Source: Salegentibacter sp.
Lineage (GTDB): Bacteria; Bacteroidota; Bacteroidia; Flavobacteriales; Flavobacteriaceae
Direction of reading: 5' to 3'
Assembly (NCBI GenBank): GCA_017795085.1
Contig: CP051246.1
Coordinates: forward strand, 558,001 to 622,000
DNA length: 64,000 bases
Made by a program: the position numbers and the translations under genes
Notes under the pieces: generated by a model
The model's database searches: none
Told to the model about the DNA's origin: nothing
Seen by the model: the letters and a program-made list of their open reading frames with translations, nothing else
Shown here: positions 1-64,000 of the stretch, in pieces
Layout: each line of letters starts with the position of its first letter
Position numbering within the stretch: the first letter of the stretch is position 1

Positions 1-201
1 TATGAGTTTGCTTTTAAAATGTTTAAGTGGTTCAGTGATGGAGAGTTCCCCGTAGACACCAGCCGCCCAGATCCTATAGATAATACCATTCTGGTTACTC
101 AGGACGAAATATCATGGTTTGAAATTATCTTTTTAGTCGGCTTACCCATCGTCCTCGGATTTACCGGAGCATTTACACTTATTAACAGGAGAAGAAAATA
201 A
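1..201 (+). CDS. C-terminal end of a GldG-like ABC transporter auxiliary protein (partial)
   Basis: The reading frame is open from base 1 to a TAA at 199-201, so the gene begins upstream of the window. The visible tail has a WFSDGE(F/Y)PV motif, one hydrophobic segment and a basic cytoplasmic end (NRRRK). This tail closely matches the last 60 residues of the 754-aa fused permease/GldG-like protein two genes downstream, so the two are paralogues. The ABC ATPase starts 24 bases later and is probably co-transcribed. Known of the family: these membrane-anchored proteins accompany ABC transporters linked to gliding motility. A role in gliding itself is not shown here. Confidence 0.7.
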   Translation, partial: YEFAFKMFKWFSDGEFPVDTSRPDPIDNTILVTQDEISWFEIIFLVGLPIVLGFTGAFTLINRRRK

Positions 202-224
202 ATTACACTAAAAAAACGAAAAAG

Positions 225-1202
225 ATGGCAGAAAGTATTGCACAAGTAAAGAACCTTTCGCACCGCTACAGCAAGGATTGGGCCATAAGAAATATTTCTT
301 TTGAGATCTCAAATAAAGGTATCTTGGGATTACTAGGCTCCAATGGGGCAGGAAAATCTACCACAATGAATATTCTTTGTGGTGTGATCAATCAAACCGA
401 AGGCGAGGCTTATATCGATGGAATTAATGTGCGCGAGAACCCGGTGGAGGCAAAGCGATTGATAGGCTTCTTACCACAAAAAGCTCCACTACATATGGAG
501 CTCACTGTAGATGAATATCTTATACATTGTGCGCACATGCGCTCCATTCCTTCCAGGGAAATCAAAGATGCTCTTGAATACGCCAAAGCGAAATGTGGAA
601 TCACACATTTCAGTAAGCGGGTGTTAAGTAATTTGTCAGGAGGATATCAGCAGCGGGTTGGACTGGCACAAGCCATCATTCATAATCCGAAGCTGGTGGT
701 TTTAGATGAGCCTACCAATGGACTTGACCCTAATCAGATTCTGGAAGTAAGAAAATTAATCAAACAAATTGCAGAAGAACGGGCTGTGATTCTTTCCACT
801 CACATTTTACCTGAAGTTCAGGCAACCTGTGACAATATTGTAATGATTGAAAATGGGGAACTGGTATTTGAAGACACACTTTATGCCTTCAATAACTACA
901 TAGAGCCTGATACGCTTATCATGGAGTTGGAAAATTCCCCAACAGAAGAAGAATTACTGAAAATAGAAGGGATCACCGGAGTTGAATTTATAAACAAAAC
1001 AAGCTTGCGACTGACCTTCACCTCGGGACCTGAAATTACGCAGATCCTGATAAAGGCAAGTGTTGAAAATGGATGGCCACTTTCGGAAATTTATCTGGAA
1101 AAAGCTTCTCTGGATGGTGTATTTGCACAATTATCCGTAAGCCCCCAGCAGGAGCGAGCAGAATATGAGGCACGACAAAAAAATAATGAAACGACAGCTT
1201 AA
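225..1202 (+). CDS. ABC transporter ATP-binding protein, GldA-like
   Basis: This 325-aa cytoplasmic ATPase would power the ABC-2 permease encoded immediately downstream. All motifs are intact: Walker A GSNGAGKST at residues 38-46, signature LSGGYQQR near 137-144, Walker B LVVLDEP near 157-163 followed by the D-loop, and the H-loop histidine near 193. About 100 residues follow the nucleotide-binding domain, as is usual for GldA/CcmA-type subunits of ABC-2 exporters. The TAA overlaps the start of the next gene by one base (TAATG), indicating translational coupling. It resembles GldA, but the chromosomal gliding copy may lie elsewhere, so no symbol is given. Confidence 0.85.
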   Translation: MAESIAQVKNLSHRYSKDWAIRNISFEISNKGILGLLGSNGAGKSTTMNILCGVINQTEGEAYIDGINVRENPVEAKRLIGFLPQKAPLHMELTVDEYLIHCAHMRSIPSREIKDALEYAKAKCGITHFSKRVLSNLSGGYQQRVGLAQAIIHNPKLVVLDEPTNGLDPNQILEVRKLIKQIAEERAVILSTHILPEVQATCDNIVMIENGELVFEDTLYAFNNYIEPDTLIMELENSPTEEELLKIEGITGVEFINKTSLRLTFTSGPEITQILIKASVENGWPLSEIYLEKASLDGVFAQLSVSPQQERAEYEARQKNNETTA

Positions 1203-3466
1203 TGAAAAAAATTTATAGAATAGCACGCTTAGAGTTGGGAATTATGTTCTTTTCCCCTATTGCCTGGCTTGTGCTTATTATTTTTATCATACAAACAGGT
1301 TTAACTTTTACGGACCTTCTATATAGTCAGGAAACAAACCAGCAACTAGGAAGACCTTTAAACGTTTTAAGTAAAGTTCTTTTTGCGGGTGAAGATGGTA
1401 TCCTGGCCACTGTTCAGAAAAATCTTTATTTGTATATCCCCCTTTTGACAATGGGATTGTTTAGCAGGGAAACCAGTAGTGGCTCTATAAAATTATTGCT
1501 TTCTTCTCCAGTTACTGTTACGCAAATTGTGATGGGAAAGTTTCTGTCAATGATGACATATACGTTCTTGCTAGCCTTAGTCCTTGCCAGCTTTATTGGA
1601 GCAGGAGTTATTTCAATTGAAGCTCTGGACATAAAGTTTGTATTGGGGGGGATACTCGGAATTTACTTACTCATGTGTGCCTATTCAGCCATAGGATTGT
1701 TTATGTCCAGCCTTACTTCATATCAGGTAGTGGCTGCCATTAGTACATTGGCTGTATTGGCATTTTTGAATTTTGTGGGGCAAATTGGACAGTCCTATGA
1801 CTTTATACGAGACATTACCTATTGGCTCTCTATCTCGGGCAGGGCAGATAATTTTGTGAACGGACTGATAAGTACGAAAGATTTGATCTATTTTATCTTG
1901 GTAATAGGCCTGTTTCTAGCCCTTACAATCATGAAGCTCCAGAATGAAAGGCAAACTCGTTCTACGGGAGTAAAAATAGGCAGGTATACCTTTGCCATTT
2001 TATTTGTAGTCGTAATGGGCTATGTTACTTCTTTACCCGATATTAATGCTTATTACGATACTACACGTTTTAAAGATCGTACACTTACCGAAACCTCTCA
2101 AGAGCTCATCAAGAAACTGAAGAAGCCGATAAAGATTACTAGTTATGTAAATGCGGTACATCGCACTGCTTCTCATGGGGCGCCCACAAACAGGATAAGC
2201 GATCTCAACAGGTTTGAACAGTATAGGCGATTTTTACCCGACATGGAAATGGATTATGTAGTTTATTATGATACCCTGGTACGATATAATGATACTGCTA
2301 CTACCCTTCTTGAAAAGGCAGAGAAAGCTGCTTCTGCTCATAAATTTGATTTTGAAGAAATGCTTCCTCCAGAAGAAATAGCAAAAGAAGTCAATTTGAT
2401 CCCAGAGAATAATCGATTGGTGCGTTTTGTTGAATATGATGGTAAAAGAACTCCACTTCGGATGTTTGACGATATTTTTGTATATCCCAAAGAATCAGAG
2501 ATTTCGGCTGCTTTAAAAAGACTGATTTCTGGTCCCGCCAAAGTAGGAATTTTGCAGGGAAACAATGAAAGAAGCACTCAAAGCATGGAAGATGCGGGGT
2601 ATCAAATTATTACAAAAGGCGTCAACATCAGAGGATCTCTGATAAACCAGGGTTTTGAGCCAGTAGACATATATATTGATGCGGTGGCTGAAATTTCTCA
2701 AGACATCTCCGTATTGGTTGTATCTGATCCTAAAAGCACCTTTTCAGAAGATGAGGCTGATAAGATAAGGGGATTTATAGATGCTGGTGGTAATCTATTA
2801 ATAGCTGGAGAGCCGGGAAGGCAATCCCTTTTGAATCCTATTCTTGAAGAACTAGGGGTCTCTTTTGCACAGGGAACCTTATTGCAGGAAACCGAGAATT
2901 TTGAACCGGATCTATTACAGGCACTTTTTACTACTGATGCACGTGCTTTGGGGTATGGGTTTTATGATGGTGCTGTGGTTAGTATGCCGGATGCCATGGC
3001 AATCAATTTTGTAGATACTTCCGATTTTAAGATAACCCCAATCCTTGTTACAGATCAAACTTCTACCTGGAATAAAACAGAGGAATTTGATCTTAAAACA
3101 GAAAAAGTAGAGTTTAATCGGGAGTCGGATCAAAAAGTACATGCTCCTGTAGCCGTTGCTTTGGAACGAAGTATGGAGAATGACAAACAGAAAATAATGG
3201 TGGTTGGAGATGCAGATTTTATGAGTAATACCGAAATGACCCGTAACAGCCCTAACACGGTGAACTCAAGTTTCGTGATAAGAATGTTCAGGTGGTTCAG
3301 CGACGGAGAATATCCTGTGAATACTGCCAGAAAATCTGCCATTGACACTACTATTAAACTGTCAAGGTCCGAAATTCAATGGCTGAAAGGTGTGTATGCA
3401 GGTATTATTCCAATGGCCTTTGCCGGACTGGGCATTTTTATCTTGATAAGAAGAAAGAGACAATAA
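1202..3466 (+). CDS. Fused ABC-2 permease / GldG-like auxiliary protein
   Basis: This 754-aa membrane protein appears to join two functions. Residues 1-240 carry about six hydrophobic helices of an ABC-2 permease (GldF-like). After a further helix near 260, a large hydrophilic extracytoplasmic domain of the ABC_transp_aux (GldG) type runs to about residue 720. It contains the segments ISVLVVSDPKS and GGNLLIAGEPGR typical of that domain. A final membrane helix and a basic tail (RRKRQ) end the protein. In classical gliding operons GldF and GldG are separate genes, so this is a fusion. The start ATG overlaps the ATPase stop. The C-terminus is paralogous to the truncated gene at the window start. 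Confidence 0.8.
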   Translation: MKKIYRIARLELGIMFFSPIAWLVLIIFIIQTGLTFTDLLYSQETNQQLGRPLNVLSKVLFAGEDGILATVQKNLYLYIPLLTMGLFSRETSSGSIKLLLSSPVTVTQIVMGKFLSMMTYTFLLALVLASFIGAGVISIEALDIKFVLGGILGIYLLMCAYSAIGLFMSSLTSYQVVAAISTLAVLAFLNFVGQIGQSYDFIRDITYWLSISGRADNFVNGLISTKDLIYFILVIGLFLALTIMKLQNERQTRSTGVKIGRYTFAILFVVVMGYVTSLPDINAYYDTTRFKDRTLTETSQELIKKLKKPIKITSYVNAVHRTASHGAPTNRISDLNRFEQYRRFLPDMEMDYVVYYDTLVRYNDTATTLLEKAEKAASAHKFDFEEMLPPEEIAKEVNLIPENNRLVRFVEYDGKRTPLRMFDDIFVYPKESEISAALKRLISGPAKVGILQGNNERSTQSMEDAGYQIITKGVNIRGSLINQGFEPVDIYIDAVAEISQDISVLVVSDPKSTFSEDEADKIRGFIDAGGNLLIAGEPGRQSLLNPILEELGVSFAQGTLLQETENFEPDLLQALFTTDARALGYGFYDGAVVSMPDAMAINFVDTSDFKITPILVTDQTSTWNKTEEFDLKTEKVEFNRESDQKVHAPVAVALERSMENDKQKIMVVGDADFMSNTEMTRNSPNTVNSSFVIRMFRWFSDGEYPVNTARKSAIDTTIKLSRSEIQWLKGVYAGIIPMAFAGLGIFILIRRKRQ

Positions 3467-3565
3467 ACTGGGACTATGGAATGGTTATGCTTTCAGAAAT
3501 TATTCTCTGAGTCTATGAAATGGCGTAAAGAATGCCTAAAAAACACAAAAACACAAAATCACCCA

Positions 3566-6385
3566 ATGTATAAGTTAATGATATTTTTATTTTTTTCAGT
3601 TTTGCCCTTAGGAATTTTTTCACAGGTAACTGCAACAGTATCAGATCCTGAACAAATACCTATGGATCCTAAGGTAAAAATGGGAGAACTGGACAATGGT
3701 TTTACCTACTATATTCGGAAAAATAGTGAGCCACAGGAACGAGCACAATTATATCTGGTCATTAAAGCAGGATCATTACAGGAAACTGATGAACAGAAGG
3801 GACTGGCACATTTTACCGAGCATATGGCATTTAATGGCACCAAAAGCTTTCCCAAAAACGAGCTTATTGATTACCTCCAAAGAGCAGGAATACGATTTGG
3901 AGCTGATTTGAATGCTTATACCAGTTTTGAGGAAACAGTATATCAACTTCCACTGCCTACAGATGAGAAAGAACTTTTTGAATCGGGTTTCCAAATACTT
4001 TCAGAGTGGGCGGGAGACATCACCCTGGATAACAAAGAGATTGATAATGAGAGGGGGGTTATAGTGGCCGAAGAAAGGCAGCGCGGAAAGAATGCCTCGG
4101 AAAGGATTAGCAAGCAATTACTTCCGGTCTTACTGGCTGACTCAAAGTATGAAAAGCGTTTGCCAATAGGGGATATGGAGCTGATTGAAAATTTTGACCA
4201 CGAAACTCTTAAAGAATTTTATCGTAATTGGTACCGGCCGAATTTGCAGGCGGTGATTGCAGTGGGCGATTTTGATGAAGAAAAAGTTGAGGAATTAATA
4301 AAGAAGAATTTTTCAGATTTACCTTCATCAGACGGAAAACCTGAAAGATCATTCTATAACATCCCTGAAAATAAAGAACCTTTGGTAAAAATAATTACCG
4401 ATCCCGAATTTCCACATACGGTTGCCTCCGTGATATATAAACATCCCACTACCATTACAACTACCACAGAAGACTTTCGTAATTCTATAATCAGAAGTGC
4501 GGTCAACAGTATGCTGTCTAAAAGGATTAATGAGAAAATACAGAGTGGGACAGCAACTTATTTAAAGGCAGGAGCAAGCTATGGACCTTACCAGGGTGGT
4601 ATCGCTGATTTAGACGCTTTTACCTTACAGGTGGTGGCCAAAGAACCCGAGCAGTTAAAGGAGGCTATCGAAGGGATCATGGATGAGGTGCATTCTATGG
4701 AACAATATGGATTTACACAGGCAGAATTTGACAGAGTAAAAAAGAATTTCATGACCTCGGTAATTCAGAGCCATAAAGAGAAGGATAAAACTTCTTCGAA
4801 GGTCTATGTAAATCAACTTGTGAAGCATTTTACCAAGGGACAAGCCGTTATTGACATGGACTATTCATTGGGTTTCTATAACACTTATCTCGATGGTATC
4901 AGTCTGGAAGAAGTAAACCAGATGGCAGACTTGTTTGTGACTGAAAAAAACCAGATCATTATGGTACAAGCTTCTCAGGATAGTAAAGATCTTTTGCCAA
5001 AAGAAGATACGCTACTTGAATGGGTGAGAAATAAAAGAGAAATTAATGCATACCAGGATGATGCGGTGGAAGGTCCTTTGGTTAGGGAGAAACTTATGGG
5101 GTCTGAAGTTGCGAATTTGGTTGAGCAGGCCGCTAACGGAACCACTGAAATTGAACTATCGAACGGTGTAACAATAATTCTTAAACCTACCGATTTTAAG
5201 AATGACCAAGTCTTATTTTCTTCGTTCAGTCCGGGGGGGTATTCTCTGGCAGATCAAGGTAAAATACACTCTTCAAAAATGGCTGCCACCATCATTTCAT
5301 CTTCAGGTTTAGGGCAATACACATCCAGTCAGATAAATAAATTGTTAGCTGGGAAATCTTTATCGGTTTCGCCATATATAAGCACATATTCTGAAGGAAT
5401 AAAAGGATCATCCTCTCGACAAGATCTTGAGACTGCACTAGAGTTGGTATACCTATATTTTAAACAACCTCGTAAAGATAGTGTCCAATTCAATAGAATT
5501 ATTGAAAGAAACAAGGTTTCTCTTGAAGGGAAGTCTGCTAATCCAGTTTCCGTTTTTCAGGATACTATTAATATTGTAATGAAAGGTAAAGGTCCCTGGG
5601 CTTCGGCACTCACTTTGGAAAAGTTAGAGAAAGTTTCTCTGGATGAAGCTTATAACTTCTATCAGGACAGATTTGAGGACGCCAGTGATTTTACCTTTTC
5701 GTTTGTAGGTAATTTTGAAACCGATTCTATTATACCTCTTTTAGAAAAATATCTCGGATCATTACCATCTACCAAAAGAGAAGAAAATTTTAAGGACGTG
5801 GGAATTCGCCCTCTTTCAGGGGAGGTTGCCAAAACTGTTTACAGGGGTATCGAGGATAAAGCGGTGGTTGTCCTTACCTATCATGATGCGTATGGATACG
5901 ATCAAAAGAACAATATGCAGCTTAACATGATTAAATCGGCTTTGGAAACAAAACTTCTTAAAAGGCTAAGAGAAAAAGAGAGCGGTGTATATAGCCCTTC
6001 GGTGGGTTTGAGCAAGGTGAAAATTCCATCTCCTTATTACAACTTTTCTGTTTCATTCAGCTGTGCGCCGGAACGGGTAGATGATCTAATAAAAGCCACC
6101 ATAGATGAAATAGAAAAGATGAAAAAGGAAGGTCCCACTCAGGATGAACTGGATAAATTCATAGCTCAGGAAAAAAGGCAGAAAGAGACACAGTCAAGAT
6201 CAAACAGTTATTGGTTGAGTTATATTCAGAATGTATATCAAGGGGAAGTAGAAATGGATTATATTAATAACTACCAAGCGTATCTGGAAGATTTAAACCT
6301 TCCAGATTTAAAGGAATCCACAAAAAATTATTTTAATACAAAAAATTCTGCCAGATTGATATTGCTCCCAGAAAAGGAGATTTAA
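3566..6385 (+). CDS. Secreted M16 family zinc metallopeptidase
   Basis: This is a protein of about 939 aa with two M16 (pitrilysin-like) repeats. The N-terminal repeat has the zinc motif HFTEH near residues 82-86 and a downstream NERGVIVAEE segment that supplies the third ligand. The second half is the usual catalytically inactive M16 domain. I chose ATG 3566 rather than ATG 3476 because it opens directly on a signal peptide (MYKLMIFLFF...IFSQ); the upstream 30 codons look non-coding. The product is periplasmic or outer-membrane associated. It lies about 100 bases behind the ABC permease gene on the same strand. A strong terminator-like hairpin follows at 6632. Confidence 0.85.
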   Translation: MYKLMIFLFFSVLPLGIFSQVTATVSDPEQIPMDPKVKMGELDNGFTYYIRKNSEPQERAQLYLVIKAGSLQETDEQKGLAHFTEHMAFNGTKSFPKNELIDYLQRAGIRFGADLNAYTSFEETVYQLPLPTDEKELFESGFQILSEWAGDITLDNKEIDNERGVIVAEERQRGKNASERISKQLLPVLLADSKYEKRLPIGDMELIENFDHETLKEFYRNWYRPNLQAVIAVGDFDEEKVEELIKKNFSDLPSSDGKPERSFYNIPENKEPLVKIITDPEFPHTVASVIYKHPTTITTTTEDFRNSIIRSAVNSMLSKRINEKIQSGTATYLKAGASYGPYQGGIADLDAFTLQVVAKEPEQLKEAIEGIMDEVHSMEQYGFTQAEFDRVKKNFMTSVIQSHKEKDKTSSKVYVNQLVKHFTKGQAVIDMDYSLGFYNTYLDGISLEEVNQMADLFVTEKNQIIMVQASQDSKDLLPKEDTLLEWVRNKREINAYQDDAVEGPLVREKLMGSEVANLVEQAANGTTEIELSNGVTIILKPTDFKNDQVLFSSFSPGGYSLADQGKIHSSKMAATIISSSGLGQYTSSQINKLLAGKSLSVSPYISTYSEGIKGSSSRQDLETALELVYLYFKQPRKDSVQFNRIIERNKVSLEGKSANPVSVFQDTINIVMKGKGPWASALTLEKLEKVSLDEAYNFYQDRFEDASDFTFSFVGNFETDSIIPLLEKYLGSLPSTKREENFKDVGIRPLSGEVAKTVYRGIEDKAVVVLTYHDAYGYDQKNNMQLNMIKSALETKLLKRLREKESGVYSPSVGLSKVKIPSPYYNFSVSFSCAPERVDDLIKATIDEIEKMKKEGPTQDELDKFIAQEKRQKETQSRSNSYWLSYIQNVYQGEVEMDYINNYQAYLEDLNLPDLKESTKNYFNTKNSARLILLPEKEI

Positions 6386-6631
6386 GGAACCACAGAAATT
6401 TAAACTAAGGAATTCCTCCGAGGCTTGCCTGGAGTTATAGAAAATGAAAATATTGAAAAAAAGGATGTTTTTTATAAGGCCTGTAATACGTTTAAGAGAT
6501 TATGAAATGATTGCAAATACAGGAAGGTAGTCATAATAAAGTTTATAGATGTAAATTTTTATATTGGTTACATTAAGTAACTCGAGTTAGTTTATAGAAG
6601 AATAATAATTCCAAAAATTTGAATTAGCCCT

Positions 6632-6665
6632 AAAGGCAGGTATTTTTTAAATATTTGCCTTTTTT
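6632..6665 (+). terminator. Rho-independent terminator after the ABC/M16 operon
   Basis: AAAGGCA at 6632-6638 pairs with TGCCTTT at 6656-6662. The stem is extended by TATTT/AAATA inside and followed by a T run. It sits about 250 bases beyond the M16 stop codon. Confidence 0.7.
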
Positions 6666-6932
6666 AATATAAAGAAATTAATACTGATGCGTTAATTTTA
6701 GTTATTATGGGCTAAAATAGTAAATTTCTATTATGAATTTTATTAACCTTCCTGATCTTTACACGGATGATTTTATTGGTTTACTTGATTATATTAGTCA
6801 TAACAAGTGAGGACGAAGAAACCAGTAAAGAATCCAAAAGGGCAGTAACAAACAATACAGGTTAATAAATAGCTAGGTAATAGCAGTTATTAATAGATAC
6901 AATCCTGCAAAGTGTATAAAGTTTAATTAACA

Positions 6933-6966
6933 GGGGTTGGATTTTTTTAAAGTCTGACCCTTTTTT
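6933..6966 (+). terminator. Terminator-like hairpin
   Basis: GGGTTGGA pairs with TCTGACCC (with G-U pairs) around an A/T-rich loop, followed by six T. It would end any transcript from the small frame at 6733. No other gene is available for it on this strand. Confidence 0.5.
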
Positions 6967-6984
6967 CATAGATCGTAAGGTACT

Positions 6985-7450
6985 GATTTAAAATAATATT
7001 CCAGTTCCTGATAGGCATTGACCACTTCTTGGTGGCTTCCTTGGTAGCCAAATATACAGATTTCATTACTGCCTCATCTGTAGGGAAAAACAATTTATTT
7101 TTGATGTATTTCCTGACTTTTATATTTAAATCTCAAGAAGATTAGTGGTATAAATGATCTTTCTTATTTCCAGAGGGAACTCAAAGAATACAGTAAGGTC
7201 TTCCTAGGTGTCCCTTCAGCTCTTCATCGCATAGGAGTGTTTACTTTCCCATTGCTCTGCAAAATCATCCAGGGCAGCTTTAGCAGCTTGCTGATTGGGC
7301 GCATAATATGCTTCATATCTGCTGTAAAGGCTTTCTTGTCCTTCCATACCACGTACCTACAGGCGTTTCGTATTTGATGTACCACACAGATTTGGGTTTT
7401 GGATTTGGGGAACACTTTTTGATTGTGTTGGTAAACATGATATTAAACTC
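6985..7450 (-). pseudogene. IS256-type (mutator) transposase remnant
   Basis: The minus strand, read in several frames, gives consecutive pieces of an IS256-family transposase. These are CVVHQIRNACRYVVWKDKKAF (about 7415-7330), AAKAALDDFAEQWESK (about 7290-7240), [17 protein letters not shown] (about 7185-7130), [20 protein letters not shown] (about 7085-7030) and the C-terminal PIRNWNIIL near 7010. At least two frameshifts and several stops separate them, and the N-terminal part with the first catalytic aspartates is missing. The element is dead. It marks an old insertion just outside the mobilisation module. No flanking inverted repeats were identified. Confidence 0.8.
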
Positions 7451-7634
7451 CTGACTCATATCATTATTGGTCCAAGTGGTCGTTATTATAGTTTTACAGA
7501 TAAAGGAATACTGTAAAAATTAAAAGTTATTATAATTGATGATAAAAATGCCGCTACATATTAGAGGTGTTTTTTGATCAACCCTGAATTGGCAATCTCC
7601 GTAAACTTTAAATTATCAGTATTGAACCATAAAA

Positions 7635-7668
7635 AAAGGAAAATTCGCTGTTACCTGAATTTTCCTTT
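7635..7668 (-). terminator. Terminator hairpin between IS256 remnant and mobilisation region
   Basis: AAAGGAAAATTC at 7635-7646 is perfectly repeated inverted as GAATTTTCCTTT at 7657-7668, with a 10-base loop. Seven T follow the stem when read on the minus strand. It would stop transcripts leaving the mobile element leftward. Confidence 0.65.
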
Positions 7669-7740
7669 CTCCAGGGGTAGGGTAAAACCCTTAAAAACTA
7701 AAGATAATACTTTTTAAATATTTAAACGTTTTCTGTGAGA

Positions 7741-7981
7741 GGGGATTATCCCTTTTTTTGAAAAAAAAATGTATCTTTAAAGAGCTGAAATTCAGCATTC
7801 AATTTTACGCAGGGGTATCCCTTATTTTGACTTTCGCCGATATCCTGCACATCGAAAAAAATTAAACCGGAAATTTTTTCCTGAACCTGGCAATGGACCT
7901 TTGGTCCAAATTGTACGAGATTTTTCTCCCGCGTGGCGGGAGGAAAAGGAGTAGCAAGAGGGTGCAGAGGACCCTGTTTCT
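7741..7981. other. Candidate oriT / relaxosome region upstream of bfmA-mobB
   Basis: This non-coding stretch precedes the mobilisation genes and is dense in symmetrical DNA. It holds a direct repeat of about 18 bases (7741-7760 and 7812-7829, both GGGG..TATCCCTT.TTTTG). It also has a hairpin TGGACC-TTT-GGTCCA (7894-7908) and a 12-bp hairpin centred on CTCCCGC-GTG-GCGGGAG (7921-7947). Nicking sites of Bacteroidota mobilisation systems are normally next to such hairpins upstream of the relaxosome genes. The assignment is positional; the nic site cannot be read off. Confidence 0.5.
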
Positions 7982-8115
7982 CATTCTTTTTTATTTTGAA
8001 ACATCTGATTTAAAGGTGTTTAGAAGTATTAAAATTTATTGAGTTTTTACAATTTACGACAAATGCCTTGTCAGTGTCTATTATCAGGGAGGAATTTGCG
8101 ACAAATCGGCGAATT

Positions 8116-8496
8116 ATGGATTCATTTATCAGTATTAGATTCAAAAAGAAAACCGCTAAACGGTTTCAGGAATTTTCCAAATCACACTTTAAATCCCACA
8201 CGGAAACCTTGAGTATTATGCTTGACTTTTTCTTCTATAATGAGATTTCCCCACACGAAAGACTGGGCCCCACCGGAAGGACCATAGAACAAACTTTTAA
8301 GAAAAGCATTAATGCAGTCATTGCCATTATCCGGGATATGGAAAAGACCCAGACCAAACCAACGGTAGCCATGATGCAATTGTTGTTTGAAAACGAAACG
8401 CCCAAAGAGAAACCCTTGATTTTGGAGAAGAAAATCATTGAAGAAAAGAAGGAAGTACGCTTCCAAGAAAAACAAAATCAAAACAACGAACGCTAA
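8116..8496 (+). CDS. BfmA/BtgA-type mobilisation (relaxosome accessory) protein
   Basis: This small basic protein of about 126 aa begins MDSFISIRFKKKTAKRF. It continues with an MLDFFFYNEISP segment and a GPTGRTIE segment typical of the BfmA/BtgA mobilisation family of Bacteroidota. The N-terminal part resembles a ribbon-helix-helix DNA binder; the C-terminal 30 residues are highly charged. Its expected role is to bind oriT and assist the relaxase encoded 11 bases downstream. I chose ATG 8116; an in-frame TTG at 8068 would add 16 residues that do not resemble the family. It is transcribed away from the oriT-like hairpins. Confidence 0.75.
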   Translation: MDSFISIRFKKKTAKRFQEFSKSHFKSHTETLSIMLDFFFYNEISPHERLGPTGRTIEQTFKKSINAVIAIIRDMEKTQTKPTVAMMQLLFENETPKEKPLILEKKIIEEKKEVRFQEKQNQNNER

Positions 8497-8507
8497 TTTT
8501 TTGAGCT

Positions 8508-9539
8508 ATGTATATTACCATCACACCTCAAAAATTAGGAGACAATTATTCACAAAGTTCAGATGATTTTGTGAGCTATCTGGAAAAAGAAAACCAAGGT
8601 CTGGAACAAGAAGAAATGGAACATTTTTTCAATCAATATGGAGATAAAATTTCAGCTGAAGAAGTGGTAAAGGATATTGATAGCAACGGTGCCAAACTGA
8701 AAAAGACCGAACCTAAATTCTATTCGATTACCGTCAGCCCTTCTAAATATGAATTAAACAAATTACAAAATAGCAGCAAGGATTTAAAAAGGTACACCCG
8801 GGCTCTGATGCAGAATTATGTGGCTTCTTTTAACCGGGAGATTAACGGACGTCCGGTAAAGATCGATGATATAAAATATTATGCAAAAATCGAACACCAA
8901 CGTGTTTTTAAGGGTACGGATTGGCAAATCAAAGAAAACCAGCCCTATGCCACCAAAATAGTAAACCTTAAAAATGAAATCCGAAAAATTGAAAGGGGGA
9001 GGATGCAGGGGAGTATTCGGCAGCGGGAAAAGGAGATTGCCACCCTGGAGTGCCAGGCGCCACATAGGCAAGATGAAAAGCGAATTGTCCAAGGCATGCC
9101 CAAGGCCGGAAACCAAAGCCATATCCATATTATCGTAAGCCGCAAAGATGCTTCCAACTCCTTTAGTCTTTCCCCGGGAAGTAAATACAAAGCCTCTGAG
9201 GTTAGAATGAATGGCAAGCAGATCAAACGGGGTTTTAATCGAAACCAGTTTTTTGAAAAAGCAGAAAAGACCTTTGATAAAACCTTTGACTACCAACGGA
9301 ATTTTGTAGAAACCTATAAAGCCCGAAAAGAATTTATTAAAAACCCTCACAGTTATTTTACCAGTCTGGGAAAACTTGCTGGCTCTGAAAAAACCTTGGC
9401 TTTTAAAATGATGAAAGAAACAGGAATCCCGCTTATGCCTAGCATCCCGACAAACCAGGCGAAGCTGGCCTTAAAGCTGTTTAATAGGCTGCGAAAAGGG
9501 GTAGAAGTAGCCATAAAAACAAGTTCCATCGAAATCTAA
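8508..9539 (+). CDS. mobB: MobB-type relaxase (DUF5712-like)
   Basis: This 343-aa protein probably nicks oriT and leads the DNA strand during transfer. Near residue 203 it has the SHIHIIVSRKD segment, a histidine-hydrophobic-histidine metal-binding motif of rolling-circle type relaxases. A tyrosine-rich segment (KFYSITVSPSKYE near 65-77) could hold the nucleophile. The middle is charged and helical. Gene order bfmA-mobB-coupling protein matches the mobA-mobB-mobC order of Bacteroidota conjugative transposons. The spacer to the next gene is 10 bases. The family label is from memory of motif and context. Confidence 0.7.
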   Translation: MYITITPQKLGDNYSQSSDDFVSYLEKENQGLEQEEMEHFFNQYGDKISAEEVVKDIDSNGAKLKKTEPKFYSITVSPSKYELNKLQNSSKDLKRYTRALMQNYVASFNREINGRPVKIDDIKYYAKIEHQRVFKGTDWQIKENQPYATKIVNLKNEIRKIERGRMQGSIRQREKEIATLECQAPHRQDEKRIVQGMPKAGNQSHIHIIVSRKDASNSFSLSPGSKYKASEVRMNGKQIKRGFNRNQFFEKAEKTFDKTFDYQRNFVETYKARKEFIKNPHSYFTSLGKLAGSEKTLAFKMMKETGIPLMPSIPTNQAKLALKLFNRLRKGVEVAIKTSSIEI

Positions 9540-9549
9540 ACTTGTTGTT

Positions 9550-11130
9550 ATGCAATTGGAGAACCTAAATACCATACTCTTACTTATTGGTCTGACCAGT
9601 TTGGTAGGTTATGTACTATACCGGTTAACAAGCTATGCCTTTATAATAAACCTGGTGCTATTGCTAATCCTGATCTACTTTTTATCCTACAGGAATGAAC
9701 CGGCTTTTTTAGTCCTGGTCCTGGGATGCCCGTTGCTATTACTAAATATACTAGGTTACGTGTTTTTGCACCAGACCGGTACCACAAAGCATAATGCCCC
9801 TCAATATAGGCTTAAACTTGCCACGACCACAGGCCGTTTTACATTGGATAATATCAAACGCGGTGCCTCCATTATCGGTGCTGCCGGAAGCGGTAAGACG
9901 GAAAGCGTGGTATATGGTTTTTTACAACATTTTCAAAAGGAAGGCTTTTGCGGTCTTATCCACGATTATAAGGATTTTGAACTGACCGAAATGGCCTATC
10001 CGCTTTTTAAAAAAAATGAAATCCCGTTTAAAGTGGTTTCCTTTGATAAAATCATCCACCGGGTGAACCCCATTGCCCCGCGTTACCTGGAAAATGAGGA
10101 AAGCGTCAACGAGGTCTCCCGGGTGTTGGTGGAAAATCTCTTGGAACAACGGGAATCCGGTACTTCAGGCACCACTAAATTTTTCAATGATGCGGCCGAA
10201 GGTTTGATCGGCGGACTTATTTGGAAACTGAAGAGCGCTTATCCAGCATACTGCAGCCTTCCCCATTTAATTGCCATCTATCAATACCTGGACACCGATA
10301 GCCTGATCCGGTTTTTGGAAAGCAATACCACCTCTCGGGCAATGGCCGATGCCTTTATCAGCGGAAAGGAATCCGAGCGGCAAACCGCGGGGGTGAAAAG
10401 TACCCTGGCCAATGCTCTTAAACGCATAAGTACCCAGCGAATTTTTATGGTTTTATCGGCCGATGAAGTGCCCTTGGATATTAATAGCAAGCGTCATCCT
10501 GCGGTTATTTCTGTGGTCAACAACCCGAAATATGAATCATCTTACTCCCCGGTTATTGCCACGATCATCCATACCATTACCAAACAAATGAGTGTGCGCA
10601 ATTCCAAAGCTTCCTTCCTGCTTATGGAGGAAGCCCCAACGATACGATTATTAAATATGCACCGTATCCCGGCAACGCTTCGGAGTTATAATATCGCTAC
10701 CATTTACGTGATGCAGGATAAGATCCAAAATGATATGATGTATGGGGAGAAAGCGAGTAAGGCGATACTTAGCAACCTGTCCTATCAGTTTTTCGGGAAA
10801 GTCAATGATCCGGACACCGCGAAATATTATGAACGTTTTTTTGAAATTATAAAAAAGCCCACCCGGAGTATTAGCAAAAGTAGTGGGATGAGTTTTGAGA
10901 GCCGGGTGACCAAAGGGGAGAGGGAGGTCTCCAAACGACGTGCAGACCAGTTTTTTCGATTAAAGCCCGGGGAGTTTGTCGCTTTTGCCGATGGTAGGGA
11001 TAAAAAGCTGCATTTTAAGTTGCAGTATATAGAGCGAGTACTTCCCGGGCAAACCAGGCAATTTTCAACAACAGATTTACAGGCCAACTTTGATAGGATT
11101 TATAAGGAGGCCAGGTCTATATTTGAGTAA
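9550..11130 (+). CDS. mobC: Type IV coupling protein, VirD4/TraG-like (MobC)
   Basis: This 526-aa inner-membrane ATPase would hand the relaxase-DNA complex to the mating pore. It has two hydrophobic hairpins in residues 8-75. Then comes Walker A GAAGSGKTE near 110-118, and a Walker B-like segment ASFLLMEEAP in the second half, followed by TLRSYNIATIYVMQDK typical of VirD4 proteins. The C-terminus carries the conserved RLKPGEFVAFADG segment. It follows mobB by 10 bases, so the three mob genes form one operon. The ATPase looks intact. Confidence 0.85.
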   Translation: MQLENLNTILLLIGLTSLVGYVLYRLTSYAFIINLVLLLILIYFLSYRNEPAFLVLVLGCPLLLLNILGYVFLHQTGTTKHNAPQYRLKLATTTGRFTLDNIKRGASIIGAAGSGKTESVVYGFLQHFQKEGFCGLIHDYKDFELTEMAYPLFKKNEIPFKVVSFDKIIHRVNPIAPRYLENEESVNEVSRVLVENLLEQRESGTSGTTKFFNDAAEGLIGGLIWKLKSAYPAYCSLPHLIAIYQYLDTDSLIRFLESNTTSRAMADAFISGKESERQTAGVKSTLANALKRISTQRIFMVLSADEVPLDINSKRHPAVISVVNNPKYESSYSPVIATIIHTITKQMSVRNSKASFLLMEEAPTIRLLNMHRIPATLRSYNIATIYVMQDKIQNDMMYGEKASKAILSNLSYQFFGKVNDPDTAKYYERFFEIIKKPTRSISKSSGMSFESRVTKGEREVSKRRADQFFRLKPGEFVAFADGRDKKLHFKLQYIERVLPGQTRQFSTTDLQANFDRIYKEARSIFE

Positions 11131-11176
11131 ATGGGACATTATTTTAACCACCTAATTGTAAAACAAAAATTCTTAA

Positions 11177-11230
11177 TGTCAAGTAAATAACATAAAAAAC
11201 TTGACAAATATGATTTAATATATATATTTG
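11177..11230 (+). promoter_or_regulatory. Promoter and inverted-repeat operator of the AbiE-like pair
   Basis: TTG at 11201-11203 and TATATTTG at 11223-11230, 19 bases apart, match the Bacteroidota -33/-7 promoter. TGTCAAGT (11177-11184) is repeated inverted as ACTTGACA (11199-11206), overlapping the -33 box, as expected for antitoxin autorepression. The antitoxin ATG is only 7 bases beyond the -7 element, so the transcript would be almost leaderless. Confidence 0.7.
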
Positions 11231-11237
11231 CAAAAGA

Positions 11238-11963
11238 ATGAACTGTACAGCGTCTATAAAAACCAAAGTTGCTCGTATAAATACCGGGGAAGTATTTACG
11301 TACGATACCTTATCTATTGCCCAAAATGAATTTTCTGCAGCAGCAAAAGCTTTAAGCAGGTTAGTGGCCGATGGTGTCATCAGGAGGTATAAAAAAGGAG
11401 TGTTCTATAAACCCCAACAAACTGCTTTTGGGGAATTAGAACCAAGGGAAGACGAATTACTTAAAAAGTATCTCTTTAAAAACGACAGTCAAGTCGCCTA
11501 TATTACCGGAGTGCGCCTATACAATGAATTTGGGTTGACCACCCAAATTTCCAATGTTGTACGATTGGCCAGTAGGGATAAAGTGATAAAAACGAAAGTA
11601 GGAAACCTGGTAGTTAAACCTGCCCGGAGTTATGTCCCGGTTACTGAAAAAAATGTACCTTTATTACAGCTTTTGGATGTAATAAAGGATTTTAAGAACA
11701 TTCCGGATATGGATAAAAACAAGGGGGCTATTTTTCTAAAGGAGAGGATTGAAAAGCTTCCTGAAACAGATAAAAATAAATTAATTGATTTTGCAAAAGC
11801 ATACCCTCCAAAGGTCCGGGCCTTGTTAGGGGCCATTCTGGAAGTCCTTTCACTTAATGAATTGAGCACATCCCTTAAACAAAGTATCAATTTTTTGAGT
11901 AGTTTTAAATTTGGCATATCCGAAAGCACCTTGCCTACCTTATCAAACTGGAACATCTCTTAA
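11238..11963 (+). CDS. AbiEi-like antitoxin / transcriptional repressor (DUF6088)
   Basis: This 241-aa protein is the probable antitoxin of a type IV toxin-antitoxin pair. The first 60 residues form a winged helix-turn-helix (VFTYDTLS..., ALSRLVADGVIRRYKKGVFYKP) that should bind the inverted repeat in its own promoter. The middle resembles the AbiEi antitoxin domain (YITGVRLYNEFGLTTQ, then RPARSYVPVTE-like). It follows the mob operon after 107 bases but has its own promoter. Its stop overlaps the ATG of the toxin frame. The gene is intact whereas the toxin is split, so repression could persist after loss of the toxin. Confidence 0.75.
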   Translation: MNCTASIKTKVARINTGEVFTYDTLSIAQNEFSAAAKALSRLVADGVIRRYKKGVFYKPQQTAFGELEPREDELLKKYLFKNDSQVAYITGVRLYNEFGLTTQISNVVRLASRDKVIKTKVGNLVVKPARSYVPVTEKNVPLLQLLDVIKDFKNIPDMDKNKGAIFLKERIEKLPETDKNKLIDFAKAYPPKVRALLGAILEVLSLNELSTSLKQSINFLSSFKFGISESTLPTLSNWNIS

Positions 11964-12939
11964 TGAAACTACATCAATATAAAAGCGCTTTTGAAGGTGC
12001 CATCGTGGCCACTGCCCAGCACTTTGGCATATCCGAAATCTATATTGAGAAGGACTATTGGGTAACTTTTGCCCTCAAACAGATTTTTACAGCTGAAACA
12101 ACCAGGGACATTGCCGTTTTTAAAGGGGAGACCTCCCTTTCAAAATGTTTTGGAATCATTGAGCGCTTCTCAGAGGATCTCGATATGATTGTCATCAAAG
12201 AAGATGGAGAAACCGATAACGCGTTAAAACGAAAACTAAAAAAGTCACCAATGTATTGGAACCTGTAATGACTGTCATTCCTGACCATCCCCTGGAAAAC
12301 AAACGAGGAAAAATCAGAAAATTGGTGTATGGCTATGACAAAGTTGGGGTAAAGGGGGCATATGGGCAGATCCGGGACCATATTGTATTGGAAGTTTCAA
12401 GTCTTGGCAGGTCACATCCTTCAGAAAAAGTCAGTGTTCACTCCATGATTACAGAATTTATTGCCACCACTAATAACCCAGACCTTATCAAAGAATATCA
12501 ACTCGAACCATTTAAACTTACCGCAATAAGTATCGAACGTACCTTTTGTGAGAAAATAATCAGCTTGGTGAGATTTTCATATACTGAAGATCCTTTAGGG
12601 GATTTAAAAAATAAAGTCCGGCATACCTACGATTTACATCAACTATTACAGGAATATAGGATAACCTCTTTTTTGGAGTCTGATAATTTTGAAAAAATGC
12701 TTTTGCAAGTGGGAAAAGATGAGGATAAAGCGATCCCAAATGATAAGGAATGGTTATCAAAGCCCCCATCAGAATCCTTGTTTTTTAAAGAAACCGAGAG
12801 AGTTTGGAGAAACTTAAGTAACACCTATACCGGGACCTTTAAGGAATTGCTTACGGGAGGGCTTCCTGATGAAAAAGAGGTATTACAGTCTTTGGTAAAG
12901 ATTGGGATAAGGCTAAAAGAAATAAAGTGGAATATCTAA
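11963..12939 (+). pseudogene. AbiEii-like nucleotidyltransferase toxin, split by a -1 frameshift
   Basis: The first frame (11963-12268) carries the nucleotidyltransferase core ending in ERFSEDLDMIV. The second (from about 12244 to 12939) carries the remaining conserved parts: RTFCEKIISLVRF and RHTYDLHQLLQE. A shift of -1 at A_AAA_AAG (12238-12244) joins them into a protein of about 325 aa, the usual size. The glycine motif normally GGTSLSK reads GETSLSK here, so activity is doubtful even after frame restoration. Known of the family: AbiEii transfers nucleotides and arrests growth. The split could be programmed frameshifting, a sequencing error in an A6 run, or decay; I favour decay. Confidence 0.7.
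12238..12244 (+). other. A_AAA_AAG slippery heptamer at the toxin frame break
   Basis: In the incoming frame the codons are CTA-AAA-AAG, which is exactly the X_XXY_YYZ register. The -1 frame then continues GTC-ACC-AAT without a stop into the rest of AbiEii. A weak hairpin (CCAAT/ATTGG) begins four bases downstream. No upstream Shine-Dalgarno-like stimulator is seen. Confidence 0.6.
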
Positions 12940-13097
12940 ATCAATTACGCGGTTTCATAGGTTAGCCTGTAAGTCCATCCCAAGGACAAGAATTTTTAAA
13001 TGTTTTTATAGCTGAAGCCAGTAATGCCGAATTGCCAAACTATCCAAGATTTTTGGATAGGAAAAATATGGTAAAACTGAACGAATAGACGACCTTG

Positions 13098-13925
13098 TCA
13101 ATTCGGATGATTAATAAAGCGATGGGAGACTTTTAGTGTAATATCCCGCTCCCCGGCCTTCTCGTTAAGTTTTAAAACTGCCCTGCGCTCCCTGCTGATT
13201 GAAAATTTAGGGAATACATAGACCATTTTTACTTTCTGTCCTTCTTTTATTTTAACAGGAAGTTTATAGGTGAAAACCGGTTTTTTAAAAAGGGTCTGCG
13301 CTGATTTTTTCTTTCCCTTTTTCCTGGTCTGGATGGAAAGGTCCAGGAAATTCAAATCATAATCCAAACTGGATTTATTTTCCACCTGGATCACAAAATA
13401 CAGCTGCTCCTTATCAAAAACAATGTTTTCAATACGTAAAACAATGCCCTGCTTTCTTTTTTTGAGCCGGCCAAGGCGTTGTTTTCTACTAAGCAAATAG
13501 GAAGAGAATCGTCGGTAATAAGCTTCTTTGCCTACCAGTTTTTTCTCGGGTTTATCTTCTTTAACCGTATCATGAGTTATCGGTTTTTCAGAGCCGATAC
13601 TTTCTGCTTTACCAATAAAATAGTTCAGCTTTGAAAGCTGTTTTTTATAGGTTACAATATAGGAGAAAACCGAGCCCTTGGCGCCAATTACCAACAGGTT
13701 ACTTTCGTTTCCGGGTTTGGCCTGCAGCAGCCCGAAATATTGTTGCTTTTCGCGGTTATAGGTGAATACAAAATTCCCGGCACCGGTAATCCCCTGACTT
13801 ATTGCTTCAGGAAAAAATAAGGCAACATTTTTATGCTCATTGGCATAAATGGTGTCCAGCTGATTTTGTGCATTAGATGAAACGAACACCAATAGAAAGC
13901 TGGTAATTAAAATATGATTTTTCAT
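13098..13925 (-). CDS. traN: Conjugative transfer protein TraN (DUF4138)
   Basis: This 275-aa secreted protein has a signal peptide ending near residue 19 (SSNAQ). The N-terminal half has the DUF4138 pattern: an ALFFPEAI segment, then GAGNFVFTYNRE and NLLVIGAKGSVFSY. The C-terminal half is a beta-rich domain (DYDLNFLDLSIQTRKK...). In CTnDOT-type systems TraN is part of the outer-membrane-associated mating pore. It is the last gene of the minus-strand tra operon, 44 bases after traM. No traO-traQ follow; the toxin-antitoxin pair lies beyond its stop in the convergent orientation. Confidence 0.85.
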   Translation of the reverse strand: MKNHILITSFLLVFVSSNAQNQLDTIYANEHKNVALFFPEAISQGITGAGNFVFTYNREKQQYFGLLQAKPGNESNLLVIGAKGSVFSYIVTYKKQLSKLNYFIGKAESIGSEKPITHDTVKEDKPEKKLVGKEAYYRRFSSYLLSRKQRLGRLKKRKQGIVLRIENIVFDKEQLYFVIQVENKSSLDYDLNFLDLSIQTRKKGKKKSAQTLFKKPVFTYKLPVKIKEGQKVKMVYVFPKFSISRERRAVLKLNEKAGERDITLKVSHRFINHPN

Positions 13926-13969
13926 AAAGTAGTTTTTAATAGTGGTTTGAACCCCAGTTGGTTTTGGGT

Positions 13970-14896
13970 TTATGGACTTTTTAAAATGAGTTTATAATTA
14001 TTGAGCACGGTGACCTTTACCTTGCGGTTATTACGCCGAAATACTTTGCCGATCCCGCTTACTTGGGGCAGGCTCGGAATATTGATATCACTGATCACAT
14101 CATCCAACACTTCGGTAGTGGCTTCTGCCCTAAAATTATTCTCCACATAAATCCCTTCGCTGCCATCTTGGAGGTCGAATGCTTCCAGGCTTACGGGATG
14201 ATGCTTAATATGTTCGATCTCGATCAGGACCCGATTGGGCTGAAAGCTGATAAACCCAAAAACGGGAGTGTTCTTGGGAATCGGTTTATTAGCAATGATA
14301 GCATCTTGGGCAAGCCGCATGCGTAACCGGGAATTAGCTTTAACAACCTGCTTTCCATCGACGACCACCAAGATTTCCGGGTCAGTAGCACCGGAATTCG
14401 AACGATTCTCCCCTTTAGGCGCCGAGGCGAAAAATAGTTGGTGTTCCAATCCCATTTCCTTGGCCTCGATCTTTTGTTTCCTTGCTACTGCTGAAGAATC
14501 CACTTTTTTCGGTATTGATGGGGCCGGTTCCTTAGCACGGGATACCGCATTTATTTTTTCGTACCGGGATTGCCCCAGTTCATAAATACTATCGATCATT
14601 CGCTGTTTTTCTTTATCCGGTAATTCCGGGTCATAGTACCCGGAAGAATCCAGGAGCTTTTCGTCATACATACTGGGTAGCTTTCGTTCCCGTACTTCCT
14701 TGAGGTCATTTAGGGCTTCTAATTTGGAATCATATACCTTCTGATCTTCTTCCAGTTCTGGCACCCTGGTTTGCTCCAGGTTTTGGGTTTCCTCTTGTGC
14801 GTCCCCGCCCATCAATAGGGTATAGGAAATCAAAAAGGCGATGATCACGGCAATTACCGCCCCAAATACAAGCTTGTTTTTTTCTATTTTCATCAT
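13970..14896 (-). CDS. traM: Conjugative transfer protein TraM
   Basis: This 308-aa protein has a short cytoplasmic N-terminus, one membrane helix at about residues 10-30, a long charged helical linker and a C-terminal beta domain (VFGFISFQPNRVLIEIEHI..., VSLEAFDLQDGSEGIYV). The layout is that of VirB10-like TraM proteins of Bacteroidota, which span the periplasm. The start is either of two adjacent ATG codons (14896 or 14893). It lies 2 bases after traK, so translation is probably coupled. Confidence 0.85.
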   Translation of the reverse strand: MMKIEKNKLVFGAVIAVIIAFLISYTLLMGGDAQEETQNLEQTRVPELEEDQKVYDSKLEALNDLKEVRERKLPSMYDEKLLDSSGYYDPELPDKEKQRMIDSIYELGQSRYEKINAVSRAKEPAPSIPKKVDSSAVARKQKIEAKEMGLEHQLFFASAPKGENRSNSGATDPEILVVVDGKQVVKANSRLRMRLAQDAIIANKPIPKNTPVFGFISFQPNRVLIEIEHIKHHPVSLEAFDLQDGSEGIYVENNFRAEATTEVLDDVISDINIPSLPQVSGIGKVFRRNNRKVKVTVLNNYKLILKSP

Positions 14897-14898
14897 CC

Positions 14899-15519
14899 TT
14901 AATTTGTGGGTTGCGCTGCTATTTTCCTCAGGCTATTTTCAAAATAGTCGGTGATGAGTAGCCCGTGCGGATTCTTGGGAAAATGGCGGTCCACCAGAAG
15001 GAGCTTTCCGGTTGAGACCAGCTCATAGGTATCGACGATAACCCCCCGGTTGATCTCAAAAACCACCCGGGTCCTAAAATGGTGCTCGCCATCTACTTCT
15101 TCGAGTTCGGAATCGATATGCAGTACTTTTTGAACCAGGGAATACTGCAACAATCGGTTATAGACCCCATCGGCCTTCTTTTGGCGATAGAGGTTAGCTA
15201 CGGAGCTATTGCCCAGCCATAGAGCTTTTTCAAGGTTTTTTTCATAATTGCTGGCATCGATATCATAAAAATAAGCGTGGAATTGCTCCAGGTGGGCCAG
15301 GGCCTCTACCTGGAAGTTTTCTTTTTGGGTAACGAGTTTTAAGGGAATAATGCTTCCATCAGTACTAATGGCAAAAGCGGAGTTCAGCGCCCTTTTACTG
15401 GTGGAAAAGGCAACCCATAGGGCAAAACTACTGGTGAGCATGGCAAAAACCACTACGGCCAGTACAATAAAGCGGTTGAGCTTTAAAACCTTGTAAATAT
15501 CTTGATAAGGTGTTTTCAT
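14899..15519 (-). CDS. traK: Conjugative transfer protein TraK (VirB8-like)
   Basis: This 206-aa inner-membrane protein has one helix at residues 15-37 followed by a periplasmic domain with the VirB8/NTF2-like pattern. Its segments include HLEQFHAYFYDID, ALWLGNSSVANLYRQKK and RVVFEINRGV. TraK is a core scaffold component of the type IV secretion channel. It follows traJ with a 67-base gap. Length and motifs are normal. Confidence 0.85.
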   Translation of the reverse strand: MKTPYQDIYKVLKLNRFIVLAVVVFAMLTSSFALWVAFSTSKRALNSAFAISTDGSIIPLKLVTQKENFQVEALAHLEQFHAYFYDIDASNYEKNLEKALWLGNSSVANLYRQKKADGVYNRLLQYSLVQKVLHIDSELEEVDGEHHFRTRVVFEINRGVIVDTYELVSTGKLLLVDRHFPKNPHGLLITDYFENSLRKIAAQPTN

Positions 15520-15586
15520 TTTAAAAAAATTTATAGCCTGTTGATTTGTTTTTATTGCTATCGGTTAAGCGATTTTAGCGCTCCCG

Positions 15587-16435
15587 CTATGGGCCGCTGA
15601 ATAATTTTAAGGTAAAGGTGGTGGCGCGCCGGTATAATTTGAATTTTAAAAAGACGATAAAGCCTATGGAGCCGAGTTCAACGACCGGAGCAAAAAAGCT
15701 GTTGCCATAATCGCTGCCAAAAAGCTCCTGCCAGAAATTGCCATTGATCTCGGTATATAGGGTATTGATAAAAACATTGACCAGGAAGAAGGCGGGGACG
15801 AGCATGTACACTGCGGCATACAACCTGAAAAAGCCATAAGCCATCGAACGGAATTTTTCAAAGACCGCCAGACTGATGATAAAGGGAAAAAAGGCCTGCA
15901 TGATTCCCAAGAGGAAAAACCGTTCTGCCAGAAAAAGCGGATAGATAAACAAATCCAGGATCCATAGGAACAGGCTGATTAAAAAGGCAAAGATTTTAAA
16001 TCCGTAGAGCGGGGTGACCAAGGCTTCATAGAGCAGGGCCATGGCCTTTCGCATGGCATCCATGGCCGAGACCTCTTCTTCTATGGGGATCTCTTGCATT
16101 TGCAAGGGGAGCAGGGCAGGAGCCGTATCACGATACTGGGTTTCAATAGCGACCAAGATCCCATCAAAAAAGCCCAGGATTTGGGTGGAGAAAATAACCA
16201 GTAGGACGATGGCAAAATTCTTGGCCAGTTCCCCGGGGCTTAACCCCCAGGTATAGCCCTGCCTATCGGCCACGCCCTCATTGTATTTTTTAAGAATGTT
16301 CACCAGAAAAAAAAGAACGGCCAGGGTTTTTACCCCCACCATGGCGTACTGGGAAAACCCGCTATTCTGAATGGTCCGAAAAACACTGTCAATATATTCC
16401 AGGCCTAGTGTCAAAGAGATCATTTCGCTTATCAT
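15587..16435 (-). CDS. traJ: Conjugative transfer membrane protein TraJ
   Basis: This 282-aa protein has about six hydrophobic segments, consistent with a VirB6-like inner-membrane channel component. Recognisable pieces are the first helix near GVKTLAVLFFLVNILKKYNEG, the amphipathic MQEIPIEEEVSAMDAMRKAM segment and the C-terminal KLYRRATTFTLKLF. Its ATG overlaps the stop of traI by one base, indicating coupled translation. It is the expected neighbour of traI and traK in CTnDOT-type operons. Confidence 0.85.
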   Translation of the reverse strand: MISEMISLTLGLEYIDSVFRTIQNSGFSQYAMVGVKTLAVLFFLVNILKKYNEGVADRQGYTWGLSPGELAKNFAIVLLVIFSTQILGFFDGILVAIETQYRDTAPALLPLQMQEIPIEEEVSAMDAMRKAMALLYEALVTPLYGFKIFAFLISLFLWILDLFIYPLFLAERFFLLGIMQAFFPFIISLAVFEKFRSMAYGFFRLYAAVYMLVPAFFLVNVFINTLYTEINGNFWQELFGSDYGNSFFAPVVELGSIGFIVFLKFKLYRRATTFTLKLFSGP

Positions 16436-17016
16436 CAGTAGGCTGTTTTCCGGTTATTGACCTTGTCCTGCATTTTCCGAAAGGAAATGATATCCCGGTA
16501 GCGTTTGGTCTTTAGCTGCAAGTCGCTTAGCATTTCCTGGGATTCCAGTTCTTTTTGTTTTAAGACTTCAGCCCGCTCGGCATCACTCATTTTTAAATGG
16601 CCGCTGGAGAGGATCTCATCGATAAAATCCACCGCTTCCAGGGCATTCTCAACCACGGCATTAAAGGATTGGCTGACCCGGGTAATTTCTCCAGGTTTGA
16701 TATAGGGGGAACTCAGAATCTCCTGAAGGGCGTTTTGCATCACTCTTATCAGACGCTGGTTGTTACGGCCGATTGCCCGGACGGCTTTTAAATTTTTGAT
16801 TACGCTATTGACCTTTTCGATATTTTCCTTCTGTGTTTTAAGGAATTCCACCGTTTTAATAAGCTGGGAGGTCTGCTTGGCCGATTCGACCAGGGATTTG
16901 ACCAGGCTTACAAAATTCGTATTGTCATAGACCGGCATCCCTTGGCAGACAGCACCTGCAGGTATGACTAAGGCTATGGCCAATACGAGTATGAAGGTTG
17001 TATGTTTTGTCCTCAT
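16435..17016 (-). CDS. traI: Conjugative transfer protein TraI (DUF4141-like, VirB5-like)
   Basis: This 193-aa protein has a signal peptide (cleavage near AVCQG, residue 25) followed by an almost entirely helical, coiled-coil-prone domain rich in K and E. That pattern resembles periplasmic VirB5/DUF4141 proteins at this position between the VirB4 ATPase and traJ. No catalytic motif is visible. The name follows gene order in CTnDOT; individual residue conservation could not be checked. Confidence 0.7.
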   Translation of the reverse strand: MRTKHTTFILVLAIALVIPAGAVCQGMPVYDNTNFVSLVKSLVESAKQTSQLIKTVEFLKTQKENIEKVNSVIKNLKAVRAIGRNNQRLIRVMQNALQEILSSPYIKPGEITRVSQSFNAVVENALEAVDFIDEILSSGHLKMSDAERAEVLKQKELESQEMLSDLQLKTKRYRDIISFRKMQDKVNNRKTAY

Positions 17017-17047
17017 AAGAGATTTGATTTTTAGGATGAAGGGCAGG

Positions 17048-19450
17048 CTAGGACTGCTTTATAAATTTCCGGATAGCTTCTTCCATCGTTCCGTATTTAT
17101 TATACAAGGCCATAATGTCCGCGTTTTCACTGCCATCGGTGAGATAGGCGGCATAGACTTCCGGGGGGACTTCCAGCCGGAAAATATTACTTTCCTTACC
17201 GATTTTGATGAACATCTCGGTGTACTTGCGACTGCCGGAAAGCTTGTTCCTGATGGATTTTAATTGGTTAAGGTCGTGGCTGGACAAATGGAGCCGCCCC
17301 GCCAGTTCGTCATAGCCTTTTTCATTGTTAAGGCTATAGATCACCTGGGTGTTTTCCAGGATACTTGCCGAGGTGGAATTGCTGGGAAGCTGATTAATGG
17401 ATTGCAAAATGATACCAATGGCCCCGTTTTGTTTACGGATGGCCTGGTAATAAAACTCCACGCTTTCCAAAACGTTGTCAAATTTCAATTGTTTGGCAAA
17501 TTCATCAAAAAGGATGATGCCCTTCTCGGCCCGGTTTTTCCATATGGTTCGCTGGATAGCTGATTTTATCAGCTTGAGCATCACCGAGAGGATTTCTTTA
17601 TTGTCCCTTACTTCATCGAGTTCAAAAACTAGGAGTCGCTTGTCTTCCAGTTTATAGGTTTGGTCTTCCTTAACCGCAAAAAGGAAACTATATAGACCAT
17701 CGCCGACATACTCCGAGAGCACATGTAAAAAGCTGGTAATATTGAAGTAGTCGGGATGGATTTTAAGGGTATCGAGCAGTTCGCTTTGATGCTGTTCAAT
17801 GAAATTGTAGAACCCCTCCAGGGAGTGATTGTCAGCGACGTTTTTGTAATAATGGCGCAGGATTTTTTTAATGGAGACCGATTGGGCCTTGGTCACTTTT
17901 ACATCGGAAGCCAGGAGTTCAAATAAAAATACCGCGAGGTCTTCCAGGTGCTGGGTTCCTACGTCCTGGGGATTTTCAGTATAAAAAGGGTTAATGCCCA
18001 AATTCTTTCCATGGGCATAACGCAGAACGGCGTATTGCCCGGGATAGAGTTTAGCGAATTTGGTATAAGATCCCCCCAAATCGATAATGACCAGGCGCAC
18101 CCCGCTCTCAAAATATTGGCGCAGGATGTTGTTGGCCAAAAAAGACTTCCCTTCCCCGGTGGGGGCGAAGATGGCAAAATTCCGGGCTTTGATCCGTTTT
18201 TTATGCTCGTCCCACACATCTTTTAGTACCGGGATGTTATGTTCGCGATCATTAAAAATAATCCCGGTCTGGTCCGATTTATAATTGGTGTTGTTGATAA
18301 AGAGGCAGAGCGCGTGTTTTAAGTCGGTGACATAAAGATCATCATCGGAGAAATTGGAGGAAAAGCAGCAATAGCTGTTCAGTAAATAATTTTTCCGCTC
18401 CTCGCCCCCGGGATGGTAAGGAATACTATCGAGTTCTTTGAATTCGGTTTTTATTTTAGCAGCAATCCGCTGCAACCCCTGGGCTTTTTTGTCCCAATAG
18501 ACCACATTAAGGTGGCCCCGGATGATGCGGGCCTGGTCGTCGTCATTGATTTTTTTTAGGATCTCGCGAATCTTACCCAGAACAAGGTTATTCTGGGAAC
18601 CAAAATTAGAACTCTTGTTGAGTTCCTCTACCTTTTTATCCAGGAGCCTGCGCCATTTGTGTTTGTCATCCATATAGAGGATCTGGTTGACCATATGGTT
18701 CTCGTTTAGCGTAAGCCCAAGGCCATCAATAAACCCCTGGTGAAATACAAAATCATCTGATGTGAATTTCTCATTGGTCTTGCTACTTTGTACACTCTCG
18801 CCAAAGCACAGTTCGCTGTTGATGGCCAGGGCATCAAAATAATGTTCCCCGGTCTGGATATGTTTTTTGTCCAGAAGAATATCGGTATCAAAACCCTGGT
18901 TGAACCCGTTGAAGTAGCCCCGGGTAAGGTGGGTGATTTCACCCGGGTTTAAAGGACTTAGGGAAACCTTCCGGCTGTTGTTGATAAAGGCAACCGAATC
19001 GCCCACCGAGCTGATAAAATCTTGCACATCCTTATCCAGTTCCCTTATGATACTTTTGGAAAGCTTTCGAAACGGGTTTACATATTTTGAATGGTTTAGG
19101 GCTTTGTTTTTGGTTAGGGTAAAGAAGAGCAGGCAGCGGTGCTCCATATATTCCCGGCCTTTAAAATGCCGATGAGTTGCTTTTGCTAAAAAACTAGCGC
19201 TGGGCAGCCCTGCTGCTGTATACTTCTTTTTCAGGTAAATATCCTGTTTATGGACAACGGTCCCCACGGGCAAAGATTTCAGGGCCTGGAACCAGGCGGT
19301 ATGGAGGTCTTCAAAATCTTTTTCGGACAGGGAATAGATCTCGGGCAGGGCTACTTCATAACCTAAGACCACATTGCCGTTATTGGCAAAAATGATATGG
19401 TCTTGGATATCGGCAATAGGCCAGTGGGAGGAAAGGTTAATCTTCTTCAT
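17048..19450 (-). CDS. traG: Conjugative transfer ATPase TraG (VirB4 family)
   Basis: This 800-aa cytoplasmic ATPase energises assembly of the mating apparatus. The N-terminal TraG domain (residues 1-230) is followed by Walker A APTGEGKSF near 429-437, and later by the Walker B-like GIILFDEFAKQL and the GAIGIILQSINQLP segment typical of VirB4 proteins. The start overlaps the end of traF by 14 bases. The length is standard and no disruption is seen, so the secretion engine appears functional. Confidence 0.9.
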   Translation of the reverse strand: MKKINLSSHWPIADIQDHIIFANNGNVVLGYEVALPEIYSLSEKDFEDLHTAWFQALKSLPVGTVVHKQDIYLKKKYTAAGLPSASFLAKATHRHFKGREYMEHRCLLFFTLTKNKALNHSKYVNPFRKLSKSIIRELDKDVQDFISSVGDSVAFINNSRKVSLSPLNPGEITHLTRGYFNGFNQGFDTDILLDKKHIQTGEHYFDALAINSELCFGESVQSSKTNEKFTSDDFVFHQGFIDGLGLTLNENHMVNQILYMDDKHKWRRLLDKKVEELNKSSNFGSQNNLVLGKIREILKKINDDDQARIIRGHLNVVYWDKKAQGLQRIAAKIKTEFKELDSIPYHPGGEERKNYLLNSYCCFSSNFSDDDLYVTDLKHALCLFINNTNYKSDQTGIIFNDREHNIPVLKDVWDEHKKRIKARNFAIFAPTGEGKSFLANNILRQYFESGVRLVIIDLGGSYTKFAKLYPGQYAVLRYAHGKNLGINPFYTENPQDVGTQHLEDLAVFLFELLASDVKVTKAQSVSIKKILRHYYKNVADNHSLEGFYNFIEQHQSELLDTLKIHPDYFNITSFLHVLSEYVGDGLYSFLFAVKEDQTYKLEDKRLLVFELDEVRDNKEILSVMLKLIKSAIQRTIWKNRAEKGIILFDEFAKQLKFDNVLESVEFYYQAIRKQNGAIGIILQSINQLPSNSTSASILENTQVIYSLNNEKGYDELAGRLHLSSHDLNQLKSIRNKLSGSRKYTEMFIKIGKESNIFRLEVPPEVYAAYLTDGSENADIMALYNKYGTMEEAIRKFIKQS

Positions 19451-19721
19451 AGGGGATGCCTGAATTTCTTTTATTGCTAATGATCCTTGGGAAAGCCCTG
19501 CTTATTTGTATAGCTCCCACAAGCATGCTTCTATGGGTCAAGGTGATATATAAACCTGCATTGAAAAGCAAGGCCCCTATGATTACCCCCAGATTGAAGG
19601 AAAAGATGATCACCAGCAGGGATGCTACAACGGAGATCATCATAAGGGCAAACAGGGGAAGGGGCAAGCCAAAGATGACGGCCTGCTTTCTTATGTTTTT
19701 ATAGACATTGTATTTTTTCAT
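19437..19721 (-). CDS. traF: Conjugative transfer protein TraF (DUF4133)
   Basis: This 94-aa protein has two membrane helices (about residues 16-32 and 35-56) and a basic C-terminus. It corresponds to the VirB3-like DUF4133 family found between traE and the VirB4 ATPase in Bacteroidota conjugative transposons. The 14-base overlap with traG supports co-translation, as seen for VirB3-VirB4 pairs. Confidence 0.8.
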   Translation of the reverse strand: MKKYNVYKNIRKQAVIFGLPLPLFALMMISVVASLLVIIFSFNLGVIIGALLFNAGLYITLTHRSMLVGAIQISRAFPRIISNKRNSGIPYEED

Positions 19722-19753
19722 ACTCCTAATTATTTGAAAGGTTTCTTAAAGAG

Positions 19754-20041
19754 TTACACCACTATGGAGATCAGGTAGGTAAAGATGCCCACTACGGCCC
19801 CGGCGATAAGGACAAAGACCAACACGCGGGTAATCCCTTTTTTCAGGTCGGAATTCTCCCCGAAGAAGTGCCCTGCGTTGAAGAGAAAGCCCACCAAAAA
19901 GATGACCCCCAGGATAATAGGGAATATGCTACGGATGGTATCGGAAATATCAGCCACGGAATCTTCAATGCCACCGATTTGTGCAAAAAGGGAGGTGGAG
20001 AATAGTAGTAAAAATGTAGTCAGGAAAATAGCTTTTTTCAT
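19754..20041 (-). CDS. traE: Conjugative transfer protein TraE (DUF4134)
   Basis: This 95-aa protein has a signal peptide (ending at SLFAQ, residue 21) and two hydrophobic helices. It resembles the VirB2-like DUF4134 pilin family. It is the first gene of the minus-strand tra operon, so the promoter must lie in 20042-20395. An operator-like motif shared with the gdh cluster lies 60 bases upstream. Confidence 0.8.
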   Translation of the reverse strand: MKKAIFLTTFLLLFSTSLFAQIGGIEDSVADISDTIRSIFPIILGVIFLVGFLFNAGHFFGENSDLKKGITRVLVFVLIAGAVVGIFTYLISIVV

Positions 20042-20395
20042 AACGGAAGACTTTAAATTTTTGATTCGTTTTCGTTATGAGAAAATTACATATTTAAGTG
20101 TTTAAAATACTGAAAATCAGATATTTGTTAATAAAATAATTTTTGGGGTTATTTACATTCAGATGCTGTTATTTGACATCAAAATTTATGGGTTTTAGAA
20201 GATAGGTTGTTGATAACTCTAAAGAAGGAGAAGGAGGAAGCGTCTAAAAACATCAATTTTTACTCTGACACCTTTAAGAAATGCCTGTTTTTTCGAAATC
20301 CATAACTAGGAAGCATCATTTTTTAAGCATTTAAGTTTCTAATTTTATATTAGATTAGCCACTGGAACCATTTCAATTTTATTATCTATCTAAAA
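20042..20395. other. Divergent regulatory region between traE and the sensor kinase
   Basis: This 354-base non-coding region separates the leftward tra operon from the rightward two-component genes. It holds the motif at 20101-20127, described separately. I could not place a TAnnTTTG -7 element for either direction with confidence. Nothing else was recognised. Confidence 0.5.
20101..20127. promoter_or_regulatory. Operator-like motif upstream of the tra operon
   Basis: The core TTTAAAATACT, a short spacer, then ATCAG and TATTT match the perfect inverted repeat at 22920-22956. The match includes the same half-site (AAATACT) and the same ATCAG junction, with one extra A in the right half. It lies 60 bases upstream of traE. 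A site for the adjacent RteB-like regulator is an inference. Confidence 0.45.
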
Positions 20396-21502
20396 ATGGG
20401 AAAACAATCGGAGCATATTGCCATTGAAGAAATGTTGCAAGAGAGAATCAAAGAACTTTCTTGTTTATACAAAGTTTCCTCAGCTTTACGGGATTATGAG
20501 AATTCTGTAGAAGATACTTTTAGGGATATTATTTTTATCTTAAAAGATGCTTGGCGATTTCCCAATTTGGCTATCGTGGTATTGAAATACAAAGATTTGT
20601 ATTTACAAACAGAAACGGTTCCGCGGGAAGCCCATTTCCAGGTGAGCAGCTTTAAAATTGATGGGAAAGAAGTTGGCCATTTAAAGGTTTTTTATCCCGC
20701 CAATGCCGATGCTCCGGTAAGCTTTCTAATTGAAGAGCAAAAGCTTTTGGATAAGGTGGCTTATGAACTAGCCTTATTTTTAGAGCGACAGAAAATCAAA
20801 CAAAAAGAAGAACTTTTAAAACGTACTGCCGAACGAAACGATCGGCTTTCAATTTTGGGTGAAATCACCGCCGGGGTAGCCCACGAACTTAATACGCCCC
20901 TGGGGAATATTCTTGGGTTTGCTGAATTCATAGAAAATCAATCTTCAAATCTGCAGGTGAAAACCGATGCAGGCAAGATTATAAAATCTGCACTTTATTC
21001 TCGGGAAGTGGTTAAGAAACTCATGATTTTCTCTTGTGAGGTTCCCCAAAACATTCAGGTGATAGAAGTGAAACCGGTTATAGATCAGGCTTTGGCGCTT
21101 TTAAAACCCAATTTTAAGAAAGCGGGTATTAGACAAAAAATAGAAATAAGTGAACCGCAGTTAGAAGCTCGGGTAGATCCTATACAGTTAACCCAGGTGA
21201 TTTTTAATTTAATAATCAATGCGATTTATCACGCTGCAAAGGATTCCTGTATTTCAGTAAAGATTAGTAATGATAAGACTCATTTTTTCCTTGTAATTTC
21301 CGATGAAGGTTTGGGAGTTAAACCGGAAAACCGTGATAAAATATTTGAACCTTTTTTCACCACCAAACCCCTGGGAGAAGGTTCGGGGCTTGGTTTAAGC
21401 GTGGTACACGGAATTATAAAAAGCCACAGGGGAGAAATTTCGGTCTTGCCCAATAATCCTAAAGGCACTACTTTTAAAATCAAACTTCCCTTAAATTTAT
21501 AG
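20396..21502 (+). CDS. Cytosolic sensor histidine kinase (RteA-like position)
   Basis: This 368-aa kinase has no membrane helices. Residues 15-130 look like a GAF-type sensory domain. A linker helix leads to the phosphoacceptor segment GVAHELNTPLGNILG (His near 163). The ATPase domain has an N box (NLIINAIYHA), a G1 box (DEGLGV) and a G2 box (GEGSGLGLS). All catalytic boxes are intact. It lies 3 bases before the response regulator and is transcribed divergently from the tra operon, as expected for a regulator of transfer. The signal is unknown; being soluble, it probably senses a cytoplasmic cue. Confidence 0.85.
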   Translation: MGKQSEHIAIEEMLQERIKELSCLYKVSSALRDYENSVEDTFRDIIFILKDAWRFPNLAIVVLKYKDLYLQTETVPREAHFQVSSFKIDGKEVGHLKVFYPANADAPVSFLIEEQKLLDKVAYELALFLERQKIKQKEELLKRTAERNDRLSILGEITAGVAHELNTPLGNILGFAEFIENQSSNLQVKTDAGKIIKSALYSREVVKKLMIFSCEVPQNIQVIEVKPVIDQALALLKPNFKKAGIRQKIEISEPQLEARVDPIQLTQVIFNLIINAIYHAAKDSCISVKISNDKTHFFLVISDEGLGVKPENRDKIFEPFFTTKPLGEGSGLGLSVVHGIIKSHRGEISVLPNNPKGTTFKIKLPLNL

Positions 21503-21505
21503 GCT

Positions 21506-22831
21506 ATGTCGCTCAACAAAGAAAATATTCTAATTGTAGATGATGATTATGATATGCTGGAGGTTTTGCATCGCAATCTGAAAGCAGAGAATTTTTATAC
21601 TTACAAAGCGACTTCAGTTTTAGAGGCAATAGATATTTTGAAATTCAGCAATATAGATTTGCTAATAACCGATTTACAAATGCCGGGTATGAATGGGATG
21701 GAGCTGGTAAAATACACTGAAGACCATTTTCCCGAAATTCCAAAACTGGTAATTACTGGTTATCCGTCTATAGATGGTGCTATGGAGTCTATTAAATCCG
21801 GGGCGCTCGATTACTTATCAAAACCATTTACCAACACTGAATTACTTTCAGCGGTGAGAAAATCACTTCCCGGGCGAGCTAAGCCTGATAAAACTGCCGA
21901 AGAAAGAGTTAAGCCTGATGCTGGAAGTTATGCAGGTATGATTGGTCACTCAAAGCAATTTGAAGAAATTATTGATATCATTGAAAGGGTTAAAAATAAC
22001 CGGGCTACAGTATTAATTCAAGGGGAGAGTGGTACCGGAAAAGAATTAGTGGCCCGTGCTATTCATTATAAAGGTTCGTATGCGGCTAATCCATTTATTG
22101 CCGTAAATTGTGGTGCGATCCCTGAAAATTTACTGGAATCGGAACTTTTTGGCTATACCAAAGGAGCCTTTACAGGCGCTAATGAAACCCGGCAAGGCTA
22201 TTTTCAGGCAGCAGAGGGGGGTACTATTTTTTTAGATGAAATTGCTACGGCCAGTGAGGCGGTGCAAGTGCGTTTACTTCGGGTTTTACAAGAAAGAGAA
22301 GTGCGTATGCTTGGGGCACGAACATCCAAAAAAGTCAATGTAAGGGTGATTACAGCCACCAATGCTGATCTTTTTAAAATGGTGCAAAACGGAGGATTTC
22401 GGGAAGATTTGTTCTACCGATTAAACGTAATAGATATTCAAACCCCGGCCTTGCGGGAGCGTAAAGCGGATATTGATCCTTTGACTGAAACTTTTTTGAA
22501 GAAATATGCCAGGGAATATCAGAAAAATACCGTGGGAATTTCAGAAAAGGCTCGCGAACTCCTTCGGAAATATAATTGGCCGGGAAATATTAGGGAATTG
22601 GAAAATGTCATGCAACGTGCCATTATTATGAGTGAAGGGGAAATTGAACCGGAACATTTGCCCTCCTGGTTAAAATATAAAATCCCTGAAACCAATAATT
22701 CCTTAAGCTCTCTTCGCGAAGTTGAAAAGCAACATATTTTAAAAGTACTTGCAGCGGTTGATCAAAATAAAACCAAAGCCGCTGAGATATTAGAAATTGA
22801 CCGTAAAACCCTACGGGAAAAGATCAAATAA
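21506..22831 (+). CDS. Sigma-54-dependent response regulator, NtrC family (RteB-like)
   Basis: This 441-aa protein has three domains. The receiver domain has phosphoacceptor Asp near 56 (LLITDLQMPG). The AAA+ domain has Walker A GESGTGKE and an intact GAFTGA loop for contacting sigma-54. A C-terminal Fis-type helix-turn-helix (TKAAEILEIDRKTLREKIK) ends the protein. It is partner to the kinase 3 bases upstream. In CTnDOT the RteA-RteB pair controls excision and transfer through rteC, so this pair may do likewise here. Inverted repeats near traE and the gdh cluster are candidate binding sites. Confidence 0.85.
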   Translation: MSLNKENILIVDDDYDMLEVLHRNLKAENFYTYKATSVLEAIDILKFSNIDLLITDLQMPGMNGMELVKYTEDHFPEIPKLVITGYPSIDGAMESIKSGALDYLSKPFTNTELLSAVRKSLPGRAKPDKTAEERVKPDAGSYAGMIGHSKQFEEIIDIIERVKNNRATVLIQGESGTGKELVARAIHYKGSYAANPFIAVNCGAIPENLLESELFGYTKGAFTGANETRQGYFQAAEGGTIFLDEIATASEAVQVRLLRVLQEREVRMLGARTSKKVNVRVITATNADLFKMVQNGGFREDLFYRLNVIDIQTPALRERKADIDPLTETFLKKYAREYQKNTVGISEKARELLRKYNWPGNIRELENVMQRAIIMSEGEIEPEHLPSWLKYKIPETNNSLSSLREVEKQHILKVLAAVDQNKTKAAEILEIDRKTLREKIK

Positions 22832-22919
22832 TACACCTTCCCACCTAAATAACTACGGATAATTTCTCTCCAACCGGTACAAAACTCCCCGGCCTTCTTT
22901 TTGAATTGTACTTAATTCA

Positions 22920-22956
22920 ATATTTTAAAATACTTATTATCAGTATTTTAAAATAT
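22920..22956. promoter_or_regulatory. Perfect 15-bp inverted repeat upstream of the gdh cluster
   Basis: ATATTTTAAAATACT (22920-22934) is repeated exactly inverted at 22942-22956 around a 7-base spacer. It lies about 70 bases upstream of the small cysteine protein. A degenerate -24/-12-like pair (GG-N10-GA, 22980-22993) follows downstream. The arrangement suits an enhancer site for the NtrC-type regulator encoded just before, but this is inference. Confidence 0.6.
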
Positions 22957-23023
22957 TTGTATCCATAGAATTAATTGTGGGCATATCCTTTGACTATAGG
23001 TAGATGAAATAAAAATTTTGCCT

Positions 23024-23188
23024 ATGAATCTTATTGATGCACCTGTTGTAATTCCTGAAAAAGAAGATGCCTTTGAGCTAAAAAAGGCAGAAAGTGATTT
23101 ATTTAAAGCACTATGCTTCAATTGTGAGTTGAGGCATCATTGCACCTGGAAGCAACACCGAAAAATGTATTGTGAACATTTTCAATAA
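23024..23188 (+). CDS. Small cysteine-rich protein, unknown function
   Basis: This 54-aa frame begins MNLIDAPVVIPEK. It has four cysteines in its last 22 residues: C-x2-C, then HHC and YCEHF. The Cys/His spacing suggests a small zinc-binding or metal-binding knuckle. It lies 11 bases before glutamate dehydrogenase and downstream of the inverted repeat, so it is probably the first gene of that transcript. I do not recognise a named family. It could be a regulator or stability partner for the operon. Confidence 0.55.
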   Translation: MNLIDAPVVIPEKEDAFELKKAESDLFKALCFNCELRHHCTWKQHRKMYCEHFQ

Positions 23189-23199
23189 ACCCTAACAAC

Positions 23200-24480
23200 A
23201 TGATTGAAACTAAAACTGCCAATAGGCAAAGCATGTATGATACTGTAATGAATCAGTTTCACAAAACTGCCGATATCATCAATTTAAATCCGAACATTAA
23301 AAAGATACTGGGAATTACCAATAACGAGATTATTGTTCATTTTCCGGTAAAAATGGATAATGGCAAAGTAGCGGTATTTACCGGGTATCGTGTACAACAT
23401 AATAACGCTCTGGGCCCCTACAAAGGCGGTTTACGTTATCACCCTACAGTAGATGTAGATGCCGCTAAAGCTTTGGCTATGTGGATGACCTGGAAAACCT
23501 CTTTGGCCGGGTTGCCGTACGGCGGCGCTAAAGGTGGCATTCAAATAGATCCTCGTAATTATTCCGATGCTGAACTGGAACGGATCACACGGCGATTTAC
23601 GTATGCTTTAGGTGAAAATATAGGACCTGAACACGATATTCCCGCGCCTGATGTAAACACCAATACGCAAACCATGGCTTGGATAGCCGATACGTATATG
23701 TCTACTATTTCCACTTCAGAGCGTTCACAAAATCAGCACGTGGTAACTGGAAAACCAGTTGGCTCTGGCGGCCTGGAAGGGCGTGACCGTGCAACAGGAT
23801 TTGGAGTTTTTCTTACCATTAAGGAGCTGGTAAAGTCGCGCGGAGAAAACTTAAAAGGGAAAACTTTTATTGTGCAGGGTTTCGGAAATGTGGGATATTG
23901 GGCTTCAAAATTTTTAACGGAAGAAGGTGCTTTGCTGGTTTCTGTACAGGACGCCCATGCCACGCTTTATAATGCTGAGGGGATTTCCGTAGAAGACCTC
24001 TTTGAGCATTCGAGCCCGCGAAAAGGTTCCATACAGGGCTTTACCGGGGCACGAGAAATTGATCCTAAACATTTTTTCGGGTTGAAATGCGATATTTTAA
24101 TTCCCGCAGCTTTGGGAAATCAGATCACTGAAGAAAATGCTTATCAAATAAAAGCCGGGATTGTGGCTGAAGGCGCTAACGGGCCTACAAACCCTGAAGG
24201 AGAAAAAATTCTTTTGGAAAATGGGATAACTATTATCCCCGATATTCTGTGTAATTCAGGTGGTGTTATAGGGAGTTATTTTGAATGGTTACAAAACCGA
24301 AATGGAGAACTTTGGGAGTTGGAGGAAGTAATGCAAAAACTGGAAAAGAAAATCCTTCAGGTATTTAAAAAAGTACAAACTGAAGTCGCCGAAAGAGAGA
24401 CCGATTGGCGTACCGCGGCATATATTATCGCAATTTCAAGAATAGAAACAGCCTATAGGCAACGAGGCATTTTCCCTTAA
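23200..24480 (+). CDS. Glutamate dehydrogenase (Glu/Leu/Phe/Val dehydrogenase family)
   Basis: This 426-aa cytoplasmic enzyme interconverts glutamate and 2-oxoglutarate with ammonia. Conserved pieces are GPYKGGLRYHP, the catalytic-lysine segment PYGGAKGGIQIDP, the GPEHDIPAPDVNT segment and the Rossmann motif GFGNVG. Length is that of the hexameric NAD-type enzymes. It is cargo inside the conjugative element, close to the two-component regulator. An element carrying a nitrogen-metabolism enzyme is unusual. It may be an additional copy serving stress or redox balance. The gene looks intact. Confidence 0.9.
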   Translation: MIETKTANRQSMYDTVMNQFHKTADIINLNPNIKKILGITNNEIIVHFPVKMDNGKVAVFTGYRVQHNNALGPYKGGLRYHPTVDVDAAKALAMWMTWKTSLAGLPYGGAKGGIQIDPRNYSDAELERITRRFTYALGENIGPEHDIPAPDVNTNTQTMAWIADTYMSTISTSERSQNQHVVTGKPVGSGGLEGRDRATGFGVFLTIKELVKSRGENLKGKTFIVQGFGNVGYWASKFLTEEGALLVSVQDAHATLYNAEGISVEDLFEHSSPRKGSIQGFTGAREIDPKHFFGLKCDILIPAALGNQITEENAYQIKAGIVAEGANGPTNPEGEKILLENGITIIPDILCNSGGVIGSYFEWLQNRNGELWELEEVMQKLEKKILQVFKKVQTEVAERETDWRTAAYIIAISRIETAYRQRGIFP

Positions 24481-24595
24481 CTTTTACATTGAAATATCAT
24501 TAATCCAGCATGAAGCTGGACACAAAAATGGCCACACACAGGGCTGTGATTATAAACCTGTGATCAATTCCATTTTGTGATATAACTATAAGAAT

Positions 24596-25021
24596 ATGAA
24601 AAATAAAACTATAATAATTGAAAAGAAAGAATATGAACTGTTGAAGCGGATTATGGGAATGGCTCAATATTACAAAGATAAGAGCTATAAAAACTCCATA
24701 GAAAAACTGTGTATGGAATTGCAATCGGCTAGGATCGTAAAAAATAAGGAAATGCCTGAAGATGTGGTCCGGTTTAATTCGGTGGTGGTCATTAAAACAC
24801 CTTTTAATGCATCCAGAGAGTATCAAATTGTTACTCCGCAACGAAGCGATATTAGGGAGGGTAAAATCTCTGTACTGGCACCTATGGGGCTGGCCCTTTT
24901 TGGCTATTCCCAAGGCGATGAGATAGCGTGGGAATTCCCCACTGGCATGAGCTCCATTTTAATTGAAAAGGTGAAGCAGGAAAAGCTTAGCCCAGAAGAA
25001 GTGATAAATTATGATAAATAG
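24596..25021 (+). CDS. GreA/GreB- or Rnk-like RNA polymerase-binding protein
   Basis: This 141-aa protein has a C-terminal half matching the FKBP-like GreA/GreB/Rnk domain: VVVIKTPFNASREYQIVTP, then GKISVLAPMGLALFGYSQGDEIAWEFP. The N-terminal part is shorter than the GreA coiled coil, resembling Rnk or other secondary-channel factors that lack transcript-cleavage activity. It probably modulates RNA polymerase under stress. Its stop overlaps the next start by 11 bases, so the two are coupled. It lies 115 bases after glutamate dehydrogenase. Confidence 0.75.
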   Translation: MKNKTIIIEKKEYELLKRIMGMAQYYKDKSYKNSIEKLCMELQSARIVKNKEMPEDVVRFNSVVVIKTPFNASREYQIVTPQRSDIREGKISVLAPMGLALFGYSQGDEIAWEFPTGMSSILIEKVKQEKLSPEEVINYDK

Positions 25022-25427
25022 ATTTCAAGAACACCATACTACGGAAGAATTACAGGTACTTCAGTTAAAATCTGAAGTCCTGGACTGGGAGGAAAGACTG
25101 GAAGTAATCAATGCTGAAATTGCTTTCTTCAGCGAATTATTCAACTCCAGATTTGACGATAAAATTAAGGTGCAGATAAACCGCGAAGATTTGCGTTACC
25201 TCTTTCAAAAATTTGAGGAGGTAAAGCAGTACAACGATTTTCATTTAAGTACGATCAAAGATTATAAGAATAAGTTGGAAGGCTTAAAAGAATGCGATGA
25301 TGTACAGTGTGAAAATTATTTTATTAAAGACCATCTTTTATTTAAAAGCAGTCTTAATAGGCATTTTAAAAGCCTAAGGGAATTAAAAAAATTAAGCTTT
25401 AAATACCTACACATGAGTTTTAGTTAA
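25011..25427 (+). CDS. Conserved-looking coiled-coil protein, unknown function
   Basis: This 138-aa soluble protein overlaps the GreA-like gene by 11 bases. It is rich in K, E and L with long heptad-like helices (residues 15-50 and 65-95). It has two cysteines close together (ECDDVQC) and a basic C-terminus. No catalytic motif or family was recognised. Tight overlap suggests a partner of the GreA/Rnk-like factor, possibly supplying the coiled coil that factor lacks. A clear terminator follows at 25461. Confidence 0.6.
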   Translation: MINRFQEHHTTEELQVLQLKSEVLDWEERLEVINAEIAFFSELFNSRFDDKIKVQINREDLRYLFQKFEEVKQYNDFHLSTIKDYKNKLEGLKECDDVQCENYFIKDHLLFKSSLNRHFKSLRELKKLSFKYLHMSFS

Positions 25428-25460
25428 GGGTTACCCATTGTGTTGGTTTACTTGAAGGGT

Positions 25461-25493
25461 CCACCCGGTATTATTTTGGGTGGGCTTTTCTTC
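25461..25493 (+). terminator. Terminator of the gdh-greA cluster
   Basis: CCACCC (25461-25466) pairs with GGGTGG (25478-25483) around an 11-base loop, followed by GCTTTTCTTCT. It lies 34 bases after the coiled-coil gene. Confidence 0.75.
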
Positions 25494-25535
25494 TAGGAGT
25501 CTTAGATGAAATAACTGAAGATTCAGGCCGAAAAC

Positions 25536-25796
25536 ATGAAAATTATTAGAAATTATAATTTTAACTTCTTTATATTGAGTTTTTTAAAGAATAGTCTTAT
25601 GTTTAGTAAATCAATTACCGTTTTAGCACTTGTAGTACCCGTAGTGATTATTCGGTCTCTATTTGTGCATAAGGAATTTTACTTAAACATCTGGGAAAAT
25701 AATAAGATTACCATTATTTTCCTGGGCGGAATGCTGTGCATTTTTTTACTATTAATCATGTATTACCGAAGATTAGAGAATTCCAAAAAAGACTAA
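25536..25796 (+). CDS. Small two-helix membrane protein, unknown
   Basis: This 86-aa frame has two clear membrane helices (ITVLALVVPVVIIRSLFV and ITIIFLGGMLCIFLLLIMYY) and a charged C-terminus. A shorter version starting at ATG 25599 (MFSKSITV) is equally plausible, because the first 21 residues are not helix-like. It follows the gdh cluster terminator, so it is a separate unit. No family is recognised. The 230 bases after it hold nothing identifiable. Confidence 0.45.
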   Translation: MKIIRNYNFNFFILSFLKNSLMFSKSITVLALVVPVVIIRSLFVHKEFYLNIWENNKITIIFLGGMLCIFLLLIMYYRRLENSKKD

Positions 25797-26025
25797 AAAA
25801 AATTTATTTCTGCGATTCCTTCTTATACTTGGCTTTCGATAAAGCTATAGGATATTTGACTTTAGACAAGAAATAGGTTCAGATTTGTGTTTCTATGATT
25901 ACGAACAAGTTTTAGTTAAGGATGGGTAGTGGTATTGATCGGAATAGAAGGTCCAGTTGGTATCTTTTTGGATAGATTTTTTTGCGCGGTTATATTTGAG
26001 TTTATTTACATCACTCCTCGATTTC

Positions 26026-26688
26026 TCACTTTCTTTTGTCTTTCGCTTTCTTATCAAAAGCAATTAAATTAAACAGTTCCCGCATCCGGCTACGTACCCG
26101 GTTGCCGTATCGGTCTTCCAGTTCGTCGGCATTAAGGTTGGTAGTGGCGTGGGTTTTTATCTTATGTTTTGTTCTCATGTAGAGCTCGTAACGGGAAAGC
26201 AAAATTTCCCCCATCACATTTAGATCTTTCCCGTAAAATCTTCCCACGGGCTCAACGCCTAGATTGTCAAAGCAGAAAAATTTAGCGTTTCCATACTGCT
26301 CAACGGTTTTAAAACCCAGGTGGTTATAACTAAAGCTTACATTGCGGCAGGGGATCATTTCATAGGGACGTTGTGTAGGAACCAGATGTCGCAGTAATTT
26401 CATCATCGAAGTTTTTCCACAACCAACAGGTCCTGAGAGTAAGATTCCTTTTTCGATATCAATTCCATATTTCTTGCAATTCTCTTTATCCCGGATAAAA
26501 TAAGCGCAGAGTTTCAGTAAAATAACCTTGTCCTGATCGTAAATTTTAAACCGTTTTCCGAAAAGTAGTTTCCCTTTTGCATTGAGGTAGACCAGGATTT
26601 TCGGGAAATCGTAATACACGCATTTTCCATTAAATTTTCCAAGCGAATATTCTATATCACCTTCTTTGATTTTAGAGGGGTTGTCCAT
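26026..26688 (-). CDS. DnaC/IstB-like ATPase, replication or element maintenance
   Basis: This 220-aa AAA+ protein has Walker A GPVGCGKTS near 86-94 and Walker B-like KFFCFDNLG near 137-145. A conserved TNLNADELEDRYGNRVRSRM segment holds the sensor 1 Asn and the arginine finger. This is the pattern of DnaC-type helicase loaders. Its start overlaps the winged-helix gene by 17 bases. Together with that protein it forms the replication module seen in Bacteroidota mobile elements, presumably loading DnaB on the excised circle. Confidence 0.75.
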   Translation of the reverse strand: MDNPSKIKEGDIEYSLGKFNGKCVYYDFPKILVYLNAKGKLLFGKRFKIYDQDKVILLKLCAYFIRDKENCKKYGIDIEKGILLSGPVGCGKTSMMKLLRHLVPTQRPYEMIPCRNVSFSYNHLGFKTVEQYGNAKFFCFDNLGVEPVGRFYGKDLNVMGEILLSRYELYMRTKHKIKTHATTNLNADELEDRYGNRVRSRMRELFNLIAFDKKAKDKRK

Positions 26689-27415
26689 AATCTTTGTTTT
26701 TTGTGGTTCGTAGGTTATCTTGAATTTGGGACACTTCTTTTTTATTTATTTTTTCTTTCTGGACGATAAGCCCAATTTTTCCCATCCAATGCATAGCCAG
26801 TGCCCGCCAATTCCTTATCGCTATCCCATCGCTTGTTTGCCAATCCCGATCCCGATAATATTTAAAAAATTTTTCGTAGTCCAGATTAAAATGTTTAGCA
26901 TTAAAAAAATTCAAAACCACTTCCAGGCTGTTTGGTTGTCTGCTATGTTTTATTGGTTTGGTATTGTTTATAGTAGATACCAGGGCTTGGCTATCTGTGG
27001 GACGGTTTGGGTACACCACTTGTCCATTGTTGGGAGGGTGCGGGATTGGTCCGCGTATGGGATGGCAGCACTCCGCCAGCTGTTCTAATTTGGGATCGTA
27101 ATCACCCGTCTCCCGCTCATTCCCTGTCCTGATAATGGCCATCTTGACCTTACTGCTCTTGTAGGGGGTATTGGAGGGATAATAGCTAAGATAACCCCAG
27201 AAGCTAAGGTCGGTGATACACCGGTGGTAAGTAGGTTTGGAACCGATCTTGGCTGCTCGCATTAAATCCCTTCGGTTAATAAAAAATTCATCAGCAAAGC
27301 GGCTACGGTTCCATTCCTGGAACAAGGCCATATATAAACTGATATGAGTAGGCTTTAAACGATCATCGAAATAGAGCTTCTCAAAAGCGGCGTTGAGTAG
27401 CATTATGTAGTTCAT
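26672..27415 (-). CDS. Winged-helix replication initiator-like protein
   Basis: This 247-aa protein has an N-terminal winged-helix segment (residues 20-95: FFINRRDLMRAAKIGSKPTYHRCITDL..., then GYLSYYPSN). A low-complexity Pro/Asn linker and a C-terminal DnaD-like helical segment (VLNFFNAKHFNLDYEKFFKYY, then IRNWRALAMHW) follow. This combination resembles DnaD/RepA-type initiators. It is followed by the overlapping DnaC-like gene and preceded by the Xis-like HTH gene, 3 bases upstream. The precise role is inferred from architecture and context. Confidence 0.6.
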   Translation of the reverse strand: MNYIMLLNAAFEKLYFDDRLKPTHISLYMALFQEWNRSRFADEFFINRRDLMRAAKIGSKPTYHRCITDLSFWGYLSYYPSNTPYKSSKVKMAIIRTGNERETGDYDPKLEQLAECCHPIRGPIPHPPNNGQVVYPNRPTDSQALVSTINNTKPIKHSRQPNSLEVVLNFFNAKHFNLDYEKFFKYYRDRDWQTSDGIAIRNWRALAMHWMGKIGLIVQKEKINKKEVSQIQDNLRTTKNKDYGQPL

Positions 27416-27418
27416 TGC

Positions 27419-27700
27419 TTAAAGGTCTATATGGTGGTGTACCCGGTTATCTTCCATTAGCTTTTGAATCTCCAGGGTATCATAATAAATGATACCGCCT
27501 ATTTTGGTGTAGGGGAGGGTCCCGTTTATACGTAAATTTTGAAGGGTCCCCGGGCTTATTTCTAACAAGTCCATAACCTCGGAAGATTTCAGGTACCTTT
27601 TGCTATTTCCCGAAGTTTGTTGGGATAGAATTTTTTTAAGGTCTTCGAGGAGTTCTGTTTTGAATTCCTGAAGGTCGTCTGTGGTAATTGAAGTTGTCAT
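27419..27700 (-). CDS. Excisionase-type helix-turn-helix protein
   Basis: This 93-aa protein has an N-terminal helix and then a MerR/Xis-type HTH_17 domain (residues 37-85: YLKSSEVMDLLEISPGTLQNLR, then GTLPYTKIGGIIYYD). Such proteins act as recombination directionality factors or as regulators of the replication genes. It is first in the operon Xis-winged helix-DnaC. Usually a tyrosine integrase lies next to it; here the adjacent DNA is a TonB receptor operon, so no partner recombinase is visible. Confidence 0.8.
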   Translation of the reverse strand: MTTSITTDDLQEFKTELLEDLKKILSQQTSGNSKRYLKSSEVMDLLEISPGTLQNLRINGTLPYTKIGGIIYYDTLEIQKLMEDNRVHHHIDL

Positions 27701-27820
27701 AATACTATTGATTTAAAAAAGGGACAATAGATTCTAAGTGCTTACACAGTCCCTTCCTGGTTAAAAATGAGTCTCAATTCAAAGTTGGGGTAAATCATTA
27801 AAATTCTTTCCATATGTAAG

Positions 27821-27962
27821 ACGTAACTACGTAAAACTTTAACGTTTACTTGATTTTGATGTATATTATTAAAAAATGGGGATGAAAAGGAACAAAAAAA
27901 CCTTTTTGTATTCAATTATTGGAGGAAAAGTAATTGCACGTAATTACATATATAGTTACGTA
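27821..27962. repeat. ACGTAAYTAC repeats upstream of the Xis/replication operon
   Basis: ACGTAACTAC occurs at 27821-27830, ACGTAATTAC at 27938-27947 and an inverted near-copy (TAGTTACGT) at 27953-27961. GTAATT-N6-AATTAC (27930-27947) is also a palindrome. Such iteron-like repeats next to a replication/excision operon could be Xis or initiator binding sites. Confidence 0.4.
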
Positions 27963-27997
27963 TTATTTATAAGAATTATAATTTAATTAATCTTTAT

Positions 27998-28029
27998 TTG
28001 TATTTAATCTAAATAAGAATTTATATTTG
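27998..28029 (+). promoter_or_regulatory. Promoter with internal palindrome for the TonB receptor operon
   Basis: TTG (27998-28000) and TATATTTG (28022-28029) are 21 bases apart, a Bacteroidota -33/-7 pair. Between them TATTTA-ATC-TAAATA (28001-28015) is a perfect inverted repeat. Its AT-rich symmetry and the operon content suggest a Fur-like or DtxR-like repressor site, which is inference. Confidence 0.55.
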
Positions 28030-28048
28030 CTGCATCAATTAACAAGAT

Positions 28049-30700
28049 ATGCGGCCAATATTTTTATTTCTGCTTGTTATCATTTTTCAACCTGCTTACG
28101 GCCAGCTCTCTGGTGTGGTGATTTCTGAAGAAAATGGTCAAACCCTTGATCAGGTTTTAATTATCAATCAACTAGGAAATGAATGGGCCGTTTCCGATAA
28201 AAACGGAAAATTCACAATAGCTATAAAAAATCCTGAATTTATCCTCGAATTCCAACTTCTCGGAAAACAAGATTTAATTCTAAAAGCAGCGCATATTGAG
28301 GATAAGAATAATATCCAGGTACGTTTAAAAGATGATAATTTGCGCTTGGATGAGGTAACCGTTACCGCGGTGCCGAAGAAAAGCAAAATAGGATCGATTA
28401 TTACTCTGGGGGAATATGCGGTAAATCAGGTTCAGGCCTATAGTCTTGCAGATATTTTAAAACAATTGCCGGGACAGGAGGTAACACCTAACTCTTTAAA
28501 CGAACCTAATACTATTGCCTTACGTACTGCAAGCCCGCTAAATGGAAATAATAAATTCGGGGTTTCCTTTATGTTGGATGGCTTGCGGCTTTCCAATGAT
28601 GAAAATATGCAGACCTACAATCCCGGAGCAGTGCTTACCGCTTATGATAATACTAATAGTGGAATAGACCTAAGGACAATCCCGGCCTCCAATATTGAGG
28701 AAGTGGAAGTTATAAGTGGTATTCCCGATGCTAAATACGGAAACCTCACCTCGGGAGTGATCGATATTACAAGAAAAGCCGGGGCCTCCCCTTACCATAT
28801 TAATGCAAATATCAGACAGGGAAATACCTCCCTGAGTTTGCGAAAAGGCTATGGACTCGGAAAACAATTAGGGAACCTTAGTGTTTCCTTAGATTATTTA
28901 AATGCCAATAGAGACCCCCGTAATAGCCTGGAATCGTATAACAGAATTACCGGTTCCTTAATTTGGTCGTTAGCCAATAAAAATAACACTTTAAGAAATT
29001 CATTAAGCCTTACCGCCCACAACAATCTGGATGATGAAAAATTTGATAAAGACAATGACGATGGCGGTCGTGATTCGGCCTTTCGTAAAGATCGCGGGAT
29101 TAGGCTTAATAATCGTCTGAACTGGAAACCGGCGTTAGATCTTATTGATAATATCAATTTAAATACCGGATTTTCCTATGCCTATCAACATTCATACAGG
29201 CAGGATTTTAGAAATGACGGCGGGCGCATTGTCCCCCTTAACCTGGAGACCGGAATTTCCCAGGGTGCCTACACCCCGGTAGCCTATCTTATGAAACGGG
29301 AAACTTTTGGCCAACCTCTAAATATTTCTGCAAATATTTCCGGGGATAAAGCTTTCGAAGTAAATAATATTTCTCATAATGTTACTTTTGGGTTCGATTT
29401 TTCTTATAGCGATAACAAAGGCCGGGGTAAGGAATATGATCCTAAACACGCTCACTCTCAGGTATCCTTTCCTGGTGGATCTTCCGATTTGAACGAAGGA
29501 ATAAGGGCGGTGAACTTTAACCGGTCTGTATTAGGGCAATTTCGTTTTGGTGCTCATCTGCAGGACAATATCACTTATACTTTTGCCAATAATAGAAAAG
29601 CTTATGCCAACCTGGGGTTTCGGTATGATTCCCAAAATGGTTTTTCCAGTTACAGTCCCAGGGTGAACCTGGCTTATGAATTAACCGATAAATTGAGTGT
29701 ACGGGGTGGTTTTGGTTTTGCCTCTAAAGCCCCATCCCTGGCACAAACCTTTCCGGGAGATAAATATTTTGACCGGGTAATGGCAGATTACAGAACCTCC
29801 AGTTATTCTTATAACCTGATATATACCCATAAAGTCCCTATCGATAAAATTGAGCTTGAACCATCAAAGAGTTGGAAATATGAAATAGGGGGTAATTACA
29901 ATGCTAGTTTTGCACAGCTATCATTTACGGCATTCTACAATGAAAGTTTTGATGGGTTCACTGAGGACGATATTATTCAGTCGGTATACCTGCCACAACT
30001 CGAGTTTAATTTTCCTGATAACCAAAGCTCACCAACCTACGAAATAGTAGGCCCTTCAACAATGATCCTCGATTATTCGTTGCCTACCAATGCCTCTACT
30101 GTTATTGATAAAGGTGCGGAGTTTTTTATGAACTTTAAAAAAATTGAAGCCATCAATACCAGTTTCAATATAAATGGAACTTATACTTATAGCAAGGCTG
30201 TTACCAGTCTCACTGAAATAAAGAGAAACTCTGATCCCCTTGATGAGCAATACCTCTATGGCATTTATAACAAAACCTCAGAAAAACAGGATATGTGGCG
30301 GCTTCGGGGAACGGTAACCCACCATATATCCGAAATAGGACTATTGATGTCTTTTACGGCAGAACATTTTTTAAGATCGGCAGTTTATTCCAGTGTGGAT
30401 GATATTTACCCTGTTGGATATATTGATGGCAACGGAAACCGGTATAGCATTCCGGCATCGGACAGAGCCAATTCGGAATATACTTCGCTCTTTCTGGACC
30501 CGAATAGTACGCAAGATCGTATTACGCCCTTGTATAATAATTTCCATTTCAGGTTAACCAAGGAAATGAAAAATAACATAAGTATTTCTTTGTATGCCAA
30601 TAATTTTCTGAATTACAGGCCTGCAGTGACCGTAAATGGTAATAGAAAACGTAGAAATGAACCCATAAGTTTTGGGGCAAACCTTAAATATGAATTTTAA
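28049..30700 (+). CDS. TonB-dependent outer-membrane receptor
   Basis: This 883-aa protein has a signal peptide ending near residue 18 (AYGQ). A carboxypeptidase-like beta domain covers residues 20-100, followed by a TonB-box-like DEVTVTAV. The plug domain has LADILKQLPGQEV and GIPDAKYGNLTSGVIDI. A beta-barrel ends with F. Substrate is not readable from sequence. The operon partners (DUF4876 lipoprotein, beta-barrel protein, di-haem peroxidase) and the palindromic operator suggest metal or haem/siderophore uptake. This set recurs in Bacteroidota, by my recollection. The gene is intact. Confidence 0.85.
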   Translation: MRPIFLFLLVIIFQPAYGQLSGVVISEENGQTLDQVLIINQLGNEWAVSDKNGKFTIAIKNPEFILEFQLLGKQDLILKAAHIEDKNNIQVRLKDDNLRLDEVTVTAVPKKSKIGSIITLGEYAVNQVQAYSLADILKQLPGQEVTPNSLNEPNTIALRTASPLNGNNKFGVSFMLDGLRLSNDENMQTYNPGAVLTAYDNTNSGIDLRTIPASNIEEVEVISGIPDAKYGNLTSGVIDITRKAGASPYHINANIRQGNTSLSLRKGYGLGKQLGNLSVSLDYLNANRDPRNSLESYNRITGSLIWSLANKNNTLRNSLSLTAHNNLDDEKFDKDNDDGGRDSAFRKDRGIRLNNRLNWKPALDLIDNINLNTGFSYAYQHSYRQDFRNDGGRIVPLNLETGISQGAYTPVAYLMKRETFGQPLNISANISGDKAFEVNNISHNVTFGFDFSYSDNKGRGKEYDPKHAHSQVSFPGGSSDLNEGIRAVNFNRSVLGQFRFGAHLQDNITYTFANNRKAYANLGFRYDSQNGFSSYSPRVNLAYELTDKLSVRGGFGFASKAPSLAQTFPGDKYFDRVMADYRTSSYSYNLIYTHKVPIDKIELEPSKSWKYEIGGNYNASFAQLSFTAFYNESFDGFTEDDIIQSVYLPQLEFNFPDNQSSPTYEIVGPSTMILDYSLPTNASTVIDKGAEFFMNFKKIEAINTSFNINGTYTYSKAVTSLTEIKRNSDPLDEQYLYGIYNKTSEKQDMWRLRGTVTHHISEIGLLMSFTAEHFLRSAVYSSVDDIYPVGYIDGNGNRYSIPASDRANSEYTSLFLDPNSTQDRITPLYNNFHFRLTKEMKNNISISLYANNFLNYRPAVTVNGNRKRRNEPISFGANLKYEF

Positions 30701-30718
30701 TAAACAATAACAATAACA

Positions 30719-32056
30719 ATGAAAAAACTTTCACTTTTAACGCTAATCACCACTTTAATAATGGGGTGTAGTAAGGACGATGACGGAGAATTTATCGCTC
30801 CGGTAAACTATGAAATTCAAGTAACCTATGATGAAAATTTTGATAATAAAGCCGCTTCGGAAGCTGTAATCAGCCTTGAAAATATAGAAGATGGCAAAAC
30901 CTATGAAGCCACCACTAATACCGAGGGTATAGCCGTGGTAGAAGTGGTTCCCGGGAATTACCAGCTTACTATTAGCAAAACCATGACTGCTGAAGAATAT
31001 TTTGATTTTTCAGGACAGGAAACGGAGGCCGAAGTTAGCTTCAATGGTTCCGCCCAAAATGTTTCCATCACCGAAAATAACGGGAGTACATCCATTGAAA
31101 TTGTGACCGGAACTATCGGGAACCTCCTCATCAAGCAGATCTATTATAATGGCTCCGATGTTCGTTTGGGTGCGGTCTTTCGGGACCAGTTTGTAGAAAT
31201 TCATAACAATTCCAATGAAATACAATACCTGGATGGTCTCTGTATAGCTCAAATAGAAGGTATGGGAAGCACACCTTCTCCTAATAAAGATTATCACCAG
31301 GCATCAGGTCAGTATGACTGGAGCCAATCTTTGGGCCAGGATAAAGAAAATCCCAATACCGATTATATTTATGCAGATGAAGTTATAAGAATTCCGGGTG
31401 ATGGAGAAGAGTATATGTTGGCTCCGGGTGAAAGTGCCATTATAGCGGCCACTGCCATTAACCATAAACAACCTCTGGTAATTGAAGATGAAGAGGGTGA
31501 AACTAAAACTTATGAAGTAGCCGAACCGGATCGTACTGTAGATTTAAGCCAAGCACCGTTCGAAGCCTATTTTAGGCCGTATATGGAAAGTATTGGGGGG
31601 AGTTTTATGGATTTCGATGTGGATAATCCAAACTCCACCAATGTAGAAGTATTATTTAGTTATAGTGGTCGCGAGTTCATTTTAGATACCCATGGACGTG
31701 ATGCATTGGTTGTTTTCTATGCAGATGACGAGCTTATTGGTTCCTGGAATAGGGTACCTACTCCTAATGTAGATGAAATAATAAATGAGGAAACTAGTTT
31801 GTATCTGCAAATACCCAATGAAGTTGTGTTGGACGGTGTGGAACTACAGCATAATAATCCTGCCAAACAAAAACCAAAACGTTTAAATAATTCGATTGAT
31901 GCAGGCGAAACAACCACACCTAATGGATTCTATTCCTCGCAATCGGTAATACGTATAGTAGCAGGAGAAATTGATGGACGAATCTACTACCAGGATACCA
32001 ATAACTCCAGTAACGATTTTAAATTCCTGGATCATCCGCAGGTTGAAATCAACTAA
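30719..32056 (+). CDS. DUF4876 surface lipoprotein
   Basis: This 445-aa protein has a lipoprotein signal with the cysteine at residue 17 (LIMGC). Residues 30-130 form a beta-sandwich resembling a carboxypeptidase-like repeat (TYEATTNTEGIAVVEVVPGNYQLTIS). The larger DUF4876 domain contains QFVEIHNNSNEIQYLDGLCIAQ. It follows the receptor gene by 18 bases and is probably its surface-exposed partner, analogous to SusD-type or HmuY-type lipoproteins. Ligand unknown. Confidence 0.75.
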   Translation: MKKLSLLTLITTLIMGCSKDDDGEFIAPVNYEIQVTYDENFDNKAASEAVISLENIEDGKTYEATTNTEGIAVVEVVPGNYQLTISKTMTAEEYFDFSGQETEAEVSFNGSAQNVSITENNGSTSIEIVTGTIGNLLIKQIYYNGSDVRLGAVFRDQFVEIHNNSNEIQYLDGLCIAQIEGMGSTPSPNKDYHQASGQYDWSQSLGQDKENPNTDYIYADEVIRIPGDGEEYMLAPGESAIIAATAINHKQPLVIEDEEGETKTYEVAEPDRTVDLSQAPFEAYFRPYMESIGGSFMDFDVDNPNSTNVEVLFSYSGREFILDTHGRDALVVFYADDELIGSWNRVPTPNVDEIINEETSLYLQIPNEVVLDGVELQHNNPAKQKPKRLNNSIDAGETTTPNGFYSSQSVIRIVAGEIDGRIYYQDTNNSSNDFKFLDHPQVEIN

Positions 32057-32065
32057 TTAATTTCT

Positions 32066-33646
32066 ATGAAGCGGTTTAGTCTTTTATTATTGCTTTGTTT
32101 GGCATTCCGGGTTACTGCCCAGAATAGTGTAAATAGCCCTGTGTCCAATCAATTCTTTACTGAAGTCTTAAAGAATTATAGCATAAACCCTGTGAGCATG
32201 GCAGAAGTGCCTTTAAAAGACTTTACCGCTTCTACTTTATATTACAATTTTGAGGAAGGTCGCCTAAAACAAGGTGGCGAACCAACGGCTATACATGATT
32301 TTGGACTGAAAACCGAAGGAATTTTCAGAAAAGAAAACGGAGTGCTGTTTTTTGGGGATTTATTGGTAAAGAAAACCTATTATCGAGACCTGGCCTGGAA
32401 TTTATCGTATATGATGCCGGAAAAAGGCATCATGCCCGATCCGCATTATTTTGGGGTTTCCAAACCCGGCAACTGGAGCAACCAACACTACGAATTAAGT
32501 GGAGGAATTGTAGTCCCTATTAAGGATCGATGGAATTTTGCCCTGGCCACAAGTTACCGTCTTTTTAATAAATATCGGGTGGATCTTGATCCACGACCTA
32601 AATTAACCTACAATAACCTAAAAATAGGTGCAAATATCGGGTATGACTTTACAGTTAATCATAGCTTAAATATTGGCTATGCCTACCATTATGAGGATAT
32701 TGCAAATGCGATTAGTTATTCCAATAAATACTATAATGTTCCTGTAAACTACGATATCTATGTAAAATGGATTGCTGGCTATGGATCACTTATTAACGCC
32801 TTTAATAATTCTATTAAGCGGAAAAACAATGCCCATCATCTTTCAATGGGTTATACTTTCCAACGAGGTAACGATCGGTTATTGGTCACCGCGAACTTGG
32901 AGCGAAAAGAGCAATTGACCTATCGGGAAAATCTGGATACCACCGAAGATATTGAAAGTAGTTATTTTGGTACTTATAAACCTTTGGAATTCAATCTACG
33001 GATAATGGGATTAAAAAACTTGGGAAAGGGAAACCATATAAAAGGAGAATATATGTACACTAATAGGGGCGGAGATAACTTTCTATTCTCAAAGAGCGGC
33101 AAAACTTATTCCGCTACTTTAACTGAACATAAGCTTTCCTTCTCCCAAATTCAACAAGATACAAATTCACTTACAGATCACGAATTTGGAATGGAATTAA
33201 GTTACTGGGAAACATCGCAACGGGATGCCCTGGCGGTTACTCGTTCCAATCTTAAAAATATCGAGGTGGAACTTTACGGACAAAAGGTAATTTATAAAAA
33301 TCAAAAGATTCGGATAAGGCCTCACTTCAAAACCTGTTTGATGTTTAATTTCGAAGAAAACTTAGAGAATGAAAACAGTCAGTATTTGGAAAATATTGAT
33401 GAGTATGATTATATGGGCTTTAGTCTCCGTAATTATTATAACCAGGTCATCACCCCAGATCATCAGCTGTTTTCTACCTCCCGATTAAAAATAGAAGCAG
33501 GGAGCTATATTGATTTTATCGGTAATGAAAATATTCGGACCTTGTTTAACCTTAAAGTTGGATACTTTTCAGCTATAGAGGATGTTAATTATTTTGGCAG
33601 TTCAAATCGAATATCTACCAGCTTATCTCTTATTTTGAATTATTGA
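32066..33646 (+). CDS. Outer-membrane beta-barrel protein (DUF6850-like)
   Basis: This 526-aa protein has a signal peptide ending at residue 18 (VTAQ) and many alternating aromatic strands. It ends with a typical barrel C-terminus (SLSLILNY). Similar proteins accompany DUF4876 lipoproteins in Bacteroidota, which is the reason for the DUF6850 label. It lies 9 bases after the lipoprotein and 1 base before the peroxidase gene. Function is unknown; it could be a second pore or a structural partner of the receptor. Confidence 0.65.
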   Translation: MKRFSLLLLLCLAFRVTAQNSVNSPVSNQFFTEVLKNYSINPVSMAEVPLKDFTASTLYYNFEEGRLKQGGEPTAIHDFGLKTEGIFRKENGVLFFGDLLVKKTYYRDLAWNLSYMMPEKGIMPDPHYFGVSKPGNWSNQHYELSGGIVVPIKDRWNFALATSYRLFNKYRVDLDPRPKLTYNNLKIGANIGYDFTVNHSLNIGYAYHYEDIANAISYSNKYYNVPVNYDIYVKWIAGYGSLINAFNNSIKRKNNAHHLSMGYTFQRGNDRLLVTANLERKEQLTYRENLDTTEDIESSYFGTYKPLEFNLRIMGLKNLGKGNHIKGEYMYTNRGGDNFLFSKSGKTYSATLTEHKLSFSQIQQDTNSLTDHEFGMELSYWETSQRDALAVTRSNLKNIEVELYGQKVIYKNQKIRIRPHFKTCLMFNFEENLENENSQYLENIDEYDYMGFSLRNYYNQVITPDHQLFSTSRLKIEAGSYIDFIGNENIRTLFNLKVGYFSAIEDVNYFGSSNRISTSLSLILNY

Positions 33647-33647
33647 T

Positions 33648-34781
33648 ATGAATAAATTCCATTTATATTATCTCAGCCTATCCATATTACTGAGCTTCTG
33701 TGCTTTCAAAGTTTATCAGGAATACGATATTGATAAGTTAAGGAAGCGCTATAGTAGCGGAGATCCATCAACCTGGCCGGTACCAGTACTTGAAGAAGAA
33801 GTCAGAGATAATTTTGAGGATATAGGGCATCTGCCTTCCCCTAAATTTCCTAAAGATAACCCTTATAATAAAGCAAAAGACGAACTGGGAAAAATATTAT
33901 TCTTTGATCCCAGGTTATCCTCTTCAGGGCAAATTGCCTGTGCAAGTTGTCACGATTCTGAAATTGGCTGGGGTGATGGACGCCGGGTGAGCTATGGCCA
34001 TAACAGACAACAAGGCCGTAGAAACGCAATGACCTTATTAAATGTTGGCTACGTGGATAGTTTATTTTGGGATGGAAGAGCAACTTCCCTTGAAGACCAG
34101 GTGGGTTTTCCAATTAAAGATTCCACAGAAATGAACTTTCACGTCAATCTGGCCATCAAGCGGATAGCTGAAATAAATGGGTATAAAAAACCCTTTGAAT
34201 CTGCTTTTGAGAATGGAAAGATAAATGAGGAGAATATCCGAAAAGCTATTGCTACCTTTGAACGGACTATCATTAGTGAAAGCACTACATTTGACAGATT
34301 TATTGATGGAGAAGCTGATGCTTATTCTGATCAAGAAGTTTTGGGTTTACATCTTTTTAGAACTAAAGCTCGATGTATAAACTGCCACAATACTGGTTAT
34401 TTTAGTGATAATGAGTTTCATAATACAGGTTTGACTTATTATGGACGGAAGTATGAAGACTTGGGTTTATATGAAGTTACTGGCGAAGCTAAAGATGTAG
34501 GAAAGTTTAGAACAGCTACTTTAAGGGAAGTTTCGCGAACAGAACCCTATATGCATAATGGCCTATTTCCTCACCTGGAAGGTGTAATTAATATGTATAA
34601 TGCCGGAATGCCACGTCCAACACGAAAGGCACATCAGGTAAATGACAGTCTTTTTCCTAGAACCTCACCATTATTGGAAAAATTAAACCTAACAGATAAA
34701 GAAAAGGCTGCACTTTTGGCCTTTATTAAAACTTTAGAGTCAAGAAATAGAAGGATAAACCCACCGGAATTACCTAATTAA
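33648..34781 (+). CDS. Di-haem cytochrome c peroxidase family protein
   Basis: This 377-aa periplasmic protein has an N-terminal hydrophobic anchor or signal. It has two haem c motifs: CASCH (residues 98-102) and CINCH near 243. The domain order is that of CcpA/MauG-type enzymes. The segment DGRATSLEDQV and the C-terminal EPYMHNGLFPHLEGVI with its conserved Met/His are typical. It may reduce peroxide or oxidise the imported metal complex. Its last four bases (TTAA, 34778-34781) are shared with the stop of the convergent rteC, so no terminator separates the two. Confidence 0.85.
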   Translation: MNKFHLYYLSLSILLSFCAFKVYQEYDIDKLRKRYSSGDPSTWPVPVLEEEVRDNFEDIGHLPSPKFPKDNPYNKAKDELGKILFFDPRLSSSGQIACASCHDSEIGWGDGRRVSYGHNRQQGRRNAMTLLNVGYVDSLFWDGRATSLEDQVGFPIKDSTEMNFHVNLAIKRIAEINGYKKPFESAFENGKINEENIRKAIATFERTIISESTTFDRFIDGEADAYSDQEVLGLHLFRTKARCINCHNTGYFSDNEFHNTGLTYYGRKYEDLGLYEVTGEAKDVGKFRTATLREVSRTEPYMHNGLFPHLEGVINMYNAGMPRPTRKAHQVNDSLFPRTSPLLEKLNLTDKEKAALLAFIKTLESRNRRINPPELPN

Positions 34782-35605
34782 TCATCTTTATTCAATTTAG
34801 CATCAAGTAGTATTTTTAATTGGTTCAAAAACTTAGTACGTTCACCCTTCCGGGCTTTGATATCATAATAAGTTTTATAAAGATTATTGAGTTTGATATT
34901 GAAAAAGTCTTCAAAAGCTCTGGAAATGGTGATAATATCTGTAGTTCCGTGGTTAAGATGACCACTAGAAAAAAGAGCGTAAATAAGTTCGATAAGATCG
35001 GTTTTTCCGCCGGACCATACTAATAAATTAGGCTGTCGTTCCTTGAATTCAGAAATGCTACCCGGTTTAAGACATTCCAATTTCTCTCGGATATAATGGA
35101 TGTATCGATACAATGCCTGTACTTTGGCCCATAGCATATCGTGACTGGTAGAAAACTCCGGGTTTTGGTAATAATTAATAGAAGGGCTCAAGGAAAAGTT
35201 CTTTCTGCCCTTGCGGCTGAAGAATTGATGGTTCAGGTAATTATGGCTTTGTTCCATATAATGTACAAAACTGTTATTGGCCGAAAAGAACTTGTTGATT
35301 TTCTTGATCTCCTTTTTTAAAAAGCGCACTTTGTGAGAGTTCCCAGCTTTGGGCAATTGTAGTTCACACGAGCGCACCTCGGTAAAATAGATAAGATAGC
35401 TCATCGGGATGGGTTTGATATTTTTAAAAAAATCAATCTCCGATTGGCTATCCTCAAAATCATCCTGATTTACCTGTTTCTGTAATTTAGAGAGTGTTTT
35501 GATACAAAGGTTTATGCCGTTTTCTGCCTTTTCTAAATCGGTTTTTCCTGAATGGATTAGGCGCTCGATCTTTTCGCTAAATGTCGACATTGTTTTTTCG
35601 TACAT
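34778..35605 (-). CDS. rteC: RteC-like regulator of conjugative transposon excision
   Basis: This protein of about 275 aa is helix-rich. Its C-terminal pattern is characteristic of RteC: LLVWSGGKTDLIELIYALFSS, then AFEDFFNIKLNNLYKTYYDIKARKGERTKFL. In CTnDOT, RteC is activated by RteB and turns on excision genes. I chose ATG 35605 (MYEKTMST); an ATG at 35656 would add 17 residues of unlikely sequence. It lies 7 kb beyond the Xis/replication operon, across the peroxidase operon. Either that operon is cargo or rteC belongs to a separate remnant. Confidence 0.8.
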   Translation of the reverse strand: MYEKTMSTFSEKIERLIHSGKTDLEKAENGINLCIKTLSKLQKQVNQDDFEDSQSEIDFFKNIKPIPMSYLIYFTEVRSCELQLPKAGNSHKVRFLKKEIKKINKFFSANNSFVHYMEQSHNYLNHQFFSRKGRKNFSLSPSINYYQNPEFSTSHDMLWAKVQALYRYIHYIREKLECLKPGSISEFKERQPNLLVWSGGKTDLIELIYALFSSGHLNHGTTDIITISRAFEDFFNIKLNNLYKTYYDIKARKGERTKFLNQLKILLDAKLNKDD

Positions 35606-35705
35606 AAGGGTTGTTCTAAATGAAAACAGATAATACCGTTGCTGTGCTATTTTCAATATGTTTTTTTAGGGAAGGAATATTAAAAATTACGCTTCAAGGA
35701 GGATG

Positions 35706-38111
35706 CTAATCTTTCCTTAACCATTCTAAAGCTTCAAGGCTGAAATTATCGTTTGCCTGAAGATATGCTACTTTGGGAATTATAGTAACTCCTAATTTCC
35801 GTTTTTCGAAAGAAGCACTAAAACCGAAATCTATCTGTTTAAATTTTAAGTCTTTTGCTCTTTTGATAGTTTGGTAGAGCAGTTGGCGATAGGTCTGAAA
35901 CTCCTTATTATAATTATAATCCATTCCTATTAGGCTGGGGACATAAACCCGCTGTTGGTTTTTATAACAAAACATTACTCCTGCCAGGTTCTGGCTGTTT
36001 TTTAGCCGCAGTACTATAAACTCCCAGTTGGGATGTAGAGCCATTTTTTCAAAGACTCTTATGGGATAGGTAAAGGTGTTTAGCCCGAAATTCTTCGATT
36101 TAACTTCTTTGTATAATTCATAATATAATTGGAGGTCCTGGCTATTGGGCTTGTTCTGGATGTGAATATCAAAATAATCTTCAAAAGGTTTTACATCCTT
36201 TCTAAAGTGTTTTCGAGAGCGTTTACTCAAACGATCTAAAAATTCTTGTTCATTTCTCCAATCTAAATTTTGCATTACGCAAGAATCTGGCATTGAAACC
36301 GGAATATAGGCTTGTTTTTGTAATAAAGTTTCAACCTGTGTTTTAGGTGAAAAGTCACGAAGTACAGTCATAGCATTACCGGATTTATCTGCTAATTCTT
36401 CAATTTTTCTTAGTAAAAGCCTCAAAGCCGTTTCTTTTTGAGGATGCTCTTGATCCAGATATAGGTGAGCGCCTTCTGTGAACAAACAGCCCGTAGCGAT
36501 AACTTTAGAAGTCATTTTGTAAGGATCCGCTTGTCGTTGTTCTTCTATGGCCTTTGAAACTTTTTCAGGTGATAACATATCGTCTTTCCAAATTGACTCA
36601 CTTAAGAAAGTTGCTAATACCGTCTGCTGATTTCTGTCTTTAATCAAAAAGTAATGAAATTTCCAGTTATGCTCTTTTTTGGAATTCCCCTTAAAACATT
36701 CCTCGAGAAATTGGAGCCCTTCACTATCCATAATATTATTTCTTCCAACCATTTTATTCCAGGTATTGGGATGAATATCTTTAATGGCATTATAATAATA
36801 AATGTATAAATCTGTAATTGGAGCAGGGGGTACTTCTTTCGGATTTACACTTAGCTTAAAAGCTTTTGCTACTCTTTCAATAGTGTTTCCTGTAGCCAAA
36901 AGAGCTTTTTTATAGTGATATTCTAAAGCTTCGAACAATTGATCTATATCTGCTAAGGTATTATGAAGGGAAATGGTGATGCGTACTCCCGTATTTTTTA
37001 CCGGTACAGCCGGGAAAAGTCCAAGATTCACAAAAAAACCATTGTCCATTAATTGTTTTACAAAATGATAGCCGGTTACAGGAAGACCGGTGCCTATATA
37101 AAATACGGGGGAATCATTTTGAGAAATAAGTGGTAAAAAACTTTGGGAAAGTAACTTATTGAAGTAGGTAATGCGTAGCTGCAATTCTTTTTGTAATTGA
37201 TATATTTCCTGGGATAAATGAATATTGGCCGCGGCAATTCCCGCTGCGACACTTGCGGGTTCTAATTGTGCTGAGAATGTTAATGGCCCCCCATAGGTTT
37301 TTATTTTTCGATGGAGTTCATTATCAGAAAAAATAACGACCGATCCACTAGCCCCAAAGGTTTTGCTTAGTGTACCTACCAGGATTACATTTTGAGGTAA
37401 TTTTCCTTTTAAGATATCTAGTACATATCCGGTACCGTTATTTCCTTTCCAGCTCATTCCATGTACATCATCAAAATAAAAATGTAACTGTGGGTACTTT
37501 CTGCTTATTTCCATAAGTTCTTCTATGGGCGAGAAATCCCCATACATAGAATACACTCCATCAGCCATATACCAAATCTTGGAAGTGCGGGATTGTAGCT
37601 TTTTTATTTTTTCTTCCAACATTTGTAAATTATTGTGCCTAATCATTTCTACAGGTATACCCCTTGGCTTCAAGAGCTGGGTTGCATTTTGAACACTCCA
37701 ATGTACCTGGTGGTCAAGAATTACTGCATCCTCATCTCTTACAGCTGTAGGAATTACCGCTATATGACCAAGCGTACTATTCTTTGTAATGATTACTGGA
37801 TAGCCATACATTGCTGATAATTTTTCTTCCAGTTCGAGGTAAAGAGGATGGGAAATATATGTTTTGGATAGCGGAAATTGAGTACCATAATTTGAAATAG
37901 CATTAATAGCAGCCTGTTTTAATCGTTTATCCTGTTCCAGGCCCAGGTAGCCTGTAGTTCCAAAATGTTTAAGATCCATTCCTTTCACCTTTATAGTATT
38001 ACCGTTTAAAACTAAACCTTCGGAATGGAGGTGTAAGACACCTTCTTGTTTTGCATTGGAGAACACATCATCTACGGTATCCAAAAAATTATTGTGTTTA
38101 ATTTTTGCCAT
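35706..38111 (-). CDS. Alpha-oxoamine synthase-like PLP enzyme fused to a GNAT acyltransferase
   Basis: This protein of about 801 aa has two catalytic parts. Residues 25-425 resemble alpha-oxoamine synthases (KBL/BioF/serine palmitoyltransferase) with DDVHGMSWKG near 214-223 and the PLP lysine in GTLSKTFGASG (Lys near 250). Such enzymes condense acyl-CoA with an amino acid. After a linker, residues 620-800 resemble a GNAT/FemAB-like N-acyltransferase (WEFIVLRLKN, then QIDFGFSASFEKRKLG). A lipid-amide product is a plausible inference. ATG 38111 (MAKIKHNNF) is chosen over 38171. It is divergent from the STAS-like gene, with 191 bases between. Confidence 0.75.
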   Translation of the reverse strand: MAKIKHNNFLDTVDDVFSNAKQEGVLHLHSEGLVLNGNTIKVKGMDLKHFGTTGYLGLEQDKRLKQAAINAISNYGTQFPLSKTYISHPLYLELEEKLSAMYGYPVIITKNSTLGHIAVIPTAVRDEDAVILDHQVHWSVQNATQLLKPRGIPVEMIRHNNLQMLEEKIKKLQSRTSKIWYMADGVYSMYGDFSPIEELMEISRKYPQLHFYFDDVHGMSWKGNNGTGYVLDILKGKLPQNVILVGTLSKTFGASGSVVIFSDNELHRKIKTYGGPLTFSAQLEPASVAAGIAAANIHLSQEIYQLQKELQLRITYFNKLLSQSFLPLISQNDSPVFYIGTGLPVTGYHFVKQLMDNGFFVNLGLFPAVPVKNTGVRITISLHNTLADIDQLFEALEYHYKKALLATGNTIERVAKAFKLSVNPKEVPPAPITDLYIYYYNAIKDIHPNTWNKMVGRNNIMDSEGLQFLEECFKGNSKKEHNWKFHYFLIKDRNQQTVLATFLSESIWKDDMLSPEKVSKAIEEQRQADPYKMTSKVIATGCLFTEGAHLYLDQEHPQKETALRLLLRKIEELADKSGNAMTVLRDFSPKTQVETLLQKQAYIPVSMPDSCVMQNLDWRNEQEFLDRLSKRSRKHFRKDVKPFEDYFDIHIQNKPNSQDLQLYYELYKEVKSKNFGLNTFTYPIRVFEKMALHPNWEFIVLRLKNSQNLAGVMFCYKNQQRVYVPSLIGMDYNYNKEFQTYRQLLYQTIKRAKDLKFKQIDFGFSASFEKRKLGVTIIPKVAYLQANDNFSLEALEWLRKD

Positions 38112-38302
38112 AGTGTAAATTTTGAAAGAATATGGATTCAAACTACATATACTGATGTGAAACGATATCATTTAAGCTCCTTATCTATTAAAATTTTAGA
38201 TTTTTAATAGGAATTTTTTTATTTTTAATAAGCTGACTTAAGATATTACCATTAATTTTATAGTGATAATTCCCTACCACTTATCACACAAAACCGCTGT
38301 TT

Positions 38303-38683
38303 ATGGAAAGTGATTTTACCGCAAATAACGCGGTGGCCGATATTTATATTGAAGATGGAATTCTATTTTTCATTTACCAACCTAATATCCACCTAAGCCT
38401 GCAACTTGCAAAAGATGCAGTTACTCGAAGATTATCTGTTCAAAAAGATAAGGCTTACCCGGTGTTTTGTGATGTAAGGGGGTTGGCTTCTTCCGATAAA
38501 GTTGCCAGGGACTATTTAGCGAGGGAAGGCTCGGTTTTGGTTAAAGCTGTAAGCTTTCTTGCAAAAGATTATATCTCGCTGCGAATTATAAAGTTCTATA
38601 TGAGTAACGATATTCACGGAATTCCATCCAGAATTTTTACTCAAAGCTATCACGCATTAAAATTTTTGCAACAATTTAAATAA
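38303..38683 (+). CDS. STAS-like small protein (DUF7793-like)
   Basis: This 126-aa soluble protein has alternating strands and helices (IYIEDGILFFIYQPN, then LAKDAVTRRLSV, then YPVFCDVRGLASSDKVARDYL) resembling STAS/SpoIIAA-like folds in Bacteroidota. It lacks an obvious phosphorylatable serine at the canonical site, although VRGLASSD is close. It lies 8 bases before the AraC-family gene and may modulate it or the divergent oxoamine synthase fusion. Function unknown. Confidence 0.55.
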   Translation: MESDFTANNAVADIYIEDGILFFIYQPNIHLSLQLAKDAVTRRLSVQKDKAYPVFCDVRGLASSDKVARDYLAREGSVLVKAVSFLAKDYISLRIIKFYMSNDIHGIPSRIFTQSYHALKFLQQFK

Positions 38684-38691
38684 TCTCAAAT

Positions 38692-39582
38692 ATGGAACGA
38701 CAACTTACACCTCGAACAGCCAGACCAATATTCCAAATACTAATGGAAATAGCAAAGGGAAATTTCTCCTATAAGATCCCAAGAAGTGATAATAGGGATT
38801 TATTAGGAGCACTGTACGAACAGGCAAACATGACGGTCCAGGATTTAGAAGAGAATTTCAAGCACCTGGCTTATGTAAATCCTCATATGACGTATCAGTT
38901 AATCATTCACTCTATAATTGTTCTGAATCAGGAAGAAATAATTAGCGCCTGTACACCTTCTATTTTGAATTATAAAATAGGAAAATCAAATCCCATTCTG
39001 GGAAAACCTTTTAAAAACCTGCTTACCAAATCTTCCCTGAAGAATTGGGAGAAGGCCATATCAAAATTTAAAAGTAATCCCGATAATCCCGTACAGTCTA
39101 CATTGGAGTTGGAAATAGATGAACAATTGGTAATGCCCCAAAACTGTTATATTAAAAAGATGGAAACTAATTCTGATGATTGCTATATTGCCGTGAGCTT
39201 TTTCCAGAATAAAAGAATAAATGATCCTGCAATACTAAACGAATCAAAAGAAACGCTTTCAAAATGGGATGTGATGGCGCTACAACAGGTACATGATTAT
39301 ATCCAGCGAAATGTTGGAAAACCAAGAGTTTCGAACGCAAAACTGGCTGAAAAGTTTTATATTAATAAGCACCGGCTGCAAAAAGGTTTTATAAAACTTT
39401 TTGGATTAACACCCTTCCAGTATTATAATATTTTACGCCTGGAAGAAGCTCGGTATCGAATTATAAATACCTACCAAACTTTAGAAGTAATTTCATCAGA
39501 TCTCGGATTTAAAAGTTACACGCAGTTTTCGGCAAAATTCAAAAGTCACTTTAACCGTTCTCCCGGATCCTACCGGGAATAG
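38692..39582 (+). CDS. AraC-family regulator with HAMP/PAS-like N-terminus
   Basis: This 296-aa protein ends in a standard AraC DNA-binding domain (residues 200-296: KLAEKFYINKHRLQKGFIKLFGLTPFQYYN, then VISSDLGFKSYTQFSAKFKSHF). Residues 12-55 read like a HAMP linker (IFQILMEIAKGNFSYKIPRSDNRD) with no membrane helix. A PAS-like region follows. It appears to be a cytosolic sensor-regulator derived from a larger membrane receptor. It precedes the MauE-like/DUF6520 genes by about 100 bases and is a candidate regulator of them. Confidence 0.75.
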   Translation: MERQLTPRTARPIFQILMEIAKGNFSYKIPRSDNRDLLGALYEQANMTVQDLEENFKHLAYVNPHMTYQLIIHSIIVLNQEEIISACTPSILNYKIGKSNPILGKPFKNLLTKSSLKNWEKAISKFKSNPDNPVQSTLELEIDEQLVMPQNCYIKKMETNSDDCYIAVSFFQNKRINDPAILNESKETLSKWDVMALQQVHDYIQRNVGKPRVSNAKLAEKFYINKHRLQKGFIKLFGLTPFQYYNILRLEEARYRIINTYQTLEVISSDLGFKSYTQFSAKFKSHFNRSPGSYRE

Positions 39583-39679
39583 GCTGGTTTTAACATATTA
39601 GCCTGATAGAGAGAAGACTTCTCACTTTCAATAAGTATTCTTCCCGAAATTTATATCATTAAATCAAGGGAAAACTATT

Positions 39680-40129
39680 GTGAGTTCATCTTCTCAAATA
39701 CGGGCTTCATTATATTTGATAATAGTGTATGCTTTTATCATATTATTGTTCTATGCAGCCGTTAGTAAACTCATAGAATATCCACAGTTTTATAATGATT
39801 TATTGAATAGCCCGGTATTTGGAAATGAGCATTTGGCAGTACTTGTTTTCTGGGCCGTGCCCCTTGCAGAATTAACCATAGCCGGATTGTTGATCAGTAC
39901 TTCATATAGAAAGCTGGGAGTGTATTTAGCATCTGGTTTAATTAGCCTTTTTACGCTCTATATTATTTGGGTATTGGTTTTTAGTGAAAACATACCCTGT
40001 TCCTGCGGAGGGATTATTAGCAATTTTAGTTGGCAGGAGCATCTGATCTTTAATACCATATTTGTGTTTTTAGGTGCATTTGGAATCTATCTTCAAATTA
40101 AAAAGAGGAAAAGAGTATTTATAAAATAG
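39680..40129 (+). CDS. MauE/DoxX-type redox-associated membrane protein
   Basis: This 149-aa protein has four membrane helices (about residues 10-29, 51-75, 80-101 and 118-139) and starts at GTG 39680. A CSCGG segment (Cys107, Cys109) lies at the end of the third helix, where MauE-type proteins carry a redox pair. Known of the family: MauE assists disulfide formation in methylamine dehydrogenase. It lies 76 bases before the exported two-cysteine peptide gene, so a role in oxidising that peptide is a reasonable inference. Confidence 0.7.
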   Translation: MSSSSQIRASLYLIIVYAFIILLFYAAVSKLIEYPQFYNDLLNSPVFGNEHLAVLVFWAVPLAELTIAGLLISTSYRKLGVYLASGLISLFTLYIIWVLVFSENIPCSCGGIISNFSWQEHLIFNTIFVFLGAFGIYLQIKKRKRVFIK

Positions 40130-40205
40130 TATTGCGCAATACTAAAAGCGCCTATTATCTCAAACGGGATTAGGCATAGTGTTTAATTTTTAAAATGTAA
40201 TTATT

Positions 40206-40487
40206 ATGAAAAATTTCAAATTTTTAATGCCCATGTTGGCATTCGTAATGGCAGTAGGTTTGGCCTTCACCACAAAAGCTGATGTCCAAACTGCAGGATG
40301 GGTTGAGAGGGATGGAATGCCTTATCAACTTCAAAATGATCCCTGTAACTCAGGCACTGAGGATGAATGTGAAGTTATCTTTTTAGATGACTTGGATACC
40401 CCTCATCAGGTATATACAGATTCTGATTTGCAGACTCCAAAGATAGGAGGAAGTCCAGATGGAGAACCTTATGTTATTTCAGATTAA
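40206..40487 (+). CDS. DUF6520-like exported small peptide
   Basis: This 93-aa precursor has a signal peptide (residues 1-25, ending FTTKA) and a mature part of about 68 residues that is very acidic and contains exactly two cysteines (C47 and C55, DPCNSGTEDECEV). This resembles the DUF6520 family of short flavobacterial exported proteins. A disulfide loop of 7 residues is likely. It follows the MauE-like gene and is closed by a strong terminator. Biological role unknown: signal, bacteriocin-like or structural peptide are possible. Confidence 0.7.
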   Translation: MKNFKFLMPMLAFVMAVGLAFTTKADVQTAGWVERDGMPYQLQNDPCNSGTEDECEVIFLDDLDTPHQVYTDSDLQTPKIGGSPDGEPYVISD

Positions 40488-40504
40488 TTCAGTAGTATGA
40501 GGTT

Positions 40505-40533
40505 TAGCCCCGGTTTTAAACCGGGGCTATTAC
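40505..40533. terminator. Bidirectional terminator between DUF6520 and M16 genes
   Basis: TAGCCCCGG (40505-40513) pairs perfectly with CCGGGGCTA (40521-40529) around TTTTAAA. It separates the convergent peptide gene and peptidase gene by 48 bases in total. Confidence 0.85.
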
Positions 40534-40535
40534 TA

Positions 40536-43349
40536 TTACAAATTGTTGGGACCACCGGTTAAAACCCATCTATAATCCAGTTTAAAATATTTATTTGCAG
40601 CCTTTTGAAGATCTTTAGCGCTGAAATTTGTAAGGTATTTTTGAGCTTCAGAGGGATCGGCTATTGGCCAACTGTAGCGATAGTGACCATATAGGTTTTT
40701 CATAACATAATTATTATAATTTTTAGTAGAATTATCCCATTTAAGCAGGTACGCGGCATTTTTAATGGTTTGTAATGTATTTTCATCAATTAATTCGGTT
40801 CTCAATTCTTCAATAAAATTTTCACAAGAATTCACCACGCCCTTCAGGTCTTCCTTATTGCATTTAAGGTAGATTTCTATTGAGTTAATATTCCTTTCCG
40901 GATTTATCTTTTTTACTGCTTTAGCTGAATATATACCAAAATATTCATTGTATCGTAGCCTTCTAATTTTTACATCTAACGCGGCTTTAAGCAATTCCAG
41001 TTCGATCTCCGTTTTATAATTTATATTTTTATAGGGAACCCGAAATTGCATGGATAAATAGGAATTATCCACCGGCTGGGAGAAATTATGATGGGCCACG
41101 CCTTGTACAGGGGGTGTTGTTTTTGTTTTATCCGGGCAGCTAATTACCTCTGTATTTGGAAGGTTTCCTAAATATTTTCGCAATAATGGCAGCACTTTTC
41201 CTTCCTGAAAATCTCCTGTAATTAATACAGTATAGCTACTCGCATTGGAGTGTAATCTGATATATTTTTTAAAAGCATCTCTATAATTTAATTTCAAACT
41301 CTCTTCATATCGATTTTCACCTTGGGGCATTTTATAGTAACCAGTTTCCTGATTTCGGAAGTCTAAAAAATTATTATTCGGATTTGAATTTCGGTGAAAC
41401 CTTTTTAATTCCTCCATTTTCCAATCCTTCCAGGCTTCCTTATCAAATCTTGGTTCGGTAAATTTTAGATAAATTACCTGCAAAAATGCTTCCAAATCAT
41501 TTGGGGCTAAGGCTCCTTCAAAACCAGTTTCAGAAGCGGTTATATAATCATATAACCCATATTGAAAGCTCGTATCTTTAAGAAAATTGTTTATTTCAAA
41601 TTTATTGTATTTTCCCAGACCACCATTTTTAATAAGACTTGGGGAAAGCATGGCTTCATAATCAGCTTCTCCAAAGCAGGATGCTCCAAAAGGACTAAAA
41701 GCTCTAATCTTAATTTTATCTTTATACCTTCCCCCTTTAGGTTGATTGTGCTTTAAAACTAGCGTTAATCCATTTTCCAACTTTATAATGTCTTCGCCAT
41801 AAGCACCTTTTTCTCTGCTAATAATTTCAACTTCAGAAAATTTTTCTATCTCTTTGTTAGTTAGTAGTTTAGTTGGTTCCTTAACCTCCTTAAATGGAGT
41901 AGGAGCATTAAGCCCTTCTCTAATTTTCTTTTGAATTTCCTTTTTACTATAAATGCTGTCATCCCTTTCCTTAGGTATAATTACAGCGATGTCGTCTGGC
42001 ATCCAGCTATATACTTTAAGGTAGTTATTAATAGTAGCGATATCCAAATTCTCCAGAAAATATATTTTATCTTCAATATTAGGTTCAAAATCGTTTCTTT
42101 CATTAACAACTCGATCTGTATAAAAATCAGCCCAATAATCTACAGAAAAAATGGGGGTCTGTTTTAAATTTCCTAGTCGGGAATTCATAGTTTCATTGTA
42201 TTCCTTTTGGGTTATTCCATTTTTGCTCAATCCGGATAGGGTTGAAAATACATCAATAATACTTTCCTGGGAGTCACTAAATGCTTTTATAAATACTGCA
42301 TTATGATATAGATTTGGGTAAGGTTGAAAGTTCACGGCATAATCAACATTATATCTATTCCCTAATTTATTTAAGCGTTTATTTATGATCGGTTTCAATA
42401 GGTTCCATAATTCAAGTTGCTGAAACCTTTTTAAATCTTTAAACTGCCAAGAATTTTCTCGAAAACGGAATTGAAAATCGGTATCTGATTTTGTTTTATC
42501 CAAACTATTAATTACCATAAAACTTTGGGGTATGTTTAGATATTCATAGAAACAATTTGTTTTTTTACGCGGATTTGCAGTCATCCTAATATCTTTAAAC
42601 ATCTTTTTTATTTTCTTTTCTATATCATCAATATTTTTAAAATTTCCTACGGCAACTAAAGTCATAAGATCTGGACGGTACCAGTCGTTATAAAATCGCT
42701 TTAAAGCACTATTCGTGGAATTCATAATCATATTTTCAAACTGATGAGGTAAGGGCGTTTTTTTATTACATTTAAATAACTTATTATTGATTTTATGTCT
42801 TGCATAACTCTTTTCCGGATTCCCTAATAAATACTCCTGATATACCGCTTTTCGCTCTGCCTTTATTTGGTCTTCTTTAAAAACCACCTTTCCAGAGGCT
42901 ATTTCATAAGCATAATCAAAGATGGTATCCAAAGCTATACTGGTATTTGAAGGGTACATAAATTGAAACCAGGTAGAATTATCAAAAGTAAAGGCATGCA
43001 GATCACTCTGCCTTAAATTTAACTGCCCTAATAATTCTGTATCATTTTTAAAGTTTGTATAACTTTCTAAATAATTAAAAGCCAGATGTTCAAGTAGATG
43101 TGCATGATCAAACTGATCATTACCTTGTTGGCTTTTGCCTGCGTTAACAATAAAACGTACTTCATTCTTTTGAACCTTACCTGAGAGTGGTTTTATAATG
43201 TAGCGAAAGCCATTATCAAGTTTCCTAATTATAGGTTTTTCCTTTTCATTTTCGACTTTGTGTGGCTGAAAATTTTGTTGTGCAATAATCAGATTTAAAC
43301 TGAAGACAAATAATACAGTGCAAAAAAATTTTGAATTACTTAATTTCAT
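40536..43349 (-). CDS. Secreted M16 family zinc metallopeptidase
   Basis: This 937-aa protein has a signal peptide (cleaved near LIIAQQ, residue 24), the zinc motif HLLEH (84-88) and a downstream AERKAVYQEY segment supplying the third ligand. The second M16 domain is non-catalytic, as usual. It ends the SusC-SusD-M16 operon, 9 bases after the SusD gene. M16 enzymes degrade small peptides in a closed chamber, so the operon probably imports and digests a peptide. It is distantly related to the M16 enzyme at 3.5-6.4 kb. Confidence 0.85.
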   Translation of the reverse strand: MKLSNSKFFCTVLFVFSLNLIIAQQNFQPHKVENEKEKPIIRKLDNGFRYIIKPLSGKVQKNEVRFIVNAGKSQQGNDQFDHAHLLEHLAFNYLESYTNFKNDTELLGQLNLRQSDLHAFTFDNSTWFQFMYPSNTSIALDTIFDYAYEIASGKVVFKEDQIKAERKAVYQEYLLGNPEKSYARHKINNKLFKCNKKTPLPHQFENMIMNSTNSALKRFYNDWYRPDLMTLVAVGNFKNIDDIEKKIKKMFKDIRMTANPRKKTNCFYEYLNIPQSFMVINSLDKTKSDTDFQFRFRENSWQFKDLKRFQQLELWNLLKPIINKRLNKLGNRYNVDYAVNFQPYPNLYHNAVFIKAFSDSQESIIDVFSTLSGLSKNGITQKEYNETMNSRLGNLKQTPIFSVDYWADFYTDRVVNERNDFEPNIEDKIYFLENLDIATINNYLKVYSWMPDDIAVIIPKERDDSIYSKKEIQKKIREGLNAPTPFKEVKEPTKLLTNKEIEKFSEVEIISREKGAYGEDIIKLENGLTLVLKHNQPKGGRYKDKIKIRAFSPFGASCFGEADYEAMLSPSLIKNGGLGKYNKFEINNFLKDTSFQYGLYDYITASETGFEGALAPNDLEAFLQVIYLKFTEPRFDKEAWKDWKMEELKRFHRNSNPNNNFLDFRNQETGYYKMPQGENRYEESLKLNYRDAFKKYIRLHSNASSYTVLITGDFQEGKVLPLLRKYLGNLPNTEVISCPDKTKTTPPVQGVAHHNFSQPVDNSYLSMQFRVPYKNINYKTEIELELLKAALDVKIRRLRYNEYFGIYSAKAVKKINPERNINSIEIYLKCNKEDLKGVVNSCENFIEELRTELIDENTLQTIKNAAYLLKWDNSTKNYNNYVMKNLYGHYRYSWPIADPSEAQKYLTNFSAKDLQKAANKYFKLDYRWVLTGGPNNL

Positions 43350-43358
43350 AATTACATA

Positions 43359-44768
43359 TTAATACCCCGGATTCTGGGTAAGGTTAGGATTTTTCATTAT
43401 TTCACTGGCAGGGAAAGGAAAGAACCATGAATTAGGATTGAAATTGGAACCTTCTTTATTTTCCAGATTGGTAGTTAAATTGTAGCGTTTAAGATCCAAC
43501 CAACGATGCCCCCACTCAGTAAACAATTCTTTTCGGTGTTCCTGAATTACAAATTCCAAAACCTGCTCTTGGCTTAAAGACTGCTGAGAACTATCGATCA
43601 AAGAAATTCCCGCACGGTTTCTGATTACATTTATGTCTGAAATTGCACTGTTTATCTCTCCCAATTGGGCATTAGCTTCAGCTCGGATTAAATATTGTTC
43701 GGCAATACGCAAGACCATGGAATATTCGGTTATTTCTCCAGAGGTGTCATATTGTATTTTATATTTATAGGGATAATGAAGCGTATCGCTATTGATTACA
43801 ATATCATTAATCCAGGTCTCCGCCCGATTATCAGGAATATTGTCATCAAATATTTCCAGGAAATCGTGAGAAAATGCAACGGGGGTATTATCAGTAGGTG
43901 TTTTAATTAGTAGATTTCCTTCGCGGGTGTGGCTAAAACTATTTCCCCATCCAATGGGTGATATTTGCCAAATCGCTTCCTTGCTATTTGCCAGAAAAAC
44001 CTGGTCCAGATTTTCTAAAAGCTCATAGTAATCGTTATCCTCGATAACCCGGGAACTATAATTTACGGCCTCTTCCCAATTCCCCAGAAATAAATGCACT
44101 CTTGCCAATAGCGAAAGCGCGGCATATGTATTGGGTTGTGTTCGATCTTCATCAGTGTAAGAGGCATTCAGAAGATTTGCAGCTGATTCCAGGTCTAATG
44201 TTATTTGTTGAAAGATAATATCCCGGTCTTCATTACCTGCCAGGGCATTTACTTCATAATTTGTATTTAAAATTAATGGTATTTCATCGTACAGGATAAC
44301 GAGGTAGAAGTAAGTAAAGGCTCTTACAAACCGAGCACTACCTTCAATTTTATTAAGAAGTACCGAAGATAGGTTTTCATTGTTTTCTATTCCTTCCAAA
44401 AGGGAATTGGCCTGGTAAATAATATTATAACTTCCCCGCCATAGCTCTAAATTAAAGTTATTGGTGGAGGTAATATTATTCTGGTAAAATTCATTTAAAT
44501 CTTGGGAAGTAGATGTCACGATAAAATTATCCGCAGATAAACCTGCTAAATAGCTTACAGATTGGCTTCCTCCGCTAGAAAAACTGGCATTAAATAATTG
44601 ATTGAACATGCCAGTTAAGGCACTTTGAGCTGCTTGCTCGTTAGCAAAGACCACCTGACTATCTAGTTTATAAGTTGGGGTATCCACTTTTACAAACTCC
44701 TCACAACTGTAAAGGGGTAATAAAACAACTATAGTAGCAAATTTTATTAGTGTATTTAGAATGTTCAT
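43359..44768 (-). CDS. SusD/RagB-type surface nutrient-binding lipoprotein
   Basis: This 469-aa protein has a lipoprotein signal with the cysteine at residue 22 (LYSC). Helical tetratricopeptide-like repeats follow (SARFVRAFTYFYLVILYDEIP and NTYAALSLLARVHLFLGNWEEAVNY are classical SusD segments). The C-terminus has RKELFTEWGHRWLDLKRY. It forms the lid of the SusC transporter encoded upstream. RagB relatives bind peptides, in keeping with the peptidase downstream. Confidence 0.9.
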   Translation of the reverse strand: MNILNTLIKFATIVVLLPLYSCEEFVKVDTPTYKLDSQVVFANEQAAQSALTGMFNQLFNASFSSGGSQSVSYLAGLSADNFIVTSTSQDLNEFYQNNITSTNNFNLELWRGSYNIIYQANSLLEGIENNENLSSVLLNKIEGSARFVRAFTYFYLVILYDEIPLILNTNYEVNALAGNEDRDIIFQQITLDLESAANLLNASYTDEDRTQPNTYAALSLLARVHLFLGNWEEAVNYSSRVIEDNDYYELLENLDQVFLANSKEAIWQISPIGWGNSFSHTREGNLLIKTPTDNTPVAFSHDFLEIFDDNIPDNRAETWINDIVINSDTLHYPYKYKIQYDTSGEITEYSMVLRIAEQYLIRAEANAQLGEINSAISDINVIRNRAGISLIDSSQQSLSQEQVLEFVIQEHRKELFTEWGHRWLDLKRYNLTTNLENKEGSNFNPNSWFFPFPASEIMKNPNLTQNPGY

Positions 44769-44778
44769 GTTACGTGGT

Positions 44779-47700
44779 TTAGAAATTTACTTGTATTCCT
44801 GCTGTTATGCTTTGCAGTGCTGGAAGGTTTGTGCTACCCGGGTTTTGGGGGTCTAAACCTTTATAATCTGTAATGGTGAAGAGATTTTGCCCCTGGATGA
44901 ATAATCTCAAATTGGAGACAGCAAGGTTCTCCTCATGTAGTGGTATCTTGTAATTAAGATTAATACTTTTCATTCGTAGGAAAGAGGCATCGGTTATTCG
45001 TGCCGAACTTCCCAGATAATCTCTATAAGCCAAAAAGCCGGAAATAGCCTGTGTAGGTTTTTGAAAATTTTCAGATTGAGGATGCCCATCTACGGTATAC
45101 CTTCCATCATCGAGAATATTTGTTTTAAAACCGGGAACCCCACTATTATAACTGAGACCTTTTTGGTTAACAAACTCCATTAAAAAGTTTAAAGAAAAGT
45201 CTTTATAGCTAGCGCGGCTGCCAATACCTCCATAAAACCTTCTCCCTAAATTGTTTATAATTACCCTATCCTCGTAATTTAAAGTGCCATTGCCATCAAT
45301 ATCTATTACTTGGTATAATCCTGTTTCCGGATTTACTCCATCAAACTGATATTGCTTGATAATACTCAAAGGTTTATTAATTTCATAGGCAGTAGCATAG
45401 GAGCTTTCTTTAAGCCCTTCGAATTCCAATAGTTTATTTCTCGGGATACTGAGATTTAAGGAGCCACTCCAAAGGAAATTACGGGTTTGTAATAATTCGC
45501 CTGAAAATTCTATTTCCAGGCCCGAGTTTTGGACTGTTGCGGGAAGATTGGCCTCCACACTGTTGAAGCCGGTGATTGCGGGAAGGGTATAACCTACTAA
45601 TTGATTCGAAGACCGATTTTGGTACCAACTTAGATTAAGATTAAAACGATTATCCACGAAACCAAGTTCAAGGGCAACCTCTAATTTATGAGTTGATTCC
45701 CAGGAGAACACCGGGTTGGTTAACTGGGTGGGGTAGAGGCCTCCGGGGCCAGGTGTCGGTTCGTAGGTATCCATATACTGGTAATCTCCGATTTGATCGT
45801 TACCGGTAATCCCATAGCTTGCCCTTAATTTACCGAAGCTTAATAACCTTAGATTTTCATTTATAAATTTAGTATTCGAAAATATCCATGCAGCTCCCAC
45901 AGCACCAAAATTGGAGAAGCGGTTTTCCGGTCCAAACCTAGAAGATCCATCCCTTCTCCCGGTTAAATTAAGAAAATAAGAATGATCCCAATTATAGCCT
46001 ATTCTTGCAAATACAGCTTGATAATTATAAATAAACTGCTGATCTGCGCTAACGCTTACTGCATCGGCAGCATTAAGATTGCCTATAAAATGGTCATTGG
46101 AATAACCGGTTCCGTTTAAGGATAAACGATTATCCAGATTCCTTTGAAAGGTGGTGCCAATTATTGCATCAACCTGATGATTATTAATACTTTTTGAATA
46201 GGAAAGTTGAGGTTCGGCAATCCAGGATCGTCTCTGTATCTGGGAGTGTTGCGATCTGCTAATAGTACGATCCCAAATAGCAGGATCATAAAGCTGGATA
46301 GGCATTAAAATATTATCCCTGCTTTCTAAGGTAGTATAGCCTAAGTTGGCCTTTAGAAACAAATCCTGGTTAAACTTATATTCTAAGCCTAAATTAGCTA
46401 CTAAATTATTTGATACTGTTTGTCCCTTGCTCTCCAGAGCAGCCAAAGGATTGTCCCATGACGAGTTTTCCCAATTTAAACTTCCATCATCATTGTATAA
46501 AGCAGGAGCGTTGGGGGCCAGGTTTAAGGCAGTTTCCACAAAATTATCGCTGCTAAATATATCATTTTCGGTTATCCCATAATTTGCAGAAAGGTTGAGA
46601 TGAAATTTTTCATTGGGAGACTGATGGTTAATAGTAAGGTTTACCGTCTTTTTTTCAAACGCATGATTTCCGGGAAATACGTTTTCCTGTTTTAAGTAGG
46701 AAGCCCCTAAATTAAATCTGGTAAGCTTTCCACCTCCAGAATAATTTACACTAGCATTAAGTGTAGGAGCGCTCTTGCCAAATAGTTCTTTTTGCCAATT
46801 GGTTTGTCTGTCCCGGTCCCATAGGATTAAATCTTCTGCATTTGAAGTAGTAGGTTCTATACCGTCATTTTCAAAAGCCTGACGCCTTAAAGACAAATAT
46901 TGTGGAGTATTTAAAAGATTTAAGAAATTTGAAATCCGGCTAATGCCTCCATATACCTGTGCATCTATTTGCTGCCTATTATTACCAGTACTGCCTTTTT
47001 TAGTAGTAATTAATATAACTCCATTTGCTCCACGGGAACCATAAATTGCTGTGGCATCGGCATCCTTCAAAACTTCAATGCTCTTAATATTGGCCAGGTC
47101 GATACCGTTTAATGGATCTGTTCCGATAGTATTGCTAAACCTGTTTATAGAGGTTACTGGAGCAGAATTTATTGGTACTCCATCAATAATATACAATGGA
47201 AGGTTGCCATTGTTTCCTAAGCCTGTGCGCAGGCTATTCTGACCTCGTATGCGTATTGTTGGTGCTGCACCAGGTATACCCGTTTCTTGTACAATTTCAA
47301 CTCCCGCCATTCTTCCCTGCAAAGCCTGCAGTGGACTTACCACCGGTTGCAATTCAATCTCCTTTCCGGAAACTCGCGAAATATTCCCCGTACGCTCCCT
47401 CTCTGTAGTATTATAATATCCGGCGTTTATCTCCACCGCGCCCAGGGCTTCAACATCCTCTTCTAACTGGATATTGATTTCTTCCCGGCCGTCTACGGCA
47501 ACTTCCCGGCTTTTAAAGCCCAGGTAGGAAATAATTAAAGTGGCACCGGCAGGGGCGGTAAGGGTGTAGTTCCCCTCCATATTGGTTAAGGTGCCGTTGT
47601 TACTGTCTTTAATGGATACTGTGGCTCCCGGAACGGACAGCCCGTCTTTGTCGGTAATGGTACCGGAAATTTCTACTTCCTGGAAATAAGAATAGGAAAG

Positions 47701-47796
47701 GGGAGTGGCTGTTACTGGTTTTATAGAAAACAGCAGGAACAGACCAATTACTATAGCCGCCACGATATACGTGTGGCTTTGGTAATTATTTTTCAT
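44779..47796 (-). CDS. SusC/RagA-type TonB-linked outer-membrane transporter
   Basis: This 1005-aa protein starts with a long hydrophobic signal. A carboxypeptidase-like beta domain (residues 42-120) follows, then a plug domain with ALQGRMAGVEIV and a TAIYGSRGANGVI segment diagnostic of SusC. The rest is a 22-strand-type barrel ending in F. It heads the operon SusC-SusD-M16 with spacings of about 10 bases. RagAB-type pairs take up oligopeptides; with M16 present, a peptide ligand is likely. The promoter must lie in 47797-48506; none was confidently placed. Confidence 0.9.
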   Translation of the reverse strand: MKNNYQSHTYIVAAIVIGLFLLFSIKPVTATPLSYSYFQEVEISGTITDKDGLSVPGATVSIKDSNNGTLTNMEGNYTLTAPAGATLIISYLGFKSREVAVDGREEINIQLEEDVEALGAVEINAGYYNTTERERTGNISRVSGKEIELQPVVSPLQALQGRMAGVEIVQETGIPGAAPTIRIRGQNSLRTGLGNNGNLPLYIIDGVPINSAPVTSINRFSNTIGTDPLNGIDLANIKSIEVLKDADATAIYGSRGANGVILITTKKGSTGNNRQQIDAQVYGGISRISNFLNLLNTPQYLSLRRQAFENDGIEPTTSNAEDLILWDRDRQTNWQKELFGKSAPTLNASVNYSGGGKLTRFNLGASYLKQENVFPGNHAFEKKTVNLTINHQSPNEKFHLNLSANYGITENDIFSSDNFVETALNLAPNAPALYNDDGSLNWENSSWDNPLAALESKGQTVSNNLVANLGLEYKFNQDLFLKANLGYTTLESRDNILMPIQLYDPAIWDRTISRSQHSQIQRRSWIAEPQLSYSKSINNHQVDAIIGTTFQRNLDNRLSLNGTGYSNDHFIGNLNAADAVSVSADQQFIYNYQAVFARIGYNWDHSYFLNLTGRRDGSSRFGPENRFSNFGAVGAAWIFSNTKFINENLRLLSFGKLRASYGITGNDQIGDYQYMDTYEPTPGPGGLYPTQLTNPVFSWESTHKLEVALELGFVDNRFNLNLSWYQNRSSNQLVGYTLPAITGFNSVEANLPATVQNSGLEIEFSGELLQTRNFLWSGSLNLSIPRNKLLEFEGLKESSYATAYEINKPLSIIKQYQFDGVNPETGLYQVIDIDGNGTLNYEDRVIINNLGRRFYGGIGSRASYKDFSLNFLMEFVNQKGLSYNSGVPGFKTNILDDGRYTVDGHPQSENFQKPTQAISGFLAYRDYLGSSARITDASFLRMKSINLNYKIPLHEENLAVSNLRLFIQGQNLFTITDYKGLDPQNPGSTNLPALQSITAGIQVNF

Positions 47797-48282
47797 AATT
47801 TTGCGTGTGATTTTAATGAAACAATTGTTTTATTAAGCCCAGGCCTTCCTCACCAGACACCAATCTTTAGGAGGAAGGTCCTTTTGCTTATAGGCTAATC
47901 CAATTTTCTTTTCATATACAATTTTTTATGTATTTCCGGTACCGAAGCCCTACCTACGATACCTTTAAATCTATTAACCATGTTCCCAAACCTAGCTTCT
48001 TTAAAATAGAACCGGTTTCCCACCCAAAGCTGTTACTGAAAATAGGGTCGTAATAGCTGCCCACGGGATTGTTTACCTGTTCCCGTATAGGTATAAGTTC
48101 CCCTTTTGGGAGATTTTTACGAGATTGTTTTGATTTTTCCCGTCCCGCAACGAGTTGAGGTTAGACATAAATTTAGGTACCAAAACAGATGATTTTAGTA
48201 CTGCGAGACTTATAAAATGTAGAAGATTACCTTGAAACTTATGAAGAGTATAAAACCAAAAAAGGCGTGGAACTCAACTTAA

Positions 48283-48391
48283 CGAACTGGGGTACTGGTA
48301 TACCTTGCAACGATAAGAGAGCCCACGCGGTTTAAGGCGTGAGCCTTCTACTTATCATCTCGTTGCTTAAAAATTACCAGTTTCCAGTTCG
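48283..48391. repeat. Large imperfect fold-back (about 109 bases)
   Basis: Outer arms CGAACTGG..ACTGGTA (48283-48300) and TACCAGT..CCAGTTCG (48375-48391) pair almost fully. Inner arms GCAACGA (48307-48313) and TCGTTGC (48360-48366), and GCCCACGC and GCGTGAGC, pair next. The apex is about 8 bases. It could be a MITE, a recombination site or an RNA structure. Confidence 0.55.
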
Positions 48392-48484
48392 AGATTCAAA
48401 GCGAAAAGCTTCTAATGTTTTTACTAAAGAAGTTTCGCAAAATTACATAATTATTCTGTAATTTATTCAAAAATAAAAATTAAT

Positions 48485-48502
48485 AACGACATATACGTCG
48501 TT
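48485..48502. promoter_or_regulatory. Palindrome in front of the HTH gene
   Basis: AACGAC (48485-48490) and GTCGTT (48497-48502) form an inverted repeat ending 4 bases before the ATG at 48507. It is a likely autoregulatory operator. Confidence 0.5.
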
Positions 48503-48506
48503 GTAA

Positions 48507-48863
48507 ATGTTAAAATTTATAGAGTATTTTACTAATGTGAAGTACGAGAAGAAACTTTTTAGGTATCGAGTGGCGGTAGGTATAGTTTTTAAGAAACTAA
48601 GACTGGAAACCACTATAAATAATAAGCCTTTAATTCAACAGGCTTTAAATGATAGAATTCAAATAAAATACAACAAAGCCTGGAATGCTGCGCGGGAAGA
48701 ATCACTCCCAAATACTACCCTAGAAAATCTCTATTTAATGTGTGATTTTTTTCAATTAAGCTTTGAAGAACTTTTTAAGCGGATTGATAGTATTTCGGCT
48801 AACGAGATTGATATAACAATAAAACATCGAAGAAAACTAAGTCGACTTTATAAGAAAATGTAA
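48507..48863 (+). CDS. XRE-like helix-turn-helix protein
   Basis: This 118-aa basic protein has a Cro/XRE-like stretch in its C-terminal half (NTTLENLYLMCDFFQLSFEELFKRI), matching the last helices of XRE domains. The N-terminal half is charged and not assigned. A palindrome directly upstream of the start fits autoregulation. It is isolated, with about 310 unassigned bases after it. Family assignment rests on one segment only. Confidence 0.5.
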   Translation: MLKFIEYFTNVKYEKKLFRYRVAVGIVFKKLRLETTINNKPLIQQALNDRIQIKYNKAWNAAREESLPNTTLENLYLMCDFFQLSFEELFKRIDSISANEIDITIKHRRKLSRLYKKM

Positions 48864-49173
48864 AATGCAATTCTGCTTTACGGCTTTCCGTATTTTTCTT
48901 TCTTCTTAAAATTCTAGTATTTTTACGGCAAACTGTGAATTAAATAGATAACTAGTTATAATTAAGAGAATCTCTGGGATCTTATATGGCGCTTTTCCCT
49001 TTTTTTGAAATTATAATAGGGCTTGCGGATTTCAATAAAACAAGGGGTTTTAGCTCTTGGGAATATATCCTGGAATGGTTATGAAAATTTAAGGATATAA
49101 TAGAAATAAATGTAATATTGCATTTATTTCCATGTTGGTAACAATTTAAACCTAAAGACAAAAAATAAATTAA
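48864..49173. other. Intergenic region with one copy of a 39-bp direct repeat
   Basis: No gene is seen. It contains the first copy (49099-49137) of a 39-base sequence repeated at 50496-50534, just before the small membrane protein gene. Confidence 0.4.
49099..49137 (+). repeat. 39-bp direct repeat, copy 1
   Basis: It matches 50496-50534 at 36 of 39 positions by eye. The core is TAATATTGCATTTAT. The copies flank the small membrane protein, the GNAT pseudogene and the integrase remnant, as if a segment had been inserted or duplicated between them. Confidence 0.6.
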
Positions 49174-49386
49174 ATGGAAAAAATCTGGATAATTATAATA
49201 GCAATATCAATTTTCATAATTACTACAATAATTTATTTTAAGGTCACACGTAGACTCATTAAGAAAAAATCTGGACATAATACAAAATGGGGAGCGAGAA
49301 TGGTTTACTGGCAAGATACCATTTATATCTGTACCGGAATTACTTTTCTCGCATTGGTTATACTAAAATGGACTAATGTTTTTTAA
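49174..49386 (+). CDS. Small two-helix membrane protein, unknown
   Basis: This 70-aa frame has a hydrophobic N-terminal helix (IIIIAISIFIITTIIYF), a basic loop (RRLIKKKSGHNTKWGAR) and a second helix (IYICTGITFLALVIL). The topology is plausible for a real small inner-membrane protein. No family was recognised. It lies directly after the first copy of the 39-bp repeat, in a region of gene fragments, so it may be cassette cargo. The 240 bases that follow hold no gene. Confidence 0.4.
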   Translation: MEKIWIIIIAISIFIITTIIYFKVTRRLIKKKSGHNTKWGARMVYWQDTIYICTGITFLALVILKWTNVF

Positions 49387-49630
49387 AATCTGAGACAGAA
49401 AATATTGGTGTAAGGTTCTGATTCAAATTAAAAAAGGAAGAAAACAGTTGCCAACAAAATAACCCGCTCAGCATCCTATTTGTGGTCACCTTTATTTAGC
49501 GCCACCAGCATCGCTATGATTGGTTAAACCCATCCTAGATTATTCGGATATGACAAGATTTTGTGCTTTTAATAGTTGAAAGGGAGGCGGTTACGGTTCA
49601 TACAGCTAAACGTTATATCCAATTTGAAAA

Positions 49631-50157
49631 ATGACCTTGGATCTGAAATTTAGACCTGCAAAACACGAAGATTGGGAGCTGATTTTTGAATTAAAAAAGA
49701 CGGACTAAAAAGTTATGTTTAGGCTTTAAAAAGAGTTAAAAACTTCAAAATGAAGTGAATTGAAAAACGAAAATATAATTCTCAAAAAAGAAAACCAATT
49801 TCAAGGGTGTTCTGCAACGGTCTTATAATAGATAAAAAGGGGTTCATCTATCTCGCTAAGTATAATAATGATATTGTTGGTTCAGTTGCTTTAGAGAGGA
49901 TTTCCGATAAACAATATGCATTAACCAGAATGGGAGTAGAATCTGGTTACCAAGGAAAACAAATTGGTCAATTACTTATTGAAATAGCTATTGAAAAGTG
50001 TATAGAACTTAAATTGGAAAGTGTTGTTCTATACACAAATCAAGTGTTGACTAATGCTCTCAATTTGTATTTTAAAAATGGTTTTAGAATAGTTCAATTA
50101 GATTATGTTCCATACAAAAGAGTGACAATAAAAATGGAACTAAAATTTGATAAATAA
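49631..50157 (+). pseudogene. GNAT acetyltransferase, disrupted N-terminus
   Basis: The first frame (49631-49708) reads MTLDLKFRPAKHEDWELIFELKK, the usual start of a GNAT protein, then hits stop codons. A different frame (about 49807-50157) carries the intact acetyl-CoA binding half: VGSVALERISDKQYALTRMGV, then the Q/RxxGxA-type GYQGKQIGQLLIEIAI and the final NALNLYFKNGFRIVQLDY. The gene is therefore broken by a frameshift plus at least two stops. The downstream half is long and conserved, so decay is recent. It begins right after a CGTTAnnnCCA junction motif. Confidence 0.7.
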
Positions 50158-50167
50158 AAACGTGTGG

Positions 50168-50325
50168 TAATCGAGTAGGCGGCTCCGCCGTTAATTGACG
50201 GAGTGCTCCTCTCACAGCGGTTTTAGTAATGAAACTTATCGATTATAGTATTCGATTAAACTAACATAACCTTTTATTTTTAAGCGTTTTATGGTAATGG
50301 TAGTAGGCGAAATAGGACTTTGATT
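50168..50325. repeat. Dispersed non-coding repeat, copy 1
   Basis: This sequence (GGCTCCGCCGTTAATTGACG, then AGTAATGAAACTTATC and AGCGTTTTATGG) recurs at 54776-54958 at about three quarters identity with a 50-base insertion in that copy. It follows the GNAT pseudogene, and the other copy follows the DoxX gene. Nature unknown. Confidence 0.6.
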
Positions 50326-50397
50326 ATGCCATTAATAAAGGCATTGGAATTGTAGCGCTTTCACAATGAGCTTTTGGGTAAGGCTAAAGCTACACGG

Positions 50398-50481
50398 GGA
50401 CATAGGAGTACTAAAACTACGGAAATTTACACCCACGTGGCAACAAATATTTTTTTTAAAATCAAAAATCCATTAGATTAG
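50398..50481 (+). pseudogene. C-terminal remnant of a tyrosine recombinase (integrase)
   Basis: The frame reads GHRSTKTTEIYTHVATN and ends FKIKNPLD before a TAG. The TTEIYTHV segment with its catalytic tyrosine and the final KNPLD are typical of XerD/IntI-like integrases (LGHxxxxTTxxYTHV). Everything upstream of the second catalytic half is missing or degenerate. It is the only integrase trace in the window. It could be the relic of an integron integrase or of a lost transposon integrase. Confidence 0.75.
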
Positions 50482-50495
50482 TCAGGTAAAGACAA

Positions 50496-50534
50496 AATAG
50501 AAATAAACGTAATATTGCATTTATATGCATGTTG
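50496..50534 (+). repeat. 39-bp direct repeat, copy 2
   Basis: This is the second copy of the repeat at 49099-49137 (three mismatches). It starts 14 bases after the integrase remnant's stop codon, a position where recombination sites often lie. Confidence 0.6.
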
Positions 50535-50645
50535 TGCCTCATTGTGAAAAAACCAGCCGCACAAACAGCACATTTGGCTTTTGCCGAGACAGAAAACCAA
50601 AACAGAAAACCAAAAGAGCTGTTTTTTGCCTTACGAAAATTACCG

Positions 50646-50830
50646 AATGAATACCTATAAAAGCTTTAAAGCATTTAATGAATACATTGGTTTAGCAGAA
50701 CCATTGGATGATCATATTGATGTAGGGAACCTACCCGGATAGTACAAGACTCAAATCACAAGGCATATACATTGACTTTTACCGCATTTCATTTAAGACG
50801 AATTACATTAACACAGAAATGCCTAAAGTC
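50646..50830 (+). pseudogene. AraC-family regulator N-terminal fragment
   Basis: MNTYKSFKAFNEYIGLAEPLDDHIDVGN followed after a stop by YIDFYRISFKTNYINTEMPK resembles the beginning of flavobacterial AraC-family regulators (SFxxFNxxIGLxxPL and FYRISFKT). A stop (50740-50742) and missing C-terminus make it a fragment. It sits between the integrase remnant and the next repeat. Confidence 0.45.
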
Positions 50831-50835
50831 TGTCT

Positions 50836-50927
50836 CAATTCGAAACTCCATGCTCGCTTACTCAGCGGATTTTCCTGCGGACAATCAAGCTTGCCAGCTC
50901 GCACAGTTTTTATAGGACGAGATGTTA
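50836..50927. repeat. attC-like fold-back repeat, copy 1
   Basis: This segment shares CAAGCTTGCCAGCTCG-like core, the CAGTTTTTATAGGACGAGATGTT end and overall order with 58779-58877. The ends form complementary arms (AAAC near 50843 and GTTAAC near 50923-50928), as in integron cassette sites. It lies about 100 bases upstream of the YCII gene. Confidence 0.45.
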
Positions 50928-51028
50928 ACTGCCATTTGAAAAACGACACAGAAAAATAAAAAGAAAGAGAAATGTCCCCATATTGAAAATCCAATCGTCA
51001 TTAGAGTGAACTTTAAAAATTTATCAAA

Positions 51029-51370
51029 ATGAAAGAATTCGCATTAATTTTCAGACTAAGAGACATTTCGGACTTCAAGCCATCGCCCGAGCAAATGCAG
51101 GAGCGGATGAATTGGTTGGGGAGCATTGCAGCCCAAAACAAATTGGTGGACAAAGGCAATACGCTTTTGCCAATTTCAGGAAGTGCCAAAACCGTAAAAC
51201 CCAACAACGTAGTAACAGATGGGCCTTATACTGAAATAAAAGAATTTATCAGCGGTTATATTGTTGTAAAAACGGAAACCATTGATGAAGCGGTAGAAAT
51301 TGCAAAAGGAAATCCGATTTTTAAAATTGGTGGAAGCATAGAAGTCCGGGAAATTTTAAAAAAAGATTAA
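51029..51370 (+). CDS. YCII/DGPF-domain protein
   Basis: This 113-aa protein has the YCII (DGPF) fold, with the diagnostic VVTDGPYTEIKEFISGYIVV segment. The DGPF motif reads DGPY here. Known of the family: YCII-like proteins are encoded next to ECF42-type sigma factors and are thought to be their functional output or partner. That arrangement is present, with the sigma factor two genes downstream. The start ATG at 51029 has the usual first strand (EFALIFRLRD). It lies shortly after a fold-back repeat. Confidence 0.8.
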   Translation: MKEFALIFRLRDISDFKPSPEQMQERMNWLGSIAAQNKLVDKGNTLLPISGSAKTVKPNNVVTDGPYTEIKEFISGYIVVKTETIDEAVEIAKGNPIFKIGGSIEVREILKKD

Positions 51371-51392
51371 TTGCTTAAAAAAATCGAAAATT

Positions 51393-51704
51393 ATGATCAG
51401 TGCATTAGTAACATACCGTGTTCAGCCACAATTTGTGAAAGAGAACAAATTGAATATCAAAAAATTTATGGAAGACTTTAAAAAGTTGGATAACACTAAA
51501 TTCACTTATGACATCTTTCTGAGAGATGATGGGGTAACATTTGTTCATATGTCAAGTTATTCAAACAAACAAATGCAGCAAAAAATCCTCATGACACCTT
51601 CATTTTTAAGCTTTCAGCAAAAAAGGGATAAGAGTGGATTGAATAATTCCCATAATGTTTCTTTACTGGAGTTTGTCGGCTCAACAAAATCCTTGACATT
51701 TTAA
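51393..51704 (+). CDS. Small ferredoxin-like fold protein (ABM-like), unknown
   Basis: This 103-aa protein (ISALVTYRVQPQFVKENKLN, then FTYDIFLRDDGVTFVHMSSY) has the strand-helix-strand pattern of dimeric alpha-beta barrels such as antibiotic biosynthesis monooxygenase-like proteins. No catalytic residues are evident. Its stop overlaps the sigma factor start (TAATG), so it is translated with it. YCII, this protein and the sigma factor form a compact three-gene unit. Confidence 0.6.
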   Translation: MISALVTYRVQPQFVKENKLNIKKFMEDFKKLDNTKFTYDIFLRDDGVTFVHMSSYSNKQMQQKILMTPSFLSFQQKRDKSGLNNSHNVSLLEFVGSTKSLTF

Positions 51705-52948
51705 TGGTGACTAAATCAGATAGAGAAATACTACCTCATCTGTTCCGGCAGGAATACGCTAAAATGACGGCTGTTTTATGCCGTCATTTTGGTTTAAGGC
51801 ATATTGAGATTGCAGAAGATATTGCCAGTGATACATTTTTAAAAGCATCTGAGAGTTGGGCAATTAACGGAATTCCCGAAAACCCCACAGCTTGGCTTTA
51901 CACCGTTGCCAAAAACAAGACCAAAGATTATTTCAAACACATTTCCGTATTCGAAACCAAAATTAAAAATGACTTAAAACCGGACAGGCCTAAACAAGAA
52001 AACGATTTTGAATTTAACGAACAAATCATTTCGGACAGTCAATTGGCAATGATTTTTGCCGTTTGCAATCCAGCCAATAATACCGAAAGTCAGGTTGCTT
52101 TGGCACTTCAAATTCTTTGTGGGTTTAGTGTAGAAGAAATCGCCAATGCGTTCATTACAAAAACGGAAACCATAAAAAAACGACTGCAACGAGCAAGAAA
52201 CAATCTTCGAAACGATAATTTCCAAATCAAAACATTGACTGAATCTGAAATTCAATCAAGACAAGAAAACGTTTTGCAAACATTGTATTTGCTGTTTAAC
52301 GAAGGTTATTTTTCTAAATCAAACAAGCAATTCATCCGAAAGGAACTTTGCTCGGAAGCTATCAGATTGAATTTGACATTAATCCAAAATCCACTAACGA
52401 ACACGCCACAAACAAACGCTTTATTGGCGTTAATGTGCTTTCAAAGTTCACGAATTGAAGCCAGAATAAACGAAAAAGGCGAAGCCGTACTTTTTGACGA
52501 ACAGGACAAAAATAGTTGGGACAAATCGCTCATCGAGAAAGGAAACTATTATTTGATTAATGCCACAAACGGAAACGAAATCTCAAAATATCATTTGGAA
52601 GCGGGGATTGCTTATTGGCACACAACAGGCAGCAAAGGCAAGTGGAAAAGCATTATGCAATTGTACAACCAACTGATTTTAATTGAATACTCGCCCATAA
52701 CTGCATTGAACAGAACCTTTGCCTTTTCAAAAGTTTACGGACATAAAAAAGCAATTTTTGAAGCGAAGAAATTGAACCTGACAAAAAGCAATCAGTATCA
52801 CGAATTAATGGGGTATCTATTTGCAGAATTTGATATTCAAAAGGCAATTGAACATTACGAACAAGCTATAAAAATGACAAAATCGGAAACAGAAAAACAG
52901 ACATTGCAAAAAAAAATTAAGCGACTGAAAAGAAATAACGGCGGATAA
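51704..52948 (+). CDS. ECF42-type RNA polymerase sigma factor (DUF6596)
   Basis: This 414-aa protein has sigma region 2 (LPHLFRQEYAKMTAVLCRHFG, then IAEDIASDTFLKASESW and ENPTAWLYTVAKN) and region 4 (LALQILCGFSVEEIANAFITKTETIKKRLQRAR). About 220 further residues of helical, TPR-like DUF6596 extension follow. This long extension and the YCII neighbour define ECF42-type factors, which lack a normal anti-sigma factor. Target promoters are not seen. The codon usage and AT content match the neighbouring accessory genes. It ends without an evident terminator. Confidence 0.85.
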   Translation: MVTKSDREILPHLFRQEYAKMTAVLCRHFGLRHIEIAEDIASDTFLKASESWAINGIPENPTAWLYTVAKNKTKDYFKHISVFETKIKNDLKPDRPKQENDFEFNEQIISDSQLAMIFAVCNPANNTESQVALALQILCGFSVEEIANAFITKTETIKKRLQRARNNLRNDNFQIKTLTESEIQSRQENVLQTLYLLFNEGYFSKSNKQFIRKELCSEAIRLNLTLIQNPLTNTPQTNALLALMCFQSSRIEARINEKGEAVLFDEQDKNSWDKSLIEKGNYYLINATNGNEISKYHLEAGIAYWHTTGSKGKWKSIMQLYNQLILIEYSPITALNRTFAFSKVYGHKKAIFEAKKLNLTKSNQYHELMGYLFAEFDIQKAIEHYEQAIKMTKSETEKQTLQKKIKRLKRNNGG

Positions 52949-53674
52949 TACTGTATAGAATTAATTGCTAGTGCAAGCCTACTTACAAAAACCCTCTCAG
53001 ATTTTCTATTCGGTTTGTATTTGCTAAATTAGTGGCTTGGCCACGCAACTAATCTTATGTGTGCCGAGAGTAACCACCGGTTGAAAGTCGTTACGCAACT
53101 GTTCACAAAATGGTGGAATCGACCCACCAATATTGTCCTGCAGGGGAGAACATTAAACCACCATAAGGTGTTTTGGTGGATATACTGGTCATACTGCCCC
53201 CTCGGATTTTTGTTAAAAAAATAAGATAATGGCAATATTGCAGTTTTTTCTAAGACCTACGCTTATGGAAAGCTTTACATAACAAAGAAGCGCCTTTAAG
53301 AAAAGGAGCTTTAAAAAGTATATCAACCTTTTTTTATAATTATAAGATCTTTCAAAGTGGCGCAGTTCGACCGAGATAGGTGGCGTCATCACTCCGAATA
53401 GCCACCTTGAGCAGCACTTACAGGATTTACAGTCATTTTGATCGTTTTGGGCCAAAGTTTTCCTGTTACGCCCGGAAGGATCATTTTTCATACTCATTTA
53501 TTTGATTGTTTTCTTAGTTGTTCCAGCCTGTGAGAGAAAACTTCATGTATGGTTTGATGAAGGGGGTTACTGCTATCTGAAATTTAATAACTTAGCAATT
53601 AAATATTAAGTTGGAGTAGCAGGGCTACGTTATGCGGTCAGGCAAAAAAGACACCAACTTAAACAATTTTACAG
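52949..53674. other. Intergenic scar with one IS21-like end
   Basis: This 726-base stretch contains the IS21-like terminus at 53262-53406, described separately. A basic 55-codon frame (53057-53224) is unsupported. About 100 bases before the Crp/Fnr gene is the segment AGAGAAAACTTCATGTATGG, which recalls group II intron domains but cannot be assigned. Confidence 0.5.
53262..53406. mobile_element. IS21-like terminus remnant, left copy
   Basis: Two tandem 22-23-base units, each GTGGCG followed later by CCGA(A/G)ATA (53357-53379 and 53380-53401), are typical of the multiple repeats at IS21-family ends. The same sequence recurs inverted at 60477-60611, including GATCTTTCAAAGTGGCG-type flank and the stretch AAAGGAGCTTTAAAAAGTATAT. 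No istA or istB gene remains. Confidence 0.6.
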
Positions 53675-54247
53675 GTGCAACAAATACGACAATACTTTGA
53701 ACATTCAATTCAACAGAGAATAAGCGACAAGGAATGGGCATTTTTTGTTTCTAAACTTTCACGACAAGAATTTCCAAAAAATCATATCGTTTTAGAAACA
53801 GGACAAATAGAAGACTACCTTTCGTTTGTCGAGAGAGGAATTATCCGTTATTACATTCCAAAATTGGAAAACGACCTGACATTTACCTTTGTTTTTGACA
53901 ATAGCTTTGTAAGCGGATACGACTCTTTTTTGACAAGAAAACCGTCCACTTACCATATAGCAACTTTAACCAAAACTATACTTTGGAGGCTTACATACAC
54001 TGATTTACAAACCATATACAATGAAACGGAAATCGGTAACTTAATTGGGCGACAGGCAAGTGAAGATTTATTTATAAAAAAATCCAAACGGGAACTTTCG
54101 CTTTTGAATGAAACAGCCGAACAACGTTATCAGAATTTATTTACCGAACAACCCCATCTCATCCAACACATTCCTTTAAAATACATCGCCTCTTATGTTG
54201 GAGTTACGCCACAGGCATTAAGCAGGATACGAAAACGAATTTATTAA
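53675..54247 (+). CDS. Crp/Fnr-family transcriptional regulator
   Basis: This 190-aa protein starts at GTG 53675. It has a cyclic-nucleotide-binding-like beta-roll (IVLETGQIEDYLSFVERGIIRYYI, then FVFDNSFVSGYDSF) and a C-terminal helix-turn-helix (IPLKYIASYVGVTPQALSRIRKRI). This short flavobacterial Crp type usually acts as a local regulator. It stands alone on a cassette-like segment, just after a CGTTATGCGGTCAGG junction. The target is unknown; the DoxX-like gene 60 bases downstream is the obvious candidate. Confidence 0.8.
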   Translation: MQQIRQYFEHSIQQRISDKEWAFFVSKLSRQEFPKNHIVLETGQIEDYLSFVERGIIRYYIPKLENDLTFTFVFDNSFVSGYDSFLTRKPSTYHIATLTKTILWRLTYTDLQTIYNETEIGNLIGRQASEDLFIKKSKRELSLLNETAEQRYQNLFTEQPHLIQHIPLKYIASYVGVTPQALSRIRKRIY

Positions 54248-54306
54248 CTTGGGTTCATTGTTTCACTCTACAATTGTCTTGACCTTTGTTGTTAAAAGAG
54301 TAAGAG

Positions 54307-54759
54307 ATGAAACCTTTAATAGTTTTAATAAGTGTATTTGCTATTTCATTATTGGTCAAAAAAATCTTTAATGGCAATTTTGAGTTTGCATTGTCAGGTA
54401 GAATTGCAATGTCTGCTATGCTTTTGTTTACAGCTATTGGACATTTTGTATTTACAAAAGGAATGTCAATGATGTTGCCCGACTTTATTACATTTAAAAC
54501 AGAAACGATTTACTTAACAGGACTTATTGAAATTGCCGCTGCTGTCGGACTTTTTATTCCAAATTTCAGAGCCGTTACAGCTTGGTTGTTAATCTTATTT
54601 TTTATACTCATATTACCTGCAAACATTTACGCAGCGGTGAAACATATTGATTATCAAAAAGGAACTTTTGGCGGTCACGATTTAACTTATTTGTGGTTCA
54701 GAATACCGTTGCAGGTTTTATTTATTACTTGGACATATTTATCTGCAATTAAAAGGTAA
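54307..54759 (+). CDS. DoxX-like membrane protein
   Basis: This 150-aa protein has four membrane helices and segments typical of DoxX/DoxX-like proteins (AMSAMLLFTAIGHFVFTKGM, then YLTGLIEIAAAVGLFIP and LPANIYAAVKHI). Known of the family: small redox-associated membrane proteins, some in thiosulfate metabolism, most of unknown role. It follows the Crp/Fnr gene by 59 bases and may be its target. A second DoxX-like gene lies at 59.1 kb. A dispersed repeat begins right after it. Confidence 0.75.
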   Translation: MKPLIVLISVFAISLLVKKIFNGNFEFALSGRIAMSAMLLFTAIGHFVFTKGMSMMLPDFITFKTETIYLTGLIEIAAAVGLFIPNFRAVTAWLLILFFILILPANIYAAVKHIDYQKGTFGGHDLTYLWFRIPLQVLFITWTYLSAIKR

Positions 54760-54775
54760 AAAAAGCCCGAACCAC

Positions 54776-54958
54776 TAATCGAATAGACAGCTCCGCCAGT
54801 AACTGACGGGGTCTCTTATGCCAAAGTACATACGGGTCTTCCCGATATGCATCAGGACAGGATACGGCGGTTCAGTAATGAAACTTATCAATTATGGTCT
54901 AATAATAACCTTTCATTTTTAGGCGTTTTATGGCACTGGTGGTACGCAAGATAGGACT
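54776..54958. repeat. Dispersed non-coding repeat, copy 2
   Basis: This is a counterpart of 50168-50325, with CAGCTCCGCCAGTAACTGACG, AGTAATGAAACTTATCA and AGGCGTTTTATGGCACTGG in the same order. It carries about 50 extra bases after the first block. The following 180 bases up to 55143 hold no gene. Confidence 0.6.
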
Positions 54959-55143
54959 CTGGGCTACAGCCCAGCCGCCCATTCGAGTGCGACTCCAGGC
55001 ATAGGCTTGATCTGGGAGATAAAAAACGGATAGCCCTAAATTTTGGATTAAAACCAAATTACAACTATTTTTAATCGTTAACCAGATAGTTTTGAGACAG
55101 ACTGCCGCTATCCAAAAACCTAAATACTCAATAATGAAAGTAA

Positions 55144-55791
55144 TTGGAACTAAAGAAAACAGTACATTTTTTAAATTATATTGGTTCTTTTGAGAGCAGA
55201 CTCTTTTTTCAAGGAAGTAAATATGAATATAATGGAGGAGGTTTTGTATTATTAGGATTAATCATACAAGAAGTAACAGGGGAAAGTTACTATGATTATC
55301 TACAAAAAAATATTTTTGATCCCTTGGGTATGAACCATACAAAAGCACTTGAAATAGATGGTATAAATTATAATACAGCTGAAGGTTATTCAATTTATAT
55401 AAATAAGGATAAATCTTTGGCTCATAATTATTATTATATATCAAAGGCCTCAGGGGCATCTGCACATTACTCAACTGCCGAAGATCTTTTTAAGTTTTCC
55501 AAAGCTTTAAGAAATTATCAATTGTTGAGTAAAAACACAACTGACTTAATGTTGGAGCCTAAAGTAAAAGGATACAATACTTTTCTGGGTTACGGTATTG
55601 ATATCGATAAAAAATATGAAGAAACCATCGTTGGACATAGTGGAGGTTGGTATGGAATACGATGTGAATGGATGGATTTCTTAGATTCTGACTACACGGT
55701 GATTATTTTATCTAATATCGATAATGATGGTAAGGAAGAAGTTTCTAATTTTTTCAAGTCAAAGCTTACTAAAATGAAAGAATTAAAATAA
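55144..55791 (+). pseudogene. N-terminally truncated beta-lactamase-fold serine hydrolase
   Basis: The remaining 215 residues correspond to the C-terminal two thirds of the intact gene 5 bases downstream. They retain the second motif as YEYNGGGFVLLGLIIQEV (YxN) and the final GHSGGWYGI. The catalytic SxxK and the signal peptide are absent, and translation would have to start at TTG. Sequence similarity along the whole overlap shows a tandem duplication followed by 5' loss. The fragment is probably not functional. Confidence 0.75.
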
Positions 55792-55796
55792 AAGTT

Positions 55797-56894
55797 ATGA
55801 AAGCTCCAAAAGTCTTAATAGCTCTGTTCATAATATTTTCCACTTCAATTAATTATGCTCAAAGCAGTTCAAACGTAGAAGAAAAAATAGATTCATTCTT
55901 GAGTGATTTATCCAGAGAAGATTTTTCAGGAACAATACTAGTCGCGAAAAAAGATAGCATTATTCAAAAGAGAGCTTATGGACTAGCCAGTAAAGAACTA
56001 AATGTTAAGAACGAGGTTGATACAAAATTCAATATTGCATCGATTACTAAAACCTTTACTGCGGTTGCCATACTACAATTGTACGAGGAGGGAAAGATTG
56101 ACTTAAACACACCGATAGGAAAATACTTAAAAGATTATCCTAACGAGAAAATTAGAAAGGCTGCTACAGTTTCTCAATTATTAACGCATACTGCGGGACT
56201 CCCCAATTTTTACGTAACTAACTTTTTAGATAGATGTAAATTTAAATTTGAGGAAGTTAAAGACTTCTTACCGCTGTTTGAAAATGACATATTGTTAGCA
56301 GAACCTGGAGCGGAATATAATTATGATGCGGCAGGTTATGTATTACTTGGTCTTATTATAGAAAAAGTAACCGGCACGAGTTATTATAATTACCTGGAAG
56401 AAAATATCTTCCAAAAAGCAAAAATGTCAAATACTGCAGCCTATACAGTAGACGCTATTGTTGAAAATAAAGCAAATGGATATACTTTTGCCGGCGATAC
56501 AACCAAACCCTTGAGGAACAATATTTTCTATTTATCAAAAGCTTCCCCAGGAGGTTTTCATTATTCCACCGTGGAAGATCTTTTTAACTTTAATGAAGCC
56601 CTGTTCAAGACAAAACTTATTAGCCAGGAAACATTAGAGTTAATGACCGAACCCAGAGTAAAAGGTTACAATACGCATTTAGGTTATGGGATTGATATAG
56701 ATCAGCGGTATGATGAAATTATTCTCGGTCATAGTGGAGGATGGTATGGAATCAGTGGGGAAATCATCTATTTACCAGAATCAGATTATACCATCACAAT
56801 TTTATCGAATGTAGATTCAACTATAGATTCAGGACAAGCAATGGTATCGAATTTCTTTAAAGAGTTATTAGCAGGTAAAATGGAGCAAAAATAA
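55797..56894 (+). CDS. Beta-lactamase-fold serine hydrolase (class C/PBP-like)
   Basis: This 365-aa secreted enzyme has a signal peptide (ending NYAQ, residue 22). The nucleophile motif is SITK (82-85), the YxN-like motif is YNYDAAGY near 178-185, and the HxG motif is GHSGGWYGI near 315. Such proteins hydrolyse esters, D-amino acid peptides or beta-lactams; substrate cannot be told. Length is normal for the family. It lies directly after its own truncated paralogue and has no other functional neighbour. Confidence 0.85.
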   Translation: MKAPKVLIALFIIFSTSINYAQSSSNVEEKIDSFLSDLSREDFSGTILVAKKDSIIQKRAYGLASKELNVKNEVDTKFNIASITKTFTAVAILQLYEEGKIDLNTPIGKYLKDYPNEKIRKAATVSQLLTHTAGLPNFYVTNFLDRCKFKFEEVKDFLPLFENDILLAEPGAEYNYDAAGYVLLGLIIEKVTGTSYYNYLEENIFQKAKMSNTAAYTVDAIVENKANGYTFAGDTTKPLRNNIFYLSKASPGGFHYSTVEDLFNFNEALFKTKLISQETLELMTEPRVKGYNTHLGYGIDIDQRYDEIILGHSGGWYGISGEIIYLPESDYTITILSNVDSTIDSGQAMVSNFFKELLAGKMEQK

Positions 56895-57002
56895 CTGGTA
56901 TAAAAAGATGATTAATCGAAAATAACGGGTGTATTGATGGAAAATCTATAATTTTAGAAACCAGAAATTTGTTGCTATCCTGCTTATGCCACCAATTTGA
57001 AA

Positions 57003-57968
57003 ATGAACAAAAAAATTAAAAACATCTTACTTGCAATTGGAATTCCAGTTGTTTATGCTATTCTCGTCCGAATTATATTTGGATTGAAATTGAAAACTTG
57101 GGATGATTTTTTTCAAGTTATGTCAGTAACATTTTTGTTCCTACTTCCGACAATAATCGGAGCTTTGACAGTATATTTATCAAGTCAGGAAAAAGCAAAA
57201 AATATTGCATACAGAATAGTTACACCTTGGATTCCAGTTTTCTTATTCTTAATCCTGACATTGGCTTGGGGTATTGAAGGTTGGGCTTGTTGGATAATGA
57301 TTTTACCTGTTTTTCTATTAGCTGCGTCAATTGGTGGGATATTTGGTGGTTACTTAAAAACTCACAGAAAAAAAGGCAGATTGAATATTTCGATATTAGT
57401 TCTTCTACCATTTTTAATTGGACCAATCGAAAGCGTAATTGAAACAATTCCTGGAATTTATAAAGCCTATACTTACATTGACATTAACGCACCAGCTGAA
57501 AAAATTTGGGATAATGTAACTCGTGTAAAAGAAATTCCAGTGGAGCAAGACAAAGGATATTTGACAAGAATGCTTGGTTTTCCAAGACCTGTAAAAGCAG
57601 AACTGAACTTTGAAGGAGTTGGAGCATACAGAGAAGCTATTTTCACAAAGGGACTTGTTTTTCACGAAACCGTAACGGAATACAGAGACAGTGAAAAAAT
57701 GGTTTTCACCATAAAAGCTTATCCACACGAAATTCCATCAACGACTTTGGATGAACACGTGGTAATTGGCGGAGATTATTTTGACGTACTAAATGGAACT
57801 TATGAACTTGAAAAATTACCAAACGGACTGAATCGTTTACATTTATACAGTCATTTTAAAATGAATACGACTTTTAATTTTTATGCAGGTTGGTGGGGAA
57901 AATGGATAATGAAAGATATACAAAACAACATTTTACAGGTTGAGAAGAAAAGGTCTGAAAAGAAATAA
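57003..57968 (+). CDS. Membrane protein with C-terminal SRPBCC (START-like) domain
   Basis: This protein of about 321 aa has four membrane helices in residues 8-155. A soluble SRPBCC/polyketide-cyclase-like domain follows (YTYIDINAPAEKIWDNVTRVKEIP, a typical first strand and helix), ending in HLYSHFKMNTTFNFYAGWWGKWIM. The combination is seen in Bacteroidota but has no known function; lipid binding at the membrane is plausible. The start is ATG 56997 or, two codons later, 57003. CAATTTGAAAATG at the start resembles other gene junctions in this region. Confidence 0.7.
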   Translation: MNKKIKNILLAIGIPVVYAILVRIIFGLKLKTWDDFFQVMSVTFLFLLPTIIGALTVYLSSQEKAKNIAYRIVTPWIPVFLFLILTLAWGIEGWACWIMILPVFLLAASIGGIFGGYLKTHRKKGRLNISILVLLPFLIGPIESVIETIPGIYKAYTYIDINAPAEKIWDNVTRVKEIPVEQDKGYLTRMLGFPRPVKAELNFEGVGAYREAIFTKGLVFHETVTEYRDSEKMVFTIKAYPHEIPSTTLDEHVVIGGDYFDVLNGTYELEKLPNGLNRLHLYSHFKMNTTFNFYAGWWGKWIMKDIQNNILQVEKKRSEKK

Positions 57969-58308
57969 AGTTGGTGGCAATAACCAAACATTCGTGTGAC
58001 CCGTATCCCGTTTTTTCATTACATTGAGATGTTTTTGTTTTCGAAAAAAAGATGTTTCACAATAAAATAAAAACAAAGATGCTTAAATTAGGGAAAAATC
58101 CGGATCCAGCGCTCGCATGCTACGCTTAATTTTCCTAACGGACAATTGGAATGCGGAATGCCTGTCTTGTTCCACGGCTGTATAGATGGGGGTCTGAAAC
58201 ACCATGTAAACGGGGCACGGAAGCAATAACCGCTAAAATACACCTACCATAGTTAGATTTACGGGGTGTGTAAGTGAAAAATTGTAACTAAAATTTAAAA
58301 CAATAGAT
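57969..58308. other. Intergenic region, no gene recognised
   Basis: This 340-base stretch begins with GTTGGTGGCAATAACC, a cassette-junction-like end, right after the SRPBCC gene stop. The middle has a GC-richer block (about 58100-58210) of unknown origin. No frame longer than 40 codons is supported. Confidence 0.4.
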
Positions 58309-58740
58309 ATGAAAGCAAAATCGAATTCTAACAGCCCATTTTTAAGTTTCTTAATTGCTGTACTTGTGTTAACAGGAAGTTCTGATTTAGTTGCTCAAGA
58401 AAAAAAATCGTCAGGTTTAAAAGATTTTAAAGTCGTTGTGGAGAAAACCGAAAACGGAATTAAAATGCAAGGCATTGAAGGTAGTGCTTGGATTGATTTG
58501 TCATTCAGTATTAATAATGACCGACCCCAGGCAATTGATGAATACGGAATGACAAATTTGGATAAAATTTCTCCTAATAAAAATTCTGATCTTGCGGACT
58601 TTCTTTTCACCATAGCAACAACTAAAAACGGAATGGTACTTAAAGGAGTTGAGGGAACAGCTTGGACTGATTTAAGTTTTTCACTTAATGAAAATGGGAA
58701 ACGGGCAATTGACCAATTTGGAATGACAAGTCTAGATTAA
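58309..58740 (+). CDS. Secreted protein with two internal repeats, unknown
   Basis: This 143-aa protein has a signal peptide (ending LVAQ, residue 30) and two tandem copies of a unit of about 47 residues. Each contains KxGMxLKG(I/V)EG(S/T)AWxDLSFS and ends in A-I-D-x-(Y/F)-G-M-T-x-L-D. Conserved Trp and Gly suggest a small beta module. No family is recognised. It stands alone in the mosaic region. The duplication is internal and recent-looking at the protein level. Confidence 0.6.
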   Translation: MKAKSNSNSPFLSFLIAVLVLTGSSDLVAQEKKSSGLKDFKVVVEKTENGIKMQGIEGSAWIDLSFSINNDRPQAIDEYGMTNLDKISPNKNSDLADFLFTIATTKNGMVLKGVEGTAWTDLSFSLNENGKRAIDQFGMTSLD

Positions 58741-58778
58741 AGCACCTACACACAACAAAAAACAACAATGCTGTCTTT

Positions 58779-58877
58779 AGTATCAAATCCGAACGTCGTG
58801 TTCGCTTATAACACCTGATTTTATGCTAGGAAAATCAAGCTGGCAAGCTTGTACTGTTTTTATAAGACGTGATGTTG
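58779..58877. repeat. attC-like fold-back repeat, copy 2
   Basis: Left arm (AACGTCGTGTTCGCTTATAA, 58791-58810) and right arm (TTTATAAGACGTGATGTT) are complementary over most of their length. Inside, TGATTTT/AAAATCA and CAAGC/GCTTG pair too. This is the layout of integron cassette recombination sites. It shares sequence with 50836-50927. A 44-codon frame (58894-59028) after it is too weak to call. Confidence 0.5.
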
Positions 58878-59091
58878 GAAGTAAGAGAAACAAATGATAA
58901 TAATAACATTTCTTTTAAGTCTTACTTCAGTCAGCCAAAAATTGTCCGTTCCCGAAATCCAGACAGAGGTTGATAATGTAAATTCCGACAATGGATTAAA
59001 AAATCACGTATTTAATAGAAACGGATAGGGGTAACTTTAACGCTAGAAAAATCGGATGACCTTTTTAAACGTTTAATAAAATAAATACTAT

Positions 59092-59475
59092 ATGAAAAAG
59101 AACAAAATTATATTTTGGGTATCTACTTCTATCATTTTTTTAATGGAAGCTTTAATGCCGTTATCGACACTTTTATTTGCTCACGAATATTTCAATGCAG
59201 GCACGAAACCACTAGGTTATCCAGACTATTTCGCTTATGCGTTAATCATTTGCAAAATATTAGGAGCAACAGCAATAATGTTTCCAAAATTACCCGGAAA
59301 ATTGCGTGAGTGGGCTTATGCGGGTTTGACATTTAATTTGATTTTTGCCTCATTTAGCCATATTTTAGTTGACAAAGATGTTGTCAATATTTTGATGCCG
59401 ATTATAGTAGGAGTAATCCTTGGGTTATCTTATTTCTACAGTCAAAAAATTAATTCATCAACTAAAGACTCATAA
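59092..59475 (+). CDS. DoxX-like membrane protein
   Basis: This 127-aa protein has four membrane helices and DoxX-like segments (YPDYFAYALIICKILGATAIMFPKLPGKLREWAYAGLTFNLIFASFSH). These proteins are common single-gene cargo in Bacteroidota; function is generally unknown. The stop at 59475 lies 2 bases before the ATG of the DUF4287 gene, so the two may be co-translated. It differs in sequence from the DoxX-like protein at 54.3 kb, so it is not a recent duplicate. Confidence 0.75.
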   Translation: MKKNKIIFWVSTSIIFLMEALMPLSTLLFAHEYFNAGTKPLGYPDYFAYALIICKILGATAIMFPKLPGKLREWAYAGLTFNLIFASFSHILVDKDVVNILMPIIVGVILGLSYFYSQKINSSTKDS

Positions 59476-59477
59476 AT

Positions 59478-59689
59478 ATGTCATTTCAGCATACATCGAC
59501 AATATTCAGAAGAAGACAGGAAAATCACCTGATGATTTCAAAAAGTTAGCCGAAGAAAAAGGTTTTTTGCAAAACGGAGATTTAACCGTAAAAGCAACAC
59601 AAATCACAAATTGGTTGAAAGAAGAATTTAAACTCGGAAATGGACACGCAATGACAATTTATGCGTCATTTAAAGGTAAAACGGAGTAA
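59478..59689 (+). pseudogene. DUF4287 protein, frameshifted near its start
   Basis: The frame ending at 59689 carries AYIDNIQKKTGKSPDDFKKLA, then a WLKEEFKLGNGHAMTIYASF segment, the hallmark of DUF4287 (about 70 aa). Its natural start is ATG 59478 (MSFQ), but this is one base out of frame with the rest. Inserting a G after CAG at 59489 restores MSFQAYIDN. Either a base was lost by mutation or the sequence has an error. Function unknown. Confidence 0.65.
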
Positions 59690-59858
59690 TAATAAGTTTA
59701 GAGTTCGAAATAATTAAAAAGCCCAGCTCACAAAGGGGGGTAGGCCGCTTTAAATTTTCCATACATTTTCCTGGATATTGTCATAAATAAATCCGCCGCA
59801 TTTTATTTTTATAAAACGCGGCGGAACTTCTGGTTAGTTATAGTTTAAATTTAAAAGA

Positions 59859-60194
59859 TTATTTATCTTTCTTATCTTTTTTATCTATCCAGTTACCTTC
59901 TTCATCTGCATAAACTTCTTTCTTCTCACCATCTGCATTTAATTGAAGTTTATATATTTTCTTACCTTCCTTTTCTTTTACCCAGGCTTCTTCAGTAGTA
60001 GCACCGTTATAATCGGTCATTACCGCATCTTTAATTGCCTGAGGAAGAGCAACAACATCAATTTCTTCAAAATCTTGAGCTTTATCAGCAACCTGTGCTT
60101 CGGTTCCAGTTACTTCTTCAACTTGTGCGTTCATATTTTCAGTAGCGAAAAACATTGCTGCGGCTGCCATTAGACTTAATCCTAACTTTTTCAT
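59859..60194 (-). CDS. PepSY-like secreted protein
   Basis: This 111-aa protein has a signal peptide (ending MNAQ, residue 23) and a short PepSY-like domain (LPQAIKDAVMTDYNGATTEEAWV, then YKLQLNADGEKKEVYADEEGNW). Similar small proteins are abundant in Flavobacteriaceae. The C-terminus is a lysine/aspartate tail (DKKDKKDK). PepSY domains often inhibit proteases or regulate the envelope; no partner is visible here. It is encoded alone on the minus strand, between accessory genes. Confidence 0.75.
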   Translation of the reverse strand: MKKLGLSLMAAAAMFFATENMNAQVEEVTGTEAQVADKAQDFEEIDVVALPQAIKDAVMTDYNGATTEEAWVKEKEGKKIYKLQLNADGEKKEVYADEEGNWIDKKDKKDK

Positions 60195-60476
60195 AATAAA
60201 TAAATTTTTAGTTTAATGATTTAATTTGGTTAGGTAATTAGAAATATCATACCAATAAAAGCAAAAAACACTTAAATAATTCATTTTTAAGCAGTTGTGT
60301 TTTTGAAGTTTTAGAATTTTAGAATTTTTTATGTAGAATCCCCACTTTTTTAAGAACCTATTGTGTAGAATAGAATCACACATTCCGTAGTAGATAAAAA
60401 GCCAGATGTTTGTTGACCAGACCAATACGTTTATTGTGATTGAGTATAATATGCGATATTATATCGCAAGCCGATT

Positions 60477-60611
60477 GGTGGTTATTTCGGAGTGATGACG
60501 CCACCTGTTTCGGTCAAACTACGCCACTTTGAAAGATCTTAAAATTAGGTTTATATACTTTTTAAAGCTCCTTTTCTTAATGATACCCCGTTCTTATGGA
60601 AAGCTTTACAT
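60477..60611. mobile_element. IS21-like terminus remnant, right copy (inverted)
   Basis: This is a reverse-complement match of 53262-53406: GGAGTGATGACGCCACCT, CGCCACTTTGAAAGATCTT and TATACTTTTTAAAGCTCCTTTTCTT occur in the same relative order. The inverted pair encloses about 7 kb (53407-60476). The 280 bases upstream (60195-60476) show no gene. Confidence 0.6.
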
Positions 60612-60639
60612 AATTCTGGTTTCCCACTTATAAGCAGTT

Positions 60640-60972
60640 TGCATTTTTAAAAAATCCGCAGGAAGCCTCTGCTCTGGCCAGGGACACTATGTAGGGAAAG
60701 AGATCGTGATTTACGGGGATCTGATCAGCGCTAAAAAAACCAGCTTGTCTAAGGGAAAGTATATGTATTTCGGAACTTTTTACGATAGGGAAGGGGAGGT
60801 ATCCAAGACCATTCGATTTCCAAGGGAAGCTGAGCGGTATCCACTTAGAAGCAGAGGAATTTATCGCTGTCGCGGAATAGTCCATAAGGAGTATGATTAT
60901 ATTTCCATTGCCATTAAAGAAGTTCAACGCGCGGCTAGGGTCAGTGATTCGAGATTGGTTGGGATATTATAG
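60640..60972 (+). pseudogene. Fragment of DnaE-type DNA polymerase III alpha, C-terminal end
   Basis: The frame reads GHYVGKEIVIYGDLIS, then GKYMYFGTFYDREGE and FPREAERYPLRSRGIYRCRG. This matches the OB-fold/C-terminal part of error-prone DnaE proteins (GKxMxFGTFxDRxG, then YPFRGRGxYxxxGxV). The other nine tenths of the gene are missing; the break coincides with the IS21-like end. The reading frame is open from 60634. It is a remnant, not a functional polymerase. Confidence 0.65.
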
Positions 60973-61113
60973 TATATGAATAAATGCTAAGGGAAGTATA
61001 CAATTATCAGTTTCAAATTCAAAAAATGCATTAATCACCGGTATTCCCGTAGGATAACTCACTTAAAATGACAGGTTTTTAAGTGAGGCACTCATTGGGT
61101 GGGTTTTAAGGCC

Positions 61114-61464
61114 TTATTTTTCCTTTTGCAAATATAACGTACGGCTTGGAAAGGCCATGGAAATTCCCATTTCTTCAAATCGCTCAAATATCTTAAAATT
61201 AATTTTCTGACGAATGTCCATGTATAACTTATAATTTGGGCTTTGAATAATATACACGATTTCAAATTCCAAACTGGATTTATAAAAATTGCTGACGTTT
61301 TTGATACTCGACAGAATCCACCGAAACTCAAACGGACAAAATAAAAGCCAGTTGCCAATAACTAAGCGTCCAACACCGCATAAAAGCAATTTGGGTTTGA
61401 TTTTCTCGTGAAAATCAATTATTTTTAACTGGGGTCTTTGTTGGGTTCGAAAAGACGTTGCCAT
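61114..61464 (-). pseudogene. MscS-type mechanosensitive channel, C-terminal fragment
   Basis: The last 55 residues (LEFEIVYIIQSPNYKLYMDIRQKINFKIFERFEEMGISMAFPSRTLYL in pieces) match the C-terminal cytoplasmic domain of MscS-family channels (SxxYIIQSPNYxxYM and the final FPTQTLYL). The first 60 residues of the frame are not MscS-like. All membrane helices are absent. It is therefore a chimeric fragment on the minus strand. Confidence 0.6.
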
Positions 61465-61542
61465 TTTCTCCCAAATTGACTTTTATACAAACACGTTAGC
61501 GGTCATTTTAAATATGAACTTTCCTGAAATACAAAATTTCTC

Positions 61543-61923
61543 CTATGAAGAAAACTCGTTAATGAATTCCCCGTTGGTACAGGCAACTTGATTGCCCCAT
61601 TTAGTAATCGCTTCCAGTACAGGAACAAAGGACTTTCCAAAGTCAGTAAGCTCATAAACAACTTTAATCGGAGGTTTTTTACCATAGACCTTTCGATAAA
61701 CCAAACCATTACTTTCCAATTTTTTAAGCTGTAAACTCAAGGTCATTTCAGTGATTGCAGGCATTTCTCTACGCAATTCACTGTATCGTTTGTTCCCGTC
61801 TTTTAGGTGATAGAGAATAACAGCTTTCCATTTTCCGCCCACCAAATCCATTGCAAGGCTTACTGTACATGGGTACACGTTGCCCTTGAGTTTCACGTAA
61901 TCCGAACGACATTCTGTATCCAT
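61543..61923 (-). CDS. HxlR-family transcriptional regulator
   Basis: This 126-aa winged-helix protein has the HxlR pattern: CTVSLAMDLVGGKWKAVILYHL, then RYSELRREMPAITEMTLSLQL and the wing VYELTDFGKSFVPVLEAI. A cysteine (C19) just before the first helix is common in redox-sensing members. It is divergent from an NAD(P)H-dependent oxidoreductase gene, with two inverted repeats in the intergenic region, a typical arrangement for control of an electrophile-responsive enzyme. Confidence 0.85.
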   Translation of the reverse strand: MDTECRSDYVKLKGNVYPCTVSLAMDLVGGKWKAVILYHLKDGNKRYSELRREMPAITEMTLSLQLKKLESNGLVYRKVYGKKPPIKVVYELTDFGKSFVPVLEAITKWGNQVACTNGEFINEFSS

Positions 61924-61942
61924 AATCTAATTTTTTTCATAG

Positions 61943-62012
61943 CTATCCATTTGGATAGTTATTGTAAAAGTAAATTACTATAAGGATTTTAGCAACTATA
62001 ATTCTTATAGTT
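61943..62012. promoter_or_regulatory. Two inverted repeats between hxlR and the oxidoreductase
   Basis: CTATCC-ATTT-GGATAG (61943-61958) and AACTATAA-TTC-TTATAGTT (61994-62012) are perfect palindromes in the 105-base divergent spacer. They are candidate HxlR operators. Confidence 0.6.
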
Positions 62013-62028
62013 ATAAAATTGAAACATA

Positions 62029-62802
62029 ATGAATATATTAATTATCTACGCTCATCCCGAACCAAAATCACTTAATGGAACCATAAAGGACTTTTATGTT
62101 TCTTATTTTGAGGGTAACGGGCATCAAGTAAAAGTATCCGACCTGTACGCGATGAAATGGAAGGCGTCAGCTGACGGAAGTGATTTCACAACCTACAACC
62201 AGAAAAAGCGATTGCACTATATGCAAAGTTCCGGTGAGGCATTTGCCAATGGAACACAGACCAAAGACATCACTCAAGAACAAGAAAAAATCCTTTGGGC
62301 GGACTTGATTATCTTCCAGTTTCCTCTTTGGTGGTTTGGGATGCCGGCCATAATGAAAGGTTGGGTGGACAGGGTGTTTGCATTTGGATTTGCCTATGGT
62401 ACCGGCAAGTATGGTGGAAAATATTGGGGCAACCGATATGGGGACGGTCCATTAATGGGAAAAAAAGCTATGCTATCCATTACCATAGGTGGGCGTAAAC
62501 CTCAATACGAAGAAACCGGAATTAACGGGCATATTAATGACCTATTATTTCCCATTCAACACGGGATGTTATGGTATGCAGGTATCAGCATCATTCCCCC
62601 AGAAGTATTATACCAAGTACACAACATTTCAGAAACCAACTTAGAGGATTATTTGGAAACATTGAAAAACAAACTTAACAATATACAAAGTGTCCCTACA
62701 ATTCCTTATCGTTTTCAAAATCAAGGGGACTATAACGAACAACAACAACTCAAATCCGAAATGCTAAATGGAAAAAGTGGATTTTCCATACATTTGAAAT
62801 AG
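62029..62802 (+). CDS. NAD(P)H-dependent flavin oxidoreductase (KefF/MdaB-like)
   Basis: This 257-aa flavodoxin-like quinone/electrophile reductase begins MNILIIYAHPEPKSLNGT (FMN/FAD phosphate loop). The signature FPLWWFGMPAIMKGWVDRVF lies near 95-115, and a GGxxPxY segment (TIGGRKPQYEETG) follows. Known of the family: two-electron reduction of quinones using NAD(P)H. It is divergent from the HxlR regulator, which probably represses it until an electrophile or oxidant is present. Length is normal. Confidence 0.85.
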   Translation: MNILIIYAHPEPKSLNGTIKDFYVSYFEGNGHQVKVSDLYAMKWKASADGSDFTTYNQKKRLHYMQSSGEAFANGTQTKDITQEQEKILWADLIIFQFPLWWFGMPAIMKGWVDRVFAFGFAYGTGKYGGKYWGNRYGDGPLMGKKAMLSITIGGRKPQYEETGINGHINDLLFPIQHGMLWYAGISIIPPEVLYQVHNISETNLEDYLETLKNKLNNIQSVPTIPYRFQNQGDYNEQQQLKSEMLNGKSGFSIHLK

Positions 62803-62991
62803 AGGATTGTGAGAAAAGAAAAAAACAATCCGATAACATTGGTAACCGTTGCTCAAGCCTCTAATTTTCTTCTCTGAACCAGTTTTTAAGAAACTTTGCG
62901 GCTTTTTAAGCAAGCTTTGCTTCTTCCACCGAAACTATAGGTTGATAAAAAAGGAGCTTTAGAATAGCCTGAAAAGTTTAACTCAATAAAA

Positions 62992-63025
62992 AACTCCCGG
63001 AGATTTAATCCGGGAGTTTTTATAT
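62992..63025. terminator. Bidirectional terminator between oxidoreductase and lipoprotein genes
   Basis: AACTCCCGG (62992-63000) pairs with CCGGGAGTT (63010-63018), with A runs before and T runs after. It serves both convergent genes. The remaining 190 bases after the oxidoreductase hold nothing else. Confidence 0.85.
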
Positions 63026-63045
63026 TTACTGAAATAATTTCTTCT

Positions 63046-63999
63046 CTAAATACTTAGCAGGCCGCTAAAAACCACATTTATTTCAACTTCGGTATTTGAT
63101 TCCAGTGAAATATTGAGTAGACTAAGGTCGGTTTCCCCAGTTGCTGTAGCTTCAATCTCTCCCTCAAATTCGAGTTGTCCATCCTGGTCGGAATCGGTAT
63201 AAGAAACAAAATGAAGTTCATAATCAGATTCTTCCATAAAATGTAAAGAGAAATCGCTGCTATTTTCAGCAACTATACTGCTATTTACCGCATTTGCAAA
63301 GCGAAGTCCATTATTAGCTTCAGCTTCACTTTCTTCATAGGTTCCTGCTTCATAGGCATACACGACTACAGTTTCGTTTTCGGCTTCCCCAAAGTCAGTC
63401 ACGCTACCTGAAATCACTCCGGTTTCAGCTGATTGTACTGCCCTTATGCTATTACTAAGTTGACTATCGGAAGCAAATGCATACTCCCCTTCATTAGCAG
63501 TAAGCATTTTTCGCAAGTTGAAATCAAGGACTATTTCATTATCGTTATTTTCTGCAATCTCAACATCATCATTAACAACTATTTCTGATGAACTGCTGGT
63601 GATAGCATGTGCTTCCCCATCGGCGGTAAGTACATAATTCCCGGGGGAATCTCCGCTGGCATCGCTCTCGTTATCGAGTACCAGGCTAATATCAGATGTT
63701 GCTCCGCTTTCTAAGTTTAAGCTTCCTAATGGCTCAGTACTGCCACTGTGCAAGCTACTTATTTCAAAAGTAGTTTTTGAGAAATTATCAATAGCTTCTC
63801 CATTTACTATTACTTCTGCCACGGTTATAAACACGCCCTCCACTTCGGCATTATCTAATGGAGAATCTGTGATATAAACCTTGGTCTCATAAGTTTCTTC
63901 CCCTGAATTTAAATCATTATCATCATCAGAACAAGACATCATCAAAAGTCCGATACATATAAATAATAATCCAGGTTTAAATACATGTTTAAAATTCAT
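63046..63999 (-). CDS. DUF4382 lipoprotein
   Basis: This 317-aa protein begins at the window's right edge and is complete. It has a lipoprotein signal with the cysteine at residue 23 (LMMSCSDDD). A DUF4382 domain follows (YITDSPLDNAEVEGVFITVAEVIVNG), and then a second acidic beta-rich domain (VSGSVTDFGEAENETVVVYAYE). It is very acidic and probably exposed on the outer membrane. Function unknown; DUF4382 occurs in secreted and surface proteins of Bacteroidota. Any upstream promoter lies beyond the window. Confidence 0.75.
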   Translation of the reverse strand: MNFKHVFKPGLLFICIGLLMMSCSDDDNDLNSGEETYETKVYITDSPLDNAEVEGVFITVAEVIVNGEAIDNFSKTTFEISSLHSGSTEPLGSLNLESGATSDISLVLDNESDASGDSPGNYVLTADGEAHAITSSSSEIVVNDDVEIAENNDNEIVLDFNLRKMLTANEGEYAFASDSQLSNSIRAVQSAETGVISGSVTDFGEAENETVVVYAYEAGTYEESEAEANNGLRFANAVNSSIVAENSSDFSLHFMEESDYELHFVSYTDSDQDGQLEFEGEIEATATGETDLSLLNISLESNTEVEINVVFSGLLSI

Positions 64000-64000
64000 A

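What the first reader, a model, noticed from the sequence alone, without database searches (positions are those of the whole stretch)
38303..47796. Exported two-cysteine peptide with its own MauE-like redox protein, next to a SusCD-M16 peptide uptake operon
Seen: a DUF6520-like precursor (signal peptide, two Cys 8 apart), a four-helix CSCGG protein directly upstream, a STAS-like and an AraC gene before them, and a convergent SusC-SusD-M16 operon separated by only a perfect terminator. Known: MauE-type proteins assist disulfide formation; RagAB-type pairs import peptides; M16 enzymes digest them. Inference: one gene set makes a disulfide-bonded extracellular peptide and the other imports or destroys such peptides, i.e. 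a signalling or competition system. I cannot show that the operons share a substrate.
Basis: partly seen in the sequence, partly recalled or inferred. Interest (0 to 1): 0.75.

Follow-up and report, generated by a model that had tools for sequence, protein, structure and literature searches.

The report
Self-made peptide with matched importer cassette
Bacteria of the phylum Bacteroidota carry, often on mobile DNA, a gene for a small cysteine-paired mini-protein facing the genes for its probable import gate and digesting enzyme, and peptide and gate are inherited and swapped together, which points to an undescribed way of recognising or using a self-made molecule.

Summary
Of 83 fetched DUF6520 loci (genus to phylum), 80 have the gene facing a SusC-SusD operon or its contig-cut remnant; L065, L146 and L156, doubtful matches, do not. 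The operon adds a varying enzyme: M16, S9, met-zincin or thioredoxin-like. The mature peptide has 2 or 4 Cys; MauE is adjacent in 61 of 79 analysed loci. Some locus pairs share a near-identical backbone (PLP enzyme, DUF7793, AraC, MauE) but differ abruptly from DUF6520 on through M16, SusD and SusC; others show the reverse, so peptide, enzyme and importer travel as one polymorphic cassette. Conjugation markers lie nearby in 52 of 79. A covarying hairpin leader precedes SusC in 6 of 6 such operons of the window's genome and in none of 20 other SusC leaders tested; of its six stray hits elsewhere, two were unlisted cassettes. It was not found in most thioredoxin-type loci. The M16 is of FusC/PqqL type. 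Best reading: an exported disulfide mini-protein is the ligand of its own SusCD importer and is processed in the periplasm. Release, uptake and purpose are not shown.

The parts
38303..38683 (+). DUF7793 protein, 126 aa; first gene of the peptide-side operon; backbone part
   Evidence: Pfam PF25056 E 4.9e-37; same place in most Salegentibacter-type loci and all 9 Arenibacter/Salinimicrobium loci
38692..39582 (+). AraC-type regulator, 296 aa; backbone part
   Evidence: Pfam HTH_18 E 9.3e-18; 88-95% identical in several locus pairs whose cassettes differ
39680..40129 (+). MauE-type redox membrane protein, 149 aa, GTG start, CSCGG
   Evidence: Pfam PF07291 E 2e-28; within 3 kb of DUF6520 on its strand in 61 of 79 loci
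40206..40487 (+). DUF6520 precursor, 93 aa: conserved leader (about 1-22), mature part about 71 aa with Cys47 and Cys55
   Evidence: Pfam PF20130 E 5.1e-23; invariant M1 P9 A12 F21 C47 C55 in 29 sequences; AF2 block pLDDT 80-91 over residues 31-93, five short strands; cleavage site by eye
40505..40529 (.). perfect inverted repeat between the convergent operons, terminator-like
   Evidence: 33 of 35 measurable loci have a 39-162 bp gap with folding energy -18 to -42 kcal/mol
40536..43349 (-). M16 peptidase, 937 aa, HLLEH at 84, FusC/PqqL type
   Evidence: Pfam; nearest solved chains by sequence 9ldy, PqqL 6ofs/6oft, then 6b03, 6brs, 6b05 (6B05 is named FusC in PMC12731061); HxxEH in 36 of 36 linked M16 of 800 aa or more
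43359..44768 (-). SusD/RagB-family protein, 469 aa
   Evidence: Pfam PF07980 E 2.6e-30
44779..47796 (-). SusC/RagA-family TonB-dependent transporter, 1005 aa; no STN domain among the Pfam matches
   Evidence: TIGR04056 E 9.1e-206; Pfam
47791..47892 (-). conserved SusC leader: covarying hairpin plus TTTCAT able to pair with the ATGAAA start
   Evidence: no Rfam match at gathering threshold in the window
35706..38171 (-). divergent backbone gene: PLP enzyme (AONS/serine palmitoyltransferase-like) fused to FemAB/GNAT-like acyltransferase, 821 aa
   Evidence: Pfam, PDB relatives; in the fetched stretch of 32 of 79 loci
34778..35656 (-). RteC, regulator of CTnDOT-type elements; backbone
   Evidence: Pfam PF09357 E 1.6e-59; in the fetched stretch of 41 of 79 loci
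8508..19450 (.). conjugation genes of the element that carries the locus: DUF5712, coupling protein, DUF4138 (TraN-like, name recalled), TraM, TraG
   Evidence: Pfam

Best explanation
The two convergent operons are one system: a ligand and its matched importer. The exported DUF6520 mini-protein (Sec-type leader, one disulfide here, two in the S9-type loci) is folded with help of a MauE-type redox protein where present, leaves the cell by an unknown route, and is bound by the cognate SusC-SusD pair, wholly or after trimming. It is then processed in the periplasm by the linked enzyme (M16 here; S9, met-zincin or a thioredoxin-like protein elsewhere). Peptide, enzyme, SusD and SusC form an exchangeable allele; AraC, DUF7793, MauE and the PLP enzyme are the shared backbone, often beside RteC or other genes of a conjugative element. 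In Flavobacteriaceae-type loci SusC is under a dedicated leader hairpin. Shown here: linkage, co-inheritance, even Cys, conserved M16 motif, leader. Inferred: export, disulfide, binding, uptake, cleavage, regulation.
For: Linkage: all 6 DUF6520 genes of the window's genome are convergent with an M16; all 36 PF20130 matches above cut-off in the relatives search lie in such loci (35 loci); 9 of 9 new named loci; 34 of 36 fetched loci of a phylum sample. Constant partner SusCD, changing enzyme. Co-inheritance: L057/L058 dS 0.12-0.28 in PLP enzyme, DUF7793, AraC, MauE (RteC 0.36) but 1.35-1.52 in DUF6520, M16, SusD, SusC; L033/L034 the reverse (0.39-0.50 versus 0.01-0.14); L088/L089 likewise except SusC. 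Rank correlation of mature peptide with S9, SusD, SusC holds when MauE divergence is removed (0.37-0.42 versus 0.08-0.16 for MauE; 23 loci). Mature Cys 2 or 4 in 36/36 and 36/36 loci and 9/9. M16 of PqqL/FusC type, HxxEH kept. Leader tied to these operons in Salegentibacter and predictive.
Against: No experiment. The mature peptide is 7.8 kDa, above the roughly 5 kDa total cargo proposed for SusCD (PMC7782687), so intact uptake is doubtful. I recognised no outer-membrane exporter beside it; the peptide could stay in the periplasm. MauE is not adjacent in 18 of 79. Physical adjacency of DUF6520 and the enzyme gene can by itself make them co-inherit. In 26 Salegentibacter-type loci the peptide-M16 rank correlation (0.25) is no better than peptide-AraC (0.24). 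In L045/L052 and other pairs DUF6520 dS (0.58-0.97) lies between backbone and cassette, so the break is inside the gene. SusC-SusD-M16 operons without DUF6520 exist (L095, L098). One tandem DUF6520 has five Cys. The transporter beside PqqL (YddB, recalled to be PqqU) imports the small cofactor PQQ (PMC12124388, passages), so an M16 neighbour need not mean protein cargo. The SusC leader was not found in 10 of 33 phylum loci nor in L051, L055, L061.
Confidence: 0.57

Rival explanations
1. Periplasmic partner, not an extracellular ligand: DUF6520 stays inside and acts as inhibitor, plug or folding partner of the linked enzyme or of SusCD.
For: No exporter was recognised among the recurrent neighbours (maps; not every neighbour was identified); DUF6520 and M16 have the highest dN/dS in the three closest pairs (0.18-0.53 and 0.32-0.36 against 0.05-0.27 for the other genes; L032, L033, L034); 7.8 kDa is large for SusCD cargo.
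Against: The enzyme changes between four unrelated types while SusCD is constant, which is hard for a specific enzyme inhibitor; a plug of SusCD remains possible.
Confidence: 0.2
2. Private scavenger: the secreted peptide binds a scarce compound (metal, cofactor) and is recovered through its own SusCD, the enzyme releasing the cargo, like a protein siderophore.
For: Transporter plus FusC/PqqL-type M16 is the layout of the ferredoxin import system (PMC6071955, PMC6793856, abstracts and passages; M16 kinship); polymorphic ligand-receptor pairs fit private goods (recalled: pyoverdines).
Against: No conserved residues suggest a metal site beyond the paired Cys; no structural relative found.
Confidence: 0.2
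3. Bacteriocin with self-protection: the peptide enters related cells through SusCD, and the linked enzyme destroys it in the producer.
For: Mobile, polymorphic, swapped cassettes and a degrading enzyme.
Against: No toxin family or fold was matched; similar peptides can share one genome (L033 and L035 in G007, 61 of 74 mature positions identical).
Confidence: 0.1
4. Ordinary peptide foraging operon; the DUF6520 operon is an unrelated neighbour.
For: RagAB-type SusCD import food peptides (PMC11817032, passages).
Against: Convergence in 80 of 83 loci, co-inheritance, operon-specific leader.
Confidence: 0.03

Closest known systems
Protease-associated import systems: Fus (FusA-FusC, Pectobacterium) and YddB-PqqL (E. 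coli)
   Same: TonB-dependent transporter beside a periplasmic M16; the window's M16 is nearest by sequence to 9ldy, PqqL and FusC among solved chains (PMC6793856 abstract and passages)
   Different: Here the transporter is SusC with a SusD lid; a small exported protein is encoded beside it and co-inherited; the enzyme can be S9, met-zincin or thioredoxin-like. The paper's main text has no 'Bacteroidetes' or 'SusD'.
RagAB of Porphyromonas gingivalis
   Same: SusC/SusD pair for peptides, four alleles known (PMC11817032, passages)
   Different: The passages read name no cognate ligand gene and no linked enzyme or MauE; imports food peptides
MauE-linked candidate precursor-peptide clusters in Streptomyces (decRiPPter)
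   Same: MauE beside candidate precursor peptides, disulfide role speculated (PMC7794033, passages)
   Different: Other phylum; no SusCD or convergent peptidase mentioned in the passages read
CTnDOT-type conjugative elements of Bacteroidota
   Same: RteC, TraG, TraM, DUF5712 and coupling-protein genes in the window and markers near 52 of 79 loci
   Different: The peptide-importer cassette as cargo was not found described (search gave no paper)
Pheromone-controlled conjugation, pCF10 of Enterococcus (recalled, not searched)
   Same: Mobile-element-borne secreted peptide, import protein and peptide-clearing factor
   Different: Gram-positive, short linear peptides, cytoplasmic sensing; no sensing shown here

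Membership tests
DUF6520 (Pfam PF20130) | match above the curated cut-off over the profile | tested here: met
   81.7 bits against 25.4, profile 1-82 of 83
Protease-associated import system (Fus/PqqL type) | M16 of the FusC/PqqL group with signal sequence and HxxEH | tested here: met
   PDB sequence search ranks PqqL and FusC chains after 9ldy; motif in 36 of 36; signal sequence judged by eye only; no tree made
Protease-associated import system (Fus/PqqL type) | transporter of the FusA/YddB group | tested here: not met
   The transporter is SusC/RagA family with SusD lid
Protease-associated import system (Fus/PqqL type) | imports a protein and cuts it | not testable with these tools
   needs uptake and cleavage assays
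SusCD/RagAB importers | SusC TonB-dependent barrel plus SusD in one operon | tested here: met
SusCD/RagAB importers | cargo within about 5 kDa | tested here: inconclusive
   candidate cargo 7.8 kDa if intact; limit from PMC7782687 passages
RiPP (modified peptide) systems | dedicated modifying enzyme beside the precursor | tested here: inconclusive
   MauE in 61 of 79 loci; no known RiPP modifying enzyme among the neighbours that were scanned with Pfam (a selection of neighbours only)
Pheromone-controlled conjugation | locus on a conjugative element | tested here: met
   window carries conjugation genes; markers in the fetched stretch of 52 of 79 loci, so not in every locus
Pheromone-controlled conjugation | peptide controls transfer | not testable with these tools
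   needs mating assays

The most novel reading that the evidence does not exclude
A peptide-based self-recognition system of Bacteroidota mobile elements: each element carries its own polymorphic disulfide mini-protein as a badge, a matched SusCD gate to sample it, an enzyme to clear it, regulators next to RteC, and an RNA leader that throttles the gate, so that a cell can count or recognise carriers of the same element and tune transfer or exclusion accordingly.
Probability: 0.2. Interest if true: 0.92.

Novelty: new variant of a known kind. Interest (0 to 1): 0.78.

Why it matters
SusCD importers are the hallmark of Bacteroidota and are thought of as feeding machines; a class that is matched to a peptide made by the same cell changes that picture. 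It also gives import proteases of the FusC/PqqL kind a candidate substrate encoded next door, makes DUF6520 (no paper found) testable, and supplies natural allele pairs for a clean specificity experiment.

Tried and rejected
Random neighbour: disfavoured by the survey.

Fold as a clue: AF2 of the 2-Cys type gave a small beta fold with good confidence in the mature part (mean pLDDT 77.9 over all), but no PDB match (Foldseek best E 1.5; no chain with Z of 2 or more). The 4-Cys model is weak (mean pLDDT 68.9) and also without match (best E 1.7); a profile search of PDB sequences found nothing credible.

Plasmids: no DUF6520 match in PLSDB with the window protein; only distant PLP enzymes.

Shared operator between SusC and DUF7793 promoters: no common word of 8 or more bases in six loci; the search instead showed the SusC leader.

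Rfam: nothing at gathering threshold in the window.

Rows dropped or not fetched. One search lists 40 PF20130 rows; G038 was not fetched; the other 39 rows lie in 38 loci (L031-L067, L069; L068 was fetched for a MauE match and is not counted). 36 loci gave a peptide ORF and were analysed; L067 (below cut-off) has the arrangement but no ORF found by my profile; L065 (below cut-off) has no SusCD. One search lists 46 rows; 7 were already held (G000, G063), three weak rows (G255, G189, G254) were not fetched, 36 were. L146 (stop in frame) and L156, both over the cut-off, lack SusCD and MauE; they are left out of the 79 but are counter-rows. Of the 20 loci only the 9 new ones were mapped; three of these (L079-L081) are near-identical. 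A1 uses 29 of 36 peptides, A3 25 sequences, A4 28 of 43 SusC leaders; the other 15 were a duplicate, truncated, had a misplaced start or another SusC picked, or were more divergent. For L036 the nearest SusC picked by the script is not the one of the cassette, which touches one locus and the pair L036/L049. The 14 control stretches include L093, L101 and L103, which are probably cassettes cut by contig ends, and five stretches shorter than 18 kb or cut; the profiles for TraM, TraN, TraJ and TraK could not be built there.
Full report
What is there. The window is part of a 4.73-Mb genome of one contig. Its same-genus relatives include Salegentibacter: contigs of G002, G004-G007 and G009 agree in length and position with named Salegentibacter records. 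The peptide-side operon reads DUF7793, AraC, MauE, DUF6520; the other reads SusC, SusD, M16; they converge over 48 bp with a perfect hairpin.

Survey in relatives. PF20130 was found in 18 of 99 related genomes, 40 matches. Thirty-nine of these (38 loci; G038 left out) were fetched with up to 20 kb each, about 10 kb on either side. In 36 loci with a recognisable peptide ORF, DUF6520 faces the end of a SusC-SusD-enzyme operon; 34 show SusD and SusC, two are cut by contig ends (L048, L053). These hold all 36 matches above the Pfam cut-off (35 loci) and L066, below it. L067, below the cut-off, also has the arrangement; L065, below it, does not. In the window's genome all six DUF6520 genes face an M16, and six of its eight M16 relatives are so paired. 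In 33 of 35 measurable loci the gap is 39-162 bp and folds with -18 to -42 kcal/mol; in L064 and L066 it is 889 and 1104 bp.

Survey in named genomes and across the phylum. A scan with one leader pattern found 20 loci, nine of them new (eight Arenibacter, one Salinimicrobium); nine of nine have the arrangement, though three are near-identical. In 395 phylum genomes 32 had PF20130. Of 36 fetched loci, 34 have MauE, alone or fused to a further domain, on the same strand within 3 kb and a convergent SusD; L146 and L156 do not and look like false matches. Over all fetched loci 80 of 83 have the arrangement; 79 of these were analysed further. MauE is adjacent in 19 of 36, 34 of 34 and 8 of 9, together 61 of 79.

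The enzyme varies, the importer does not. Among the 79: M16 in 38 (29 plus 9 named), S9 prolyl oligopeptidase in 26, an AhpC/thioredoxin-like gene in 12 (in several of these it stands upstream of SusC and DUF6520 faces SusD directly), met-zincin (DUF4953) in L059 and L133, undetermined at a contig end in L164 (Pfam of examples; assignments of the rest by my own profiles). The window's M16 is closest, among solved structures and by sequence, to 9ldy, then E. coli PqqL and chains of which 6B05 is named FusC, proteases of import systems (PMC6071955, PMC6793856; abstracts and passages). HxxEH is kept in 36 of 36 linked M16 of 800 aa or more.

The peptide. The leader is unusually conserved for a signal peptide (M1, P9, A12, F21 invariant in 29 sequences), the mature part is not, except for its two Cys. 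Mature Cys number is 2 or 4 in 36 of 36 loci of the first set, 36 of 36 of the phylum set (the two doubtful ones included) and 2 in 9 of 9 named loci; one extra tandem copy in L061 has five. The 26 S9-linked peptides have four, the 38 M16-linked ones two; kinship can explain this as well as function. The window's mature peptide is 71 residues, 7.8 kDa, pI 4.05 (cleavage site by eye). AF2 gives a small beta fold with no structural relative found.

Co-inheritance. This is the strongest evidence that the two operons share a function. In L057 and L058 the DNA is 90-98% identical in 240-base windows from RteC to MauE, apart from the first RteC window (66%), and drops to 61-73% at DUF6520 and through M16, 69-85% in SusD and SusC; dS is 0.12-0.28 for PLP enzyme, DUF7793, AraC, MauE and 1.35-1.52 for DUF6520, M16, SusD, SusC. 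Between L034 and L042 or L045 the long alignment ends five bases after the first base of the DUF6520 start codon; with L045 a further 105-base piece of DUF6520 aligns at 74%. Between L045 and L052 a 90%-identical backbone, reaching into DUF6520, leads to M16 proteins of 20-23% identity. The reverse exists too: L033/L034 (PLP enzyme, DUF7793, AraC dS 0.39-0.50, RteC 0.05; cassette 0.01-0.14) and L088/L089 in Arenibacter (backbone 0.47-0.78; DUF6520 0.11, M16 0.17, SusD 0.27, but SusC 0.51). So differences in rate alone do not explain it. dS above about 1 is saturated, DUF6520 values rest on fewer than 110 codons, and in several pairs DUF6520 is intermediate. In 26 Salegentibacter-type loci the mature peptide correlates with SusC (0.51) and SusD (0.48) more than with M16 (0.25) or AraC (0.24) (one locus with a wrong SusC). 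In 23 S9-type loci it correlates with S9, SusD and SusC (0.48-0.53; MauE 0.36), and, with MauE divergence removed, still 0.37-0.42, against 0.08-0.16 for MauE with those removed.

Mobile context. RteC lies in the fetched stretch in 24 of 36, 10 of 34 and 7 of 9 loci; any conjugation marker (RteC, relaxase, coupling protein, TraG) in 25, 20 and 7, together 52 of 79. None was found in 14 stretches around other M16 genes, a weak control because three of them are probably cut cassettes and several are short. For scale, RteC has 47 matches in 21 genomes of about 2 to 5 Mb. The window itself carries DUF5712, coupling protein, TraG, TraM and DUF4138 genes.

A dedicated SusC leader. Comparing leaders of six loci with different cassettes showed a conserved block just before SusC. 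In 28 leaders it is a hairpin whose stem covaries (17 compensated cells against 3.6 in shuffles; 10 and 7 when slid by one column) and an invariant TTTCAT that can pair with the ATGAAA start; the second helix hardly varies, so its pairing is untested. A covariance model finds 35 places in 21 genomes: 29 near PF20130 matches, 3 at SusC-SusD-M16 operons cut by contig ends, 3 weaker ones elsewhere; 29 of 39 PF20130 rows have it. In the 14 Salegentibacter-type genomes searched there are 27 hits against at least 311 SusC genes (capped at 30 a genome), none in the four genomes without DUF6520. Only 150 candidates a genome were scored, so absence is not exhaustive. None of 20 other SusC leaders of the window's genome matches at E 0.1 or better (best 0.83). 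In one search it was found, often weakly, in 23 of 33 phylum loci; the ten misses are the nine thioredoxin-type loci and L168. It was also missed in L051, L055, L061 and in the SusC-SusD-M16 operons without typical DUF6520 (L095, L098, L102). Thirty of the 34 hits end at an in-frame SusC start. In 15 Flavobacterium-like genomes it occurs in 8 of 8 with DUF6520 (at 12 of 15 loci) and weakly in 1 of 7 without. Six stray hits were opened: two led to complete cassettes with a 4-Cys peptide not listed (L189, L190), four did not (L191-L194, one of them at E 9e-5). A protein-binding inverted repeat in DNA is not excluded.

Mechanism. The constant pairing of a self-encoded exported peptide with SusCD, co-inheritance, and the exchange of processing enzymes fit a ligand and its importer. 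The regulators and MauE do not change with the cassette, so they are unlikely to be what recognises the variable peptide. The main difficulty is size: about 5 kDa has been proposed as the total load of SusCD (PMC7782687, passages). The peptide may be trimmed, unfolded, or only bind at the surface. A second difficulty: the E. coli transporter PqqU imports PQQ (PMC12124388, passages), and PqqU is, as I recall, YddB, the neighbour of PqqL; so an M16 beside a transporter need not mean protein cargo. Purpose is open: signal, private scavenger, or competition.

Literature. No paper with DUF6520. Searches for SusC/SusD with M16 or insulinase, MauE with SusD, RteC with SusD, SusC with prolyl oligopeptidase, peptide pheromone with SusCD, and protease-associated import with Bacteroid- listed nothing that by title and abstract start describes this locus (listings only, several cut to the first 10 or 20). 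Subscription papers and preprints are largely not in that library. Siderophore and pCF10 parallels are recalled.

Noticed in passing
window 47791-47892 (-): Conserved SusC leader hairpin with an anti-start segment, tied to DUF6520-linked operons in Salegentibacter and without Rfam match; may be a new regulatory RNA or an operator.
   Followed up: yes
window 35706-38171 (-): Fusion of an AONS/serine palmitoyltransferase-like PLP enzyme with a FemAB/GNAT-like domain, next to RteC and divergent from DUF7793; found in the stretch of 32 of 79 loci; product unknown, CAI-1 synthase among distant relatives.
   Followed up: partly
L063:8384-9883, L064:10184-11701, L060:10227-11351, L066:10120-11229: A domain of about 350 residues without Pfam match, fused to MauE or encoded beside it in other genera.
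   Followed up: partly
window 28049-34781 (+): TonB receptor, lipoprotein-like protein, 526-aa protein and CCP_MauG gene lying between HTH (27419-27700) and RteC, which are close neighbours in other loci: looks like extra cargo of the element.
   Followed up: partly
L102:3287-3505 (+): Marginal seventh DUF6520-like ORF (72 aa, one Cys) in the window's genome, facing a SusC-SusD-thioredoxin-M16-DsbD cluster without the SusC leader.
   Followed up: partly
L054:3623-9771: Two M16 genes in tandem in one cassette.
   Followed up: no
L136:18297-18394, L137:18348-18445: A second copy of the leader hairpin about 800-900 bases further upstream of SusC.
   Followed up: no
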